Part shown: piece by piece, positions 1-64,000 of the stretch | Layout of the letters: the number at the start of each line of letters is the position of its first letter | How positions within the stretch are numbered: the first letter of the stretch is position 1 | Assembly: GCA_031292575.1 (NCBI GenBank) | Contig: JARLGX010000008.1 | Location: 214,028-278,027 of the forward strand | DNA from: Paludibacter sp. | GTDB taxonomy: Bacteria; Bacteroidota; Bacteroidia; Bacteroidales; Paludibacteraceae | DNA length: 64,000 nucleotides | Direction of reading: 5' to 3' | Program-made: the position numbers and the translations under genes | Notes under the pieces: model-generated | What the model was told of the DNA's origin: nothing | The model's database searches: none | Seen by the model: only the letters and a program-made list of their open reading frames with translations

Positions 1-1
1 T

Positions 2-94
2 CAAGGTTTGAATATTTTCTCACGGGTGACTTACATTTGGTGGGTAATAGCTTTTATTACAGGCGGATTATTGGTGGCATTAAGACATGCTTAA
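2..94 (+). CDS. 3' end of a membrane protein (partial)
   Basis: An open frame enters from the left edge and stops with TAA at 92-94. The 30 visible residues include a hydrophobic stretch (WWVIAFITGGLLVAL) followed by RHA, which fits the last transmembrane helix and short tail of an inner-membrane protein. The hairpin terminator at 141-177 lies just downstream on the same strand, which supports this being a real gene end. The family cannot be named from 30 residues. Confidence 0.45.
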   Translation, partial: QGLNIFSRVTYIWWVIAFITGGLLVALRHA

Positions 95-140
95 GAGTTT
101 ATGGTTTGTTAAATTATTCAATCTAGATATTCTCAAGAAT

Positions 141-177
141 AAAAAATAGTTTCATAGCAAGTGAAGCTATTTTTTTT
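141..177 (+). terminator. Rho-independent terminator
   Basis: The arms at 141-154 and 162-175 pair over 14 positions with one G-T wobble, around a 7-nt loop, and end in a run of T. It closes the partial gene at the left edge. Confidence 0.7.
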
Positions 178-296
178 GTGTTTGTTTTCAGAAATAACAA
201 TTTCAACTGGCTGAACCATTCGTTTTGGATAAGTGTTTTAGAGTTCAAAAAAACATAAATCAGGAAGCCATATTCACTTCCACAAAAATTACTACA

Positions 297-1319
297 ATGA
301 AATATAATGAACTTGGAAAAACCGGCGTATTGGTTTCAGAGCTTTGTCTGGGAACCATGACTTTCGGAGGTAAAGGTTACTGGCAGGCCATTGGGCAATT
401 ACCTCAGGATGAAGTAAATAAAATTGTGAAAACTTCTTTGGATAACGGTATAAATTTTATTGATACGGCCAATGCATATTCCGAAGGGCTTTCGGAGACA
501 TTGTTGGGAGAATCGCTGAAGAAGTTGGGTATTTCACATCAGAATGTAGTCATTGCCACTAAAGTCAGATTACGAATGGGCTCAGGTGCCAATCAGGTTG
601 GACTTTCACGCCTTCACATCATGGACTCGGTGAACGACAGCTTAAAACGCCTTCAACTTTCGCATATCGATTTGCTATACATCCATGGAGTTGATCCAAT
701 TACGCCAATTGAAGAAACTATGCGCGGACTTGAAGATGTGGTTCGATCGGGGAAAGTACGTTACATCGGCATAAGCAATCATCCGGCTTGGATGGTGATG
801 AAAGCCAATAGCTATGCAGAAAAAATGGGCTGGACAAGATTCGTGGCTTCGCAAAATTATTATACCATTGCGGGTCGTGACATTGAACGTGAAATTGTTC
901 CAATGGCTTTAAGTGAAGGTGTAAGCATAATGCCATGGAGCCCGCTTGCCGGAGGTTTCTTATCGGGAAAATATACCAGAAACACCGAAATTGCTGGTAA
1001 TAGCCGCCGCGATTCATTTGATTTTCCTCCTGTCAATAAAGAAAAAGCCTACGACATTATTGACGTAATGGCCGTAATTGGCAAACAGCACAACGTTTCA
1101 GTGGCAACGGTTGCATTAAATTGGGTAATAAAGCAACCTGGCATAACCAGTACAATTATAGGAGCTAAAACATTGGAACAATTAAATGACAATATCAAAG
1201 CAACCAGTTTGGAACTTACGCCTGATGAATTAAAACAATTGAACGAAGTTAGCGCACTTTCTCCAGAATATCCTGGCTGGATGGTGAACAGACAATTGCA
1301 AGGTCGTTGGCCGGAATAA
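297..1319 (+). CDS. Aldo/keto reductase
   Basis: NADPH-dependent cytosolic oxidoreductase of the aldo/keto reductase superfamily, 340 residues from the ATG at 297. The frame stays open to 225, but the family normally begins at MKYNELGKTG, so 297 is preferred. The expected catalytic tetrad is visible: Asp56 and Tyr61 in IDTANAYSEG, Lys89 in ATKVRL and His130 in LLYIHGVD. The C-terminal half has the usual cofactor-binding features (SPLAGGFLSGKY, IGAKTLEQL). Length and motif order match the YajO/Tas-like branch, whose substrates are mostly unknown. It stands alone, with a 43-bp gap to the next gene. Substrate cannot be told from sequence. Confidence 0.9.
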   Translation: MKYNELGKTGVLVSELCLGTMTFGGKGYWQAIGQLPQDEVNKIVKTSLDNGINFIDTANAYSEGLSETLLGESLKKLGISHQNVVIATKVRLRMGSGANQVGLSRLHIMDSVNDSLKRLQLSHIDLLYIHGVDPITPIEETMRGLEDVVRSGKVRYIGISNHPAWMVMKANSYAEKMGWTRFVASQNYYTIAGRDIEREIVPMALSEGVSIMPWSPLAGGFLSGKYTRNTEIAGNSRRDSFDFPPVNKEKAYDIIDVMAVIGKQHNVSVATVALNWVIKQPGITSTIIGAKTLEQLNDNIKATSLELTPDELKQLNEVSALSPEYPGWMVNRQLQGRWPE

Positions 1320-1362
1320 ATATCGGCTATACATTCTAATTCAATTTTACAAATATACCCGA

Positions 1363-1974
1363 ATGATAACCAACGACTTAAACAAATTTCCTGAAAAGTA
1401 TAATCCAAAAGACTTACAAATCCTGTCCTTCACTAAAAAGCAAAATTTTGAAGAATGGTTAGAGCAAAATTATACTTTAGAAGAAGGAATATGGTTACGG
1501 TTTTACAAAAAGAACTCGGGAATTAAGACAATTATTTATACTGAAGCCTTGGATATAGCCCTTTGCTATGGCTGGATTGATGGGCAAGTAAAAAAGTATG
1601 ATGAAAATTCATATATCCAGAAATTCACTCATCGAAGAGCTAAAAGCATGTGGTCCAAAAGGAATAAAGAACGTGTTGAGTACCTTGAAAAAGAATGTAA
1701 ATTGAAACCCTCAGGTATAATTGAAATTGAAAAAGCTAAAGCAGATGGAAGATGGGAAAGAGCCTACGATTCTCCAAGCTACATGATAATGCCTGAAGAT
1801 TTTATGCGGGAACTATCAAAAAACAAAAAAGCTTTTGATTTTTTTGAATCTTTAAACAAAACAAACAAGTATACAATTGGTTGGCGACTACAAACAGCCA
1901 AGAATCTTGATGCAAGAGTAAAATTGATGGGGAAAATTTTATTGATGATGGAAAATCAAAAAAAATTTCATTGA
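1363..1974 (+). CDS. YdeI/OmpD-associated family protein
   Basis: A 203-residue soluble protein of the YdeI/OmdA family (bacteriocin-protection, YdeI-like). The family hallmarks are present: an early WLEQNY segment, then GIWLRFYKK, the ALCYGWIDGQ box followed by QKFTHRRAKSMWSKRN, and a C-terminal helical part beginning at PEDFMRELSKNKKAFDFFESL. Members are widespread small cytosolic proteins whose biochemical role is not settled; in enterobacteria the name comes from association with OmpD and peptide resistance. It follows the aldo/keto reductase on the same strand by 43 bp and could be co-transcribed with it. Nothing is missing relative to the family. Confidence 0.85.
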   Translation: MITNDLNKFPEKYNPKDLQILSFTKKQNFEEWLEQNYTLEEGIWLRFYKKNSGIKTIIYTEALDIALCYGWIDGQVKKYDENSYIQKFTHRRAKSMWSKRNKERVEYLEKECKLKPSGIIEIEKAKADGRWERAYDSPSYMIMPEDFMRELSKNKKAFDFFESLNKTNKYTIGWRLQTAKNLDARVKLMGKILLMMENQKKFH

Positions 1975-2052
1975 TCATTTACAAGAATAAACAATGCTTA
2001 AACAATATAGCTATTTAAGCCTAGAACAATTAAAAATTAACAACGAAAGTAT

Positions 2053-2060
2053 TACTTTTG
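2053..2060 (+). promoter_or_regulatory. Bacteroidota minus-7 promoter element
   Basis: TACTTTTG fits TAnnTTTG. It sits 22 bp before the ATG at 2082 and overlaps an upstream TTG in the same frame, which excludes that TTG as the start codon. No clear minus-33 TTTG is visible. Confidence 0.55.
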
Positions 2061-2081
2061 CAAATAAAAAAACAATCATCT

Positions 2082-2615
2082 ATGGCAGACGAAAAAAAAG
2101 AACCATGGTTAAATTATTTAGCCCTAACAACAATTATTTTTGCAGTAGCAGCAACATTATCAACGTTTAAAGGCGGTGGTTATTCGACCAAATCAATGTT
2201 AAGTCAGGAACAAGCTTCCGATAAGTGGTCATATTTTCAGAGTAAGGGTATGAAAATGTATATTTACGAGACTCAGAAAGAAGCTCTGGCACTTAATATT
2301 CTGCGGATTCCTGATAGCGAAAAGTCAGTAAAAGAGGCTTACCAAAAAAAAATTAATGATTTTGGGATGTCAATAAAAAAGTTTGAGAAAGAAAAAGCTG
2401 AAATAAAAAAAGAAGCTGAACAATTAGAATCTTTACGCGACGAAGCCCAAATTCATTCCAAAGCATTTGGTATGGCAGTAATATTTTTGCAGATTTCTAT
2501 ATTACTTTCCTCCATTGGCGCATTAATCAAAAGAAAATATCTTTGGTATGGGGCAATTGGTGTTGGGGCTGTTGGTATTTTTTATTTTCTAAATGGGTTC
2601 TTATTATTCTTATAA
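2082..2615 (+). CDS. DUF4337-type membrane protein
   Basis: A 177-residue protein with one hydrophobic helix near the N terminus (about residues 12-28), a charged helical middle (about 80-120, rich in Lys and Glu, coiled-coil-like) and two more hydrophobic segments at the C terminus (about 125-145 and 150-172). This layout and the opening MADEKKEPWLNYLALTTII match DUF4337, a bacterial inner-membrane family of unknown function. The ATG at 2082 is chosen because the alternative TTG at 2058 lies inside the promoter element. Topology suggests a coiled coil on one side of the inner membrane. No partner gene is evident. Confidence 0.75.
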   Translation: MADEKKEPWLNYLALTTIIFAVAATLSTFKGGGYSTKSMLSQEQASDKWSYFQSKGMKMYIYETQKEALALNILRIPDSEKSVKEAYQKKINDFGMSIKKFEKEKAEIKKEAEQLESLRDEAQIHSKAFGMAVIFLQISILLSSIGALIKRKYLWYGAIGVGAVGIFYFLNGFLLFL

Positions 2616-2667
2616 TAAAAGACTTTTCGTTATTTCTGTTCTTAAACATTTATAAATAGCAATAAAA

Positions 2668-2740
2668 TAACTTTGGTCTCTGTGAAAGAATTTCAAGTAT
2701 GAAGATTTTCAAAAAAGCTTTTGTTAAAACAAATCCATAA
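2668..2740 (+). other. Short transcription unit with a 13-codon ORF
   Basis: A minus-7 element (TAACTTTG, 2668-2675) is followed by an ATG at 2699 that opens a 13-codon frame ending in TAA at 2738-2740, and then by a strong terminator at 2754-2781. The layout predicts a transcript of about 100 nt. It may be a small RNA or a micropeptide message; the peptide is short and basic. No minus-33 box is visible, so the promoter is only a candidate. Confidence 0.35.
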
Positions 2741-2753
2741 GCCCAGTATATTT

Positions 2754-2781
2754 AAAAAAGCGGACAAATATCCGCTTTTTT
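2754..2781. terminator. Bidirectional Rho-independent terminator
   Basis: The arms AAAAAAGCGGA and TCCGCTTTTTT pair perfectly over 11 bp around a 6-nt loop, with A and T runs on both sides. It can end the short plus-strand unit and the minus-strand exosortase gene. Confidence 0.85.
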
Positions 2782-2797
2782 ATTACTGATAATAAGA

Positions 2798-3379
2798 TCA
2801 GACATTTATCCTTTTCCCAATAATTCTTTCTTCCCAAAACACCCACATTCCGAAAATCACTAAATAATATAAGTATTTGAAAAAGTATAGATGCAAAAAA
2901 TTGAACCAGTGAGGATGGTATTCTATGCAGGCTGTTATAGTGCAGATTCTGAATATATTAAATAAATACACTACCACCAAACCGAATGGAACATACCACA
3001 GTTTTTTTATCCATGGGCCACGGTTGAAAGCTATAATACAAAAGAAAATATACGCTTGCTTCAATCCCGTACATGCCCATATTATCAAAACAGAGTTCCC
3101 ATTAGCGTGTCTTAGTGAATTATTTGGTAGTAGTGATACGCTTGAGCCTAAGAAATTCAAAACACTTTCAGTTACATGTGCAACATGATGAGCCATCATT
3201 GTAAATGGCGGTGTTATATCAAATCCCCAGAAAGTTATCGTTGAGTTAATACTCTCCGATTCATCGCCAATCACATCATATTTCCAAAAGAAGTTTGATA
3301 ACATTAAAATTACTGCAAATAAAATAACAGCCCGATAAGGTTCCAATTCTTCAGGCAATTTTAAGTTAGGTAATTTCAT
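2798..3379 (-). CDS. Exosortase/archaeosortase family protein
   Basis: A 193-residue polytopic inner-membrane protein that looks like a cysteine transpeptidase of the exosortase/archaeosortase superfamily. The three conserved residues of the family are seen in the right order and context: Cys103 in WACTGLKQ, Arg144 in LFNIFRI and His163 in FNFLH. About five to six hydrophobic helices surround them. Exosortases process C-terminal sorting signals such as PEP-CTERM or related tags on surface proteins. No tagged substrate, polysaccharide-export gene or dedicated partner is visible nearby; its neighbour is tsaD, 16 bp upstream on the same strand, so it may share that transcript. The subtype is not assigned. 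Confidence 0.8.
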   Translation of the reverse strand: MKLPNLKLPEELEPYRAVILFAVILMLSNFFWKYDVIGDESESINSTITFWGFDITPPFTMMAHHVAHVTESVLNFLGSSVSLLPNNSLRHANGNSVLIIWACTGLKQAYIFFCIIAFNRGPWIKKLWYVPFGLVVVYLFNIFRICTITACIEYHPHWFNFLHLYFFKYLYYLVIFGMWVFWEERIIGKRINV

Positions 3380-3395
3380 ATCACACTATTTAATG

Positions 3396-4424
3396 CTAAA
3401 ATTTATTTGAAACCCGAGCAAATGGAACTTCCTCGATAGAACAAAAATCGTTATGCTGATATTTGAAATAACCCGTAATTGCAATCATGGCAGCATTGTC
3501 GGTAGTAAAAGCAAAAGGCGGAATATACACGTTCCAACCATACTTAATTCCATGATCGTGAAAGGCTTGGCGTAAAGCAGAGTTGGCCGAGACACCTCCA
3601 GCAACAGCTACCTGATTAATATTTAAATCTTTTGCAGCTTTTCGAAGTTTATTCATTAAAACATCAACAACTGTAACTTGCAGCGAAGCACAAAGATCAT
3701 TTAGGTTCTTTTCTACAAAATTTGGATCTTCCTTTATTTTATCGCGCAACAAATACAAAAACGATGTTTTCAACCCGCTAAAGCTATAATTATAATCTGG
3801 AATTTGCGGTTTGTTGAATGTAAAGGCTTTCGGATTTCCTTCTTTTGCTAAGCGGTCAATATGAGGTCCACCAGGATATGGAAGCCCCATTACTTTGGCA
3901 CATTTGTCAAAAGCCTCACCGGCTGCATCGTCAATGGTTTGTCCAATTACTTCCATATCGTTGTAAGATTTTACCAAAACAATCTGCGAATTTCCACCAG
4001 ATACAAGCAAACAAAGAAATGGAAATTCAGGTTGTTTTTCATCAGGTTTACCTTCGCTGATGAAATGGGCTAATACATGTGCTTGCAGATGATTAACATC
4101 TATAAGCGGAAGATTCAAAGCCTGTGAAAGTCCTTTAGCAAAAGATGTCCCTACAAGTAGCGACCCCAATAAACCCGGACCGCGAGTAAAAGCAATAGCA
4201 CTTAGCTCAGTTTTGTCAATGTTAGCACGTTTCAAAGCCTCGTGAACTACCGGAATAATGTTGAGTTGATGAGCTCGCGATGCCAATTCGGGAACAACCC
4301 CACCAAAACTGGTATGAACAGCTTGGTTTGCAATAACATTCGAAAGCATCACACCATCACAAATTACTGATGCTGATGTATCGTCGCATGATGATTCAAT
4401 ACCTAATATAATTGTTGAATTCAT
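3396..4424 (-). CDS. tsaD: tRNA N6-adenosine threonylcarbamoyltransferase TsaD
   Basis: A 342-residue cytosolic enzyme that transfers threonylcarbamoyl from its AMP adduct to A37 of ANN-decoding tRNAs, with TsaB and TsaE. It has the ASKHA fold signatures: LGIESSCDDTSASV at the N terminus, the metal-binding HLQAH (His112 and His116), LVSGGNSQIVLV, and AVAGGVSANSALR with a late DNAA motif. Length is normal. The gene is essential or near-essential in most bacteria. It is divergent from the TamB-like gene and is followed by the exosortase gene 16 bp downstream. Confidence 0.97.
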   Translation of the reverse strand: MNSTIILGIESSCDDTSASVICDGVMLSNVIANQAVHTSFGGVVPELASRAHQLNIIPVVHEALKRANIDKTELSAIAFTRGPGLLGSLLVGTSFAKGLSQALNLPLIDVNHLQAHVLAHFISEGKPDEKQPEFPFLCLLVSGGNSQIVLVKSYNDMEVIGQTIDDAAGEAFDKCAKVMGLPYPGGPHIDRLAKEGNPKAFTFNKPQIPDYNYSFSGLKTSFLYLLRDKIKEDPNFVEKNLNDLCASLQVTVVDVLMNKLRKAAKDLNINQVAVAGGVSANSALRQAFHDHGIKYGWNVYIPPFAFTTDNAAMIAITGYFKYQHNDFCSIEEVPFARVSNKF

Positions 4425-4548
4425 TATCTAAATTGAAAATTGGGTTTTTAATTTGTCATGTTACATTTTAAAAGTACAAGTCTTTCATGGCATAACAATT
4501 GTTCTTTATAAATTTTAAATTATTAATTGCTTTGTTAGAAGCGTTTCC

Positions 4549-4580
4549 TTGCGTAATTCACAAATTATTATTTACTTTTG
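4549..4580 (+). promoter_or_regulatory. Promoter of the TamB-like gene
   Basis: A TTG core at 4549-4551 and TACTTTTG at 4573-4580 are 21 bp apart, close to the Bacteroidota minus-33/minus-7 arrangement. Transcription would begin near 4587. The first possible TTG start codon of the downstream frame is therefore probably promoter, not coding. Confidence 0.55.
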
Positions 4581-7500
4581 CGAAACAAAGATCAAAGGTA
4601 TAAAAAAAACAGCTAAAATATTGGGGTTTAGTGTTGGGGGAGTTATTTTATTTCTCACACTTTTGGTTGTGCTTCTTCAAACCAGCATGATGCAGCAGTT
4701 TATTTCCAAAACTATTGTAACTCAGCTTGCCGAAAAACTTCATACCAAAGTAACTATTGGTAAAATAGAGTATACGCTTTTCAATAATATTTCTCTTCAC
4801 AATTTATACATCGAAGATCAACAAAAAGACACTCTTATATTTGTAAAACAGGCCGATGCACACTTCAAATTTTGGAAATTCTTTCAGGGGAAAATTATTT
4901 TCACTTCAGTTGATCTTGCTCAATTATATGGTAACCTGATAATTGATAAAAATGGACATTCCAATCTCGATTTTGTTATTAAAGCATTCAAGCAACCTCA
5001 AAAAAAAGACTCTACCCAAATAGAATATCAAATTAGGCATTTCGGGCTTAAAAACTCCCGATTTAATTATACAAACTTACAGCAATTCAAACCTTTACCA
5101 TCAGGTGTTTTTAATGCTAATAATTTGAAATTTAAAAATATAAATGCTGACATTTCCCTTGAAATTTTTCAGAAAGACAGCATCAATGTCAAAGTTAAAA
5201 GTTTAAGTGCCGAAGAACGTACCGGATTAATTCTTAAGGATTTTAAAACTCAGGTTAACGTTTCATCTAAAAACGTTAAAATCCCTTTCATTGATATTAA
5301 ATTACCAAAATCACAGGTGCATTTGACTGATATTCAATTAAAGTACGATAGTTTGGCTGACTTTAAGCACTTTGCTGAGAAAGTGCGGTGGAATGCACCC
5401 ATTACGCTTTCTTCGATAGCATTCTCTGATCTTAAAGCCTTTGTGCCGGAGTTTAAGAATGTGAGAGGCTCAGCCACTATCAAAGGATTAATTACAGGGA
5501 GAATATCAAGTCTTCATTTTCAAAAAATGGAAGTAAAATATGGGAATTCATTTTTGTTCCATGCCGACTTAGATGTTAATGGTCTTCCCAATTTAAGAGA
5601 GGCGTTTATTTATGGACAAATCAAAGAGTTACAGTTTGAAAAGGGAGATTTGCAGGATTTTATTTCTGAAATTTCCAATAACCCCTTTATACTTCCAAAG
5701 GAAATAAGCCAATTAGGATTAATTAAATATAAAGGAAACATATCAGGATTTCTGAATAATCTGGTAGTATTTGGAAATCTGAATACAAATATTGGAAGCG
5801 TATCTACGGATATTTTGTTAAAGTTCGGAAATGAGCTCAGAAATCTCGCTTATAATGGAACGATTAAATCTGATAACCTTCAGTTAGGGAAATTATTAAG
5901 TAATAAGCAATTAGGCAAACTGTCGTTTAGTTTGAACACGAAAGGAACAAAAAACGAAAATTCAAAACTTCAGGGAATTCTCACTGCTAAGGTAAATGAG
6001 CTTCAATTTAATAATTATTCTTATCAAGATGTCCAATTTGGAGGGAAATATGATGGAAAAGGGTTTGATGGAACTGTTGATTTACAAGACCAAAATATAA
6101 ACGCACATTTTAACGGAAAAATTGATTTAACGCAAAAACTACCTGTTTACGATTTTGATTTGAAAGTAAATAAAGTTAATTTGAACGCGTTGAAATTAAC
6201 TGACAAATACCCTGGCTCTATTCTTTCATTCAATGGGAAAACCAATATAATTGGAAATTCGCTCGATAATATTAATGGATTCATACGTTTTGACAGTATT
6301 CAATTCACAAATAAGGATAAAATATTGAATATCGAAAAGATTCAATTTACCTCCCGCATTGATGACCGTTCCACTCATTTTGTTATTGCATCTGATTATG
6401 TAAATGGCGGATTTAGTGGTAATTTTAAATATAGTACTGTAAAATATACTATCGACAAAATTGTTCAAAAATATTTACCATCTCTATCATTACCAGGCAA
6501 AAAAAACGATGAGACTTCGCAAAACAATATAGATATTGATCTTAAAATTGAAAACACAAGTGAAATTTCTAACGTTCTGGATTTACCATATTCTATTGAA
6601 GGAATATCGACAATTAAAGGCTCAATTGATGAAAAATCGAATAAAATAGATGTTTCAGCCAACTTCCCGATGCTTAAATCGAATAAGCAGCAAATTGAAA
6701 ATATCACATTTCACTTCGATAATCCTAAAAAACAGTTACAACTTACTACCAGAGCCCAGTTAGAAACGAAAGATGGATTACAAAATATTTATATAATTGC
6801 CTCTGCAATAAAAGATTCGGTAAAAACAAAATTAGGTTGGCAAAATACTCAGGAGGTAACAAATGCAGGAGAAATTAATACTTTGACACGGTTTAAAAAA
6901 GAGGGAGACAAAACTTCGGCCGTATTACAAATCTCACCATCTCAAGTAATTATTTCAGATTCGGTCTGGAATATACATCCATGTAGAATTGACTTTAAAT
7001 CAGACAGTACCATTCAAATTCATAACTTCGTATTTGACAACCACAAACAATTTGTACACATCAACGGAATTGCATCCAAAAGTCAGACAGACAGTGTAAA
7101 TTTAGTTATGAATAATTTAGACTTGGATTTTGTAATGGGATTATTAAAATTAAAAGGTACCAGTATTGGGGGAATTGTAACCGGAAGAGCTACTTTACTC
7201 AGTTTACTGCAACAACCAATTTTTGAAGCAAATATAAAAGTAAAAGATCTTATGCTTAATCATAAGCTGGTTGGCGATGGGAATGTAACTTCAAATTGGG
7301 ATAAATTAAATAGTCAACTACTTGCTCATGGAGCCTTTGTGAATGAAAAAAAAGACACCATTGTTGTAGCCAATGGAGTTTTTACTCCCAAAACAGACAC
7401 AATAAGCGTTGTTTTTAACGCACATAATTTTAATATCGAGTTTTTAAATCAATACTTTCAAAGCGTTGTACAAGATGTAAAAGGATATGCAACAGGCAAA

Positions 7501-9072
7501 GTCAGATTATTTGGACTTTTGAAACACGGTATCAGTTTCGAAGGAGATGCTTATGTTGATAAAGGACAGGCTTCCGTAAAAACCCTAAAAACTACTTATT
7601 ATTTTAATGATTACGTTCATTTATCAAGAGACACAATTTCTCTCAGAAATATAAAAATATATGATCAGGAACGAAACCCTGCTAGTTTAAATGCAACATT
7701 AACACATAATGGGTTTTTTCATGACATGAAATTTGATGTAAAAATCGCTGGAGATAATATTCTGGCACTCAATACCCAAGCCGAAGACAATGATTATTTC
7801 TTTGGAAAAGCCTACGCCAACGGTACTGTTCATATCTATGGAGATGAGAAAGAAGCTAATATCTTTGTAAATGCAATATCTCAACCCAATACTAAATGCT
7901 ACATTCAAATGGGTGGTGCGTCCAAAGCTTCCGATAATAGCTTTATCCACTTTGTGAATAAAAACGATAATGAACTTACTGTAAACAGTTTACCACATAA
8001 AATTATTGGGTCAGATATGAATGTAAAAGTAAATCTTCAAATTGAAGTTACACCCGATGCAGAAATGGAGTTAATTGTTGATCCTAAAGGTGGTGATGTA
8101 ATAACTGGAAAAGGGAATGGAAATTTAAGAATTGAATTTGATACTTTCTCCGATATAAAATTATACGGAACGTATACTATTAATAGTGGATATTATTTAT
8201 TTACACTTCAAAATTTGATACGCAAGGAGTTTAAAATTGATCAAGGAAGTACACTTGCCTGGACTGGAAACCCTTATAATGCTCAATGCAACATTAGAGC
8301 TTTATACCCACTAACAGCATCGTTAAGAGATTTAATGGGTCAAAGCCAACTCGGAGATATGCGCTCTACTGTTCCTGTAAATTGTGTATTGAAGCTGAAT
8401 GATAACATTATGAAACCAAACATTAAATTCGAAATTGATCTACCTCAAAGCGATGAAGGAGTAAAGCAGTTGGTACGAAATATTATAAATACTGATGAAA
8501 TGATGAATCGTCAAATTCTCTATTTATTGGTATTTAATAAATTCTATGCCCCCGATTACATGGCTGGCGCATCCAATGCAAATGTGGGCCCAAGCGAAGC
8601 ATTATCATTTGGTGTTTCAACATTGAGCGCTCAGTTAAATAATTGGATTTCCCAGTTGTCAAAAAGCAATAACCTGTCGATTGGATTCGATTATCGACAA
8701 ACCGATCAGCAAAGTAGCGATATTCAAGCGCAATTTCTCTACCAGCCAAGTAATCGTTGGATTATGAATGGAAACATCGGATATCGGAATGATTTAATTT
8801 CGAATAGTTCAACTAACACGAATAGATTTATTAGCGATGTAGACATTCAATACCTGCTAAATGAGTCTGGTAAATTACGTTTAAAGGGGTACAATCACAC
8901 GATCGATCGCTATCAACTACAACTTCGTACTGCAACACAAACTCAGGGTTTAGGTTTTATTTACAAAGAAGATTTTAATAGTGTAAAAGAATTGTTCAAT
9001 TATTATTGGCACTTAATTGTTGGAACTAAAAAAACTAAAACAGATGAAAAACAAACTTCTACAAAAAAATAA
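4549..9072 (+). CDS. TamB-like translocation and assembly module protein
   Basis: A very large protein (up to 1507 residues) with one N-terminal signal anchor (GFSVGGVILFLTLLVVLL) and then almost entirely short amphipathic beta strands, ending in a DUF490/TamB domain (about residues 1180-1480; see NLRIEFDTFSDIKLYGTY). Such AsmA-like proteins span the periplasm and are linked to outer-membrane protein assembly or lipid transport. The start is uncertain: no ATG occurs in frame before the anchor, the TTG at 4549 coincides with a probable promoter box, and the TTG at 4621 or a non-standard codon near 4600 (before KKTAKIL) is more likely. The last 29 bp overlap the DUF3256 gene, so the two are probably co-transcribed. 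Confidence 0.85.
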   Translation: MRNSQIIIYFCETKIKGIKKTAKILGFSVGGVILFLTLLVVLLQTSMMQQFISKTIVTQLAEKLHTKVTIGKIEYTLFNNISLHNLYIEDQQKDTLIFVKQADAHFKFWKFFQGKIIFTSVDLAQLYGNLIIDKNGHSNLDFVIKAFKQPQKKDSTQIEYQIRHFGLKNSRFNYTNLQQFKPLPSGVFNANNLKFKNINADISLEIFQKDSINVKVKSLSAEERTGLILKDFKTQVNVSSKNVKIPFIDIKLPKSQVHLTDIQLKYDSLADFKHFAEKVRWNAPITLSSIAFSDLKAFVPEFKNVRGSATIKGLITGRISSLHFQKMEVKYGNSFLFHADLDVNGLPNLREAFIYGQIKELQFEKGDLQDFISEISNNPFILPKEISQLGLIKYKGNISGFLNNLVVFGNLNTNIGSVSTDILLKFGNELRNLAYNGTIKSDNLQLGKLLSNKQLGKLSFSLNTKGTKNENSKLQGILTAKVNELQFNNYSYQDVQFGGKYDGKGFDGTVDLQDQNINAHFNGKIDLTQKLPVYDFDLKVNKVNLNALKLTDKYPGSILSFNGKTNIIGNSLDNINGFIRFDSIQFTNKDKILNIEKIQFTSRIDDRSTHFVIASDYVNGGFSGNFKYSTVKYTIDKIVQKYLPSLSLPGKKNDETSQNNIDIDLKIENTSEISNVLDLPYSIEGISTIKGSIDEKSNKIDVSANFPMLKSNKQQIENITFHFDNPKKQLQLTTRAQLETKDGLQNIYIIASAIKDSVKTKLGWQNTQEVTNAGEINTLTRFKKEGDKTSAVLQISPSQVIISDSVWNIHPCRIDFKSDSTIQIHNFVFDNHKQFVHINGIASKSQTDSVNLVMNNLDLDFVMGLLKLKGTSIGGIVTGRATLLSLLQQPIFEANIKVKDLMLNHKLVGDGNVTSNWDKLNSQLLAHGAFVNEKKDTIVVANGVFTPKTDTISVVFNAHNFNIEFLNQYFQSVVQDVKGYATGKVRLFGLLKHGISFEGDAYVDKGQASVKTLKTTYYFNDYVHLSRDTISLRNIKIYDQERNPASLNATLTHNGFFHDMKFDVKIAGDNILALNTQAEDNDYFFGKAYANGTVHIYGDEKEANIFVNAISQPNTKCYIQMGGASKASDNSFIHFVNKNDNELTVNSLPHKIIGSDMNVKVNLQIEVTPDAEMELIVDPKGGDVITGKGNGNLRIEFDTFSDIKLYGTYTINSGYYLFTLQNLIRKEFKIDQGSTLAWTGNPYNAQCNIRALYPLTASLRDLMGQSQLGDMRSTVPVNCVLKLNDNIMKPNIKFEIDLPQSDEGVKQLVRNIINTDEMMNRQILYLLVFNKFYAPDYMAGASNANVGPSEALSFGVSTLSAQLNNWISQLSKSNNLSIGFDYRQTDQQSSDIQAQFLYQPSNRWIMNGNIGYRNDLISNSSTNTNRFISDVDIQYLLNESGKLRLKGYNHTIDRYQLQLRTATQTQGLGFIYKEDFNSVKELFNYYWHLIVGTKKTKTDEKQTSTKK

Positions 9073-9706
9073 TTTAGCTATAATCAGCTTCTTGCTTTTA
9101 ATGAGCAATATTCTATACGCACAAAATATTGCAGACTATTATGTCAATATTCCCGATATTTTAAACCCAACACTAAGCAGACAAAACCGGCTCGAGCTGC
9201 TTGAATACCACAAAGTAGGTCAGGATAGCATTACCAATCGTTTTGGAAATCAAGCCCGTTTAGTGAGTTTAGATTCCTTGAATAGACGTATTGTAGTAAA
9301 AAACACTCCGACATCTATCTTTGAAATGAAAATCTTAAATTTGGAAGATAAAACACCAATAATTGGGATTATCCGCACGGTTTGTTCTCCAGTTTGTCTT
9401 TCATCAATAGAGTTTTACGATACCGCATGGAATCAAATCCCAATTCAATTTTTAATGCCAAAAGCAATTGAATGGGCAGACATAAAAAGCATTCCAGATC
9501 AAAAAGTTGATGTCAATTGGGTTAAAAACATGATGGATGTTAGTTTCATAACGTTGAATTTTTCATCTGAAAACCAATTTATTATAGCTAAAAACAACAC
9601 GTTGGATTTTTTGAGTGAAGCAGACAGAAAAATAATTGCTCCTTATATAAATAGTAAAACAATTACGTATAAATTGCAAGGACGAACGTGGGTGCAGTTG
9701 CCATAA
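9044..9706 (+). CDS. DUF3256 family secreted protein
   Basis: A 220-residue protein with a signal peptide (MKNKLLQKNN, then a hydrophobic run ending in LYAQ). The mature part, with DYYVNIPDILNPTLSRQNR near its start and a central IGIIRTVCSPVCLSSIEFYD box, matches DUF3256, a Bacteroidota-specific family of unknown function usually encoded next to TamB-like genes. The ATG at 9044 overlaps the end of the TamB-like gene by 29 bp and is preferred to the upstream in-frame ATG at 9017 because the signal peptide starts here. Likely periplasmic. A strong terminator follows directly. Confidence 0.8.
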   Translation: MKNKLLQKNNLAIISFLLLMSNILYAQNIADYYVNIPDILNPTLSRQNRLELLEYHKVGQDSITNRFGNQARLVSLDSLNRRIVVKNTPTSIFEMKILNLEDKTPIIGIIRTVCSPVCLSSIEFYDTAWNQIPIQFLMPKAIEWADIKSIPDQKVDVNWVKNMMDVSFITLNFSSENQFIIAKNNTLDFLSEADRKIIAPYINSKTITYKLQGRTWVQLP

Positions 9707-9744
9707 AAAAAGCCCCGACAATGATTTTTTGTCGGGGCTTTTTT
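9705..9744. terminator. Bidirectional Rho-independent terminator
   Basis: A GC-rich stem (AAGCCCCGACA with TGTCGGGGCTT) flanked by A and T runs separates the convergent DUF3256 and L31 genes. Confidence 0.9.
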
Positions 9745-9760
9745 ATGATTCGTTGCAACC

Positions 9761-10021
9761 TTATTTTTTGCTTTCGCTACGTTTTGCATAGCGAGTCATA
9801 AATTTATCAACACGTCCTGCAGTATCCACCAATTTTGATTTTCCTGTATAGAAAGGGTGTGATGAACTTGAAATTTCCATTTTTACTACTGGATAAGTAA
9901 CACCATCAATATCGATAGTTTCTTTTGTGTTTACGGTTGAACGTGAAATAAAAGTGTCACCGTTCGACATATCTTTAAATGCTACCGGACGATAATTTTC
10001 TGGATGGATTCCGCTTTTCAT
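9761..10021 (-). CDS. rpmE2: 50S ribosomal protein L31 type B
   Basis: An 86-residue L31 of the type-B (zinc-free) class. The core [27 protein letters not shown] and [11 protein letters not shown] are diagnostic, and the four zinc-binding cysteines of type-A L31 are absent. It is a bridge protein of the large subunit central protuberance. In many bacteria type-B L31 replaces the zinc form; in Bacteroidota it is commonly the only copy. Monocistronic, with a well-formed promoter at 10066-10096 and a shared terminator downstream. Confidence 0.97.
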
Positions 10022-10065
10022 ATCTGTATGTTTTAATTATTTTTCTAACTTATTGATAGGGCTTG

Positions 10066-10096
10066 CAAAAGTACTAATTTTCATCTAATTATCAAA
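10066..10096 (-). promoter_or_regulatory. Canonical Bacteroidota promoter of the L31 gene
   Basis: On the minus strand a minus-33 TTTG (10093-10096) and a minus-7 TACTTTTG (10066-10073) are separated by exactly 19 bp. This is the best promoter match in the window and supports the Bacteroidota assignment. Confidence 0.8.
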
Positions 10097-10190
10097 CAAA
10101 ATCTGATATTTTTATTTCTCCTGATAAAATATTGATTCAATTATTCCGAAATAAATTTACAATCAACTGAAAACAAGAATATTAAAAGAA

Positions 10191-11090
10191 CTATTTTGAA
10201 CCTAAATACAATAAAAACATTCCAACCAACACTCCAATTAAATCAATTACCTTTAATTTGATATTTTTGTCACGCATTATTATTGCTCCATATAGAAATG
10301 GCACAATAACTCCCGAACGCCGAATTGTGGAAACAACAGAAATCATTGAATTAGGCAATGTAAGAGCATAAAAATACACAAAGTCAGCAGTTACCAAGAA
10401 AAATGAAATCCAAAAGATTGACCATTTAAATTTAAAAGCTGTAGTTTTTTTTCGCGTAGGCACCCATAAAAATATGGTAATTAACCCCATAATAATTGCC
10501 TGATAAAATGTATAATATACTTGAACAGACATAACATCATATCTGTTCATCAAGTATTTATCGTACAAACCACTTAGTGCACCTGTCAGAGTGGCTAAAA
10601 TTATAAACCAAAACCATTTATTTGTTTTGAAGGAAATACCTTCTTTTTTCCCTACGAATGAGAACATGAAAAACGAAACCAACGTCAAAGCAACACCTGC
10701 CACCTGATAAGCATTCAGTTTTTCGCTGAAAATTAGCACTGCACCTATAACAGTCCAAACGGGTTGTGTAGCTTTAATAGGTGATGCCAGCGAAAGTGGC
10801 AGATGTTTCAAAGCGAAATAAGCAAAAAGCCAAGAAGTTAAAACGATTATCGCTTTTAGAACAAATAAAATATGCGCATGGAAATTAACCGATGGAACAA
10901 AAAATATAGAATTTTGAAGTATGGTCGAGGAAAATCTTGATAACAATAAAAAAGGTAAAAGAGTCAGACAAGAAAATAATATCGAAACAAAAATCACTGG
11001 TATAACAGCATTATCTTTCAGCGAAACTTTTTTAAAAACTTCATAAGAACCTAATAGAAGAGCAGAAATAAATGCAAGAAATAACCACAT
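10191..11090 (-). CDS. EamA/DMT superfamily transporter
   Basis: A 299-residue polytopic protein with about ten hydrophobic helices arranged as two five-helix repeats, as in the drug/metabolite transporter (EamA) superfamily. Conserved spots include LPLSLASPIKATQPVWTVIG in the first repeat and SMISVVSTIRRSGVIVPF in the second, the segments where EamA proteins carry their helix-4 and helix-9 signature residues. It sits in the inner membrane and probably exports or imports a small metabolite that cannot be identified here. It lies 21 bp downstream of truA on the same strand and is likely co-transcribed with it. Confidence 0.85.
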   Translation of the reverse strand: MWLFLAFISALLLGSYEVFKKVSLKDNAVIPVIFVSILFSCLTLLPFLLLSRFSSTILQNSIFFVPSVNFHAHILFVLKAIIVLTSWLFAYFALKHLPLSLASPIKATQPVWTVIGAVLIFSEKLNAYQVAGVALTLVSFFMFSFVGKKEGISFKTNKWFWFIILATLTGALSGLYDKYLMNRYDVMSVQVYYTFYQAIIMGLITIFLWVPTRKKTTAFKFKWSIFWISFFLVTADFVYFYALTLPNSMISVVSTIRRSGVIVPFLYGAIIMRDKNIKLKVIDLIGVLVGMFLLYLGSK

Positions 11091-11111
11091 AAAATTTATA
11101 ATTTAAAAAAA

Positions 11112-11879
11112 TTACACTTGAATATCTATCTTGAAAATTTCTTTCGGATATTCAATGTTAACTAAATATAACCCGTGTGCCGATACCGAAGTTCCTGCTT
11201 TGCAGCGGTTTTTTGATTCTATAACTGTTCTAAAATCTTCAATTGACATTTTATGACGACCAACTTCGAACAATGTACCTACAATTGCCCGAACCATATT
11301 CCGCAAAAAACGATCGGCCTGAATAGTAAAAATCCATTCGTCGTTGGTTTGAGTCCATTCGGCATGAGTAATCAAACAGTTATTCGTTTTCACATCGGTA
11401 TGAAGTTTGCTAAAGCTTGTAAAGTCGCGATATTCTTTTAAAATACTCGCAGCTTTATTCATTGCTTCAAAATCAAGCGGATTAAATGATCTGGAGGCAA
11501 GCTCATTTACAAATACATTTTTCCGAGTTACAATGTGATATTCATATCGGCGAGAAACTGCATCAAACCGGGCATGAGCATCAGCTTGAACTTCTACAAT
11601 TTTGAACACAGCAATGTCATTAGGAAGAAAGCTGTTGAGTTTTTCTACTAGATCAAATTCAGTTAGAAGTTCAACACTCAAATCAAAATGCGCCACCATT
11701 AATTTGGCGTGAACGCCGGTGTCGGTTCGTCCGGCTCCAGTCAGTTCTAATTCTGTTCGTAAAATTGTACACAAAGCCTTTGTCAGCACTTCTTGTACCG
11801 ATATCCCATTGGGTTGAATTTGCCAGCCGTGATAAGCTGTGCCTTTGTATGAGAAGTAAATAAAGAACCTTTTTTTCAC
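11112..11879 (-). CDS. truA: tRNA pseudouridine(38-40) synthase TruA
   Basis: A 255-residue cytosolic enzyme that isomerises uridines 38-40 of the tRNA anticodon arm. The catalytic Asp53 lies in [11 protein letters not shown], and the family segments YHGWQIQPN near the N terminus and [14 protein letters not shown] near the C terminus are intact. The start is a GTG at 11879, which places [13 protein letters not shown] exactly where TruA proteins begin. A promoter element (TATCTTTG at 11884-11891, with TTG about 20 bp further upstream) ends five bases before that GTG, so the message may be leaderless. The EamA gene follows 21 bp downstream. Confidence 0.95.
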
Positions 11880-11883
11880 GCTG

Positions 11884-11914
11884 CAAAGATACGAGTATAA
11901 TTAATAATTCGCAA
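11884..11914 (-). promoter_or_regulatory. truA promoter
   Basis: Minus-7 TATCTTTG at 11884-11891 and a TTG core at 11912-11914, 20 bp apart. The predicted start of transcription is essentially at the GTG codon. Confidence 0.55.
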
Positions 11915-11937
11915 TCAATAATTCAGATTTAAACAAC

Positions 11938-11974
11938 AAAACAGCAGATTAACAAAGAGTCAATCTGCTGTTTT
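11938..11974 (-). terminator. Terminator between the acyl-CoA ligase and truA genes
   Basis: The arms AAAACAGCAGATT and AATCTGCTGTTTT are perfect 13-bp reverse complements around an 11-nt loop. It lies 3' of the ligase gene on the minus strand. Confidence 0.8.
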
Positions 11975-11992
11975 GGTTTGAAATTATGACTT

Positions 11993-13756
11993 TTATTGAA
12001 ATAGCTTTTCAATTCTATCAGCGTAAAATTCTTCAATCACACTTCGTTTTATTTTAAGAGTTGGAGAAAGGTAGCCATCAGCAGCTGTCCATTCATCAGG
12101 AACAAGTTGATACCGTTTAATTTTTTCATAATCTCCAAAAAACTGGTTGTAATGTTTTACCTCTTCCTGAAACCGCTTTATTATAATTTCATTTTCAATT
12201 ATTTCTAAGTTCGATATGCATGTAATTTTATGTTTCACGCACCATGATTTTAAATAGACAAAATCAGGTGAAATAAGTGCAGCAGCAAATTTTTTATTTT
12301 CACCCAAAACAATCATATTTTCAATAAAGGGAGATTCCGTGAATTTTGTTTCAATAGCCTGCGGATTCACATATTTTCCGAACGAAGTTTTGAAAATACT
12401 CTTTAATCGACCAGTGATAATTAACTGACCTTCAGTTGTAAATTTACCGGTATCGCCAGTATGAAACCAACCATCGGCATCAATTACTTCAGCAGTCAAT
12501 TCGGGATCTTTATAATAGCCCAGCATTACATTATGACCACGACAAATAATTTCGTCACGGTCACCTAATTTTACTTCTACTCCCTGAAGAGGCAAACCCA
12601 CAGTACCAAATTTTCGACCATGTTTGCCTCGTTGGCTGACAGCTATTACCGGCGATGTCTCGCTAAGTCCATAACCCTCGAAAACCGGCATCCCGATGGC
12701 AGAAAAAAATGATGCAATATGAGGTTGAATGGCTGATCCCCCTGAAACCACAATGTCAAAATTGCCACCAATAGCAGCTCTCCATTTTGAATATATCAGT
12801 TTGTCAGCCACTTTGTGTTTTAAATTGTAATACCAACCCATGTCTTCGAGTTGATAATGAGTTGCCAAGTTGAAGGCCCAATAATAAAGCCTTTTGCTAA
12901 AGAATGGTAGCTTTTTGCCCGAAAGGAAGAGTTTATCGTAAATTTTTTCAAGCAAACGAGGAACTGCCGACATCATAGTTGGGCTAATTTCTTTGATATT
13001 TTCGGCAATAGTTCCTAAACTTTCGGCATAGTAAACCGACATGCCCAAATATTGATACAGATATACCAACATTCGCTCGTAAGCATGGCAGAGAGGCAAG
13101 AAACTCAAAGCTTTATTACTCCATTTTGCTGGTGTAGATTCCAGATTTTTTAATTGATTTACAATATTGCTGTGCGAAAGCATAACCCCTTTTGGATAAC
13201 CTGTTGTTCCAGAAGTGTATATAATTGTAGCTAAATCAGTTGATTGAATCTGTGTTTTTAGTTGAGCAAGCTTCTCTGGTTGAGGATCTTTTTTTCCTGT
13301 TTCGATTAGTTGATCTAAATATTTGTATTCACTTCCCTGATTATCAAAAGTGTAAACAAATTTAAGGGTTTTTGTTTCTTCAAAGATAGGCTGGAGTTTA
13401 TTCCGCAGTTCTTTCCCTTCTATAAAGATCATTTTCATTTCTGCATGATTCAGAATATGCCGATAATCTTCCTGACTTATAGTTGGGTAAATTGGAATTG
13501 AGATGGCTCCAATTTGCATAATAGCAAAGTCGATCATATTCCACTCCGGTCTGTTACTGCTCACAACTCCAACTTTATCACCGGGATTAATACCTATTTT
13601 CAGCATCCCATAGCTTATCTCATTTGTAAGCTCTATGTATTTCTGAATATTGAATTTTAGCCATTTGCCGTCGCGTTTACAAGCAAGAGCGGCATCTTGA
13701 TTTGGAAATTTTTCCAAGTAATTATCCAAAATATCAAATAAGCGGGTAACCTCCAT
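11993..13756 (-). CDS. Long-chain fatty acid--CoA ligase (AMP-forming)
   Basis: A 587-residue adenylate-forming enzyme of the FadD15-like acyl-CoA synthetase class, activating fatty acids with ATP and CoA at the membrane. Motifs in order: the P-loop-like TIIYTSGTTGYPKGVM (about residue 178), the adenylate motif VFEGYGLSETSPV, and the hinge region GWFHTGDTGKFTTEGQLIITGR. The catalytic lysine region near the C terminus (LSPTLKIKR) is present. Length is typical for the bacterial family. It is preceded upstream by purU and separated from it by 31 bp, so the two may be one transcript, though their functions are not obviously related. A terminator follows at 11938-11974. Confidence 0.92.
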   Translation of the reverse strand: MEVTRLFDILDNYLEKFPNQDAALACKRDGKWLKFNIQKYIELTNEISYGMLKIGINPGDKVGVVSSNRPEWNMIDFAIMQIGAISIPIYPTISQEDYRHILNHAEMKMIFIEGKELRNKLQPIFEETKTLKFVYTFDNQGSEYKYLDQLIETGKKDPQPEKLAQLKTQIQSTDLATIIYTSGTTGYPKGVMLSHSNIVNQLKNLESTPAKWSNKALSFLPLCHAYERMLVYLYQYLGMSVYYAESLGTIAENIKEISPTMMSAVPRLLEKIYDKLFLSGKKLPFFSKRLYYWAFNLATHYQLEDMGWYYNLKHKVADKLIYSKWRAAIGGNFDIVVSGGSAIQPHIASFFSAIGMPVFEGYGLSETSPVIAVSQRGKHGRKFGTVGLPLQGVEVKLGDRDEIICRGHNVMLGYYKDPELTAEVIDADGWFHTGDTGKFTTEGQLIITGRLKSIFKTSFGKYVNPQAIETKFTESPFIENMIVLGENKKFAAALISPDFVYLKSWCVKHKITCISNLEIIENEIIIKRFQEEVKHYNQFFGDYEKIKRYQLVPDEWTAADGYLSPTLKIKRSVIEEFYADRIEKLFQ

Positions 13757-13787
13757 AATATCTTATTAATCAATGTAAATTAGCTGA

Positions 13788-14654
13788 TTATTGAAAAACA
13801 ACGGTACGGTTTTTATAAGCAAGAATTTTTCGTTCAATGTGTTTTTCCACCGCATGCGAAAGGACTATTTTTTCCAAATCGCGTCCTTTCTTGATTAGTT
13901 CTTCAACCGTATCTTTGTGAGAAATGTGTGTAACATCTTGTTCAATAATAGGACCTGCATCCAAATCACTGGTAACATAATGACTAGTAGCTCCAATAAC
14001 TTTCACTCCTCGTTCGTGAGCTGCATGATATGGCTTTGCTCCTGCGAAAGCTGGTAAAAACGAATGATGAATATTGATAATTCGATTCGGATAGTGGTCT
14101 ATAAAATTTGGAGAAAGCACTTGCATGTAACGTGCTAATACGCAAAAGTTAATCCCATGTTCTTTCAGCAATTCTAGCTGCTTAGCTTCTTGTTCTGCCT
14201 TATTTTCTTTCGTAATCGGGAAAAAATGATAAGCAATACCAAAGCGTTTGGCAACACTCTCCATATCGGGATGATTGCTAATGATCAGTGGGATTTCAAC
14301 ATGCCATTCGTCGGCCGAATAACGAGCTAAAAGGTCATACAGGCAATGAGACATTTTTGAAACAAAAATTGCCATGCGAGGTTTTGAATCAGAAAAATAC
14401 AAACGAAAAATCATATTGAAACGACTTGCAATAAGTGTTTCGAAATATTCTTCAATTTTATCTTTCGGTATTTGAAATGTATTTAAATCCCACTCAACAC
14501 GCATAAAGAACACTTTTTCTTCACGGTTTACGTATTGGTCTAAGTATAGGATATTCCCTTTGTGTTGATTTATGAATTCGGTAACAACAGCTAAAATTCC
14601 CGGTCTGTCAGGGCAGTGCATTAGAAGAACTGCCGTATTTTCATTTCCCTTCAT
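13788..14654 (-). CDS. purU: Formyltetrahydrofolate deformylase PurU
   Basis: A 288-residue cytosolic hydrolase releasing formate from 10-formyl-THF, which balances the one-carbon pool and can supply formate for purine synthesis. It has an N-terminal ACT domain (about residues 8-85, LLMHCPDRPGILAVV) and a C-terminal formyltransferase-like domain. The Asn-His-Asp catalytic set is visible: Asn194 and His196 in NIHHSFLPAF and Asp232 in TSDLDAGPIIEQD. Length is normal. The promoter candidate is TATCTTTG at 14684-14691 on the minus strand. It is the last clear core gene before the accessory island begins. Confidence 0.95.
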   Translation of the reverse strand: MKGNENTAVLLMHCPDRPGILAVVTEFINQHKGNILYLDQYVNREEKVFFMRVEWDLNTFQIPKDKIEEYFETLIASRFNMIFRLYFSDSKPRMAIFVSKMSHCLYDLLARYSADEWHVEIPLIISNHPDMESVAKRFGIAYHFFPITKENKAEQEAKQLELLKEHGINFCVLARYMQVLSPNFIDHYPNRIINIHHSFLPAFAGAKPYHAAHERGVKVIGATSHYVTSDLDAGPIIEQDVTHISHKDTVEELIKKGRDLEKIVLSHAVEKHIERKILAYKNRTVVFQ

Positions 14655-14683
14655 TCAAATTTTAATTTTCAATTAACTGATTG

Positions 14684-14691
14684 CAAAGATA
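14684..14691 (-). promoter_or_regulatory. purU minus-7 element
   Basis: TATCTTTG on the minus strand, 30 bp before the ATG of purU. No clear minus-33 box. Confidence 0.45.
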
Positions 14692-14751
14692 GCATTTTAA
14701 TCGGAGAAGGTTATTTCCCTGAACCCAAAATGTTTAATATTTGCTTAACAC

Positions 14752-14782
14752 AAAAAAAGCAACTCATTTCTGAATTGCTTTT
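14752..14782 (-). terminator. Terminator with GNRA-type loop
   Basis: Read on the minus strand, a 12-bp stem (AAAAGCAATTCA with TGAGTTGCTTTT, one G-U pair) closes on a GAAA tetraloop and is followed by a T run. It lies upstream of purU, so it ends some transcript coming from the right, see 14783-14944. Confidence 0.8.
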
Positions 14783-14944
14783 AGCGGTACGGACGGGAAA
14801 TGAACTTTCCCTCTTTATCCAGTAAATATCAGTTGTTTAGTGTTGTAAATACTTGTCTTAGTAACGCTTTAGTAACGACGTTTTGTCTATTGCAGTCCTT
14901 TGCTGGCTATTAAATGCCTGCTCAAAATTATAGGTACAAAGATA
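14783..14944 (-). ncRNA. Candidate stand-alone minus-strand RNA at the island edge
   Basis: A promoter (TATCTTTG at 14937-14944 with a TTG core at 14963-14965, 18 bp upstream) faces the strong terminator at 14752-14782, and no ORF longer than about 24 codons lies between. The transcript would be about 150-180 nt. Inside are a perfect GGGAAA/TTTCCC hairpin (14795-14811) and two direct repeats TTAGTAACG (14858-14866 and 14869-14877). It could be a small RNA, or the leftover promoter and attachment region of a lost integrase gene. No known RNA family is recognised. Confidence 0.35.
14858..14877. repeat. Direct repeat TTAGTAACG, two copies, 11-bp period
   Basis: Two identical 9-mers start 11 bp apart, so they face the same side of the helix. 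This is the arrangement of binding sites for a dimeric or cooperative protein such as a recombinase arm-site or excision factor. Confidence 0.5.
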
Positions 14945-15002
14945 AATAATTTTTAGTAAGTACAATTCTTTTTTATTTTTTTATGACACCCCCCTATTAA
15001 TA

Positions 15003-15095
15003 GGTTCATACTACGGCAATCGTGTCCGCTCCCGTATGAGGGAGATGTTCAACCTCATTGCATTCGATAGTGGAGCGAAAGATAAGAGAAAGTAA
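15003..15095 (+). pseudogene. C-terminal scrap of an unidentified gene
   Basis: A GC-rich frame reading GSYYGNRVRSRMREMFNLIA and ten more residues to a TAA at 15093-15095 stands out from the AT-rich surroundings. It has no start codon or ribosome-binding site, and upstream it runs into a T-rich stretch. The composition resembles the ICE genes further right rather than the adjacent defence genes, so it is probably the truncated 3' end of a mobile-element gene left at the junction. The family is not recognised. Confidence 0.4.
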
Positions 15096-15146
15096 AACAA
15101 TTGTGGGGTTTATCAAATTATTATGTGATTTTACAATCAAATTATT

Positions 15147-15169
15147 GGCAATAAATACAGATTACTGCC
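15147..15169. promoter_or_regulatory. Operator-like palindrome upstream of the AbiEi-like gene
   Basis: GGCAATAA and TTACTGCC flank a 7-nt spacer (one mismatch from perfect dyad symmetry). It ends 19 bp before the minus-7 element and so covers the minus-33 position. A near-identical copy lies at 15948-15970. AbiEi antitoxins are known to repress their own operon by binding inverted repeats. Confidence 0.6.
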
Positions 15170-15188
15170 ATTAATTAGTTTTTATTTA

Positions 15189-15196
15189 TATCTTTG
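15189..15196 (+). promoter_or_regulatory. Minus-7 element of the AbiE-led operon
   Basis: TATCTTTG fits TAnnTTTG. Transcription would begin near 15203. The palindrome at 15147-15169 occupies the expected minus-33 position. Confidence 0.6.
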
Positions 15197-15202
15197 CATT
15201 AA

Positions 15203-15946
15203 ATATTTAAGACTATCGCAACTACAAAATTATATATCGAAGAATTAAAGCTGTTTTTCAAAGCAACAGAACGTTTTGAAACAACAGATATTTTTGCTTT
15301 CTACAAGCAATTAGATCCCTATATCAATCCTAAAACAGTCAATTGGAGGGTCTATTCATTAGTTCAGTTAGGCATTATTAATCGGGTTGGTAGGGGCAAA
15401 TTTACGTTAGGAAACCAACAAAACTATTTACCCGATATTTCCCCTAAAATAAAAACGATATATTCTAAAATAAAAAAGGAATTCCCATTTTTAAATATCT
15501 GTGTTTGGAATACCTCCACAATCAATGAATTTATGCGTCATCAACCTGGTCGCTTTTATTTTCTTATTGAGGTCGAAAAAGATTCAATTCAATCCGTTTT
15601 TTATTATCTGAAAGAGTTGAATTACGCTGTCTTTTCAGATCCGACAAGTGATATTTTAGACAAATATTTACCAAACAATAAAGACATCCTTATAGTCAAA
15701 TCGTTGGTCACAGAAGCACCAACTCAAAATATCAAAGGCATTGATACAATTTCATTAGAAAAATTACTGGTAGATATTTATTGTGATGATGTAATTTTCG
15801 CTCCACAACAAGGTGCAGAAATGCGTACTATTTTTGAAACTGCACTAACTAAATATGCTGTTAATCAAAGTAGGATGTTACGTTATGCAAGCAGAAAAGG
15901 AAAAAAGGAAAGTTTTACCAAATATCTGAATTCAATTTCAAATTAG
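15203..15946 (+). CDS. AbiEi-like antitoxin (DUF6577-like), non-canonical start
   Basis: The frame is open from just after a stop at 15200 to TAG at 15944-15946, up to 247 residues. Its N-terminal part (LYIEELKLFFKATERFETTD, then INPKTVNWRVYSLVQLGIINRVGRGKFTLG) is a winged-helix typical of antitoxins paired with AbiEii toxins. There is no ATG, GTG or TTG before this domain; the first ATG, at 15533, would delete it. Candidate starts are ATA 15203 or ATC 15215, right at the predicted transcription start. Expected role: bind the palindromes at 15147 and 15948, repress the operon and counter the downstream toxin. It could be a gene that has lost its start codon. Confidence 0.65.
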   Translation: MFKTIATTKLYIEELKLFFKATERFETTDIFAFYKQLDPYINPKTVNWRVYSLVQLGIINRVGRGKFTLGNQQNYLPDISPKIKTIYSKIKKEFPFLNICVWNTSTINEFMRHQPGRFYFLIEVEKDSIQSVFYYLKELNYAVFSDPTSDILDKYLPNNKDILIVKSLVTEAPTQNIKGIDTISLEKLLVDIYCDDVIFAPQQGAEMRTIFETALTKYAVNQSRMLRYASRKGKKESFTKYLNSISN

Positions 15947-15947
15947 C

Positions 15948-15970
15948 GGCAGTAAATATCAATTACTGCC
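15948..15970. promoter_or_regulatory. Second operator-like palindrome, between antitoxin and toxin genes
   Basis: GGCAGTAA and TTACTGCC are perfect reverse complements around a 7-nt spacer. The 23-bp site matches the upstream copy at 19 of 23 positions. It lies 12 bp before the toxin ATG, so a bound protein or an RNA hairpin here could throttle toxin expression separately. Confidence 0.65.
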
Positions 15971-15982
15971 AATTTATAGTTT

Positions 15983-17047
15983 ATGATAGATAAAAAAAAC
16001 ATATCGCTGGAATGGATTAACAGCGTGTCTCGGGCTAACAAAAATGCAGATAAGATTCTTGTAGAAAAAGTTATTCGTGCATTGCTGTTATTGGAAGGGC
16101 TTGTCCACGATGGAATCCCTTTTGTCTTCAAAGGAGGAACAGCATTAATGCTTCATTTAAACTCCACTAAAAGACTATCGATTGACATTGATATTATTTT
16201 ACCGGAAGTACCGGAAGATTTCGATACAAGGCTTGATACCATTGCAGGTCAACAGGGATTCCTTAGAAAAGAAGAGCAAGTTCGGAACACTGAAACAGCT
16301 ATTAGTAAAAAACATTATAAATTCTTCTATACACCTCTACACCAAACAAATAAAGAAGAGGAGTATATATTACTAGACATTTTACTTGAAGAAGTAAATT
16401 ATCAGGAACTAATTCAACTTCCGATAGAATCTACATTTGTGCCATTGATAGGTGATTCTCTTTTAGTAAACATACCTTCATTAGAAGATTTACTTGGAGA
16501 CAAATTAACAGCATTTGCTCCAAACACCACAGGAATTCCATATTTCAAACATGAAGATAGTATGAGCATGGAAATTATCAAACAACTTTACGATGTCGGT
16601 AATTTATTTGAGGTCGCAAACAATATAGATACATTAAAAACAACATTCAATATTTTTGCAGAAACAGAACTAACATACCGTCCTGACGAAAATACAGTAC
16701 CGGATGTTTTAGAAGACATTTTCCAAACAGCTCTTTGTATAGCAAGCAAAGGCACAGACGGCAAAGGGAACTATACTGAATTATTAGTAGGAATTCAACG
16801 GGTAAATCCATTTATTTTCTCAGAAAACTATCATTTGGAAAAAGCAATTGCACATGCCTCAAAAGCAGCATATCTTTCTACAATAATTAAACATGACACA
16901 GCCCAAATTGAAAAATTCGAAAATCCTTTACAAGTAAAAGATTGGCTTATTTCAGACACTCATTACAACAAACTCAACAAACTTAAAAAATCAAATCCGG
17001 AAGCTTTTTTTTACTGGTATAAGATATTTGAAACAATAAATAAATAG
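15983..17047 (+). CDS. AbiEii/AbiGii-family nucleotidyltransferase toxin
   Basis: A 354-residue cytosolic protein of the AbiEii/MenT-like nucleotidyltransferase family. The active-site signature is complete: FKGGTALML with Gly51-Gly52, then RLSIDIDIIL with Asp68 and Asp70, and the later LEDLLGDKLTAFAP segment that carries the conserved Lys. Characterised members add nucleotides to tRNA or otherwise block translation, causing growth arrest and phage abortive infection. It follows the antitoxin gene by 36 bp with an operator-like palindrome in the gap, and the methyltransferase gene starts 44 bp downstream without a visible promoter, so all may form one transcript. Codon use is AT-rich like the neighbours to the right. 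Confidence 0.88.
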   Translation: MIDKKNISLEWINSVSRANKNADKILVEKVIRALLLLEGLVHDGIPFVFKGGTALMLHLNSTKRLSIDIDIILPEVPEDFDTRLDTIAGQQGFLRKEEQVRNTETAISKKHYKFFYTPLHQTNKEEEYILLDILLEEVNYQELIQLPIESTFVPLIGDSLLVNIPSLEDLLGDKLTAFAPNTTGIPYFKHEDSMSMEIIKQLYDVGNLFEVANNIDTLKTTFNIFAETELTYRPDENTVPDVLEDIFQTALCIASKGTDGKGNYTELLVGIQRVNPFIFSENYHLEKAIAHASKAAYLSTIIKHDTAQIEKFENPLQVKDWLISDTHYNKLNKLKKSNPEAFFYWYKIFETINK

Positions 17048-17091
17048 TATAAATCAAGCATTTCTTTTAACGATTATATAAAACAAATTGA

Positions 17092-18324
17092 ATGAACCTA
17101 GATTTTTCACAAAGCAATACGAGGTTACTTACCCACGGTTTTCATAAATACCCTGCAAAGATGGTACCCCAAATTGCAAGTGCTTTAATATCAGAATTTG
17201 GGGCAAATGCATCTTTGTTGTTCGATCCTTACTGTGGGACCGGCACTTCATTAGTTGAAGCCAATGTTAGAGGAGTTGACTCAATTGGTTCTGATTTAAA
17301 CCCTTTAGCAATTTTAATTTCAAAAGTCAAAACAACACCAATAGAATTGCAGACCTTAGAATTACATTTAAATGATTTTTATAAATACCTATTTCCATTC
17401 AGATACCATCTCAACCCTAAAGATTACATTGTTGTAAATTTTCCAAGGATTGATTTTTGGTTTTCAAAAGAAGTCAAAAACAAACTTTCAATAATTAAAG
17501 ATTATGTAAATAGTATTGAGAACATTGATATAAAAGATTTTTTCAAGATTGCTTTTAGTCATACTATCAGAGAGTGCTCATTTACAAGAAACAATGAGTT
17601 TAAATTGTATAAAATGTCTGAAGATCAAATAAAATCATTCAACCCTGAACCATTTGGTATAATGGAAGAGATTTTAGGGATGAATTATTTAGGGCTAAAA
17701 AGTTTTATTGAAGAACGTAAAAATGCAAAAACAACATCTCTTATATATGACTTTAATACAATAGATAATATACCACAATCAATAATCATTGACAAATCAA
17801 TTGACATTGTTGTAACATCTCCACCTTATGGTGATTCTTCTACAACCGTTGCATATGGTCAATTTTCCGCTCTTTCTAATCAATGGTTAGACCTCATGGA
17901 AAATGGTAGATCTCTTGATAAGAATCTAATGGGTGGCTCAAGAATAACTGATTTGCCAAACTTTGAAAGCAAAGTATTAAATAAAGATATTGAGGCTGTA
18001 AAAAAAATTGATGATAAAAGGGCTTTGGATGTAATTTCCTTTTATTCTGACTATGAAAAGTCGATAAAAAATATTTCTACAGTAATCAAACCAAATGGAT
18101 ATGCTTGCTATGTTGTAAGCAATAGGAATGTGAAGGGAAATATATTACATACAGATGAAATTACAAAAGATTTTTTTCAACAATGTGGTTTTAATCACAT
18201 AAATACATTCTACAGAAAAATATCAAATAAACGGCTACCTAGATATAATAGTCCAAAAGGAGAAATTGGTAGCAGGGCAGAATTAATGAATACAGAGTCA
18301 ATAATAATCATGCAAAAACAATAA
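17092..18324 (+). CDS. DNA methyltransferase (N4-cytosine/N6-adenine type)
   Basis: A 410-residue S-adenosylmethionine-dependent DNA amino-methyltransferase. An N-terminal HGFHKYPAKMVPQI (motif X-like) precedes the SAM-binding FDPYCGTGTS (residues 44-53), followed by SDLNPLAI, and the catalytic TSPPYGDSS lies near residues 242-250. The order X, I, IV and the SPPY form of motif IV point to a solitary or restriction-associated enzyme acting on an exocyclic amino group. The stretch between I and IV may hold target recognition. Its stop is one base before the ATG of the helicase-nuclease gene, so translation is likely coupled. With that neighbour it could form a modification/attack pair in which methylation marks self DNA. 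Confidence 0.82.
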   Translation: MNLDFSQSNTRLLTHGFHKYPAKMVPQIASALISEFGANASLLFDPYCGTGTSLVEANVRGVDSIGSDLNPLAILISKVKTTPIELQTLELHLNDFYKYLFPFRYHLNPKDYIVVNFPRIDFWFSKEVKNKLSIIKDYVNSIENIDIKDFFKIAFSHTIRECSFTRNNEFKLYKMSEDQIKSFNPEPFGIMEEILGMNYLGLKSFIEERKNAKTTSLIYDFNTIDNIPQSIIIDKSIDIVVTSPPYGDSSTTVAYGQFSALSNQWLDLMENGRSLDKNLMGGSRITDLPNFESKVLNKDIEAVKKIDDKRALDVISFYSDYEKSIKNISTVIKPNGYACYVVSNRNVKGNILHTDEITKDFFQQCGFNHINTFYRKISNKRLPRYNSPKGEIGSRAELMNTESIIIMQKQ

Positions 18325-18325
18325 T

Positions 18326-21184
18326 ATGAGAGATTTGTCTTTTTTTTCAGAAAATCAACAGGATGCCATTAAAACGAATGATAAGCATCTTCGAATTATT
18401 GCTTGTGCTGGCTCAGGAAAAACCACAACAGTCGCTGGGAAGGTTGCTTATCTTTTAGACCCGAATAATGGATTTGACATCAAACCACAAAATATCATTG
18501 CGTTCACTTATACTGAAAAAGCTGCTGCCGAATTAAAAAACAAGATTCTCAATGAGGTTGATAATTATAGAGGCATGGCAGATATGTATATTGGGACTAT
18601 TCATGGGTGGTGTTTAAAATCTCTGCAAGAAAATGAATATAAGTACCAAAGTTATTCTGTATTAGATGATATTAAGCTAAAATTATTCGTCGATAAGAAC
18701 TATGACAATATTGGAATGAAAGAAATATATAAACTTTCAAATCCAGCTGTACCACTTCGGAGATTTATTGACACTTCATTATTCGTCCGTATAATGGACA
18801 TATTACGTGAGTCAGATATTACTCCGGGAGAAACTATTCCAGCCAATTTTGTTCTTGCAAAAAAGAAGTATCAAGATTTGTTGATGAGTAAGCGCTACTT
18901 TGATTTTTCTATGATTATGGAAAAGGCGATGGATTGTCTTGCCCATGGAACAAATCTAACAAGGAAAATTCAGGATAATATAAAATATTTAATTGTAGAT
19001 GAGTATCAAGATGTGAATCCCCTTCAAGAAAAACTGATCAACCGATTACAAGAAATAAGTCAATGTAAGCTGGTTGTCGTCGGAGATGATGATCAAAACA
19101 TATATCAATGGAGAGGTAGCAATAATAAATACATTATTGAATTTGAAAATAAGTTCCAGCCCGAAAATGTCAAAACAATACCCTTGTCAATCAATTATAG
19201 AAGTTCTGAAGGAATTACTCGACTTGCTGAAACATTCATTTCTAATAACATAAAAAGAATTCCGGATAAAGAGATGTTATCCGCCAAAAATCAAATATTC
19301 ATAAAAGGTCAAGATATTTTATATAATCGATATAATTCAGTAGATGATGAAAATGAAGCAATCGCTAATTATATAGATAATATCTTAGGTGTCGTTTTTA
19401 ATGAAAATGGAGATGCCCCTAGAGGAATTTCTTTCTCCGATATAAGCATCCTACTAAGAACTTGGAATAAGGCCGAATCTATTGTTGAAGCTCTTAACCG
19501 ACATAATATACCATATATTACTGCAGGTGTGAACCAGCTTTTTGAAATGGATGAAATTAAGGCTTCACTAGGGATTTTTACTTACTTATATGGAGATATT
19601 GATAAGGCAGAGTTAGAACAACTTTGGATGAATATTCTAGGGAATAACTATCCTGTTGAAAAACTAAGAGAAGCTATATTACAACTAGATTTGAAAGACC
19701 CCAAAATCGACGCGGTTAAAGATAACTGGGAATATTCTTTACAGGATATATTTTGGAATTTCTTAAGTAATGCTGAAATCACAGAGGAAACTTTTGTCGA
19801 TAGTTCAACTAGTGAATTAAAATTTAGGACCACCCAAAAGGCAGAAATAATATTTTTCAATTTCGGTAAATTTAGCCAAGTTATAAATGATTTTGAAATC
19901 GTTAATTTTAATAGCTCTGGTCCGTCATTTCATTTGTTTAGCTTCTTGAGTTTCGTAACTTATGTAGCCAAAGATTATTATCCCGAAGGCTGGATGAATA
20001 ATCCATACAGAACTCCAAATGCAGTTCAAATTATGACAATACATCAGTCTAAAGGATTAGAGTTTCCTGTTGTAATCATTCCTTGTTTAAATCATAATTA
20101 TCTACCGTCAAAGAAAAAGGGTGGGCTTAACGAATGGCATTTTTTAGACAGGTCATTAATTAAAGAACAGTATAGATACGAGGGTGATCCTGACAAAGAA
20201 GATGAAAGAAGATTGCTCTATGTAGCTTTAACTAGAAGTCAAAAATATCTTTTACTAACACAAGCGCCAGATCTTCGAAATCAATTATATAAAAAGGAAT
20301 CCGAATACATTCAAGAACTTAATGATGCAAAAATCGGATCACTCCCGATTTTAGTAACGGATTTAAAACAAGGATTCTCAAATCTAGTTAAACAAGATCA
20401 AAGTCCCAAAGAAAAAGTCAAAAATATTTCATTAGACTTTACGAGCCTTAAAGACATATTTGATTGTCCTTATAGGTTTAAATTAATTTCTGTATTTGGA
20501 TTTTGTTATCCATTGAATCAAAGAATGGGGGTCGGAAAGTCATTTCATAATTGCTTGATGGAAATCCACAAAGAAGCAAAAATTGGAAATTTATTTTCAA
20601 AAGAAAAACTTAATGAACTCATAGATAGACAAACACATTTCCCATATATAACAAAATCAACAAAACTTCGGCAACCGTTGTATGACAAAGTAAAAAATAA
20701 TGTTGAAGCTTATTATGAGGATAATAAAGAAGAATTTAAAAACATTGAATTTGTTGAGCAGGAAATTCAATACAAAGTAGATAAAAGTATTTTAATTGTT
20801 GGAAGAATTGATTTAATTAAAAAAGTTTCAGAGGCAGGAATTTATGAAACTACTATTGTAGAATTCAAAAGTGATGAGGACAGTGCTGATGCCCCAATAA
20901 CAAAAGATCAATTAAGGTTATATGCTTTAGGTCACAGAGAATTAACCGGTGAAATTGCAAACTATATCATGACTTATGTCATTGGTAAAAATAGATCAAA
21001 AACGCCTGAAAAACTTTACGAGGAAGATTTGACTGAGATTGAAGGTAAAATAAAGCACTCAGTAGAATTAATAAGAGATGAACATTTTATAACTACATCA
21101 GACTTAAATATCTGTAAAGAAAATTGTCATCAAATTAGATTATGTGCAAATCGATTAAAAAATAACCTTAAACCTCGTAGATAG
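18326..21184 (+). CDS. UvrD/Rep-type helicase fused to a Cas4/AddB-like Fe-S nuclease
   Basis: A 952-residue protein. Residues 1-670 are a superfamily 1A helicase: Walker A CAGSGKTTT near residue 28, FTYTEKAAAELK, the Walker B box VDEYQDVNPLQ near 222, VGDDDQNIYQWRGSN, MTIHQSKGLEFPVVI and DERRLLYVALTRS. The C-terminal 240 residues look like a RecB-family nuclease: FDCPYRFK near 712, VGRIDLI with EFKSDE (about 825-850), and CKENCHQIRLC near 932-942. The first Cys plus this late Cys-x3-Cys-x5-Cys set resembles the 4Fe-4S site of AddB and Cas4. The layout suggests an ATP-driven DNA-degrading enzyme. It is flanked by the methyltransferase (1-bp gap) and an unknown membrane protein (2-bp gap). Confidence 0.85.
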   Translation: MRDLSFFSENQQDAIKTNDKHLRIIACAGSGKTTTVAGKVAYLLDPNNGFDIKPQNIIAFTYTEKAAAELKNKILNEVDNYRGMADMYIGTIHGWCLKSLQENEYKYQSYSVLDDIKLKLFVDKNYDNIGMKEIYKLSNPAVPLRRFIDTSLFVRIMDILRESDITPGETIPANFVLAKKKYQDLLMSKRYFDFSMIMEKAMDCLAHGTNLTRKIQDNIKYLIVDEYQDVNPLQEKLINRLQEISQCKLVVVGDDDQNIYQWRGSNNKYIIEFENKFQPENVKTIPLSINYRSSEGITRLAETFISNNIKRIPDKEMLSAKNQIFIKGQDILYNRYNSVDDENEAIANYIDNILGVVFNENGDAPRGISFSDISILLRTWNKAESIVEALNRHNIPYITAGVNQLFEMDEIKASLGIFTYLYGDIDKAELEQLWMNILGNNYPVEKLREAILQLDLKDPKIDAVKDNWEYSLQDIFWNFLSNAEITEETFVDSSTSELKFRTTQKAEIIFFNFGKFSQVINDFEIVNFNSSGPSFHLFSFLSFVTYVAKDYYPEGWMNNPYRTPNAVQIMTIHQSKGLEFPVVIIPCLNHNYLPSKKKGGLNEWHFLDRSLIKEQYRYEGDPDKEDERRLLYVALTRSQKYLLLTQAPDLRNQLYKKESEYIQELNDAKIGSLPILVTDLKQGFSNLVKQDQSPKEKVKNISLDFTSLKDIFDCPYRFKLISVFGFCYPLNQRMGVGKSFHNCLMEIHKEAKIGNLFSKEKLNELIDRQTHFPYITKSTKLRQPLYDKVKNNVEAYYEDNKEEFKNIEFVEQEIQYKVDKSILIVGRIDLIKKVSEAGIYETTIVEFKSDEDSADAPITKDQLRLYALGHRELTGEIANYIMTYVIGKNRSKTPEKLYEEDLTEIEGKIKHSVELIRDEHFITTSDLNICKENCHQIRLCANRLKNNLKPRR

Positions 21185-21186
21185 TA

Positions 21187-21972
21187 ATGGGAGCATATAA
21201 GGACAGAAAAATTGCTAAAGCCAATTTAAAAAAACTTGTTGAAGATCCTTCAAAAGTTTTATTCATTCATTATTCTCAAAGTAGAACATTTGATGAAGAT
21301 TACGGTAACATATCTCCAATAATTACATCTATAGTTATTAAGTCTCTTGACAATCAAATTGACCAACTATTTGCTATTCATTTAGAAGCAGATAAGGCAG
21401 ATATTCCGGTTGAACAAATACAGGATTCATACAGAGAATTAGAATTGAGAATTCTAAATTCATTTAATAATTTTGTAAAAAGGCATCAAGATTGCATCTG
21501 GGTTCATTGGGAAATGAAAAATGTTCAATTTGGATTCGATGCAATAAAACATAGATATGAAAAAATAGTCAATAACACAAATGATTATTGCGAAATCCCA
21601 ACAAACAAAAAGCAAAATCTTAAAATAATACTTGAAGGCATTTATGGAGAAAACTTTGTATCCGGTCCTGATTATTTAAAATCATTATTGTCTGAAAACA
21701 ACAGTAGAATTACAAACAATGAATATTTAAGTATTGATAATGAATCACAGGAATTTGAGCATAAAAATTTTATGAGTGTTGTTAATTCGATAGATACAAA
21801 AGTTGAATTTATTAGAAATGCAACAAAAAAATTGACTCGGAATAAATTAATTGTTTCTCATAAAAACAGGTTTGCTATTTTTGTAGATGTAGTAAATCAT
21901 CCAGTCTTTACTTTCATCGGTTGGGTTGCAACTATTTTAGGAGTAATTTTAGCAATAATAGCACTTAAATAA
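21187..21972 (+). CDS. Unknown protein with C-terminal membrane anchor
   Basis: A 261-residue protein with no family I can name. It has a mixed alpha/beta N-terminal domain (about residues 20-125) and ends in a single hydrophobic helix (FTFIGWVATILGVILAIIAL) that would anchor it to the inner membrane with the bulk in the cytosol. The pattern of an acidic FAIHLEAD strand followed by LELRILNSFNNFV and then WVHWEMKNVQFGFDAIKHRY recalls the layout of DnaQ/RNase H-like exonuclease folds, but the canonical metal ligands are not all evident, so this is only a suggestion. It starts 2 bp after the helicase-nuclease stop, so it belongs to that operon and may tether or sense for it. Confidence 0.6.
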   Translation: MGAYKDRKIAKANLKKLVEDPSKVLFIHYSQSRTFDEDYGNISPIITSIVIKSLDNQIDQLFAIHLEADKADIPVEQIQDSYRELELRILNSFNNFVKRHQDCIWVHWEMKNVQFGFDAIKHRYEKIVNNTNDYCEIPTNKKQNLKIILEGIYGENFVSGPDYLKSLLSENNSRITNNEYLSIDNESQEFEHKNFMSVVNSIDTKVEFIRNATKKLTRNKLIVSHKNRFAIFVDVVNHPVFTFIGWVATILGVILAIIALK

Positions 21973-22136
21973 GCTAGTCACAATAACTCCGTATAACTTA
22001 TTTCGATCAATTAACATTATTTAGATAACAATAATATTGAATATCTTCGAGAAATGTTTCATTTCATTAAAGTTGACTATGTTACAAACTCCTAAAAAAC
22101 TACAACTGATTATAAGTGTGAATTATTTAAGTTAGT

Positions 22137-24230
22137 TCAGCCTATTGAAATAGGACGAGGTTTATCCGTCCAATAAAAACATAACATTTCGCAATCGACT
22201 AGTTCCTGCTGTGTTTCATTAAAGATAGCTGAATATGGACTTTCTATATAATTTAATCCTGTTTTGTTACAAATCATTTTTTTTACATTTATAAGTGGAG
22301 CCATATATAATTGCTGTGTCCTTAATAATTCCGCTAAGTCTTCTTTCCCTTCATCGAATTCAATCTCGTACAAGTTATGATTTGATTTATCTGGAAATGA
22401 CATGTTTTTTATATCCTTCAGAATTAACCGCCTCGTAAAAAATAACATCCCATCATCTTTAATTATCTCGGATAATACTGGATATTGATTTTCAATACCA
22501 TTCTCTTTTATGAATTTTGATTGAGCAGTCAACCATGATTTGAAGCCATCTCTGTGAGTAGGAATACTATCGAAAGATTTAAACCATAGGTCCAAATCAA
22601 AAATATGCCCAATAAAGCTGATTAGAACTTCATTTTCGTCAATATCCCATGACAATGAAAAAGAGATAACTTCATTACTGTTGTTTTTTAATAGCTGTGT
22701 TATTAATAATTTTATTCCATCAACAGTTTCATTCACTAGTTTTTGGGTGTTTGTATCGCCATGAGTTATACAAGGTATATTACAATAATAATCTTCTGGA
22801 ATAATGAACAAACAATCATTTGGTAAATCTATACTTGCTCCAACTCGCCTTATCGCTTTAACTAATTCAACTGTAAAGTATTCTAGAGCTTTGAATTTTC
22901 CATTTTCTAACAATATCTCATCACAAGAAGATATATATCTGTTTATAGTTTTTTTCTTGACTTTTTCTCTATACGACACATACAATCTTATTCCCTCTCC
23001 TTTATTTATGGAATAAGGAAGATACTTTTCAAAAGCAGTTTTAGTTTCATCTTGTTTTTCTAAGTCAATATTAGGCTTTTGCAACTCAAAATACTCATAA
23101 ATCTGAGGATTACCCTGAAGATATTTAGTAACTAAACTCTTCCATGACGATAAAGGTAAACTTCCATCTATTCTGAAAAGTTTAGTATATTGACTCCTTC
23201 TACCCATTTCTGTCATTTTTTTATCAAGCCTATCTATCATTAGGTCTGTATCATAAGCTCTGATTGCACCATCAAAATGATTAAAACTCTTATTTTTACT
23301 ATCATATATTGAGTGAACATAACGACAAGTGTATGTATCTTTTAAAGTTGGTGCAGGTTCATTCTTAACTTCCTCCATCTCAAAAGTATATAAGTCATTA
23401 TCATTCTTCCATACAAACTCCGTTTTTACTAGATTGTAATATAATTTCTCATAGTCGCTGCTTCCATAAGTAGTTAATCCTGAAGGAATAGATGAAATAT
23501 CATCATTGTATTTCGGTCCCCACCAGTATTCAAACTCCATTCCTGTAATAAAGGATGGTGCATAACCTAAAAAATCACCATCAATCTTTATCTTGATTTT
23601 AACGTCAGCTACTTTCGCAAAAGATAAAAACTCATCTATAAACTCCCAATTAAAGTTATTGAATATCGAAGTTGATTTGCGAAAATAAGGATGCAATATA
23701 ACGGCTAAGTCAGAATCTTTTTTTTTGAATACTCCCTGTGATAAGTGTTCAAATTTATCCAAAAACCATTGTATTTCTATTAAACCATCTTTGTCCAGTT
23801 GATTGGATAAGTCTGGAAAAGCATTGAATACAATATCATTATATCCATATAGGACAATGCTGTTATAAAACCATTTTCCTTTATCTTCGATGTATAATTC
23901 TTTTAAAGCATCAATAAATTGTGTGTAATGAGGTTGTATTTGAGTGTTTAAATGGTGCGTAAAGTACTTACTTTTAGCGTCAGATATTATTTCATAATCA
24001 TTTTCACTGTCAGCAACCCACGTACAGCCCATGACTAAAACTTTGTTGGGGGCAAAAAATAATCCTTTCGTAAAAGACCACCCTGCAGTTCGGTGGATAT
24101 CGTGCGAGATATTAGTAGGAGTGCCAACTATAGAACCTTGCCAAATTGTATCCTCTAAAGCAGAAATAGTAAATTGAATTCCGTCTCTACTTGGTTGATC
24201 GGAAAGGAAAACTCCCAAGTATTTCATCAT
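22137..24230 (-). CDS. Large unknown protein, partner of the SIR2-like gene
   Basis: A 697-residue soluble protein with no recognised domain. It starts MMKYLGVFLSDQPSRDGIQF, contains repeated aromatic-rich strands, and has no signal peptide or transmembrane helix. Its ATG overlaps the stop of the SIR2-like gene by ATGA, so the two are translationally coupled and almost surely work together. In known two-gene SIR2 systems the second protein is the sensor (for example an Argonaute or HerA ATPase); neither a PIWI signature nor a Walker A motif is visible here, so this would be a different sensor. AT-rich codon use matches the rest of the island. Confidence 0.65.
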   Translation of the reverse strand: MMKYLGVFLSDQPSRDGIQFTISALEDTIWQGSIVGTPTNISHDIHRTAGWSFTKGLFFAPNKVLVMGCTWVADSENDYEIISDAKSKYFTHHLNTQIQPHYTQFIDALKELYIEDKGKWFYNSIVLYGYNDIVFNAFPDLSNQLDKDGLIEIQWFLDKFEHLSQGVFKKKDSDLAVILHPYFRKSTSIFNNFNWEFIDEFLSFAKVADVKIKIKIDGDFLGYAPSFITGMEFEYWWGPKYNDDISSIPSGLTTYGSSDYEKLYYNLVKTEFVWKNDNDLYTFEMEEVKNEPAPTLKDTYTCRYVHSIYDSKNKSFNHFDGAIRAYDTDLMIDRLDKKMTEMGRRSQYTKLFRIDGSLPLSSWKSLVTKYLQGNPQIYEYFELQKPNIDLEKQDETKTAFEKYLPYSINKGEGIRLYVSYREKVKKKTINRYISSCDEILLENGKFKALEYFTVELVKAIRRVGASIDLPNDCLFIIPEDYYCNIPCITHGDTNTQKLVNETVDGIKLLITQLLKNNSNEVISFSLSWDIDENEVLISFIGHIFDLDLWFKSFDSIPTHRDGFKSWLTAQSKFIKENGIENQYPVLSEIIKDDGMLFFTRRLILKDIKNMSFPDKSNHNLYEIEFDEGKEDLAELLRTQQLYMAPLINVKKMICNKTGLNYIESPYSAIFNETQQELVDCEMLCFYWTDKPRPISIG

Positions 24231-25467
24231 GACATTTTTGGATTTAAATCAGTAATTTTAAGTGTCTCAAGTTGCTTAATCACGAGTTTTGCACTACTCC
24301 CTATTTGGGCCACAAAACTTTTAACTAAGTCGCCAGCAAAAGGATCTACAATATAACATGGTTTTCCTTTTCCGAACTTTTCAATCAGAATTTTATTAAT
24401 TTCTGTATCCTTACATCCATATCCAATTATTATTAACATGTCAGCAGCTTTGATATTGTTCTCAAACATCTTAAATAACTGTTTGTATAGCAATGGTTCT
24501 CTATATCTTATTATTTTAGAAGAGGTTCCAGTCAAAAAATCAGAGTGATAGTTTACCCAACAATTTTCATAGATTATATTTCCGTCCTTATCCATCTTTT
24601 CTTTATAAAAATTAGTGGAGCCTACTCCCCATTTACTTTTTATATAATTTTCAGGAATAAACGCATTCCCCTGAGTTCCAGAATAAACATAATAGTCCTT
24701 ACTACCATGCAGTTTATAAAACCTAATTTTGCCTGTATATTTCCCTGTATATCTTGACAATCGACACATATAGTTTCGATTATCATGGAGCAGTTTACCA
24801 TAATATGGTGAATTGAGTTCTTCAAAACCATCACTCAAGTTTCCATTTAGCCATTCTGTATTATTCAACCGCTCAAAAAATAAATCATGATTTAATGTGT
24901 GAATATTCAAAGTGTAATCTTTTGACAAGTGCTCAATACAATTAAGCAAGCCCGTATATCCATCGAAAGTCGGTTTCAAATAAAAGGCTTCATCATCATG
25001 CCAATTTTTACCATCTCTATCTTTTAGATAAGAAGACACTAGTTGATTGAATATGTTGTCTACTTGAAATAAATAATCTTCAAATTCACTTTTGTCACCA
25101 TCATACTTCTTCTCAAAAAAAAATCGTTTAGGGCTGAATCGTTTTTTGCTTCATTTTTGAAGTAATCGTAGAATTCTTCATAATCAAACACTTTGATAAT
25201 GTCATTGTAAAAATGCATTAAATCAATGCAAAATTTAAAATACAAATCATAATGACTAATTGACCCTAAGTCCGGTTTTGTTCCATCGATATTTGTCACT
25301 AAATGACCATCATTTGCAAAAGCAAAATCATCTACAGTACAATTCAATAGTTTTTCGTTGAGTTGATTACCTATTGGATACCCCTTTGGTGCAGAAAAAC
25401 CAGCTCCTAATAAGAAGGAAATTGACTTGACTTTTTTACAATTAAATAGTTTCTCAAAAAAACTCAT
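24227..25467 (-). pseudogene. SIR2-family NADase-like gene, frameshifted in a homopolymer
   Basis: Two frames together spell one protein of about 413 residues. The first (25467 to 25060) has SISFLLGAGFSAPKGYPIG, the NAD-binding Rossmann start of SIR2. The second (from 25039 in the annotated frame, but open from the slip point near 25115) has TLNHDLFFERL, FYKLHGSKDY with the catalytic-type His, and IIIGYGCKDTEIN. The break falls in nine A at 25115-25123; one more A would restore the frame through FFFEKKYDGDKSEFEDYLF. It may be a decayed gene, a phase-variable switch, or a sequencing error. SIR2-type effectors deplete NAD+ in phage defence. A minus-7 element lies at 25499-25506. Confidence 0.8.
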
Positions 25468-25498
25468 AGCAGATTGATTTTAATTTGATTATTATTTG

Positions 25499-25506
25499 CA
25501 AAAATA
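25499..25506 (-). promoter_or_regulatory. Minus-7 element of the SIR2-like operon
   Basis: TATTTTTG on the minus strand, 32 bp before the ATG at 25467. No clear minus-33 box. The divergent gap to the RES gene is 241 bp. Confidence 0.45.
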
Positions 25507-25683
25507 CTAATAAATTGAAACTGAGAACTATTTTATGCTATTATTTTTTAATATCTAAATAAAACAATCTGTTTTTATGAGTCTTGGCTGCATATTCTTC
25601 AATTACAAAGAAATGTTTTCATAAATGAAATAGACAATGTCTTTTTTGGTTCTTTGTAAATTAAAAATATATAAAATCCATAT

Positions 25684-25691
25684 TATCTTTG
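25684..25691 (+). promoter_or_regulatory. Minus-7 element of the RES-domain gene
   Basis: TATCTTTG, 17 bp before the ATG at 25709. No clear minus-33 box. Confidence 0.5.
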
Positions 25692-25708
25692 TCTGAAAAT
25701 AATTAAAT

Positions 25709-26917
25709 ATGGGGCAAGTAAAACAAAGTTATATTGAAGCAGAAGAAAGAGGTTTTAATGATCCTCCAGAAAAACTTGTTTGCGCAAATCATTTTGATGA
25801 TCCTGCAATTAAAAGATATATACGATCTAATTCAATTAAAGGAACTTGGAAGTGTGATTACTGTAATAAAAAACATAAAGTCGTAGATTTGTTATCTGTT
25901 GTATCATTTATTAATGATAGAGTAGGCAGATATTTTGGAGACATCAACAATCAGGATTTATATCTGGCTTCTTCATTTGAAATTGAAGATGATGAACCAT
26001 CGGGTTTTGGTTTCTACGATGCTTGTGGGTATGCTATGCCTAAAGGAAGGCATACCTACTCTTTCGAAGAATTAATTTTTGAAACCGACCTTGATATAAA
26101 TAATTTAAAATTAAGTGAAGATATTTCGGAATGTTTTTGGGATAAAACATACTGCCTAATTGAACCATTTATTAGTACTGAATCTGAAGAATTGTTATTC
26201 CGTTGGAAGGATTTTTGTAATACAATAAAGCATTCACGTCGTTATACGTTCTTAAAAACCTTAGAGGTTTCGAATAAAAAGTCATCAGAAAACGGATTAG
26301 AAGATATACTTACTGAAATTGGAAAGGCAGTTGAAGAAGGCCATTTGATTAGAATAATAGACTGCGATTCGCAAATATACAGATGTCGAGTCCACAATAA
26401 GGATGAAAAAGTTGATCGTTTTGAGCATCTTGCATCTCCTCCTGATGAAAGAGCAAAGCAAAATAGGATGAGCCCAGCAGGTATATCAATGTTTTATGGT
26501 GCTTTTGATGAGAAAACAGCGATTATTGAAGTAAAAAGTGGAATGGATGATACACCTGATTCAATTACAACAACAGCCATTTTTAAAACAAAGAAAAAAC
26601 TGAGAGTAATCGACTTTACAGGGTTACAAAATAAAATTAGTTATTATGAAGATTACAACTATTATATAATTGAGTTTCTGAAATCATTCGTAAATGGGAT
26701 TGCACAAAAGATTATCCATGATGACAGAATTCATATCGAATATATACCGACACAAATTATTACAGAGTATTTCAGATACATTTTTAAAGCTAATAGAAAC
26801 CATAAAGTTGATGGACTAATATATAGAAGCTCAGAAAATAAAGGAGGTAAGTGCTGTGTTTTATTTTTAGACAGAAATAAATGCCCAGACTACATGTACC
26901 TATCAAGCATAATTTAA
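25709..26917 (+). CDS. HEPN/RES N-terminal and RES domain protein
   Basis: A 402-residue protein. Residues 1-110 contain VCANHFDD and a CDYC pair followed by KKHKVVDLLSVV, the pattern of the HEPN/RES N-terminal domain found ahead of RES domains. Residues about 215-400 form the RES domain: IYRCRVH with the conserved Arg, NRMSPAGISMFYGAFDEKTAI with the second conserved Arg and the Ser-Phe-Tyr region, and IIEV with a Glu. RES proteins of Xre-RES toxin-antitoxin systems break down NAD+. No Xre-like antitoxin gene sits next to it, so this large HEPN/RES form is probably self-contained or controlled otherwise. It is divergent from the SIR2 operon. Confidence 0.82.
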   Translation: MGQVKQSYIEAEERGFNDPPEKLVCANHFDDPAIKRYIRSNSIKGTWKCDYCNKKHKVVDLLSVVSFINDRVGRYFGDINNQDLYLASSFEIEDDEPSGFGFYDACGYAMPKGRHTYSFEELIFETDLDINNLKLSEDISECFWDKTYCLIEPFISTESEELLFRWKDFCNTIKHSRRYTFLKTLEVSNKKSSENGLEDILTEIGKAVEEGHLIRIIDCDSQIYRCRVHNKDEKVDRFEHLASPPDERAKQNRMSPAGISMFYGAFDEKTAIIEVKSGMDDTPDSITTTAIFKTKKKLRVIDFTGLQNKISYYEDYNYYIIEFLKSFVNGIAQKIIHDDRIHIEYIPTQIITEYFRYIFKANRNHKVDGLIYRSSENKGGKCCVLFLDRNKCPDYMYLSSII

Positions 26918-26978
26918 ACATATAAAAATCCAACTCCGATTTGAATCATTCATTTAAGTAATTGCATTCAGTATACTT

Positions 26979-26994
26979 GACAATCCAGATTGTC
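26979..26994. repeat. Short palindrome in the RES/DUF4238 gap
   Basis: GACAATC and GATTGTC flank a 2-bp centre, a perfect 16-bp palindrome in the convergent gap. There is no adjacent T run, so it is more like a protein site or weak hairpin than a terminator. Confidence 0.3.
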
Positions 26995-27036
26995 TAAGCA
27001 ATACCGCTAATAATTGGAATAAAATAGGGCTGTATA

Positions 27037-28071
27037 TTATTTAGCGCTAATCCTTCTTTCTAGAGATGGATGTCTTAAAGGTGCAATTTCAAAATTCTCG
27101 ATACCACATATTATTTTGAAAAAAGATAATTCTAATTCGATGTGAAAATCCTCAGTGCACATAAGCAAGAATCTTCGATCATCTTTAGTGTTAATAATTT
27201 TATTTTTACTTTTAGATGGTACTTTCTTTGTTTTATAAACATCAACAATACACTTTTCAACGTACTCTTTACTTATAGTTTCATCAAAAAAGAGTTGACT
27301 TTCACTGTTTAGGTATTGCATCACATTAAACTGATGTATATCATCAATATTATCTGTCGAAATACAATTTATTGAGTCCCCACATCTGTATACATTAGAA
27401 TCATAAAAACATATCATCAAACGGGGATGAATAGGATAAAAGATCTGAAGACCTTTAACTGGTAATCCAGTAGCACCAGCATAGAAACCTGCTTTTTCCA
27501 TATACTGATTATAGAGTATTACCGGAGAATCAGAAGTTATAAATGGTAAGTCGCTCAAATTCACAATAAATTTACAATCGAGATAATCTAAAAGATATCC
27601 CTTGTTTCCTGATTGTCCCAAAATCAATAACGTAGCTTCTTCATGATATATTTTTAATCCATCAAATTGTTTCACTTTATCCGGCTCAAAATATGGGAGT
27701 AGCTTTTGAAAAACATCATTGAGCTGTTCTAACAGATCATTCCCAGCTTTAGGGGTTCTAAATAATTGATATAAAATAAACCTTTTCAAAGCAGTAAATG
27801 CAACAGAGTCATGAGGAGGTGGCAGTAAAATCTTTTCGTCTGTCCAAAAATGAAATAATTTCGCCATAGCACTTTCTAATTTTGCAAGCTCGGTCTCAAC
27901 GTCATCTTCCTTACCATATAAAAAATCTTTACTTGCTTGATGTTTAATAGGAGCACTTTGGATGAACATATTATTGTTGTAATTATACAGTCCAATAGTT
28001 TTACCGTCCTCATTGACAGAAAAACGTTTAAGATAAAACCTTGGAACATAATGATGATTTTTTTTACTCAT
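27037..28071 (-). CDS. DUF4238 domain-containing protein
   Basis: A 344-residue soluble protein. The opening KKNHHYVPRFYLKRF is the hallmark of DUF4238, followed by the family segment around SKDFLYGKEDDVETELAKLE and a C-terminal part with LPFITSDSPVILYNQ. DUF4238 genes recur in phage-defence islands and mobile elements; the conserved His and Arg residues suggest catalysis but no activity is established. It is monocistronic with its own promoter element (28091-28098), and it is the last gene before the ICE region. Confidence 0.8.
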   Translation of the reverse strand: MSKKNHHYVPRFYLKRFSVNEDGKTIGLYNYNNNMFIQSAPIKHQASKDFLYGKEDDVETELAKLESAMAKLFHFWTDEKILLPPPHDSVAFTALKRFILYQLFRTPKAGNDLLEQLNDVFQKLLPYFEPDKVKQFDGLKIYHEEATLLILGQSGNKGYLLDYLDCKFIVNLSDLPFITSDSPVILYNQYMEKAGFYAGATGLPVKGLQIFYPIHPRLMICFYDSNVYRCGDSINCISTDNIDDIHQFNVMQYLNSESQLFFDETISKEYVEKCIVDVYKTKKVPSKSKNKIINTKDDRRFLLMCTEDFHIELELSFFKIICGIENFEIAPLRHPSLERRISAK

Positions 28072-28090
28072 TGATATAATTTATTTATTG

Positions 28091-28098
28091 CAAATATA
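28091..28098 (-). promoter_or_regulatory. Minus-7 element of the DUF4238 gene
   Basis: TATATTTG on the minus strand, 20 bp before the ATG. Confidence 0.45.
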
Positions 28099-28185
28099 AT
28101 GTTTTATTACAACTTATGTAGTTCAAATTATAAGTCAGGCTTCTCATGAAAGTAAATTACGGGCAGCTCCGCAGGTCAAATCCCC

Positions 28186-28243
28186 AGCCCCAAAAAATCC
28201 TCACCATTCGTACCTCATGGCTTGCACAGTCTTTTTTGGGGCT
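28186..28243. repeat. 12-bp perfect inverted repeat
   Basis: AGCCCCAAAAAA (28186-28197) and TTTTTTGGGGCT (28232-28243) are exact reverse complements 34 bp apart. It lies at the boundary between the defence genes and the ICE region. It could act as a terminator for either strand or mark an element end. Confidence 0.55.
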
Positions 28244-28430
28244 TCCGCACAATTAACCCTTCAGTTATTTTTTCTGTCACACTTTTTGTAATCAACACAC
28301 ATTTGGCACATTGCTTTTTCTCTTTCCTCAAAAAAATCAATAAGCCAATCCACCCAGAGGCAAAAAGGAAACAGGCACTCCAACCGCCACCACCGTGCCT
28401 GAAATGCGCCAGAAAAAAATAACCCGAAGC

Positions 28431-28514
28431 TATTATACATAACAAGTATTAATGGTCATTTCCATGCCTAACGGCAAATTAACAGGGAACCTCATTACTT
28501 AATTATGTATAATA
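28431..28514. repeat. 12-bp perfect inverted repeat bounding 84 bp
   Basis: TATTATACATAA (28431-28442) and TTATGTATAATA (28503-28514) are exact reverse complements. The unit resembles a very small element with terminal inverted repeats, but no flanking target duplication is seen. Confidence 0.45.
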
Positions 28515-28599
28515 ATCCCACAAAATCAATGCTTTGCTCCGCTGTCCGAAGATCTCAAGATTTCCCCACCACCCATTAGTTGTTGCAGTATAAAAAAAC

Positions 28600-29500
28600 A
28601 GAACGAGTTTTATTTCCATGTGCTTGCGGTAGTTTCATTCTCTTTACTCATTACGTTTCGGGGGACGCAGTTCGTGTCTCACAACGCATACACAGTTTCG
28701 CTACATTGCGTTCAGTTCTGTTCATTTCACCCACCTCAACACCGTACAACATAGGTGTTAGCCATTCCATTACACAATCCACGCAGTCATTTCATTACGC
28801 TTCCCGGCTGTAATCCTCACACAACTAAATCCACACACAAACAGCCAGTATAGCTCCATTTCAGTCCCCAACGTCTGTTTCATTATACGCTTAATCCACC
28901 CATGCCCTTTTCCAACGCATTTCCAATGGCTTATTTTTCATACTGCGGCGAGTTATCCCCAATTTAAGCACCTGAAGGCAGAACGGAAAGTAATTACAAC
29001 TTATCGGTGCGTTATTTAGGCATACCGTCAACCCGAGAGTAAAGCCCCGAAAACCACTTATAATTTTCATTGAAGGTCTATTTCAAGTAGCAACGAAAAT
29101 AATAAAAGGTTTTCAAAATATGGGGACAGATGTCAAGCTCCTTTCAGCAGCTTGCTAGTTGCATGGCACTTCGTGCATTTCCTCATTTATCCCACCGCCC
29201 TGTAGTTATAGCAGAAAACAAAAACATTCCGGGTTGGTTTATCCATGTGCTTGCGGTATATACATTCCATTCAAGCCCATTACATTCCAGGAGCTACGTT
29301 CGTACCTCACTTCGCACCCTTACATTTCATTCTACTTTCATTTTATGTACACACCTCAGCACCGCACAGCTTCAGTAGTCTTCTTCCTTTCCATTCCGCA
29401 GGCTCCATTCATGCAGTCAGTCACTACCCAAGCCCTTTTCCACCGCATTTCCACCGTTATGTTTTTTATTTTCTACGGCGAGTAAGCCCCAATGAAGAGA
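28600..29500. repeat. Diverged tandem duplication in a gene-free ICE stretch
   Basis: Two segments share words in the same order: TCCATGTGCTTGCGGTA at 28615-28631 and 29242-29258, CACCTCARCACCGYACA near 28732 and 29352, CCCTTTTCCAMCGCATTTCC near 28906 and 29434, and GGCGAGT near 28947 and 29477. The plus strand is rich in pyrimidines. Reading frames here are low-complexity and differ in frame between copies, so they are not taken as genes. The rest of the 2-kb gap (28072-30091) holds only the inverted repeats listed separately. Confidence 0.55.
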
Positions 29501-29660
29501 ACTCTCTATAATTCGAATATTCGAACTTTGTTTCCAATCTGCCTCATAATACGTTTACTTCCAGAATAGATTGTTTTCATTCGTTCAAGTCGGTATTTCA
29601 TTTTTCAGGAGCGAAAGTATTTACGGGGTCTTAACGGTCGGAAAAGGTCAAGCCGCAAGC

Positions 29661-29718
29661 GGTTTTGCAATAAATCTTCCTGCTTCACTACGTTCAGAGA
29701 GTATTTATCGCAAAAACC
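29661..29718. repeat. Imperfect inverted repeat near the tra operon end
   Basis: GGTTTTGCAATAAAT (29661-29675) pairs with ATTTATCGCAAAAACC (29703-29718) with one bulge and one mismatch. A small CCGC-AA-GCGG hairpin (29653-29662) overlaps the left arm, so two folds are mutually exclusive. Confidence 0.45.
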
Positions 29719-29923
29719 TTGTCCGCTCTAACCCCTACACAGGATAAGCTCCTGAAACGAAAACGACCGACCCGACCGAAAGACGCAAAAAAAAAATGTC
29801 GGATAAACAAGATGCAGATAAAAATGAAACTCTACTCCCTCACCTCTTGAATCCGCATAAAATTAAAATCAAAAAAAACGGACTATTAAAAATATAAGAC
29901 TACTTTCATTGAGAAACAAAAAG

Positions 29924-29955
29924 AAAATCCGATGCCTTGACAGTCATCGGATTTT
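29924..29955 (-). terminator. Terminator of the tra operon
   Basis: AAAATCCGATG and CATCGGATTTT pair perfectly over 11 bp around a 10-nt loop. On the minus strand a T-rich run follows. It lies 137 bp beyond the last tra gene. Confidence 0.8.
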
Positions 29956-30091
29956 CACTTGAGATTGTTTATTATGATTCTCTACCTAACGGTTCTACTA
30001 ATCTGGTCGAAAATCTATTTATTTGGAAAACACACCGGCACTAAAACAGAATAAGACAATCGGCATACAACATGATATGCTATCTTGATTT

Positions 30092-30517
30092 TTATTCCGT
30101 TGCATTATTAAAGGTAAAAGTCAGTTGCTTCACCTGCCCGAAATTATCCTCCACATAAACGTCTATAGTTTGTTGATCCGTTGATGCAGAAGTATAATAA
30201 AGCCTGAATATCCCTTTATCCAGCGGATAACGATCATTCGGTTTAAACACGGTTCCGTCCTCCATCTGGAGAGAACCTTTACCGGCCGGCTGAAAATACC
30301 GAATGGTATAAGTTGCTCCGTCATACAGCCCTTCACGTTTGAGTTCACACCTGATTTCGGCGGTTTCACCTTTTACTATTTGTGTTTGTACAGGCATTGT
30401 TTCTACAGTAAACGGAAACACCTGCTGAACATCCAACTTGTTATCACAAGAGGTGCAACAAAAAAGGGTGGCGATCACAAAGCCACACATAACCGTATTG
30501 AATACTTTCCTTTTCAT
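30092..30517 (-). CDS. traQ: Conjugal transfer protein TraQ (DUF3872 lipoprotein)
   Basis: A 141-residue protein from the ATG at 30517 (an ATG two codons upstream is also in frame). It has a lipoprotein signal (hydrophobic run then CCTSCDN) and a mature beta-rich domain with KGETAEIRCEL and GIFRLYYTSAS that matches DUF3872/TraQ of CTnDOT-type elements. The role in transfer is not established in detail; it is probably a periplasm-facing lipoprotein of the mating apparatus. It is the last gene of the tra operon. The primase gene traP, usually between traO and traQ, is absent here, with a 12-bp gap. Confidence 0.82.
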   Translation of the reverse strand: MKRKVFNTVMCGFVIATLFCCTSCDNKLDVQQVFPFTVETMPVQTQIVKGETAEIRCELKREGLYDGATYTIRYFQPAGKGSLQMEDGTVFKPNDRYPLDKGIFRLYYTSASTDQQTIDVYVEDNFGQVKQLTFTFNNATE

Positions 30518-30529
30518 ACACATTATTTT

Positions 30530-31105
30530 TTAAAGAATAAACTTGATTCCTGCACCGACTTGTGTGTGGAAATGCCCCGTTGAACCTCCCCACAAACACC
30601 GTTCACGAGTATGAAGCAATAAGAGGATACGATCGGAAAGATAACTTTCCAACTCCAACGAGATTGCACCCCCATAGATAAAAGCATCTTCATTCGTCAA
30701 ACGTGAACCGTCAAGCAGGACCTTCTCACCCCAATTTACGGTCTCGTAACCTGCAAGAGCCGATCCACCGAGGTAGAGGAAGAATATCTTGTTGGCATCG
30801 GAAAGGACATGGATATAATAGCCACCTTCGGTTGTAAATTGTGTCGTTGGAATACGGGTATCTTTATACGGATTGTATTTTTGAAGATACTCACCGCCGA
30901 ATAGCCACTTATTCCCGCCTATCGTATACGTGGAAAGAGTCGTACTGAAATAGTATCCCGTCTCTTTTTGGTTGGCGTAGTTATACAGACCATCTACCAT
31001 CCCGGTCGTTAGCTGGATACCCCGCATCCTCGGGAGGCATCGTTGAGCATTCGCCTGCCCGACAAGGGCAAGCGACGCTACTACAAAGAACAAGAACTTT
31101 CTCAT
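30530..31105 (-). CDS. traO: Conjugal transfer protein TraO
   Basis: A 191-residue protein with a cleavable signal peptide (MRKFLFFVVASLALVGQANAQ) and a mature part of alternating strands typical of a small outer-membrane beta barrel (GLYNYANQKETGYYFSTTLS, a C-terminal QVGAGIKFIL ending in an aromatic/hydrophobic strand). This matches TraO of Bacteroides conjugative transposons. It is encoded one base after traN and belongs to the same transcript. It is thought to be part of the outer-membrane portion of the mating channel. Confidence 0.85.
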   Translation of the reverse strand: MRKFLFFVVASLALVGQANAQRCLPRMRGIQLTTGMVDGLYNYANQKETGYYFSTTLSTYTIGGNKWLFGGEYLQKYNPYKDTRIPTTQFTTEGGYYIHVLSDANKIFFLYLGGSALAGYETVNWGEKVLLDGSRLTNEDAFIYGGAISLELESYLSDRILLLLHTRERCLWGGSTGHFHTQVGAGIKFIL

Positions 31106-31106
31106 G

Positions 31107-32021
31107 TTACTTCACTTTTAATTCGTTGATAACTTTGGCACGTACCAGATCTTCATTCTCAATGGTGAACGACTGGTGGCGCCCCCCATTTTTCTCGTTC
31201 AAGTCTACTACCAATTGCTTGTCATCGGGAATGGTGAATTTATCCATTGCAAATACTGTACACTCATCTTTCTTTCCGGCTACACGGATAGCATAGTTGT
31301 AGGCGCGAAGCGGGAAAATGACCTGTTCCTGTATGGCAGTGCGTTTAGCAACTTTTTTATCTACGATTTTGAACGTGATAAAATCCACGTCAAACGGTAC
31401 GTTGGAAGAATTTCTAATCTGTGTGTGGAAGTATAGCAGCCCGTTGTGGGTATAAATCCCTTTCAGCAGGTACTGGATACCGAAACGTTTGCAACCGATG
31501 TGTTTCACCTCGCGCTTGTCGTTCTTGTAGATGGATTTCATAATCATATGCACCAGCATTGGGCTCTCACTTCCCAGTTCTTTCAGGTAGATTTCCATTG
31601 CATTATTCGGACGATTCACTTCCTCACCATCATGGATAAAGTCGGTCATTTCTACATTCAAGAGTAATGGCTCATTGGCATACTTTACGTTGAAAGTGTA
31701 GAACGAGCCATCTTCAGTAATCACCGAGAGATTGGTCTCCTGCCGGAAATTCTTTACTGTTGCTTTCACCCGGATTACATTTTCAGCTCCGTCCGCCTTA
31801 CCTGCAATCAGGTTAGGAGAACCTAAATCGACATAGCGCACCGCCGAAGGGAAGATGATGTGTACTGTCTTATCGTAAGTCACTTCCAGCCCGCGAGGTG
31901 GAATCATACGGTCAAACGTTAGTTTTTTAGTCAGACCTTGGTAAAGGTCACCTGTTGTTTCTTGTGCATGTACTGCAAACAGGCTCATCATAAGAGCCAT
32001 AGTTAATAAGAACTTTTTCAT
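31107..32021 (-). CDS. traN: Conjugal transfer protein TraN (DUF4138)
   Basis: A 304-residue periplasmic protein with a signal peptide (MKKFLLTMALMMSLFAVHAQ). The sequence around KLTFDRMIPPRGLEVTYDKTV, IKVKATVKNF-like strands and GCKRFGIQYLLKGIYTHNGL matches TraN of CTnDOT-type elements, a likely VirB9-like component of the type IV secretion core that contacts the outer membrane. A motif CCACTAAAATCC-like sequence (32030-32043) lies just upstream, as at several other tra genes. Followed by traO. Confidence 0.87.
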   Translation of the reverse strand: MKKFLLTMALMMSLFAVHAQETTGDLYQGLTKKLTFDRMIPPRGLEVTYDKTVHIIFPSAVRYVDLGSPNLIAGKADGAENVIRVKATVKNFRQETNLSVITEDGSFYTFNVKYANEPLLLNVEMTDFIHDGEEVNRPNNAMEIYLKELGSESPMLVHMIMKSIYKNDKREVKHIGCKRFGIQYLLKGIYTHNGLLYFHTQIRNSSNVPFDVDFITFKIVDKKVAKRTAIQEQVIFPLRAYNYAIRVAGKKDECTVFAMDKFTIPDDKQLVVDLNEKNGGRHQSFTIENEDLVRAKVINELKVK

Positions 32022-32075
32022 TTTATTTGTGGATTTTAGTGTTTGGGTCTAAAGACCCGTTGTTAATAATAGAAT

Positions 32076-33443
32076 TTAATTTTCCGGTTGGTATAGCATG
32101 ACCTTACATCCGGCTTTCAGGTGCACCTTGACGGTGTGCATTTTCTTGGCGATATACTGTGAAGTACCTTGAATAGCTCCTTTACCTAAATCGGAAGCCA
32201 GTTGTGCTCCTGCATTAGTCGAGATATTAATACTGCTTCCGAGTGAAGACCCCATGTTAGCGGCTACTTCTTTGATGGCACTGGACTCCATTGAATTGGG
32301 GATAAAAATACCTTCCTGTCCGTCATTATCGAATACCGACAACTCGACAGGGGTAATTGTTCCTGCGTATTCAAGGGAAGTGATGGTGATGTTCAGCCTT
32401 TCGCCTTGTATCTTTGCAGCACCGATAATAATGGCATTGCGTGGTATAACGGTTCCCCTTACATTCATCGGTTCCAATATCCGCAGACGAACGGTTTGTC
32501 CGTCAGTCAAGGTTTGATCTCCGTGTATGCACGCTGCAATTGTATTCTTTTCCTGTGAGATACTGTTACCAACAGCCGTGTAAAAGCCTACATTGCGCGA
32601 TTGGGAATAAGCAGTTATAAATGCTGTGTCACTCAGCGGTTGGGCAAGAGCTGATACAAGTTTTGTTGTGACCTGTGTGACAGGAGTTATTGCTGTTTTC
32701 CCATTTGCTGTATTTCCATTGCGTTTTTTCTCTGAATGCACCTTTTCACCGGAGGAGCTTGTCTGCACCGGTTGCCCGGCTTGTCCTGAAGGCATATATT
32801 TTGCTGCCAACTCATAGGATTTTTCAAGCAGGGCAACCTGATCATTCATGGTTGATTTCGGAGTTTCCTGTGAAGCCAGACGTTTCTCCAGTTCATCAAT
32901 ACGCTGTTGAAGTTCCTCCTTTTTGGAATCCTCTTTCGGCGAGTCATAAAAATTACCCAGTGTGCGGTTCATGGTCTGGTAAGCGGCTGTGGAGGACAAT
33001 ATAGTCTGTCGGGGGCGGTAACTTCCTCCACCAGTAGAAGTATATGCCGGTTGTTTCCCCGTTTCAGCATTTGTCAAACCAACACTTTTTTCAGATGCTT
33101 CTTTTTCGTTACCAAATAAAGAAGCGAGGTCTTGCATTGTACTGTTACGTTCTTTCTGCTTATCCTCCATTTTAGCATGTTCGTAAGCTTTTTGCTTATC
33201 GCCAATAATACCGGTATCGGTCGGGAGTGGCATGTCCGTGTTGAATTTCTGACCCTGCTCTTCCTTTTTCTTGTCTTTAGCGGACGGAGCAAAGATTAGC
33301 CACATTGAACCAGCAAAAAGCAGGAACATAAGTGGATACACCAGCATTTTCTTGCGTTTTTGACGCTGCTCTTCCGTCAAGGTCTTTTCAGGCTTTCTTG
33401 GTGTAGTTGAAGCCTTGTCTAACTTGTTTTCTTCCATAATCAT
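32076..33443 (-). CDS. traM: Conjugative transposon protein TraM
   Basis: A 455-residue inner-membrane protein with one N-terminal helix (MLVYPLMFLLFAGSMWLIFA) after a charged cytosolic tail, a long low-complexity and coiled-coil periplasmic linker, and a C-terminal VirB10-like beta domain (about residues 265-450) with IAACIHGDQTLTDGQTVRLR and ALGSSINISTNAG-like segments. TraM is expected to span the periplasm and link the inner and outer parts of the mating channel. Its ATG overlaps the traL stop (ATGA), which supports the start at 33443. Confidence 0.88.
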   Translation of the reverse strand: MIMEENKLDKASTTPRKPEKTLTEEQRQKRKKMLVYPLMFLLFAGSMWLIFAPSAKDKKKEEQGQKFNTDMPLPTDTGIIGDKQKAYEHAKMEDKQKERNSTMQDLASLFGNEKEASEKSVGLTNAETGKQPAYTSTGGGSYRPRQTILSSTAAYQTMNRTLGNFYDSPKEDSKKEELQQRIDELEKRLASQETPKSTMNDQVALLEKSYELAAKYMPSGQAGQPVQTSSSGEKVHSEKKRNGNTANGKTAITPVTQVTTKLVSALAQPLSDTAFITAYSQSRNVGFYTAVGNSISQEKNTIAACIHGDQTLTDGQTVRLRILEPMNVRGTVIPRNAIIIGAAKIQGERLNITITSLEYAGTITPVELSVFDNDGQEGIFIPNSMESSAIKEVAANMGSSLGSSINISTNAGAQLASDLGKGAIQGTSQYIAKKMHTVKVHLKAGCKVMLYQPEN

Positions 33444-33706
33444 ACTATTTTATAAGCGTTGATACTATCTTGCTTCGAATGCAAGTCTAACTGTTTGATA
33501 TGTTCTATCTCTATTTGTTGACCGTCATTTTTGCCAATACGGTAAAGTGCTGTCCCGAGCGTGGAGAAAGCACATATTGCAAATAAGGTGAGGAGACCAA
33601 AGACGACGACAAGCCTCATTTTAGGTGATAAGCTCTCCAATTTACAGCGCAGTCGTTCATCCTGTCTGTTTCTCCAATTCTTAATACATTTTATTAGATT
33701 TTTCAT
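33440..33706 (-). CDS. traL: Conjugal transfer protein TraL (DUF3989)
   Basis: An 88-residue protein with a basic, tryptophan-containing cytosolic start and one transmembrane helix (RLVVVFGLLTLFAICAFSTLG), followed by a short periplasmic tail. Size, position between traK and traM, and sequence match DUF3989/TraL. It overlaps traM by 4 bp and follows traK by 2 bp. Function in transfer is not known beyond membership of the inner-membrane complex. Confidence 0.82.
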   Translation of the reverse strand: MKNLIKCIKNWRNRQDERLRCKLESLSPKMRLVVVFGLLTLFAICAFSTLGTALYRIGKNDGQQIEIEHIKQLDLHSKQDSINAYKIV

Positions 33707-33708
33707 CT

Positions 33709-34332
33709 TTATCTCTCCTGTGTTTTTAAATCCTTGTTTTCAAGAATGGTGAATCCTTCGATGGTGAACCCATTGGGATTATTGTCACTACGGGTGGCAT
33801 TCAGCAGATGACAGGTCGTTACAAGGCTTCGTTCTGTTACGTTGCTTTCACGGATAATCATTTGTCGGGCATAGGTATTGACCAAATAAGGGTAGCGATC
33901 AAAGTTGCAGACCACACTATCCACCTGAACTACCTGATTGATATTGCCGGCAATAATGCGGTTATAATATCCTTTCTCTACAAAGTCACTGTAGTAGTTG
34001 TATGCACTTTTATCAGCCAATAGCAAAGCCCGTTTTATATTATTGTCAATGGCACTCTTATCGGGAGACAGCGTGAAAAATAGCTCGTGAAAGCGGCGGA
34101 CATGTTCTCTTGCTTCCGCAGGACGGTTTTGAGAAAGATCTTGCGAGAGGGCAAGCATCAATGATTTGCCACCGTCCAGCACGTATATCTTTTCACGCTG
34201 TTTCTGCGCGAACTCGTAGGAACTCCAAACGGAGTATCCTACGATAACGGCACATAGGGAAACGAAAACGATTCCGAACAAGCGTATTTGCCTGAAACTT
34301 GTTTCGATGTTCTTTAAACTTTTAAATTCCAT
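33709..34332 (-). CDS. traK: Conjugative transposon protein TraK
   Basis: A 207-residue VirB8-like protein from the ATG at 34332, which gives the family start MEFKSLKNIETSFRQIRLF. In-frame upstream ATGs at 34362 and 34347 would add a repetitive KFKNM-type leader. One transmembrane helix (GIVFVSLCAVIVGYSVW) is followed by a periplasmic domain with NRPAEAREHVRRFHELFFTL, the hallmark of TraK. VirB8 homologues are nucleation factors of type IV secretion channels. Confidence 0.88.
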   Translation of the reverse strand: MEFKSLKNIETSFRQIRLFGIVFVSLCAVIVGYSVWSSYEFAQKQREKIYVLDGGKSLMLALSQDLSQNRPAEAREHVRRFHELFFTLSPDKSAIDNNIKRALLLADKSAYNYYSDFVEKGYYNRIIAGNINQVVQVDSVVCNFDRYPYLVNTYARQMIIRESNVTERSLVTTCHLLNATRSDNNPNGFTIEGFTILENKDLKTQER

Positions 34333-34383
34333 ATTTTTGAATCTCATATTTTTATATTTCATACTTGTTTTGTTTTTCCCTTT

Positions 34384-35397
34384 TTACTTTTTCAGTAGAC
34401 GACCGGCTACATTACCGGTCATAGCCCCGGCTACACTTCCGGCAACACCCCCTGCACGATTAGCTGTCTGACCGATATTACGTCCGTAGCTGCCCATTCC
34501 ACCGGCTTGAATAATCCAACCGGAAACGGTCGGTATGGTGAAATAGCCGATAATGCCAATGATCATGAATATAATATATACACTATTACTGGCATCGATG
34601 GAGTAATTGGGGTTATTTTGTAATTCCGAAATATCGTTTTGCAGCATCAACACTTGTATTTTAGCCAATATACTGCTGAATAAATCTGATACGGGTAGCC
34701 ATAGATAAACCTGCACATAGCGGCAGATCCATTGTGTGAGCGTACTTTGAAATCCATCCCAGACAGAAATGGCAAAGGCTATCGGTCCGAGTATCGCCAA
34801 TACGATAAGAAAGAAGGTACGGATGGTATCAATCACCAGGGCGGCAGCCGCAAATAATAATTCCAATACTTCTCGGAAAAAATCCCGGATAGACTTTTTC
34901 ATGCTGTACATTCCCCGTTCGATATACATTCCCGCCATAGTCACCACATCCTCCGGTGACCAGCCAAGCTCGTCCAATTGCTTATCGAACTCCTCGTTAC
35001 TGACCAGATAAGCCGTTTCCGGGTTTCGCATCATGGATTCATATTCCAATTTGTCTTTCTGTTCCCTGTATTTGTTCATATCAAAAGTCTGACTTTCGAG
35101 CAGTTGGTTCGTTCCCTGTACAATGGGACTTAATACCCCGTTAATCGTTCCGAGCACAATAGTTGGAAAAAACATAATACAAAAACCTATCGCAAACGGA
35201 CGTAACATCGGATACACGTCAATCACCTCGGCATGGGAGAGTGATTGCCACACCCGTACAGACATATAAAACAGGGCTCCTAATCCTGCCACGCCTTTTG
35301 CCACCCCGGACATATTGGAGCAAAGTGGCATCATCTCCGTATACAGTGAGCGAAGAATGGTGTGCAGGTTATCAAAATCAATGGTTAGTAGCATCAT
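34384..35397 (-). CDS. traJ: Conjugative transposon protein TraJ
   Basis: A 337-residue polytopic inner-membrane protein with several hydrophobic helices (for example VLELLFAAAALVIDTIRTFF, and IIFMIIGIIGYFTIPTVSGW) and a glycine-rich C-terminal tail, as in TraJ/VirB6-like proteins of CTnDOT elements. VirB6-type proteins form part of the DNA path through the inner membrane. It lies 3 bp downstream of traI and 21 bp upstream of traK. Confidence 0.88.
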   Translation of the reverse strand: MMLLTIDFDNLHTILRSLYTEMMPLCSNMSGVAKGVAGLGALFYMSVRVWQSLSHAEVIDVYPMLRPFAIGFCIMFFPTIVLGTINGVLSPIVQGTNQLLESQTFDMNKYREQKDKLEYESMMRNPETAYLVSNEEFDKQLDELGWSPEDVVTMAGMYIERGMYSMKKSIRDFFREVLELLFAAAALVIDTIRTFFLIVLAILGPIAFAISVWDGFQSTLTQWICRYVQVYLWLPVSDLFSSILAKIQVLMLQNDISELQNNPNYSIDASNSVYIIFMIIGIIGYFTIPTVSGWIIQAGGMGSYGRNIGQTANRAGGVAGSVAGAMTGNVAGRLLKK

Positions 35398-35400
35398 AAA

Positions 35401-36030
35401 TTACCAATATCTATCGTTATTACTTCCATAAAGAGCCAATATCCTTGACGTATCATTTTTCTTTTTCGCCCGCAAGTAGCTAACCGAAATATTCTTGTTA
35501 GTGTAGTAGGTAACCAGGTTGCGGTAGCGTTTTGCCGAGTTGTAGCATTTGTCTATCACGTCCATGCGTTCCTTATCGGTCATTGAAAGTGTGGTGATGT
35601 TGACTACGTCTTTCATCTCTTTCAAGACATCATTGCTCTCTTCCAGTAGTTTCGTGTAGCCAAAGGCAATGGCTCCTAATTCCTCTACTGTATAGTTATC
35701 GTCCCGCAACATCTTTTGGAAGCTATTCACATAAACATCCGAGATCTCTCCAATCATCAGGATGGTTTGTTGCACCTTGCGGGCATCTTTGATCAGGTTA
35801 TTTACGGACTTCAATGCGTCGTAATACTTCTTTCCCTGATCATAGATTTTCACCGTTTGCTGAAAGTTCGACAACATATTTTTTGCCGTGGTCGAAGTCT
35901 CTACAATTTGTTTTGTGGTGTTGATAATCCCCTGTGCGAGATTCGTGGGATCGGTTACGACCCATTGTGCGCTTGCTTTTCCTGTGAAGAGCAGGCACAA
36001 ACTAAAAATGATCAAAATTTTTGTTTTCAT
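35401..36030 (-). CDS. traI: DUF4141 domain protein (TraI)
   Basis: A 209-residue secreted protein with a signal peptide (MKTKILIIFSLCLLFTGKASAQ). The mature part is mainly alpha-helical (VVTDPTNLAQGIINTTKQIV, then QQTILMIGEISDVYVNSF), matching DUF4141/TraI of Bacteroides conjugative transposons, a VirB5-like periplasmic or pilus-associated component. The conserved 13-bp motif described under 'tra-gene motif' lies 8 bp upstream of the start. Confidence 0.83.
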   Translation of the reverse strand: MKTKILIIFSLCLLFTGKASAQWVVTDPTNLAQGIINTTKQIVETSTTAKNMLSNFQQTVKIYDQGKKYYDALKSVNNLIKDARKVQQTILMIGEISDVYVNSFQKMLRDDNYTVEELGAIAFGYTKLLEESNDVLKEMKDVVNITTLSMTDKERMDVIDKCYNSAKRYRNLVTYYTNKNISVSYLRAKKKNDTSRILALYGSNNDRYW

Positions 36031-36054
36031 ATTCTTATGGATTTTAGTGGTTGA

Positions 36055-36420
36055 TTATTGTTTTACACCGACCCGGGTATAGTCCCCATGCGGTGAGAAG
36101 GTCAGTACATCTGTCGCCTCGTTATAGGCGATCTCGATACGAAACCCCGTGTTGATAAATAAATTACCGTTTTCTTCCTTTAGCAAGAAAGTTTCCGGTC
36201 GAAGCGTTCTTGTAATGCCCGCACGCCTGAATATCGTGACTTTATAGATATTCCCTTCGCAGAATATCACTACATCGGGCTCGCCATTCACGCTTACCCA
36301 ATTGCCACATAGTTTATCACGGTTGGTTTCTTTTGCAATACTGCAGGCTTGCAGCAATAGGACTGCTACGCCTACGAAATAGATGCTCAATAAGAGCAGC
36401 CGGTTTTTACTGTAATTCAT
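36055..36420 (-). CDS. DUF3876 lipoprotein (TraH-like)
   Basis: A 121-residue lipoprotein with a hydrophobic leader and the lipobox LLLQACS. The mature domain (DKLCGNWVSVNGEPDVVIF, ETFLLKEENGNLFINTGFRI) is a small lipocalin-like beta domain matching DUF3876, found between traG and traI in CTnDOT-type clusters. It may sit in the periplasm or on the outer membrane. Its role is unknown. Confidence 0.78.
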   Translation of the reverse strand: MNYSKNRLLLLSIYFVGVAVLLLQACSIAKETNRDKLCGNWVSVNGEPDVVIFCEGNIYKVTIFRRAGITRTLRPETFLLKEENGNLFINTGFRIEIAYNEATDVLTFSPHGDYTRVGVKQ

Positions 36421-36446
36421 ATGCTTTCGTTTTAAATGGATTTATA

Positions 36447-38954
36447 TTATGCTTTGTCTTTCCTGCTTTCGGCAAGCTGTTTGATAGCCGCTTCTATATC
36501 TCCACCGAGCTTTTCGGCAAGATTCAAAACCTCCATCTTCTCCGTTTCTTCGGTGGTGTACGCGAGATATTCTTCAGCACTAACTTCGGTTGCATAGACG
36601 GCAGATTGAGTGCCTCCCAAACCGATCCAAACCTCTTTGTAAAGCCTTGAGGGGTGATTAGCCATATTGATAGAGAGTATCTGTGACTTTTCCTTTTCCG
36701 TCAGCCCGAGCAATGCCTGTATCTGGTCGAACTTGTTCATGTACTTGCGCTGGTCGAGAAGGATCTTACAATCACTGTTGTTGATGATACTTTCCTTTAC
36801 CACGGGTGAACTGATAATGTCGTCCACTTCCTGCGTTACCACAATGGCTTCTCCGAAATACTTACGAACAGTCTTGTACATATATTTCAGGTATTCAGCC
36901 ATGTTGGCGGATGCAATGGCTTTCCACGCTTCCTCAACCACCAATTGTTTCCTCACACCTTTCAGCCGGCGCATCTTATTGATAAAGGCTTCCATGATAA
37001 TGATAGTCACTACCGGAAAGAGTTCTTTATTTTCCTTGATGGCATCAATTTCAAAGACAATAAACCGTTTAGATAGCAGGTCGATGTTCTTGCTTGAATT
37101 GAGCAGAAAATCAAACCGTCCGCCCTTGTAATATTGCCGTAGCGTAGTGAGCAGGTTGTCGACATTAAAGTCTTCTTTATTGACTTTAATATCCCTTTGG
37201 TCTAATCCGGTACGATAGATGTCCCGCATAAAATCATAGAAAGTATTGAAACACGGAGTAATACTCCTGTCGGCTTTTATCTGCTCGATATAAGCTGTTA
37301 CCGCACTTCCCAACTCGCCTGATTCCGTTTTGGATATTTTCTCGTCCTCGCTTTTCCAAAGGGTTAACAACAAAGTTTTGATACTGTCTTTCTTTTCTAC
37401 GTCGAACAGATAATCATCAGTATAGAACGGATTGAAGGAAATCGGATTCTCTTCGGTATAGGTAAAATAAATACCATCTTCACCTTTTGTTTTTTGATGG
37501 ATCATCTCACACAATCCCTGATAAGAATTACCTGTATCTACGAGTAGTACATGTGAACCTTGCTCATAATACTGTCTGACCATATGGTTCATGAAGAACG
37601 ATTTTCCACTACCACTTGGTCCCAACACAAATTTATTCCGGTTGGTAATGATTCCCTTTTTCATCGGTAGATCGGAAATGTCCAGATGCAAGGGTTTCCC
37701 GCTGATACGGTCAACCATTTTTATCCCGAACGGGCTGGGTGAACTTCGGTAGTTTGTTTCTTCCGTAAAGAAGCATAAGGCTTGTTCGATGAAGGTGTAA
37801 AACGATTCTTCCGCAGGGAAATCCGCTGCATTCCCCGGAATGGCTGACCAGAAAAGTGCCGGACAGTCCACGGTGTTATGGCGCGGTGTACATTCCATGG
37901 ATGCCAATTGACTGCCCACATCATTTTTGATGTGTTTCAATTCTTCCCTATCATCACTCCATGCCATGACATTAAAATGTGCCCGAATGGAAGTAAGACC
38001 GTAAGAGTGTGCTTCATTCAGATACTCGTCTATCCATTCCTTGTTGATAGAATTACTCCGGCTATATTGGGAGAGTGACTGCATATTGCGGGCAGACTTT
38101 TCAAAGCGTTGCAAATTCTCTTCGCTGTTATCAATAAACAAATACTGGTTGTACAGGTGATTGCTGGGAAGAAGGAGTCCGACAGGACTTGCAAACGACA
38201 AACGGCAATCACTCCTGTCAGTTGAAAGCCGCTCGTAGCGGGTATCTGTTGCCACATGACCCGGCAAGTCCTTTACATCGGAAAGTGTATGCAGACACAA
38301 TAAATTATCACCTATACGCATTTCCTCTGCTGAAAGCGATATGTCCTGCAAACAGGTGGTATTCTCCAGTGAGAGCGAGAAGTATTTTTCAATAAGTCCG
38401 GCAGTAGCATCCGTTCCTGTTATCTCATTGGCTGAAAGTCGATGAAGGCGAATAAAACCACTATCGTTCATAATGCGCTCAAACTGTTCGCAGGCTTCAA
38501 TAAACTTTCCCGTTATTTCCTTATCCCTGATTTCTTTGGGAATAATAAAGCCCCTGCATAGTGTGTTGAAATTGCTTTGCTTGCGGCTACGTTCTTTCGT
38601 CGTTTTTGTCAGGAATAGGAAACAAGAGTGATTCAGATAAGGTCGTTCATTGAAATGACGTTCAAAGGAACGGCTTAAAAAACTCATATCCTCTTTTTGA
38701 AGTTCTGCTTGATAATGTCCCTTGACAAACCAATCTTGTTTGTGCACGATCGAAAAATCGGGTAACACCTTTATGGCTTTGCACCAGGCAGCATGTATAG
38801 CTTCATATTCTGCTGAAGTCACCGTATATAATTCCGGCAGTTCTACCCGAAAGGCTACCGTGATGTCAGCATCTTTGGAAATAATGCAGTCATGTTCGAC
38901 GGCCAGCAGCGGAAATTTACTTTCCAGCGTAGCAGCTTTTACTGTATTTCTCAT
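36447..38954 (-). CDS. traG: TraG family conjugation ATPase (VirB4-like)
   Basis: An 835-residue cytosolic or membrane-associated ATPase that powers assembly of the mating channel. The Walker A motif GPSGSGKSFFMN is near residues 444-455, and VVEEAWKAIA with the conserved acidic pair is the Walker B region. The N-terminal half (about 1-400) is the CagE/VirB4-type domain with ERHFNERPYLNHSCFLFLT. Length and order match TraG of CTnDOT elements (a VirB4, not a VirD4 despite the name). Its ATG overlaps the traF stop by 4 bp. Confidence 0.93.
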   Translation of the reverse strand: MRNTVKAATLESKFPLLAVEHDCIISKDADITVAFRVELPELYTVTSAEYEAIHAAWCKAIKVLPDFSIVHKQDWFVKGHYQAELQKEDMSFLSRSFERHFNERPYLNHSCFLFLTKTTKERSRKQSNFNTLCRGFIIPKEIRDKEITGKFIEACEQFERIMNDSGFIRLHRLSANEITGTDATAGLIEKYFSLSLENTTCLQDISLSAEEMRIGDNLLCLHTLSDVKDLPGHVATDTRYERLSTDRSDCRLSFASPVGLLLPSNHLYNQYLFIDNSEENLQRFEKSARNMQSLSQYSRSNSINKEWIDEYLNEAHSYGLTSIRAHFNVMAWSDDREELKHIKNDVGSQLASMECTPRHNTVDCPALFWSAIPGNAADFPAEESFYTFIEQALCFFTEETNYRSSPSPFGIKMVDRISGKPLHLDISDLPMKKGIITNRNKFVLGPSGSGKSFFMNHMVRQYYEQGSHVLLVDTGNSYQGLCEMIHQKTKGEDGIYFTYTEENPISFNPFYTDDYLFDVEKKDSIKTLLLTLWKSEDEKISKTESGELGSAVTAYIEQIKADRSITPCFNTFYDFMRDIYRTGLDQRDIKVNKEDFNVDNLLTTLRQYYKGGRFDFLLNSSKNIDLLSKRFIVFEIDAIKENKELFPVVTIIIMEAFINKMRRLKGVRKQLVVEEAWKAIASANMAEYLKYMYKTVRKYFGEAIVVTQEVDDIISSPVVKESIINNSDCKILLDQRKYMNKFDQIQALLGLTEKEKSQILSINMANHPSRLYKEVWIGLGGTQSAVYATEVSAEEYLAYTTEETEKMEVLNLAEKLGGDIEAAIKQLAESRKDKA

Positions 38955-39277
38955 TCTTCTTTCTTTTTAGTGGTGAATAATCGGGAGAGTTTGCGTCGAT
39001 TGATAATGTACTTGGGATGGCTTTTGGAAGCAGCTAATTTCATCAAACCGTGTTCACCGTATTTAGTATTCAGGGCAAAGGTCTGCCACACCAATACTGA
39101 TGTTGCGAATACTCCGAAACCGATACAGAACCACTGGCTAATGCCTATCAAGTACATGATCACAAAGAGCACAAAGATGGCAAGTAACCCACCCACGAAG
39201 ATGAACAGGTATTGTGCTTTAAGCCCTTTGAACTCGACTGAACCTCCAATCCCTTTGTTGATTGAATACTCTGCCAT
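38951..39277 (-). CDS. traF: DUF4133 membrane protein (TraF)
   Basis: A 108-residue protein with two adjacent hydrophobic helices (YLFIFVGGLLAIFVLFVIMY and WFCIGFGVFATSVLVW), a VirB3-like topology, and a basic C-terminal tail. The opening SINKGIGGSVEFKGLKAQY is characteristic of DUF4133/TraF. It overlaps traG by 4 bp and follows traE by 4 bp, consistent with coupled translation. Confidence 0.85.
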   Translation of the reverse strand: MAEYSINKGIGGSVEFKGLKAQYLFIFVGGLLAIFVLFVIMYLIGISQWFCIGFGVFATSVLVWQTFALNTKYGEHGLMKLAASKSHPKYIINRRKLSRLFTTKKKEE

Positions 39278-39281
39278 AATT

Positions 39282-39578
39282 TTAGAGAAAGAAGGAGCGC
39301 AGGATTGTTGCCGCTACGATTAAGAAGATACAGGCACCAAACCAGCTTGCCGCTGTTTTCGATGTGTCGGGATCTCCGCTGGAAAATTTACCATAAACTT
39401 TTACTCCTCCAATGAGACCAACGACGGCTCCGATGGCATAGATGAGTTTGGTTGCCGGATCAAAGTAGGAAGAGACCATACTTGTTGCTTCCGTGATTCC
39501 TGCCGTGCCATTGCCCTGGGCAACGGCTGCTACAGCCAGAAGAAGGGCTGCCGATAAAAGAAAGGATTTCTTAGTCAT
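39282..39578 (-). CDS. traE: DUF4134 protein (TraE)
   Basis: A 98-residue VirB2-like pilin candidate: a signal peptide (MTKKSFLLSAALLLAVAAVAQG) and two hydrophobic segments (LIYAIGAVVGLIGGVKVYG and WFGACIFLIVAATILRSFF) separated by a short polar loop. This matches DUF4134/TraE, the presumed major subunit of the conjugative pilus. The 139-bp gap upstream contains two tandem copies of the CCACTAAAATCC-type motif (39637-39662). Confidence 0.87.
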   Translation of the reverse strand: MTKKSFLLSAALLLAVAAVAQGNGTAGITEATSMVSSYFDPATKLIYAIGAVVGLIGGVKVYGKFSSGDPDTSKTAASWFGACIFLIVAATILRSFFL

Positions 39579-39717
39579 AAATAGTTCTTGAGTTGTGCCG
39601 GGTGGTTGGATCGTCCGCCCGACGGATAAATACTGAGAATTTTAGTGGTGGATTTTAGTGGTTCACACTGAGGCTAGCCGTAATCGATTTTCTTCATTGT
39701 TTCTTGTTTTTTTATTG

Positions 39718-40419
39718 TTAGACAAAATCCCGAATGTCAAACCCACTGATGTCGGTTGGTATTTCGGTTGTATATTGGAGTTGGACTACCTCCCCGGCAA
39801 TATCCCCGTCCCTTGAGATTGAATGACTAAGAAAGTAGTCCATTAACTCCGTTATCTTTTTAGAACGAAGGGAGGAGCTTTTTATCAGTTGAGTAAAAAG
39901 CTCGTTACCCTCCAGTTCGGTAAATACCTGTCCGGCTCGATGGCTTTCATTTTCCGTTGCTGCAGGACTATTGGCAATTTTCATTGCCTCGCCGATTTCT
40001 TCAAAACTCACTCCGGTGGCAAAGCCCGTTGTTGGAAGCTCATCTTCCGTTTCATTTTCTCCGTATTCGAATGCTACATCTGAAATCTGAATATGGGTGA
40101 ATGCTTCGTCCAACTTATCATCCGGTAATCGTGCCGATGTTGGATTATCCATTTCGTCTGCGAAAGTAATATCGATATCCGTAATTTCTTCACTTTCAAT
40201 GGAAGTGGCAGCTTGTGGCGTCTGTTTGGTAGCTAGTGGCGTTTTCACTTCCATTTTGAAAAGGCTTTTCCCAACAATATTCTCTACATCATCAAGTAGC
40301 TTTATCGGAGGTAATACATCGGCTCTTTGCTGATTGCTTTCTTGTCTCTTTTCACGTAGCAGGCAAAAAACCAGATAAGCATTATACACAAGCAGTAGGC
40401 ATATTAATAGCGTTTCCAT
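39718..40419 (-). CDS. Conjugal transfer protein TraD
   Basis: A 233-residue protein with an N-terminal helix (LLICLLLVYNAYLVFCLL), an acidic disordered middle and a C-terminal region with GEAMKIANSPAATENESHRA. Position and features match the poorly conserved TraD of CTnDOT-type operons. Its coding sequence contains two 13-bp words (40207-40219 and 40232-40244) that recur in the gap upstream of the mob genes. Confidence 0.68.
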   Translation of the reverse strand: METLLICLLLVYNAYLVFCLLREKRQESNQQRADVLPPIKLLDDVENIVGKSLFKMEVKTPLATKQTPQAATSIESEEITDIDITFADEMDNPTSARLPDDKLDEAFTHIQISDVAFEYGENETEDELPTTGFATGVSFEEIGEAMKIANSPAATENESHRAGQVFTELEGNELFTQLIKSSSLRSKKITELMDYFLSHSISRDGDIAGEVVQLQYTTEIPTDISGFDIRDFV

Positions 40420-40428
40420 AGACTCTGA

Positions 40429-40731
40429 TTAAAATATGGATTCTTCTTTACGTTCATCATACAATTCGGTAATTTCTCCCTGAAATGTAGCAAAATGGTG
40501 AGCCAGCACATTGTCCATATAGCTGGCGATGGAGAGCTCATTTCCTCCGATAACTTGAGTGATTTTCAATATGCGATCGTGGTAATCTTTGCGAATGCAG
40601 ACTTGTTTCCCCTGTCTGGCGGTGAAATTTGCAGCTTTCATAAAAAATGCCGAATATGTCCTCTTACTTTCCATATTGGTTTTTCTATTAAAAAGCCATT
40701 TCCATATTTTCATTTTCCTTATTTGTTTCAT
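40429..40731 (-). CDS. DUF3408 protein (TraC-like)
   Basis: A 100-residue protein from the ATG at 40731, one base past the stop of the preceding gene. Its C-terminal half, QVCIRKDYHDRILKITQVIGGNELSI and on, is a DUF3408 domain of ribbon-helix-helix flavour, paralogous to the neighbour at 40733-41176. Such proteins probably bind DNA or act with the ParA-like TraA. An in-frame ATG at 40749 would overlap the upstream gene. Confidence 0.7.
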   Translation of the reverse strand: MKQIRKMKIWKWLFNRKTNMESKRTYSAFFMKAANFTARQGKQVCIRKDYHDRILKITQVIGGNELSIASYMDNVLAHHFATFQGEITELYDERKEESIF

Positions 40732-40732
40732 A

Positions 40733-41176
40733 TCAGTATACCTCCTCATAATATTTTTTATACAGTTTTTTTATCTCTTCCTCATATTGAGCAAAATGTT
40801 GTGTCAGTACATGGTCAATGTACCCCGACAAGGACAGTTCGCTTTTACCTATGACCCGAATAATACGCAGGATACGGTCATGGTAATCCTTTCGTACGTA
40901 AACGAGTTTCCCGGAACGGACTGACATTTCGGCAACCCGAATAAACAGTTCCATATATTCATTTTCCTTTTCCAGAACGTCTTTTTGCCCACGAGCAGGC
41001 GTTTTCTTTTCTTTCTGCGGTGCGGAAGTCTCTTTCTCCTGAACTACCTGTTCCGGCACATCCGGTTCATTGATACTTGTTCCCGGCGGATTCGAGAGGA
41101 ATGCCGGTGGAAGATCCGGACGGAAAGATTCGATGATTTCTCCTGCATTTACATCTACCTGAAGTTTTTTCGCCAT
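40733..41176 (-). CDS. DUF3408 protein (TraB-like)
   Basis: A 147-residue protein: a proline- and charge-rich N-terminal half and a DUF3408 domain at the C terminus (VYVRKDYHDRILRIIRVIGK, then SLSGYIDHVLTQHFAQYEE). The shared KDYHDRIL box shows it arose by duplication with its neighbour at 40429-40731. It follows traA by 9 bp. In many Bacteroides elements a DUF3408 gene follows the ParA-like gene, suggesting a ParB-like or transcriptional partner. Confidence 0.75.
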   Translation of the reverse strand: MAKKLQVDVNAGEIIESFRPDLPPAFLSNPPGTSINEPDVPEQVVQEKETSAPQKEKKTPARGQKDVLEKENEYMELFIRVAEMSVRSGKLVYVRKDYHDRILRIIRVIGKSELSLSGYIDHVLTQHFAQYEEEIKKLYKKYYEEVY

Positions 41177-41185
41177 GATTCTTTA

Positions 41186-41941
41186 TCATTTTAAAATGGT
41201 TAGTAGTTCGTCTGTCAATCTGTCAATGTTACTGCCTTTTGCCAGTGTTTTATCCGGGGGAAACAGGGTAGAGCGAAACATGGCTTTTGTGCCGTCTTCA
41301 GCAACCTCCCTGCGGAAGCGTTTACTGTCGGGAAGAAATGTTTTCAGAATAGAGATACCGAGTTCTCCAACAACTTTTTCATAAACGTGATACAAGTCGG
41401 TTTTCTCCCGTCCATCCACCATATTCCAAAGCAAATGGAGTCCCTTGATATTAGATTTTCCAGTACTGATAAGGTGGTCGTTTACGATAACTGCAAACCG
41501 TAGGGAACTTTCCATAACTACCCGGTCGGCAACTATCGGACAGAAGATGTAATCCATTGTGGCAATTGTATTGATAACGCCGCTGTTATTGACGGTTCCC
41601 GGCAGATCGAAGAAAATAAAATCCAACGGCATTCCTGTTTTGATAAATCTTCCGGCATTTTCTATCGCCTGTTCGGGACGGCTTTCCAGAATAGGATAGG
41701 CTTTTTTGCCTAAATGCTTGAACTGCTCATAAGCCAATGCTTTGAAATGTTCATTTTGTTCGATACTTTTCAAATCGCGCTCTCGCATATCCTTGATACT
41801 AAATTGTGGAAAGTCACAATCAAGGACTGCCACATTGTACCCCTTCACGTAGTGCAGATAACTTGCCACAAGCACTGTGAGGGTTGTCTTACCGGTTCCT
41901 CCTTTTTGGGTGGAGAAAGCCACAAATAAAGGCTCTTTCAT
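41186..41941 (-). CDS. traA: ParA family ATPase TraA
   Basis: A 251-residue ParA/MinD-type ATPase: deviant Walker A FSTQKGGTGKTTLTVL (about residues 9-24), AVLDCDFPQFS with the Walker A' Asp, and FIFFDLPGTVNNSG as Walker B. It heads the tra operon of CTnDOT-like elements. It may position the mating machinery or partition the excised circle. The 760-bp gap upstream separates it from the divergent mob operon. Confidence 0.9.
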   Translation of the reverse strand: MKEPLFVAFSTQKGGTGKTTLTVLVASYLHYVKGYNVAVLDCDFPQFSIKDMRERDLKSIEQNEHFKALAYEQFKHLGKKAYPILESRPEQAIENAGRFIKTGMPLDFIFFDLPGTVNNSGVINTIATMDYIFCPIVADRVVMESSLRFAVIVNDHLISTGKSNIKGLHLLWNMVDGREKTDLYHVYEKVVGELGISILKTFLPDSKRFRREVAEDGTKAMFRSTLFPPDKTLAKGSNIDRLTDELLTILK

Positions 41942-41964
41942 ACTTTTTAAATTTTTAATTAATT

Positions 41965-42330
41965 ATACAATCAGTTTATAGATCACTTTTTATGTTTATA
42001 AATCAGTTGATTATCTTCTTGTTTTATTAATTTGCAAACAGTCCTATTTATCTGTTTATCAATTGACCTGCAAATTAGTTTATCAGTCTGTTTATGTGCA
42101 TACTGCCATAATAATTTACTGATACTCTTATAAATTAATCAATACATCAACAGGCTTATCAGTTTATCCATTTACTCGTATATCAGTTTACCTGTTTGTC
42201 CGTCCGTTTACTTGTCTATCGACAAATTGGTTGATTAATCAGGAAATATATCTGATATATCTGTTGACTTCTATATTTCTCAACTGTCATACAAATTGTC
42301 TTATCAATCAATTTATCGGCAAATAAACAA
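41965..42330. repeat. Degenerate YAGTTTAT-type word array
   Basis: This AT-rich gene-free stretch repeats close variants of CAGTTTAT, CTGTTTAT and TAGTTTATC at least seven times on the plus strand, irregularly spaced. It lies between traA and the mob promoter. It may be a protein-binding array or merely low-complexity DNA. No open frame or promoter box is seen in it. Confidence 0.4.
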
Positions 42331-42370
42331 GTAAAATTTATCACTTGTATCGGTTGTAAGGTTAGTGGAA

Positions 42371-42400
42371 GCTAGTGGCGTTTAGATGGCAGCTTGTGGC
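42371..42400 (+). repeat. Two words shared with traD
   Basis: GCTAGTGGCGTTT (42371-42383) and GGCAGCTTGTGGC (42388-42400) are found again, in the other order, inside traD at 40232-40244 and 40207-40219. Confidence 0.5.
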
Positions 42401-42435
42401 ACTTTCACCACTTATAAATCAATATATAAAGACTT

Positions 42436-42443
42436 TACTTTTG
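42436..42443 (+). promoter_or_regulatory. Minus-7 element of the mob operon
   Basis: TACTTTTG fits TAnnTTTG. The leader to mobA would be about 250 nt and would contain the oriT-like hairpin. No minus-33 TTTG at the usual spacing. Confidence 0.45.
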
Positions 42444-42553
42444 TCCCCCAAGCGACAAAGCGCATCATGAATGCTTCACCCGCAATGAATAGGGGCTAAC
42501 TAGTAATCCGTCCGAAGGCGGATTTTTATGTTCTCAAAAACATAGCAAGGTAT

Positions 42554-42640
42554 CTTTTGAGTTACTCGAAATAAATTCGGTAACTCAAAAGTACTTGCCC
42601 TTGCAGGGGGCTGGCAACCCTCCGAAGTCGGGCTGCCTGT
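42554..42640 (+). other. Putative origin of transfer (oriT)
   Basis: A near-perfect inverted repeat, CTTTTGAGTTAC (42554-42565) with its partner GTAACTCAAAAG (42580-42591) and CGAA/TTCG inside, is followed by a GC-rich stretch with CTTGCCCTTGCAGGGGG. It sits directly upstream of the relaxosome and relaxase genes, the usual place of oriT in Bacteroides mobile elements. The nick base is not assigned. Confidence 0.55.
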
Positions 42641-42702
42641 TTCAACCTGCGGTGGCATTTGAATAGCGGGCTTTTGTCGTGATATTCTAAAATCCAAGTA
42701 AT

Positions 42703-43131
42703 ATGAATGAAAAGAAGAAAAGCAAGCAGGGACGCAACCGCAAGAATGATCCGGCTGTATTCTGTTATATGGTTCGCTTTACCGCCCAGGAACATGCTCG
42801 TTTCCTTACGATGTACGAGCAAGCAGGCGTATATGCCAAAGCAGTATTTATCAAAGCCCGGGTATTTGATGAGGTGTTTAAAGTAATGAAAGTAGATAAA
42901 ACACTGGTTGATTATTACACGCAACTCTCCGCGTTTCATGCTCAATTTCGTGCTGTGGGAGTAAATTATAACCAAACTGTGAAGGAACTAAAGAGCCATT
43001 TTTCAGAGAAAAAGGCAATGGCTTTGTTGTATAAATTGGAAAAACAGACAATGGAACTCGCTGCTTTAAGCCGTCAGATCATTTCACTCACTCAGGAATT
43101 TCAACAACAATGGTCGCAAAAATCAGTATAG
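42703..43131 (+). CDS. mobA: Relaxosome accessory protein MobA (MobC-like)
   Basis: A 142-residue basic protein, with KKKSKQGRNRKNDPAVF at the start and VRFTAQEHARFLTMYEQAG, a ribbon-helix-helix-like DNA-binding pattern seen in the accessory proteins (MobA in CTnDOT naming, MobC in plasmid naming). The C-terminal half is helical (NYNQTVKELKSHFSEKKAM). It would bind oriT just upstream and help the relaxase. It overlaps the relaxase gene by 22 bp. Confidence 0.85.
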   Translation: MNEKKKSKQGRNRKNDPAVFCYMVRFTAQEHARFLTMYEQAGVYAKAVFIKARVFDEVFKVMKVDKTLVDYYTQLSAFHAQFRAVGVNYNQTVKELKSHFSEKKAMALLYKLEKQTMELAALSRQIISLTQEFQQQWSQKSV

Positions 43132-44348
43132 GTAGTTCACTTTATGGAGCATTGGCTTATAACGGGGAGAAGATAAATGAGGAGAAAGGTAAACTTCTTG
43201 TGACAAACAAAATCTTTGATGACGGGACCGGCAAAGTTGATATTCACCGTGCAGTAGAGGATTTCAACTGCTATATGCCCTTGCAAGTGCGTACCGAAAA
43301 ACCGGTGATCCACATTTCCCTGAATCCACATCCTGACGACAAGTTGACGGATCTAGAACTGGCGGACATCGCACGGGAATATATGGAGAAGCTGGGTTAC
43401 GGTAACCAACCTTATATGGTATATAAACACGAGGATATTGCCCGGCATCATTTGCATATCGTATCGATCCGAGTGGATGAAAATGGTAAGTGCCTGAACA
43501 ATGCATATAACTTTCATCGAAGTAAAGCCATTAGCCGGGAACTTGAAAAAGAGTACGGACTGCATACTGCCGAACGGCAGCGGCCGACAGGACAAGAACT
43601 GGTACACAAAGTCAATCCGTCGGATGGCAATGTAAAGAAGCAGGTTGGAAATATCACAAAATCCTTGCTTCACTATCATTTCCAAAGCTTGGGTGAATAT
43701 CGTGCATTGCTCTCACTCTACAATGTAACGGTAGAGGAAGTGAAGGGTGAAGCCCGTGGACGGGAATATCATGGGTTGATTTATTCCGCTACAGATGATA
43801 GGGGTAATAAAGTAGGTAATCCCTTCAAGTCCTCCCGTTTCGGAAAAAACGTTGGTTACGAAGCTATAGAAAAACATGTTGCTTTCTCCAAAGAACATAT
43901 ACGAGAAAAGAAACTAGCTACACGTACCAAAGCTGCTGTTATCACTGCCTTGAAACAGACCACTAATCGTGGGGAGTTTATCTTAGCACTTAAGACGAAA
44001 GGTATTGATACGGTACTGCGTGAAACTGATGCAGGACGCATTTATGGGGCAACATTCATTGATCACCAAACGGGTTGTGTGTTGAACGGATCGCGTTTGG
44101 GAAAAGAGCTTTCGGCTAATGCCTTGCAGGAACATTTTGCATCACCACTTGCTGATGTCCGGTTACCAAATCTCACACCGACACACGAACCTACATCTCA
44201 GTTTGAGCCGACTTCACAACAAAACGACTTTTTCGGTGGCGGCTTGGATTTATTGTCGTTTGACACGCAAGGAACGGATAGAGATGAAGAAGCCTTTATC
44301 CGTCAAATGAAACGAAAGAAAAAGAAAAAAGAACAACGTAAAATGTAA
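43110..44348 (+). CDS. mobB: Relaxase MobB
   Basis: A 412-residue MobP-type relaxase/mobilization nuclease. The N-terminal domain (about 1-180) has ISLNPHPDDKLTDLEL and the metal-binding histidines in HEDIARHHLHIVSIRVD, with an early Tyr (GSSLYGALAYNGEK) as the likely nucleophile. The C-terminal part is charged and disordered, ending in KRKKKKKEQRKM. It nicks oriT and pilots the strand into the recipient. Encoded between mobA and the coupling protein. Confidence 0.9.
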   Translation: MVAKISIGSSLYGALAYNGEKINEEKGKLLVTNKIFDDGTGKVDIHRAVEDFNCYMPLQVRTEKPVIHISLNPHPDDKLTDLELADIAREYMEKLGYGNQPYMVYKHEDIARHHLHIVSIRVDENGKCLNNAYNFHRSKAISRELEKEYGLHTAERQRPTGQELVHKVNPSDGNVKKQVGNITKSLLHYHFQSLGEYRALLSLYNVTVEEVKGEARGREYHGLIYSATDDRGNKVGNPFKSSRFGKNVGYEAIEKHVAFSKEHIREKKLATRTKAAVITALKQTTNRGEFILALKTKGIDTVLRETDAGRIYGATFIDHQTGCVLNGSRLGKELSANALQEHFASPLADVRLPNLTPTHEPTSQFEPTSQQNDFFGGGLDLLSFDTQGTDRDEEAFIRQMKRKKKKKEQRKM

Positions 44349-44352
44349 AACT

Positions 44353-46362
44353 ATGCAACAAGAAGATGATCTGCGGGCACTGGCGAAAATTATGGATTTT
44401 CTGCGTGCCGTGAGTATATTATTAGCTATCATGAATATTTACTGGTACTGCTATGGAGCAATACGGTGCTGGAACGTGAATATTGGAGTGGTCGATAAAA
44501 TCCTGATGAATTTCAATCGTTCTGCCGGATTATTTTCCTCCGCTCTCTGGACAAAACTATTTGCAGTACTACTGCTTGGTTTGTCTTGTATGGGAACAAA
44601 GGGAGTAAAGGAAGAGAAAATCACCTGGTTGAAAATTTGGATTATAATGAGTGCAGGATTTACGCTGTTCTTTCTGAATGGGTGGATACTTTCGTTGACA
44701 TTGACATTGATAACGAATGCAGTTTTATATATTGCAACCATGGCAACCGGCTATATCTGTTTTTTAATGGCAGGTTTATGGATGAGCCGACTGCTGAAAT
44801 ACAATTTGATGGATGATGTTTTCAACAACGAAAACGAATCCTTTATGCAGGAAACGAGATTGCTTGTCAACGAGTATTCAGTCAATCTTCCCACTCGCTT
44901 CTATTACAAGAAAAAATGGAACAATGGATGGATAAATGTGGTGAATCCGTTTAGGGCGACTGCTGTTTTGGGAACACCGGGCAGCGGAAAGTCTTATGCT
45001 GTTGTAAATAATTTTATCAAGCAACAGATTGAGAAAGGGTATTGTCAGTATGTGTACGATTTCAAATTTCCTGATTTGTCGATAATTGCCTATAATCACT
45101 TAATCAATCACTTGGAAGGATATAAAGTAAAACCGAAATTCTACGTGATCAACTTTGACGATCCCCGCCGCTCTCATCGCTGTAACCCGATCCATCCCGA
45201 TTTTATGGAAGATATAACGGATGCTTACGAGAGTGCATATACCATCATGCTTAATCTGAATAAAACCTGGGTACAGAAACAGGGAGACTTCTTTGTGGAA
45301 AGTCCGATTATCCTTTTTGCAGCTATTATCTGGTATCTGAAAATTTATCAAGAGGGTAAATACTGCACATTTCCACATGCTATTGAGTTTCTAAATCGCA
45401 GGTATGAAGATATATTTCCGATTCTGACTTCCTATCCTGAACTTGAAAACTACTTGTCACCCTTTATGGATGCATGGCTTGGAGGAGCGGCAGAGCAACT
45501 ACAAGGACAGATTGCAAGTGCTAAGATTCCGCTTTCCCGTATGATCTCACCACAATTGTATTGGGTGATGTCGGATAGTGAGTTTACATTGGATATCAAT
45601 AACCAGGATGAGCCAAAAATCCTTTGTGTTGGTAATAATCCCGACCGGCAAAACATTTACGGAGCTGCGTTGGGACTGTATAATAGCCGTATCGTGAAAC
45701 TAATCAATAAAAAAGGGAAACTCAAAAGCTCGGTTATCATTGACGAGTTGCCGACCATTTATTTTAAAGGATTGGATAATCTGATAGCTACAGCACGTTC
45801 CAATAAAGTGGCCGTATGTCTGGGATTTCAGGATTTCAGTCAGTTGGTGCGTGATTATGGGGACAAGGAGGCTAAAGTCGTAATGAACACGGTCGGCAAT
45901 ATCTTCTCCGGTCAGGTGGTAGGTGAAACAGCTAAAACGCTTTCGGAAAGGTTTGGTAAGGTTTTACAGAAACGTCAGAGCATTACGATTAATCGGAATG
46001 ACAAGTCCACCTCTATTAATACACAGATGGATAGTTTGATCCCGCCCAGTAAAATATCAGGATTGACACAAGGCATGTTTGTCGGTTCGGTAAGCGATAA
46101 CTTCGATGAACGTATTGAGCAGAAGATTTTCCATGCGGAGATTGTTGTAGACAATGCAAAAGTAAGTGTAGAAACAAAAAGCTATAAATCCATTCCTATT
46201 ATTACTGACTTTATAGATGAGAACGGCAACGACCGAATGAAAGAGCAAATACAGGATAATTACAGCCACATCAAGGCAGAGATAAAGCAACTGGTGAAAG
46301 ATGAATTAAAACGAATTGAGGATGATCCTGAATTAGCGCATCTTCTACAGCAACGGGGATAA
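44353..46362 (+). CDS. mobC: Type IV coupling protein MobC (VirD4/TraG family)
   Basis: A 669-residue inner-membrane ATPase that links the relaxosome to the mating channel. It has three to four N-terminal transmembrane helices (about residues 15-150), a Walker A motif GTPGSGKSYAVVNN near residue 204, and the conserved VVIDELPTIYFKGL-type Walker B (SSVIIDELPTIYF). The late FSGQVVGETAKTLSERFGK segment is typical of the family. It ends before a strong bidirectional terminator shared with rteC. Confidence 0.92.
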   Translation: MQQEDDLRALAKIMDFLRAVSILLAIMNIYWYCYGAIRCWNVNIGVVDKILMNFNRSAGLFSSALWTKLFAVLLLGLSCMGTKGVKEEKITWLKIWIIMSAGFTLFFLNGWILSLTLTLITNAVLYIATMATGYICFLMAGLWMSRLLKYNLMDDVFNNENESFMQETRLLVNEYSVNLPTRFYYKKKWNNGWINVVNPFRATAVLGTPGSGKSYAVVNNFIKQQIEKGYCQYVYDFKFPDLSIIAYNHLINHLEGYKVKPKFYVINFDDPRRSHRCNPIHPDFMEDITDAYESAYTIMLNLNKTWVQKQGDFFVESPIILFAAIIWYLKIYQEGKYCTFPHAIEFLNRRYEDIFPILTSYPELENYLSPFMDAWLGGAAEQLQGQIASAKIPLSRMISPQLYWVMSDSEFTLDINNQDEPKILCVGNNPDRQNIYGAALGLYNSRIVKLINKKGKLKSSVIIDELPTIYFKGLDNLIATARSNKVAVCLGFQDFSQLVRDYGDKEAKVVMNTVGNIFSGQVVGETAKTLSERFGKVLQKRQSITINRNDKSTSINTQMDSLIPPSKISGLTQGMFVGSVSDNFDERIEQKIFHAEIVVDNAKVSVETKSYKSIPIITDFIDENGNDRMKEQIQDNYSHIKAEIKQLVKDELKRIEDDPELAHLLQQRG

Positions 46363-46418
46363 AATAGGCTAATCATTAATGAATCATAGACTTTTAGCAT
46401 TATAGATTTAATATCAGC

Positions 46419-46455
46419 AATAAGGGCAGTAACTTTAAAAATTACTGCCCTTATT
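46419..46455. terminator. Bidirectional terminator between mobC and rteC
   Basis: The arms AATAAGGGCAGTAA and TTACTGCCCTTATT pair perfectly over 14 bp around a 9-nt loop. The inner GGCAGTAA/TTACTGCC equals the arms of the palindromes flanking the AbiEi-like gene. Confidence 0.85.
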
Positions 46456-46462
46456 ATTGAAA

Positions 46463-47083
46463 TCATTTACGTGCCTGTTCCCGTTCATCATCCAGTTGCA
46501 TCCGGCGGTTCAAACGCTCCCGCATTTTATCAAGATAATAGGTACGACTGTCGTTCTTACGCCGCTTCATATCCACATAGGCACTGTAGCAGTCTTTGAT
46601 TTCAATACCAAATTGAGAACTAATAAAGCCTGCCAATTCGGTAATCGGTGTTTCTCCATTATGAATACTCCGCATTTCAATAAGTCCATAAATGAGTTCT
46701 ACCAACTCGATGGTGCTTCCCGTCCACTGATAAGAAATAACAGGGGATTGATTTATGTTGTCGGATATGGATAGTGGTGGCACTTGGGTTTGCATATGCT
46801 TCAGCGTATGCCGGATAAATGAGAGGGCTTTGCGGGTATAGAGAAAACAAAGGTCTGATTCTTTATTTATATCCAGATTGAGGCGGCAAGTTTCGCATAA
46901 ACTTTGTAATTCAGTTTCCGTGTAGGTCATTGCAAAAAGTAGTTCGTATCTGCTGGCAGTTCCGATACATAAGTCGAATACCGTTTTTATGAAATCACAG
47001 TAAGCACTCGATAACTTGCATTCGTCTTTATCAATGGTTATTTGTCGAAAGAACTCGGTATCTGTCAATACGAAATAGTCCAT
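46463..47083 (-). CDS. rteC: RteC-family regulator
   Basis: A 206-residue cytosolic protein matching RteC, the activator of the excision operon in CTnDOT elements. The C-terminal helical domain has YQWTGSTIELVELIYGLIEM and ETPITELAGFISSQFGI, the winged-helix region; the N-terminal half is helical. In CTnDOT, rteC is switched on by RteB and in turn activates excision genes. None of those excision genes is in the window, so its target here is missing or lies elsewhere. It converges with mobC across a terminator. Confidence 0.85.
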   Translation of the reverse strand: MDYFVLTDTEFFRQITIDKDECKLSSAYCDFIKTVFDLCIGTASRYELLFAMTYTETELQSLCETCRLNLDINKESDLCFLYTRKALSFIRHTLKHMQTQVPPLSISDNINQSPVISYQWTGSTIELVELIYGLIEMRSIHNGETPITELAGFISSQFGIEIKDCYSAYVDMKRRKNDSRTYYLDKMRERLNRRMQLDDEREQARK

Positions 47084-47319
47084 ACTCTTTTCTATTTAAG
47101 ATTACACACTTCATTTTCTCTGCATTCACACATAAGAATAATGACAATGTATATTCCAAAAAAAAGTAATTGTTAATAAAACAACCTAATTATATTGATT
47201 TACAGCACTATAACTTTAAAGATAAATTATTATGACAATTTATTGAATAGTAAAAGTGTAATAGCATCTTACATTTTGTAAAGTTAACTTGTGCCTTCGG
47301 TACAGGACAATGAATCTTT

Positions 47320-47724
47320 TTATTTGATTTTGTGATAGATAAGACAACGGGAAGTGTCTCTTAGTGAAAACTCTTTTGCCAATATCCAATCGGAGGGGGA
47401 GGTGAGGTCAAACAGCTTGATACCGTTTTCTTTTTGATCAGGAAGTATATATAAAATCAGTTCTTCTACCAAATGGTATAGAAAGAGTCCTTTTATCAAA
47501 TCCAATGTTTCGGGGGTGGCTTCTACGAGATAGTTTGTGTTGGAAGATTGCCGTTTTTCTTCCAGCAGGGCAATCAGTGAACTCTCCTTATGCAGCATCA
47601 GGTCTGCACGTTTTTGCAAAGCACTAAAGCCGTATTTAGTGGAACTAATCTGTTTTTCTCTCTTGTTTTCCCGTTTAAGCAGATAGCCATCGGTGGATAT
47701 TGTTGCCACAATTTGTATTTTCAT
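47320..47724 (-). CDS. Small unknown protein, possibly DHFR/RibD-fold
   Basis: A 134-residue soluble protein between rteC and rteB. The start MKIQIVATISTDGYLLKREN and the end (GIKLFD, SDWILAKEFSLRDTSRCLIYHKI) recall the first and last strands of DHFR/RibD-like folds, but the middle lacks clear NADPH-binding residues. Function unknown. It has its own promoter element at 47976-47983 and a long structured leader. Confidence 0.6.
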   Translation of the reverse strand: MKIQIVATISTDGYLLKRENKREKQISSTKYGFSALQKRADLMLHKESSLIALLEEKRQSSNTNYLVEATPETLDLIKGLFLYHLVEELILYILPDQKENGIKLFDLTSPSDWILAKEFSLRDTSRCLIYHKIK

Positions 47725-47983
47725 GCCTCTTGTCTATTTGTAAACATAGTTTCAAGATGCAAAAAGCGTGGAACTCACGCTACTCAACAAAGGCTCTGGT
47801 AAGCCCAAACAGGATAGCGCAAGCCCACGCTATGTCAAAACATAGCATAAGCATCACGCAATAATTCCTGTTTCTAAAATTTACCAGATTTTTGTTTGAA
47901 ACGTCTTGCGAACTTATGTATTATATCTATAACGGGAAAACTCTGTTCACCGTTTAATCTTTCTAATTACGTCGTCAAAGATA
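47725..47983 (-). promoter_or_regulatory. Structured leader with promoter
   Basis: TATCTTTG (47976-47983, minus) would start transcription near 47968, giving a leader of about 240 nt before the ATG at 47724. It contains two perfect hairpins: GCTATGT/ACATAGC with a 4-nt loop (47829-47846) and AGCGTG/CACGCT with a 5-nt loop (47765-47781). The layout resembles an attenuator leader, as known for tetQ in CTnDOT, though no sequence identity is claimed. Confidence 0.45.
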
Positions 47984-48023
47984 CGCATTTATCACGAATC
48001 TCATGGAACATGAAATAGCTTTT

Positions 48024-49313
48024 CTATTCAATTCCATACTTTTTCATTTTTTCATAAAGCGTGGGACGGCTTATTTTAAGCAAGTTAGCAGCCATAGCCT
48101 TGTTGTTCCGGGCTGCATCAAGTGCTTTGATAATATGTTCCCGTTCTTCGTTTTCGGCTTTCAGCGCATAACCATCAGCCGTTACGTGTAAGTCAATATC
48201 CAGCTCTTTCACACCAATGGCATCGTTATCTGCCAATAGCACCGCACTACGTACACAATGCCGTAACTCACGCACGTTTCCCGGCCACCCATAGGCTTGC
48301 ATTATTTTCTGCGTTTCTGCATCAAATCGAATGACTTTTTTGCTGAATTCAATGCAACTTTGTTCCCTGAAGAACTCCGCCAATGGCAGAATATCTTCCC
48401 TGCATTCTGCAAGCGAGGGAACGTTGATGATGAATTCACATAGACGATGGTATAAATCTTCCCTGAAGCGTCCCGTTTCAATCGCTTTTCCTATATGTTC
48501 GTTGGTGGCAGCGATAATTCGTACATTGGCGTTCATTTCCTGTTTGCCTCCGACAGGGCGGTAACTGCGTTCTTGCAAAGCCCTTAACAATAAAGCTTGT
48601 ATCTCGTATGGAAGATTACACACCTCGTCCAGAAACAGCGTCCCGCCACTGGCAGCGTTTAATACGCCAAGTTTGTCATCCATTGCTCCTGTGAATGCTC
48701 CTTTAGTGTGTCCGAAGAACTCCGAAGCCGCCAATTCTTTCGGGATAGCCCCACAATCAACAGCTACAAAAGAGTTACCTGCCCGTGGACTTGCAGCATG
48801 GATACTTCGTGCCACATGCTCCTTGCCTGTGCCGCTGTCTCCCCGAATTAGTACTGACATGTCAGTATTTGCCACTAATTGCGCCCTTCGCTCCATTTCC
48901 CGTATGGCTCTGCTCTCTCGCCGGAAGATCAGGGAACGTTCCGGTTTATTTCTTCGTTGCAAAAGTTCCCTGAGAAGACTGTACAGTTTATCCGGATTTA
49001 TAGGCTTAGGTAGGTAGTCTTCTGCTCCCAGTTTCATGGCTTGTACGGCAGAAGATATCCCGGAGTATTCTGTCATCACGATAAAAGGTATACGAATTTG
49101 TTGTTTATTCATCCATTTTAAAACATCTTCTACACCGTCACCATCGGATAACCGGATATCCGAAAGGATAATGTCTGCATTGGTGGAAGTAATCAGTTTG
49201 CGTGCCTGCACGACAGAACCTGTATGTTCCGTTTGCAGTCCTTTCCGCTCCAGCCAGTTGCACAACATTCGACAGAGAACAACATTGTCTTCGATAATCA
49301 GAATTTTATTCAT
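48024..49313 (-). CDS. rteB: Sigma-54-type response regulator RteB
   Basis: A 429-residue NtrC-class regulator: receiver domain (residues 1-120, phospho-acceptor Asp52 in ILSDIRLSDGDG), AAA+ domain (about 135-365; Walker A GDSGTGKEHVARSIH, GAFTGA contacting sigma-54, and LFLDEVCNLP), and a Fis-type helix-turn-helix at the C terminus (AMAANLLKISRPTLYEKMKK). In CTnDOT, RteB is phosphorylated by RteA and activates rteC. It overlaps rteA by 8 bp. Confidence 0.93.
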   Translation of the reverse strand: MNKILIIEDNVVLCRMLCNWLERKGLQTEHTGSVVQARKLITSTNADIILSDIRLSDGDGVEDVLKWMNKQQIRIPFIVMTEYSGISSAVQAMKLGAEDYLPKPINPDKLYSLLRELLQRRNKPERSLIFRRESRAIREMERRAQLVANTDMSVLIRGDSGTGKEHVARSIHAASPRAGNSFVAVDCGAIPKELAASEFFGHTKGAFTGAMDDKLGVLNAASGGTLFLDEVCNLPYEIQALLLRALQERSYRPVGGKQEMNANVRIIAATNEHIGKAIETGRFREDLYHRLCEFIINVPSLAECREDILPLAEFFREQSCIEFSKKVIRFDAETQKIMQAYGWPGNVRELRHCVRSAVLLADNDAIGVKELDIDLHVTADGYALKAENEEREHIIKALDAARNNKAMAANLLKISRPTLYEKMKKYGIE

Positions 49314-51705
49314 AGACCTCTTTGATCTTTTCTGCTGCCTGCATTGTCAGCTGCTTTCCGGTGGCAATAACCCGGTCTACTGCATTCCGTATTTTTTCGC
49401 TCTTCATTCCATTTTCTTCTGCAAGCACCTGACATAATTCCCTCAGTGGAATATCTACTCGTACGATTTCCCATAATGGAAGCAGATGATGTACCAGTAA
49501 GGTAGTTGCCTGGCAGTCTTCCTTTTCTGTACTTTCCATGAGCATTTGCATATCCTTTTCCGTCTCGCGAATCAGCAGTTTGAGCATCTCTTCTCCGTTT
49601 TGTTCACTGGAAAGTAACTCGGAAAAATTTGCTTGCAAACCGAATTGGTTACTATGTCCCCCTACGCAGCCTTCCACAGCAGATAATAGTTCGGTAATGG
49701 AAAATGGCTTGTACAGACATCCGGCAAATCCGGCAGCTGTGAAATCAGCCTCCCCGAAGTCAACACGGGCAGTTGCGGCAAGCACCGGTATTGTTCTTGA
49801 AGTTCCAATATCAGATGTTCGTAGTAGTTCAAGTAAGTCAAATCCGCTCATTTGTGGCATCTGTATGTCTGTAATAAGCAAATCGTATTCATTATCTCTC
49901 ATTTTCTGTATCAACTCCTGAATGTCTCGGCAAATGTCACAATGTACCCGGGAACGGGTCAGCATATCCCGAGTCATCAAAAGGAGCACGGCATCATTGT
50001 CAATGACCAGTACCCGTATTCTTGCAGGCAATTTAGAAGATAGTGCAACTTCATGTGTGAAATGTTGTTCTTCTGCCACGAGCAAAGGCATCAGAATGGT
50101 AAACGTGCTGCCTTTACCAAGTTCACTTTGTACCTCGATCTTGCCATTTAGTAGTGCAGTAAGCCCTTGAACAATGGCTAGCCCCAACCCGAAGCCTTCT
50201 CGGATTTTAGCGTTTTCCAACCGCTCGAAAGGTTTGAAAATTTGTCCAATCTGTTCTGATGTCAGACCTGTCCCTGTATCTGACACTTCGATGGTCAGTG
50301 TTCCTTCCTGATAACAAAGCCTCAACCGCACCTCACCTTCTGATGTAAATTTCACAGCATTCGAAAGCAGATTTCCTGCTATCTGAATAAGTCGTTCCCG
50401 ATCACCCGTCACCACTGCATCCCCACCAATACATTCAGTACTGAATTCCAATCCGGCTCTATGTGCTATCTCATTGAACTCGGCAGTCAATGTATCTGCC
50501 AGGCTTTTTATCCTGAATGGAGCACTATTGGGTTGTTCCTTTCCCGTATCCAATCGATAGAAATTTAGCAGAGTATTCAATAGGAAGGTCATGTTGTCGG
50601 AAGATTGGAGGATAGTGTCACACAAGTGGGTACGTTTCTCTTTGTAACGTTCGTCTATCAACAATTCTGTGCATCCCCGAATAGCAGTAAGTGGTGCACG
50701 TAAATCGTGGCTCACAGTCAGCATCATGTTTTTACGGGCGCGAAGAAGTTCTTCATTGCTGTGGTTCAACTGTTCTAACTGTATCCGATAGCGATACCTG
50801 TTCTTTAGGTCATGACGCAGGATAAGATAGAGTACAATGGCAAGTAGTGTAGCGCCGATCCCCAGACCGGAAACAAGCAGTAAGGCTTTTTCCTGTCCGA
50901 GTAAATAAGACTCTGTTTTTTCCTTCATTTGAAGTTGTTCAATAATATTGAACTCTGTGATTAAACGGTTGATTTCGCTATTCAGATAAACATTTTGCTT
51001 GTTCAAACTATCCATGTGAGTAAATAATTGTTTATTCTGTTTATCGTGAGTAAGTCGTATCTGATTCGATAGAGAACGAAGTAAGGTATCGGAACGAGCC
51101 TGATTCTTCTGCAGAATAGCTTCATTTTCCGTTTCCGTCTGATCCTGTATTTTTTTCTTGTTTCGGAATAAACCAAGAAAACCTCCGCTCTTTTTCTCGC
51201 TTTTCCCATAGTTATCTCCAATTTGTTCCGCAAGATGTCGCCTATCTTGTTTAGCTTGTTGTATTATGTTGGGTATGTGCTTATTTAGTAATTCATGGGT
51301 GGTCTGTAATTTCTTCAAATCTTTTACGATGGCAAGAATCTGAGTATTTTTAGCTGAAAGCAGAGCTAAAATAGAAGTAATACGATTACGTTGACTTTTG
51401 TTCAATATCTGTTTTTGCAGTTCTTGTAATAATACTGTGACCTTATTTAGTTTTTCCTTGTAAACAGGAAGTTCTTTTTCATCCCAAGCAATCACCTGTC
51501 CGTTCAATTGGGAAATATCAAGTATCTGTAAAGTAATGGCCTCGACCTGTTCTCGTTGGGCCAATGCTTTCTCTGCGCGTTTGTCTATAACTGATAGTTG
51601 TCGGTTTTCTCGGTAGATAAATATTAGAAGAACAAGGAAGAGCAACACGAGTGCTACATAGCCTACGATGATCTTAAGCTTTAAAGAGAGCAATGAAGAA
51701 GCCAT
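49306..51705 (-). CDS. rteA: Hybrid sensor histidine kinase RteA
   Basis: A 799-residue membrane kinase. A transmembrane helix near residues 9-28 and a second near 275-295 flank a mostly helical periplasmic domain. Then come the dimerisation domain with the phospho-accepting His in VSHDLRAPLTAIRG (about residue 331), an ATPase domain (N box GNLLSNAVKF, G boxes SDTGTGLT and GFGLGLAIV), a receiver (DLLITDIQMPQMSG) and an Hpt-like tail with LLVHHLLPLW. It partners RteB. In CTnDOT the operon begins with tetQ; here rteA is first and no promoter box is visible in the 112 bp upstream, next to the chromosomal junction. Confidence 0.92.
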   Translation of the reverse strand: MASSLLSLKLKIIVGYVALVLLFLVLLIFIYRENRQLSVIDKRAEKALAQREQVEAITLQILDISQLNGQVIAWDEKELPVYKEKLNKVTVLLQELQKQILNKSQRNRITSILALLSAKNTQILAIVKDLKKLQTTHELLNKHIPNIIQQAKQDRRHLAEQIGDNYGKSEKKSGGFLGLFRNKKKIQDQTETENEAILQKNQARSDTLLRSLSNQIRLTHDKQNKQLFTHMDSLNKQNVYLNSEINRLITEFNIIEQLQMKEKTESYLLGQEKALLLVSGLGIGATLLAIVLYLILRHDLKNRYRYRIQLEQLNHSNEELLRARKNMMLTVSHDLRAPLTAIRGCTELLIDERYKEKRTHLCDTILQSSDNMTFLLNTLLNFYRLDTGKEQPNSAPFRIKSLADTLTAEFNEIAHRAGLEFSTECIGGDAVVTGDRERLIQIAGNLLSNAVKFTSEGEVRLRLCYQEGTLTIEVSDTGTGLTSEQIGQIFKPFERLENAKIREGFGLGLAIVQGLTALLNGKIEVQSELGKGSTFTILMPLLVAEEQHFTHEVALSSKLPARIRVLVIDNDAVLLLMTRDMLTRSRVHCDICRDIQELIQKMRDNEYDLLITDIQMPQMSGFDLLELLRTSDIGTSRTIPVLAATARVDFGEADFTAAGFAGCLYKPFSITELLSAVEGCVGGHSNQFGLQANFSELLSSEQNGEEMLKLLIRETEKDMQMLMESTEKEDCQATTLLVHHLLPLWEIVRVDIPLRELCQVLAEENGMKSEKIRNAVDRVIATGKQLTMQAAEKIKEVYE

Positions 51706-51817
51706 AGACAGCTATTTGTTGTTTATTTGTGCTAAATGTGATTAAAAAACAACACAATAATTAAGTGACTTATTAACTGGAGATTATAGTCCATTTAATC
51801 TAATTTTTATCACATAT

Positions 51818-52456
51818 TTATTTGATATAAACTAATGATAGATTTTTGAATTCAATCGCTTTACCTTCGTTTTGAAAGCCAATAAATCCGTTATTCACAG
51901 TTAATCCGGTTACATAATTTTGTAAGACACCATTTACAAATACTTTTAAGGTATTATGTATACAAATTACTTTCATCGAATTCCATTCTCCAAGTAGTTT
52001 TTCATTTGAAAATTGCATCTTTTTTACAGTAGAACTAACTGAATCTGTACATTCTTTTGCCCACAATCCGTTCATACAAATAATATCACCTGCTGCATCT
52101 GCTTTTAGTTGAACCTGATAACAAACAGGCCAAACTATATCTTTGGGCTGAATATGAACTAACACACCACTATTTCCGAGTATTTTAGTCCAACGCCACT
52201 CTATAGACAATTCGTAATTTGAAAACATCTTCTTTGTTCTGAGATAACCACTAGAAATGCCGTTTATATGCAAAACACCTTTATCCATTTTAAATACTTC
52301 AGAAGAATTAACTTCTTTGTCATTCAAAATATATACCCATTTTGAGAAGTCAGATTTCTTAAAGAACTGTTGAGTGGTTGATGATTGTTGTGAAACTGCA
52401 GGGATTGAAAAAATCAGAAAAAATGCAGATAAAAACGCGATTAAATAAGTTTTCAT
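51818..52456 (-). CDS. DUF1080 (3-keto-disaccharide hydrolase-like) protein
   Basis: A 212-residue secreted protein with a signal peptide (MKTYLIAFLSAFFLIFSIPAVSQ). The mature part is a concanavalin-like beta sandwich with LSIEWRWTKILGNSGVLVHI and LLGEWNSMKVICI, the signature of DUF1080. Some members cleave 3-keto-glycosides; others only bind. It is the last gene of the minus-strand carbohydrate cluster before the ICE. Confidence 0.83.
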   Translation of the reverse strand: MKTYLIAFLSAFFLIFSIPAVSQQSSTTQQFFKKSDFSKWVYILNDKEVNSSEVFKMDKGVLHINGISSGYLRTKKMFSNYELSIEWRWTKILGNSGVLVHIQPKDIVWPVCYQVQLKADAAGDIICMNGLWAKECTDSVSSTVKKMQFSNEKLLGEWNSMKVICIHNTLKVFVNGVLQNYVTGLTVNNGFIGFQNEGKAIEFKNLSLVYIK

Positions 52457-52499
52457 TATAATAAAGTATAGAAGAGAATGTCAATAAGTATACTGATAG

Positions 52500-53630
52500 T
52501 TATCTTACTGTAATTTTCAATGGATTTCGTAATGCTTCTCTAAAATTATTTACCGCATTATTCCACGATTCGTCGGTAGGAAAATGCCATTTACTCCATC
52601 CTCCACCAAAATAATATGTAAATGTATCACCTGCATTGTAAGAATTTGTCATCAATGCTTCTCCATCAATTACAAAAGCTTTGATTACTTTTGTTGGAAT
52701 ATAAACGCCTACATAATTGCTTCCAGCTGGAACTTTGTAGTCTGAAACAGCCTCCTCAGCATAAACAGAAATTCCAGTCGAGACGTCTTGTTTCAGGATT
52801 CCTTTTCCATCATGAAGATATATTCCTGCAGCCAGTTCCATTTTCTTATTAGCACCAATGTATTTTACACAAGCTTTATTTAAAATTGAGCCGGCATTTG
52901 TCGTTATGATAATTTCTTCTTTATAGAAAGTATCGGCAATTTTCACCGAATCATAAATCAGTTTAAATTCTGAACGTAAAGGTCCAACTTCAATTACTTT
53001 ATAACTCGTAAAATGATTACCAATACATAATTTATTATCAATAAATGGTGCAATGCCTCCACAACCCATGGTGTGAGCTACTTTATAAAAATCAAGTCCT
53101 AGTCCGTGATCAATATGATAAGAAATTTTATTGTAAATATCATCTCTATACCGTTGATCTATAACCAAATTATCCGTACATTTTGCCCAAAAATCAACGC
53201 CATTACTTGGATTTTCATTAGCCAAAGCCGGACCATACATTCTGTAAGCAGCCATATCATTTTCCCATGCAAAATCGTCTTTTCGTTCAGGAACAAATCG
53301 AGCAAAAGTCTTTGGCTTTACAATTGATGGTTTCCCTTCTGTCATAGAATATCTTATAGTAGAATTAGGTTTTACATCGATCTGAAAAATCAATGACTGA
53401 GGTCTTTTATTCCCGTTGTAAATTAATTGGTAAGGTACTTCTTTATTTTGATTGTTTTTCAATACGTATAATTTTGTATCGAAAGAAACATTTAAATCAG
53501 AAAGATTAACTTCAACTATTTCAGCTTTTCTATCAATTCCTAAATTGTTTGTTACAAATATTGAATGTTGAGCAGTTAAACTTGAAACAAAAAAAAGTGT
53601 GGCCAATATGGGAAATGCAATTTTTTTCAT
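52500..53630 (-). CDS. DUF4861 secreted protein
   Basis: A 376-residue protein from the ATG at 53630, which gives a good signal peptide (MKKIAFPILATLFFVSSLTAQ); an in-frame ATG 24 bp upstream overlaps no feature but gives a worse leader. The mature part (FARFVPERKDDFAWENDMAA, YHIDHGLGLDFYKVAHTMGC) matches DUF4861, common in pectin and rhamnogalacturonan loci of Bacteroidota and thought to act on uronic-acid-containing sugars. It lies 29 bp after the SDR gene. Confidence 0.83.
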   Translation of the reverse strand: MKKIAFPILATLFFVSSLTAQHSIFVTNNLGIDRKAEIVEVNLSDLNVSFDTKLYVLKNNQNKEVPYQLIYNGNKRPQSLIFQIDVKPNSTIRYSMTEGKPSIVKPKTFARFVPERKDDFAWENDMAAYRMYGPALANENPSNGVDFWAKCTDNLVIDQRYRDDIYNKISYHIDHGLGLDFYKVAHTMGCGGIAPFIDNKLCIGNHFTSYKVIEVGPLRSEFKLIYDSVKIADTFYKEEIIITTNAGSILNKACVKYIGANKKMELAAGIYLHDGKGILKQDVSTGISVYAEEAVSDYKVPAGSNYVGVYIPTKVIKAFVIDGEALMTNSYNAGDTFTYYFGGGWSKWHFPTDESWNNAVNNFREALRNPLKITVR

Positions 53631-53659
53631 AAGAACATAGTTGTAAATTATCAATTGAA

Positions 53660-54439
53660 TTATTTAGGTTGCTTTCCGATATATGCAAGAATACCACCAT
53701 CTACATACAAAATATGCCCATTTACAAAGTTAGATGCTTCTGAAGCTAAGAAAACTGCAGGCCCCATCAAATCTTCTGGAGTTCCCCAGCGAGCAGCTGG
53801 AGTTTTTGCAATAATAAATTCATTGAAAGGATGACCGGATACGCGTATTGGTAATGTTTGGGGAGTTTCTATATAACCAGGGCCAAGTCCATTGCATTGA
53901 ATATTGTATTCACCATATTCAGACGCAATATTTTTGGTCAGCATTTTCAAACCTCCTTTTGCTGCAGCATAGGCTGAGACTGTTTCACGCCCTAATTCAC
54001 TCATCATGGAGCAAATGTTGATTATTTTACCGTGACCTTTTTTAATCATGCTTGGAATAACTGCTTTTGAAACGATAAATGGTCCATTCAAATCAATATC
54101 AATCACCTGGCGAAAATCAGTGGCACTCATTTCAATCATTGGAATACGTTTAATAATACCAGCATTATTTGCCAGAATATCAATTATACCTACTTCTTTT
54201 TCTATTTGGATAATCATGCTATTGATCTGAGTTTCGTTGGTTACATCGGCTATGTATCCATATGCCTTAATACCATCTGTAGAATAAGCAGCTATTCCTT
54301 TGTCAACTAAATCCTGGTTAATATCATTGAAAACTATAGTAGCACCTGCTTTTGCGAAACCTATGGCAATAGCATATCCTATCCCATAAGAAGCTCCAGT
54401 TACAAGAGCAACTTTCCCTGTTAAATCAAATTGGTTCAT
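53660..54439 (-). CDS. SDR oxidoreductase, gluconate 5-dehydrogenase-like
   Basis: A 259-residue cytosolic short-chain dehydrogenase. The cofactor loop TGASYGIG, NNAG motif (LANNAGI), catalytic Ser in INICSMMSE and YAAAKGG (Tyr-x3-Lys) are all present. Closest to the IdnO/KduD branch, which interconverts keto-gluconate or the unsaturated-uronate product 2,5-diketo-3-deoxygluconate. With GH88 and DUF4861 beside it, a step of unsaturated uronate catabolism is likely. It heads the small SDR-DUF4861-DUF1080 unit. Confidence 0.85.
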   Translation of the reverse strand: MNQFDLTGKVALVTGASYGIGYAIAIGFAKAGATIVFNDINQDLVDKGIAAYSTDGIKAYGYIADVTNETQINSMIIQIEKEVGIIDILANNAGIIKRIPMIEMSATDFRQVIDIDLNGPFIVSKAVIPSMIKKGHGKIINICSMMSELGRETVSAYAAAKGGLKMLTKNIASEYGEYNIQCNGLGPGYIETPQTLPIRVSGHPFNEFIIAKTPAARWGTPEDLMGPAVFLASEASNFVNGHILYVDGGILAYIGKQPK

Positions 54440-54864
54440 TCTTTAAATTTTAATTTATTTAAATGTCTATAAAGTAAATGAAACTATAATGTCCTTTTTG
54501 CTCTAAAAACTTTATTTTTCCATTAATTCTTTTTATATCGAAATTCAGGTTGTTATAGTTCATGTTTCCACTAGTTATACATGAATATTGATAATTTAGA
54601 ATTGAATTTCTTTTAAAATTAATATTATTTGGAACTTTGTTCTAATGTCCCATTAGAAAATTACACTCAATTCATTCCCTTTAAAGGTTATATAGAGCTA
54701 ACCTAAAGCTCATATTTCTTTCTCAAAACCCAAATATTTCTACTTTCCAAAAATTCAAAATATCTTGGTTTTCAATGACTTTTATATGTCTATTTTATCT
54801 TTCTACAATAATTTTCTAAACTTCTTGTGGTGAAACATCGTGCTAAGTAATTTTTCTTTAAATA
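54440..54864. other. Gene-free AT-rich gap
   Basis: The 425 bp between GH88 and the SDR gene contain no open frame of note and no clear TAnnTTTG element on the minus strand. A GAGCT/AGCTC dyad lies near 54695. It presumably holds the promoter of the SDR unit, which cannot be placed. Confidence 0.4.
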
Positions 54865-56085
54865 TCAATTAATAAAAAGTTTTTCCCCTCTATTAAGCTT
54901 TTCTAAACGTAATAATGCTTCATAATAATAATAATCTGCATAAATTATTGAAGCATTGATTTCGGAACCATTTGGCCAATGCCCAGTTGAATGAAGTAAA
55001 AAAGAAGGATTACTTTTACCACTTTGATATGCAGGACTACTTAAACTTTCAAGCATTTTTAAAGCATCATTTTTATAAACCAAAGCTTTATTTGAATCCA
55101 AATAAGTTGACATTTCAAGTAAAGCAGAGGCCACAACACAAGCTGCTGAGGCATCTTTCGGTGCATTCGGTATTTGTGGTGCATCAAAATCCCAATAAGG
55201 AACAAAGTCTTGAGGTAATCTTTTTAAATAAACATTAGCAACTTTCTGTGCAAAATTAAGATATTTTATATCGTGAGTCTCCCTGTAACAAACCGTAAAT
55301 CCGTAAATTGCCCATGCCTGACCACGTGCCCACATTGATTTATCACTATAGCCTTGATGAGTGATCCCTTTGATAAATTTACCAGTCAATGTATCGTAAA
55401 GTGCCACGTGATAACAAGAATAATCTGGTTTGAATTGATTTTTCATGGTATGGTCAGCGTGAGATACAGCTATATCATACAATCTTTTACCACCACCATG
55501 CTTAGAAGCCCAAAACAATAATTCCAGATTAATCATATTGTCAATAATAGTATTATAAGGCCAGTTATTAAATTCCATTTCACGTGGCCAAGAAAGTATT
55601 GTACCTACTTTGGGGTTAAATAATGTAGCTAAAGTATCAGCAGAATCAATTAGTATTTTCTTGTATGCTGAATTACCTGTCAAACGATATCCATTACCAA
55701 AACTGGTAAATACGAGAAAGCCCAAATCATGATCATAAGCGTGAGTATGGGACAAAAATGCCAATGATTGGGTAAACTTTTCAGCATATTGTTTTATGTT
55801 CGGGTCGTGCGTATTTTCATAGTCATACCACAGTACACCCGGCCAGAATCCGGAAGTCCATTCTTCTTTTGTTGCTTTTTTACAATTCCAGATGTTCGAC
55901 CCATTCAAAATATTCCGGGGCATTATGGTATAATCAATGGTTGAATCCCCTTTCAACTCTGTCAATGTCCTCTGTGTTTGTGCTGAACAATATTCGAGCG
56001 GTTTACTGACATCGAGTGTTTCAACTTTAACTGAGTTACAAGCACACATCACTAACAAACTAAAACCTATTAAAAACTTATTCAT
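54865..56085 (-). CDS. Glycoside hydrolase family 88
   Basis: A 406-residue lipoprotein (leader ending VMCACNS) of GH88, which removes the 4,5-unsaturated uronic acid from the non-reducing end of lyase products. The family's active-site region is visible: DHDLGFLVFTSFGNGYRLTG, GYSDKSMWARGQAWAIYGF, and a late FVPYWDFDAPQIPNAPKD. Exported to the periplasm or cell surface, it would feed the adjacent MFS permease with simpler sugars. 10 bp separate it from the permease gene. Confidence 0.88.
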   Translation of the reverse strand: MNKFLIGFSLLVMCACNSVKVETLDVSKPLEYCSAQTQRTLTELKGDSTIDYTIMPRNILNGSNIWNCKKATKEEWTSGFWPGVLWYDYENTHDPNIKQYAEKFTQSLAFLSHTHAYDHDLGFLVFTSFGNGYRLTGNSAYKKILIDSADTLATLFNPKVGTILSWPREMEFNNWPYNTIIDNMINLELLFWASKHGGGKRLYDIAVSHADHTMKNQFKPDYSCYHVALYDTLTGKFIKGITHQGYSDKSMWARGQAWAIYGFTVCYRETHDIKYLNFAQKVANVYLKRLPQDFVPYWDFDAPQIPNAPKDASAACVVASALLEMSTYLDSNKALVYKNDALKMLESLSSPAYQSGKSNPSFLLHSTGHWPNGSEINASIIYADYYYYEALLRLEKLNRGEKLFIN

Positions 56086-56095
56086 GATATAAAAA

Positions 56096-57250
56096 TTATT
56101 TTGCTGCTTTCAAAAAGAAAGCGCAATAAGTTAGATATAAAGCACTAATCAATATTACAATTACAGAACCAACTTGTGAATGGATACTATCTGACATAAT
56201 CCCCATAAAAAAAGGTATTACAGCTCCACCAAATACGCCTGTTATCATCAACCCTGAAATCTCATTCGCTTTATCAGGGCGAATCTGAATGGCTTTGGCA
56301 TAAATGATCGGAAAAACATTGGCTATTGTAAATCCCACTACACCATATAAGGCAAATAAGGCAATCTTACCCGGAACAACTAAGAGTGTTGCTATAGCCA
56401 AAACTGCAATTACAATATTAATTTTAAAAAATTTATCAGAAGAAACTTTAGCTAACAAAAAAGCTCCAATAAATGCACCGGCTGTTCGGAAAGCAAAATA
56501 AGCACTTGGACCGAAACCCGCATCGGTCGCCGAAAGTCCGCAACGTTCCATTAAAATCTTCGGTGCTGCTGTATTCAAACCAACATCTACACCGACTACG
56601 AAAAGAATTCCAAGAAATAATTGTAGGATTCGCATATCTGTAAGCAAATTAAGTACTTCTCCAAAAGAAGAGGCTTTACCATGTTCTATTTCTTCCTCAA
56701 TAGGAGTAGCCATAAGCCAAATCGTTAATAAAACAGTTATAACAGCATAAATTGGAAAAATTAATTGCCAATGACCCAATTGATTGGCCGCAAATACAGC
56801 AATAAATGGTCCGCAAAATGACGAAATTGCTTTTACAAACTGACCTGCAGTAAGACTACTGGTCAATTTATCACCTTTAACTATATTCGTCAACAATGGA
56901 TTTAATGAAACCTGAAGGATGGTATTGGCAATACCCAATAATGCAAAAGCAATAAGTGACATAACGAATGTATAACCAATTAATGGCAAGAACATCGCGA
57001 TAATTGTAATTGCATTACTCAGTAAAACAGTTTTCTTTCGTCCAATTTTATTCATTAAAATTCCAGTTGGAACTGAGAAAATTAAGAACATGGAAAAGAG
57101 TGCTACCGGAATCATATTTGACAATGTGTCACTCAAACCAAAATCTGCTTTTACGTGGGTAGAAGTAATACCTACCACATCACAAAATCCCATAATGAAA
57201 AAGCCAAACAAAACGGGAAGAATCTTTGAAATTAAATTTTCTTTTTTCAT
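56096..57250 (-). CDS. MFS sugar permease
   Basis: A 384-residue polytopic inner-membrane protein with 11-12 helices and the MFS signature between helices 2 and 3 (PTGILMNKIGRKKTVL), of the fucose/hexose:H+ symporter-like group. It sits between GH43 and GH88 and is likely their sugar importer. Substrate is not inferable from sequence. Confidence 0.87.
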   Translation of the reverse strand: MKKENLISKILPVLFGFFIMGFCDVVGITSTHVKADFGLSDTLSNMIPVALFSMFLIFSVPTGILMNKIGRKKTVLLSNAITIIAMFLPLIGYTFVMSLIAFALLGIANTILQVSLNPLLTNIVKGDKLTSSLTAGQFVKAISSFCGPFIAVFAANQLGHWQLIFPIYAVITVLLTIWLMATPIEEEIEHGKASSFGEVLNLLTDMRILQLFLGILFVVGVDVGLNTAAPKILMERCGLSATDAGFGPSAYFAFRTAGAFIGAFLLAKVSSDKFFKINIVIAVLAIATLLVVPGKIALFALYGVVGFTIANVFPIIYAKAIQIRPDKANEISGLMITGVFGGAVIPFFMGIMSDSIHSQVGSVIVILISALYLTYCAFFLKAAK

Positions 57251-57289
57251 TCTATCATTTATATCAATTTTTTATACCTAATTATATTA

Positions 57290-58918
57290 TCAATTATTTT
57301 TATCAATATGAAACCAATCAAAATCAGCATATCCACGGGTTCCGGTTTTTAATGGATTCAAACAAAAAATGCCGACTTTTGCACCTATCCATTTGCCCTG
57401 TCGAGCTCTAAAAGGCTGACCAAAAGGAATGAATTTCGTTCCATCTATGCCGTAACTAAAAGTGCAAATTGCACCATTTTTTACTTCTACACGCAAATAA
57501 ACCTTTGACTCAGAGATTGATTTTGTAGCCAATATTGTTTCAGTGCTTTTCTGTTCAGCATCAATGCATGTGCTTTGCTGAAGTTCAAAACCATTTTCTT
57601 TCTTTACCAGAGCTAAGTATGAATAATCCCATCCCATTACAATCAGTCCTGTTTTTTCCTCAGTAGTTTTAGAATAAAAATCAACTTTGGTTGTCGCTGC
57701 AAATTCCTCAGTCGGCATTTTTTGCAACAACAAATTCGGAACTTGCCAGAAATTCACATAATCTTCAGGTAAAAATTCAGCATAAAGACGCATAAAACCT
57801 AAGCGCGATGGCATTCCGGTCGATTGTTTTGGATTAGCATGCCACTGCCACTGCAAACCCAGTTTTTCGGAATTAAACTCATCACTTTCCACCGGTGTTT
57901 CTATCGGATATGTTTTACCAACATTTGGTTTCTTGTAGCTCAAAACGGGTTCACCACAACCATCACCATCTTTATCTACACCGATTACAGGCCAGTTATT
58001 CACCCATTTCATAGGTTGCAAATGAATTACACGCCCATAAGCTCCCTTATCCTGAAAATTCATAAACCATGATTCACCGGTTTGAGTTTCGACCCATCCA
58101 CCCTGATGTGGTCCGTTGATCGACGTTTTCCCCTGAGCCATAACTGTTCTGCATTCGTAAGGTCCATAAACATTTTTCGACCGCAGAGCAATCTGCCAAC
58201 CCTGTTCAACACCTCCCGCTGGAGCCATTATATAGTAATAGCCGTTTCGTTTATAAAATTTAGGACCTTCGGTGGTAAAATTCCCGTCAGGTATTCCATC
58301 GTAGACCAATGCCGTTTCACCTATTACTTTTGAAGCATCCGCATTTAACTCATTCACAGTTAAAATACTGTTCAGTCCTGCACGACTTGCAGCCCAACCG
58401 TGAACCAAAAAGACACGACCATCATCGTCCCAAAGTGGCGAAGGATCAATTAATCCCTTTCCGGGCAATACCAAAATCGGTTCAGTCCAATCACCTTCAG
58501 GATTTTTAGTCTTAATCATATAAATTCCATAATCCGGATCACCCCAGAAAATAAAGAATTCATTGTTATGGAACCGGATACAAGGTGCCCAAACACCTTT
58601 ACCATGCATCGGTTTGCTAAAAACATCATCCGGCAAAACACGCTTCATGGCATAATTCACTAAACGCCAATTCACTAAATCATATGAATGGAGAATTGGA
58701 ATGGCCGGAGCACATCCAAAACTGGAGGCTGTCATATAATAATCATCTCCCACCCGGCAAACATCCGGATCTGAATAATCCGCATTGATAATAGGGTTTT
58801 TATAGGTTCCATCACCATTATCAGCCACCCAAACTTTTGAGACATAGTTATTTTGTGCATAGTTTCCGATGCACAAAAACAATGGAACAAACAATAAAAT
58901 TAACTTGACTCTATTCAT
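57290..58918 (-). CDS. Glycoside hydrolase family 43
   Basis: A 542-residue secreted enzyme with a signal peptide (MNRVKLILLFVPLFLCIGNYAQ). The five-bladed propeller begins with NPIINADYSDPDVCRVGDDY (catalytic Asp) and continues with LIDPSPLWDDDGRVFLVHGW and TTEGPKFYKRNGYYY (general-acid Glu). The C-terminal 190 residues are the beta-xylosidase-type concanavalin-like domain. Activities of this layout include beta-xylosidase and alpha-L-arabinofuranosidase. It leads the GH43-MFS-GH88 unit. Confidence 0.9.
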   Translation of the reverse strand: MNRVKLILLFVPLFLCIGNYAQNNYVSKVWVADNGDGTYKNPIINADYSDPDVCRVGDDYYMTASSFGCAPAIPILHSYDLVNWRLVNYAMKRVLPDDVFSKPMHGKGVWAPCIRFHNNEFFIFWGDPDYGIYMIKTKNPEGDWTEPILVLPGKGLIDPSPLWDDDGRVFLVHGWAASRAGLNSILTVNELNADASKVIGETALVYDGIPDGNFTTEGPKFYKRNGYYYIMAPAGGVEQGWQIALRSKNVYGPYECRTVMAQGKTSINGPHQGGWVETQTGESWFMNFQDKGAYGRVIHLQPMKWVNNWPVIGVDKDGDGCGEPVLSYKKPNVGKTYPIETPVESDEFNSEKLGLQWQWHANPKQSTGMPSRLGFMRLYAEFLPEDYVNFWQVPNLLLQKMPTEEFAATTKVDFYSKTTEEKTGLIVMGWDYSYLALVKKENGFELQQSTCIDAEQKSTETILATKSISESKVYLRVEVKNGAICTFSYGIDGTKFIPFGQPFRARQGKWIGAKVGIFCLNPLKTGTRGYADFDWFHIDKNN

Positions 58919-59021
58919 CTTCTATTTAATGGAAATTATCTAATACAAGTACATGTATAAATACGTTGCTAACACAAAACTCACTTAACTGGAATACAAA
59001 TTATTTTTTGTCCAATTGTCT

Positions 59022-60851
59022 TTATTTTAAAAATGTTGTTATTGCATTTGTAAATTCAGGAGGTTGCTCTATACACGAGAAATGACCTGCACCTTTAATC
59101 GTAACTACTTTACTAACGGGGATGAATGATGCTAATTCGTTGATTGCTTTTTTAGTCCCATCAAAGTCGCATTCTCCCACGATAAACAACACCGGAATTT
59201 TCAGCTTATTATTCTGATAAAAATTACGGGCAGCTGTACCCAGAAATACTTTCGACGATTCGCGATGTGCTACTTGCCACATACGCCAGTCGTCAATTAA
59301 TGACATCAGAAACGGAGAATCGATGCACGAACCTTTTAGCATGGACATTTTCCAGTTGGATTTAAAAATTTTCAGGTCTTTCTCCGGATCTCGTGGCTGC
59401 AGGTCAAAGGTGAGCGCCCCATCCGCCAGTACTGCCGACTTAACGCACTCAGGATGTACAGTCATAAAATCGGAAATCACCATAGCCCCCAACGATAAAC
59501 CGACCAAGTAAGCCTTGTCTATTCTCATTACAGCCATGAACTTTTTTAAATCCTCGCATGCTGTAAAATCTTGCCCTTCAACAGGCATCGACGAGAGTCC
59601 GTACCCCCGTAAATCGTAGCGAATAACACGATAATGTTTAGCTAACTCATTAAACTGTTTGTCCCACATGCGACGATCAACACTGTGTGCATGAAGCAAA
59701 ATCAAAGGTTCACCTTGCCCTTTTTCTTCATAAAAAAGCATAGCACCACCAATATTGGCAAATCCTTGTTTTACTCCCTGAGATTGAATAATTGTTGAGG
59801 TGAGTTTAGAAATGACCGCCGCGTCATAAAACGGAGAGAACCCATCACTACGTGCCGCGCTGCCTTGGACATGAGTAATGAAAAATCCGTAAACACTGTC
59901 GCGTTTATTGATCCACGGATAAGCTCCCGCCCAACCGGGACTACTTATTTGATATGCAACTTTATTCGAGTCTACTTTTTCGCGCCACTCGCCAAAACCG
60001 TAAATCCCTTTATGAAAATCACCGAAAGCCTTTTCTATATATTCTCCAGCAAGCACCCGTGCATCGTGCACTTGATCGGCTTGCATTTCGGCTACGGTTT
60101 CATTTTTTAAAATACGCTTTCCTTTAAAGGTTCCATTATGATAAATCATATTCAGAAATTGCATATAATCATTTAGGGTTGTTTGAAATCCACCTGCAAG
60201 CATCGGAGCGTGTCCGCCGTCAAGGTTGATGGGAACAAAGTGAGAGTTTATCATTCCCAAAGGTCTGGCAATTTCTTGTTCAAAAACAGTTTCAAAATCT
60301 TTTCCATAAGCCACTTCCGCCATTCGTCCTGCCACTTGCATGGCCAAACCTCCGTATTGAAAACGACTTCCGGCTCTGAACGTAGTATCTAATTTAAGTA
60401 TTCTGGCAACCGATTTTTTTAATACGGCAAACGTGTCAATTTCAGGAACGGGCAAATAATCCTTAATACCCGATGTATGTGAAAGCAACTGGCGGAGTTT
60501 TATTTTCCCTTGTGGATTTCCACCGAATTCTGGCAACCACTGTTCTACCGTATCATCCCAGCCAAGTTTTGTTTTATCCACCACTGCTGCAATGGTTGCA
60601 GCTGCCACCCATTTCCCAGCCGAAGCCACATAGACTTTAGTGTCGGGGGTATAAGTACCATAAGACTGCTGAAAAACAACCTGATTATTTCGGACAATAC
60701 AAACGGATGCTCCGGGATAATAACTCTTTTGAATCCAGCTTCCGATAAGTTGATCCAATGGAGAAAAGTCATATTTTTTAAATTCCTGACATTGTGAAAC
60801 TGTAAACGCACAACTTAATATCAGGGCTACTAAGAATCTATTTCTATTCAT
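59022..60851 (-). CDS. Serine beta-lactamase-like domain fused to alpha/beta hydrolase
   Basis: A 609-residue exported protein (leader ALILSCAFTVSQCQ). Residues about 25-360 are a class C beta-lactamase/DD-peptidase-like domain with Ser77-x-x-Lys80 in VASAGKWV and a YGG in the second motif position where YxN is usual. Residues about 365-609 are an alpha/beta hydrolase with nucleophile Ser453 in VGLSLGAMV and the late GAGHFSCIEQPPEF with the catalytic His. Two serine hydrolases in one chain are uncommon. In this sugar cluster it may be a deacylase or esterase of glycan substituents. Confidence 0.82.
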   Translation of the reverse strand: MNRNRFLVALILSCAFTVSQCQEFKKYDFSPLDQLIGSWIQKSYYPGASVCIVRNNQVVFQQSYGTYTPDTKVYVASAGKWVAAATIAAVVDKTKLGWDDTVEQWLPEFGGNPQGKIKLRQLLSHTSGIKDYLPVPEIDTFAVLKKSVARILKLDTTFRAGSRFQYGGLAMQVAGRMAEVAYGKDFETVFEQEIARPLGMINSHFVPINLDGGHAPMLAGGFQTTLNDYMQFLNMIYHNGTFKGKRILKNETVAEMQADQVHDARVLAGEYIEKAFGDFHKGIYGFGEWREKVDSNKVAYQISSPGWAGAYPWINKRDSVYGFFITHVQGSAARSDGFSPFYDAAVISKLTSTIIQSQGVKQGFANIGGAMLFYEEKGQGEPLILLHAHSVDRRMWDKQFNELAKHYRVIRYDLRGYGLSSMPVEGQDFTACEDLKKFMAVMRIDKAYLVGLSLGAMVISDFMTVHPECVKSAVLADGALTFDLQPRDPEKDLKIFKSNWKMSMLKGSCIDSPFLMSLIDDWRMWQVAHRESSKVFLGTAARNFYQNNKLKIPVLFIVGECDFDGTKKAINELASFIPVSKVVTIKGAGHFSCIEQPPEFTNAITTFLK

Positions 60852-60882
60852 AATCTTGCGAATGTTGTATGAATAGAAATAC

Positions 60883-60914
60883 GAAGCGGATTAAGTTTTC
60901 ACCTAATCCGCTTC
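60883..60914. terminator. Stem-loop downstream of the GH97 gene
   Basis: GAAGCGGATTA and TAATCCGCTTC pair perfectly over 11 bp around a 10-nt loop, 70 bp past the GH97 stop. No long T run follows on the minus strand, so it is a possible terminator or a transcript-stabilising hairpin. Confidence 0.55.
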
Positions 60915-60984
60915 TATTAATTATTGTAAAAAAGTTTTTTATTCTATTTCAAATACTTGATTCTTAAGGTTCCACTTGGGGGAT

Positions 60985-62931
60985 TTAGGGAGCTGGGGTT
61001 ATCATTATCGCAACTCCCCCACTCGCTTTCAAGTCGAAGTTCAACACATCACCACCTTTAATTTTCTTTTCGGTGACACTTACTTTAGTTTTTGTAGGAA
61101 CCTTGTCGTCATCCTGATACATTTTCACTGAGTATTTCTTCCCTTTTTCGAGAAAATCAGTTGGAATAGTTATTCTACGTGCTTCAGTGTTGGTAATTGA
61201 ACCCACAAACCATTCAGCACCACTGCGGCGTGCTATAGTAACAAATTCACCAACTTTTCCATCAATCACTTTGGTATCATCCCAAACTGTTTTTACCTTG
61301 TCGAAAAACTCTATTTCCGGTTCGCCGTGATAAGCTGAAGGTTGGTCATACCAATACAAGAACTGAATAGGACTGTAATATACAACGGATAATGCAAGTT
61401 GATGTGCATGTGTATTTTTCACACGCGTATTGTAATAACAAATTGTATAATCTGCAGGACCTGCCAAAAAGCGGGTAAATGGTAAAATCGTATTATGGTC
61501 AGCATCAGGCATCTCCTCGTTTCCACGAACACCTTCCTGAGTCATCAAATTAGGATAAGTACGACTGAATCCTGTTGGGCGATATTCATCGTGAATATCC
61601 ACCATCAAGCCATATTCGGCGCATTTTTTTACTGCTTCGTGTAACCAGGTTGTCCAATACTGGTTTCCCACCTGCACAAATCCAAATTTAATTCCTTTAA
61701 TACCCCATTTTTTATAAAGAGGTAGAATAGAATCTAATTGTTGTATTAATGCTCGTTGATTTACATAGAGCCAAAGTCCAATCCCTTTAGAAGCCGCATA
61801 AGATGTAAGTTCTGGAATATTAAAATTTTTAGTTTGGGAAACAGTTTTTGCGTCTGAACTCATTTTCATTTCAGAGCCATACCAACCTCCATCTAAGTGA
61901 ATATATTGTAGTCCGTGTTCAGCAGCAAAATCAACACATTTCTTTGCATCCTCCTGAGTCATTTTTGCTACACGCATCACTTTTCCGGGTTTAATCCACG
62001 AAGTATCTTTAATTTTATTTGTTGGATTCAGGTTGAAAATTATGTCCTTATTTTTTATTAAATCAATAGGTTTTTCACCCACCATAATTATCCTCCAAGG
62101 AGTTGAATAAGCGGGAATCACATCTACACTGCTGTAAATTGAAGCTTGTAAGGTATTTGATTTTGTTGGATTCAGACTGAATTTCATTCTGGCGTAGTCC
62201 ACCATTTCTGCTTCAGCCAATGCTACGGTTAACCCATTCTTAAGTTCCATGGTAAGCGGACGTTCACTTTCTCCTTTCCAGTTATTTAGCGGTAGTAATG
62301 AATAAGGCCCCTGTGCCCAGGGTTCGTAATAAGCCAATGTTCCTACCGGCATGACGAATTGTGTTTGTTCTCCCACAATATGTAAAAACAAACCATTAGT
62401 TGGTTCCGGGAAATGATACCGAATAGCCACCCCTTCATTGTAAGCACGAACAACCACATCCATGAAGTAGCTTTTATTTTTGTCATAACCACCTTCCAAT
62501 TTCAAAGCATCTTTTTCTCCTTTTCGAAAGCTTACAATCATCTCATTGTAATTGTTTCGTATTGAATCGTGTTCTCCATAAACCGGTTTCCAGGTTTCAT
62601 CGAACGAGGTGCGTTGAACTCCTGTAAAATTGAGATTCTCACCCCAGACTTTACAAGTATCATTAGGAACAGCCAGCGCCGATTCGAAAGTCTGATTTCT
62701 AATCAGTACACCCAACTCAGATTCCTGCACAACTGTTTTTCCTTTATAAGAAAGTGTATAGTACATCTGGTTTTCCCCCTTTGCAATTTCTTTCTGATAA
62801 AAGCTAAACTCGTAAGCACCATCAGGCGAAGTCAGTTTATTTTCTGTTTCTTTCAGAATAGTCTGTGCATTTGCCAACATTGGCAGCAAAAATAAAATAG
62901 CTACTAATAGATTTAATTTGAGAATTTTCAT
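60985..62931 (-). CDS. Glycoside hydrolase family 97
   Basis: A 648-residue secreted enzyme with signal peptide (MKILKLNLLVAILFLLPMLANAQ). It has an N-terminal beta-sandwich (about 30-285), a (beta/alpha)8 barrel (about 290-550) with LQYIHLDGGWYGSE, LMVDIHDEYRPTGF and LMTQEGVRGNE, and a C-terminal beta domain. Members are alpha-glucosidases or alpha-galactosidases, retaining or inverting; the barrel Asp in VDIHDEY suggests the retaining group, but this needs a structure-based comparison. It lies upstream of the serine hydrolase fusion. Confidence 0.88.
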   Translation of the reverse strand: MKILKLNLLVAILFLLPMLANAQTILKETENKLTSPDGAYEFSFYQKEIAKGENQMYYTLSYKGKTVVQESELGVLIRNQTFESALAVPNDTCKVWGENLNFTGVQRTSFDETWKPVYGEHDSIRNNYNEMIVSFRKGEKDALKLEGGYDKNKSYFMDVVVRAYNEGVAIRYHFPEPTNGLFLHIVGEQTQFVMPVGTLAYYEPWAQGPYSLLPLNNWKGESERPLTMELKNGLTVALAEAEMVDYARMKFSLNPTKSNTLQASIYSSVDVIPAYSTPWRIIMVGEKPIDLIKNKDIIFNLNPTNKIKDTSWIKPGKVMRVAKMTQEDAKKCVDFAAEHGLQYIHLDGGWYGSEMKMSSDAKTVSQTKNFNIPELTSYAASKGIGLWLYVNQRALIQQLDSILPLYKKWGIKGIKFGFVQVGNQYWTTWLHEAVKKCAEYGLMVDIHDEYRPTGFSRTYPNLMTQEGVRGNEEMPDADHNTILPFTRFLAGPADYTICYYNTRVKNTHAHQLALSVVYYSPIQFLYWYDQPSAYHGEPEIEFFDKVKTVWDDTKVIDGKVGEFVTIARRSGAEWFVGSITNTEARRITIPTDFLEKGKKYSVKMYQDDDKVPTKTKVSVTEKKIKGGDVLNFDLKASGGVAIMITPAP

Positions 62932-63078
62932 TTTTTATTTTTTAAAACATTGTGTTAATTAATAGTCTAAATCGAGTAACAAAATTTAATCTTTCCGAAA
63001 TCATATTTGTTTAATTAAGCAAGCTTATAGATCTTATATTAAGGGAAATAATTACACTTTCAAATGATCCTAAAGAGA

Positions 63079-63999
63079 TTATTTACATTTCAAATAATCT
63101 TCGTACCTACAGATTTCTCCATTTTCAGTAATTCCTTCAATCACTACTGAATAATTGTTTTCATTATCGGCTGTATAAAACTTTACATGAATGATTCCAT
63201 TGCTATCAGATTTTAGTGCAGGATTCCAATAAATAGTAGATCTCAAATCAGGCTGAGAACTTTTCAAAACACTATCTACTTCATATTTAGGAACATAAAA
63301 GTATTCTGGCTTTTGATACCCAAGTGGAGAAATATGAGCTAAACTAATTGGAGTTCCTTTTTTGACTTCAACACCAGATTTCAATGTAATGGCAATTACA
63401 CCATTTCCCCCACGTAAGCCAAAAATAGCGGCATTTGCTCCTTTAAAAACCTGAATTCTCTCAATATCATTTGTGGTCAAATATGAAATATCACTAATAT
63501 CATTCATTTCTACATTGTCAACTAAAAACAACGGATTATAATTGCTACCTCTGATAGAAACACTTTCTCCAGTTACACGAATTCCCGGAATAGTATAAAG
63601 AAAGTTTAGAAAAGTCATACCCGAATATTTCTCAAGTTGGTCAGATTTAACTTCCTCATCAGCCATTCCTGAATAATACTCATTCTGCGTATCAGTAACT
63701 TTGTTCGCTTTAACAGTGACTTCTCCCAGATTAATTACGCGCATTCCACCTTCATAGTAATACTTATCTTTACTTTGTTTGAAGTACTCTTCATTAGGTG
63801 AATTATCATTATTTAAAGGAGTTGGGATAAATTCATTCGATTTTGGAAACTCATCAGAATCCGGAACAATTTCGACGTCGGTTAAACTTCTTGATTTTTT
63901 AGCTTTCAGTATAAAAGTAGTACTATCAGGAAATTCAATACCATCAATTAAGTAACGACCTACGCTGTCGGTTTTAGCTATTTTAATTGAATTTTTATA
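63079..63999 (-). CDS. TonB-receptor plug-domain protein (3' part, partial)
   Basis: The last 307 codons of a gene entering from the right edge. After a carboxypeptidase-like regulatory stretch (GRYLIDGIEFPDSTTF) comes a linker and then a TonB plug domain (NLGEVTVKANKVTD, FLYTIPGIRVTGESVSIRGS, IERIQVFKGANAAIFG). It ends shortly after the plug (EDYLKCK) with no beta barrel, so it is not a SusC-type channel; plug domains at the end of macroglobulin-like or carrier proteins are known in Bacteroidota. The upstream ATG at 63744 is internal; the frame is continuous to the window edge. Confidence 0.75.
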   Translation of the reverse strand, partial: YKNSIKIAKTDSVGRYLIDGIEFPDSTTFILKAKKSRSLTDVEIVPDSDEFPKSNEFIPTPLNNDNSPNEEYFKQSKDKYYYEGGMRVINLGEVTVKANKVTDTQNEYYSGMADEEVKSDQLEKYSGMTFLNFLYTIPGIRVTGESVSIRGSNYNPLFLVDNVEMNDISDISYLTTNDIERIQVFKGANAAIFGLRGGNGVIAITLKSGVEVKKGTPISLAHISPLGYQKPEYFYVPKYEVDSVLKSSQPDLRSTIYWNPALKSDSNGIIHVKFYTADNENNYSVVIEGITENGEICRYEDYLKCK

Positions 64000-64000
64000 T

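Follow-up and report, generated by a model that had tools for sequence, protein, structure and literature searches.

Element genes and motif copies in the window

The window, i.e., the whole 64,000-nucleotide stretch of Paludibacter sp. DNA analysed here, encodes on its minus strand traN (31107-32021, TIGR03780), traI (35401-36030) and traE (39282-39578), the last two being open reading frames whose CTn214 homologues are labelled DUF4141 and DUF4134, respectively. The mobA gene lies on the plus strand (42703-43131, NF041324). NCBIfam names in the window are TraN, TraM, TraK, TraJ, TraG, MobA, MobB and MobC, and the mob genes are followed by three minus-strand regulators (46463-51705): an RteC-family regulator (46463-47083, PF09357), an RteB-like sigma-54 response regulator (48024-49313) and an RteA-like histidine kinase (49306-51705), the latter two assigned with Pfam. 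Given the tra and mob names and the RteC-, RteB- and RteA-type regulators, the element is of the CTnDOT type. In gut Bacteroidales, such elements are among the main vehicles of resistance genes, those against tetracycline included; the part of the window's element that was examined showed no tetQ. Towards the element's tra end, the plus strand encodes a protein with an HEPN/RES N-terminal domain and a RES domain (25709-26917), possibly a toxin-type gene.

A further contig of the same genome, C36, holds topoisomerase, DUF1896, methylase/helicase, xis-like HTH and integrase genes. In the closest relative, G001, whose TraN is 96% identical, tra and topB share one 93-kb contig. Since the gene order agrees with that of G001, the tra contig (C28) and C36 probably belong to one element that the assembly broke in two. 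An alpha-L-rhamnosidase-like protein encoded on the element side of C36 (L107:2729-6481) suggests polysaccharide-use cargo on the mobile element.

A short motif recurs before several of the tra genes. The preliminary description listed two copies at traE and one each at traI, traN and traG, and proposed that the motif may be a control signal acting at the RNA level to co-ordinate the operon. The copies at traE, traI and traN stand. On the minus strand, traE is preceded by CCACTAAAATCC (39650-39661), an exact complement of the seed of the small RNA (sRNA) presented below, and by a tandem copy with one mismatch, CCACTAAAATTC (39637-39648), which was seen only in this genome and in G001. The traI site (36039-36050, minus strand) is again an exact CCACTAAAATCC, with the ATG 8 nt downstream, and the traN site (32031-32042, minus strand), ACACTAAAATCC, has one mismatch, with the ATG 9 nt downstream; their computed duplexes with the sRNA have energies of -23.4 and -23.6 kcal/mol, respectively. 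A plus-strand copy absent from the earlier list precedes mobA (42684-42695, ATG 7 nt downstream). This copy, ATTCTAAAATCC, is degenerate with a 9-nt core, CTAAAATCC; the mobA site of G001 is exact. The putative traG copy, TCACCACTAAAAAG (38963-38976), was rejected, given that it lies inside the end of the traF coding sequence and that none of the traG leaders in the 20 elements searched has a site.

A blind count confined to the window puts the motif near chance: the 12-mer with up to two mismatches occurs 10 times (6.8 expected), and the 10-mer with up to one mismatch occurs 14 times (7.8 expected), a count reached in 2 of 100 shuffles. Hence, the case depends on comparative data.

A predicted small RNA between topB and the DUF1896 gene

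Searching the genome itself for the motif yielded two more exact copies in the sense orientation and one antisense copy. The sense copies lie before topB (from C36:27719) and before the DUF1896 gene (from C36:25461), and both are perfect complements of the seed. The antisense copy lies between these two genes, with a terminator hairpin directly 3' of it and, upstream, TATCTTTGCCACTGA, which follows the consensus of the Bacteroides -7 promoter box. These features delimit a predicted sRNA of about 102 nt on the minus strand (C36:25499-25600), in which the seed, GGATTTTAGTGG, is followed at once by the terminator. In terms of what characterizes a trans-acting base-pairing sRNA, the locus has an intrinsic terminator and, as predicted from the -7 box, a promoter of its own, together with complementary leader sites that co-vary with the seed (see below).

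The anatomy of this RNA is conserved. The TAnnTTTG box and the terminator are kept across most relatives, while no clear -33 box was seen, and the predicted length is 84-108 nt in most relatives (about 170 nt in one). In the predicted fold, the 5' end of the sRNA (CCACU) pairs with the seed in a hairpin and hides it; the fold has a z-score of -5.8 in this genome and of -7.1 to -8.4 in four relatives. A model of the sRNA has one strong match in the genome, with 72 bits. An Rfam search returned nothing relevant, with no match for the sRNA locus up to E = 5, and no sRNA adjoins the second DUF1896 copy of the genome, on contig C30. Allowing up to one mismatch, the genome has 26 matches to the motif, against 18 for the reversed pattern. 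Given this excess is about equal to the number of the element's own sites, there is no sign of a chromosomal regulon.

Co-variation of seed and sites among related elements

From 80 TraN relatives, and from searches for DUF1896 and TraN in 28 genomes, 25 pairs of tra and DUF1896 genes on single contigs were compared. The sRNA with its terminator is present in 20 of these 25 elements. Across 21 elements, a complement of the native seed (at most one mismatch) was found in 69 of 123 leaders of mobA, topB, the DUF1896 gene, traE, traI and traN, and in none of 309 leaders belonging to sixteen other genes, which makes the motif significant. According to the preliminary description, the signal it proposed would be refuted if related elements showed no enrichment around their tra starts; the enrichment is present. 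No site precedes traA-traD, so that traE is the first tra gene with one. The distance from site to start is about 4-40 nt at most target genes, and mostly 65-76 nt at traE in the relatives. In elements with the T3 seed, the xis-like HTH genes are also preceded by sites (L232:14186-14482, and 2251 on the minus strand of CTn214, L236), extending the regulon to excision factors.

Genomes G008, G011 and G022 have no sRNA, and their tra operons lack the motif; a seed-like RNA is present in L179 and L181, whose tra genes have no matched sites; G026, a draft assembly, has sites and no sRNA was found in it. In some elements, individual target genes have no site.

The seed varies among elements, and the sites vary along with it: seeds GGATTTAGTGG, GGATTTTTTAGTGG, GGAATTTTAGTGG and GGATTTTTTCAGTGG occur with sites CCACTAAATCC, CCACTAAAAAATCC, CCACTAAAATTCC and CCACTGAAAAAATCC, respectively. 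When seeds were permuted among elements 20,000 times, a test that ignores the relatedness of the elements, the 28 exact seed matches observed compared with a mean of 7.8 and a maximum of 26; with 15 representatives, 21 were observed against a permuted mean of 4.7. Ranked by mean duplex energy among twelve sRNAs, the native one came first for 11 of 12 elements and second for the other. The length of the site follows that of the seed base for base in most elements. The seeds of the sister elements L163 and L173 are one A apart, as are most of their sites, and in elements with the T3 seed the traI and traN sites retain four A, leaving a one-base bulge. Of two elements in a single genome (G017), one combines a T6 sRNA with A6 sites and the other a T4 sRNA with A4 sites. 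On the TopB tree the seed types require at least 11 changes, and the sRNA and its sites changed in step in about ten lineages.

The search that first turned up sRNAs relied on a seed pattern informed by the motif, whereas later model matches used the sRNA alone. The covariance model, built from the 3' half of the sRNA and containing no target information, detected sRNAs in 13 of 295 genomes sampled from Bacteroidales (this genome included), most of them adjoining topB. Three had seeds unused before, and each matched one to two sites on its own contig. The seed of G087:C3, GGATTTTTGTGG, is matched by CCACAAAAATCC before topB and by a one-mismatch site before traE; that of G286:C1, GAAATTTTAGTGG, by CCACTAAAATTTC before both traE and traN; and that of G087:C19, GAAATTTTTGTGG, by a single one-mismatch site, before traN. 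Pairing is not fully exclusive, as the traN leader of G087:C3 has an exact site for the G087:C19 seed. The TopB tree and the model-found sRNAs answer in part the concerns raised by the motif-shaped search and by relatedness.

Our reading is that the motif is, very probably, the target site of a trans-acting antisense sRNA encoded by the same CTnDOT-type element. Chance or inherited likeness without function, for which the non-significant count in the window could be cited, is already contradicted by the comparative data and has practically no probability left, given the leader counts, an observed match unreached in permutations, and newly found seeds that are matched by their own sites. It is exceedingly improbable that the motif is a translation-initiation enhancer, i.e., a Bacteroidota ribosome-binding element, of some tra genes: although its position shortly before most target starts would suit such a role, the greater distance at traE, the empty leaders of the sixteen other genes of the same elements, and the shift of the motif with the sRNA seed all argue against it. 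A site for an element-encoded protein, either a DNA operator or an RNA-binding translational regulator, with the sRNA-like copy as an inverted site, is also very unlikely. Short repeats co-evolving within an element would suit a regulator of shifting specificity as well, yet the complementary copy invariably runs antisense and sits in a folded RNA, between a conserved -7 box and an immediately adjoining terminator, its seed is matched in length by the sites of most elements, and the sites lie inside operons just before starts and are absent from the other leaders.

A different matter is the direction of the effect, which is unreadable from sequence. The sRNA might pair with its targets and activate them, by opening leaders or protecting the mRNA, and the traE site, far upstream and near a hairpin and a leader ORF, would allow for this. 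However, the sites of mobA, traI, traN and the DUF1896 gene overlap the expected ribosome landing zone, and a passage of PMC9299015 reports RteR as a repressor of the CTnDOT tra operon. Activation is thus unlikely, and we infer that the sRNA is transcribed, pairs in the cell and represses its targets. As for the RNA-level control signal of the preliminary description, the strand-specific placement of the sites in mRNA leaders and their co-variation with an element-encoded seed support it. Of the copies it listed, that at traG drops out, and the regulon extends beyond the operon to mobA, topB, the DUF1896 gene and, in some elements, an xis-like HTH gene.

Relation to RteR and the leader of traE

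A small RNA of CTnDOT, RteR, was reportedly described by Waters and Salyers in 2012. In the passages that mention it, RteR is a 90-nt sRNA with a discoordinate effect on tra expression (PMC7366714), and it represses the tra operon of CTnDOT (PMC9299015). The RNA predicted here, mostly 84-108 nt, is on predicted length likewise an sRNA of about 90 nt in a CTnDOT-family element, is trans-encoded, and occurs in elements with tetQ, rteA, rteB and rteC, i.e., G009:C2 and CTn214. Given the same element family, size and effect, it is probably RteR or an orthologue. With sites from traE onwards and none at traA-traD, the discoordinate effect of RteR on tra would be explained. The passages on RteR in PMC7366714 and PMC9299015 contain no pairing sites and no mobA, topB, DUF1896 or xis-like targets, and the literature searched, to which the original RteR paper did not belong, appears to hold no description of a multi-site regulon spanning mob, tra and excision genes. 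CTn214 of B. fragilis shows tetracycline-dependent transmission nearly identical to that of CTnDOT (PMC10865816). In NZ_OR675140.1, taken as CTn214 from its strain name (214_V8GG), its 55.7 kb and its gene content, the sRNA, at 7241-7336, lies unannotated between topB and the DUF1896 gene, and sites precede an xis-like HTH gene, topB, the DUF1896 gene, mobA, traE, traI and traN.

Under the proposed mechanism, the sRNA would start at the -7 box TAnnTTTG, fold so that the seed is masked by the 5' end (CCACU...), and terminate directly after the seed. The seed's pairing partners would be stretches of about 12-17 nt in the topB, DUF1896, mobA, traE, traI and traN leaders. At most of these genes, where the site is close to the start codon (about 4-40 nt), the duplex should keep ribosomes from loading; at traE, it would mostly form 65-76 nt upstream, flanked by a 7-codon ORF and a hairpin. 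One RNA could thereby switch the genes of excision, mobilisation and transfer together; the likely outcome would be their joint repression, traA-traD being exempt. The sites give a direct, testable mechanism for the uneven repression along the tra operon that is reported for RteR, and they would bring mobilisation and excision genes under the same mechanism; the roughly ten natural seed-site pairs lend themselves to the study of sRNA-target co-evolution and of cross-talk between co-resident elements.

FinP has a single target, traJ, opposite which it is encoded. In the FinP/FinO system of F-like plasmids, conjugation is likewise under antisense RNA control (PMC9299015); unlike FinP, the predicted sRNA meets six or more unlinked leaders. 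Multi-target trans-acting sRNAs of the general enterobacterial type use one short seed against many leaders with repeated sites, the seed adjoining the terminator, all of which the predicted sRNA shares. In contrast to them, its regulon is, as far as seen, confined to one mobile element, seed and sites change jointly between elements, and two seeds co-reside in one genome.

The traE leader has further features. Upstream of the traE sites lies a 7-codon ORF, MKKIDYG* (39674-39697, minus strand), and 34 of the 51 distinct traE leaders contain a strictly 7-codon ORF of the form MKxx[DEK]YG*, whose variation is largely synonymous; no leader of the other five target genes has one. The ORF looks translated, and it may sense the state of the ribosome. 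To our knowledge, no drug response of the MKxxDYG* leader ORF has been described. The translational attenuator of tetQ (Wang et al. 2005, as cited in a passage of PMC5418344) is similar in being leader-based translational control in the same element family, and differs in that at traE the MKxxDYG* ORF stands beside an sRNA site. Combining these features, we tentatively envisage a single element sRNA as a post-transcriptional master switch over the element's entire life cycle, with excision factor, topoisomerase, mob and tra genes under it, with private seeds that would limit cross-regulation among co-resident elements, and with a translated 7-codon leader peptide and a hairpin, both reading the state of the ribosome, added at traE; this fuller scheme is possible and, in our judgement, rather less than even in probability.

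The hairpin lies between the sRNA site and the traE start (39597-39625, minus strand). It is conserved, with a loop that includes ATCCA, and compensatory changes occur at 9 of 9 pairs in 26 leaders. A possible loop-loop pairing of the sRNA terminator (loop GGGAUA/C) with the traE hairpin (loop UAUCCA/GAUCCA) suits some elements and fails in those with GGGAA or GGGGAC loops. A stretch resembling the traE-leader hairpin was also found in the traN leader of G087:C3.
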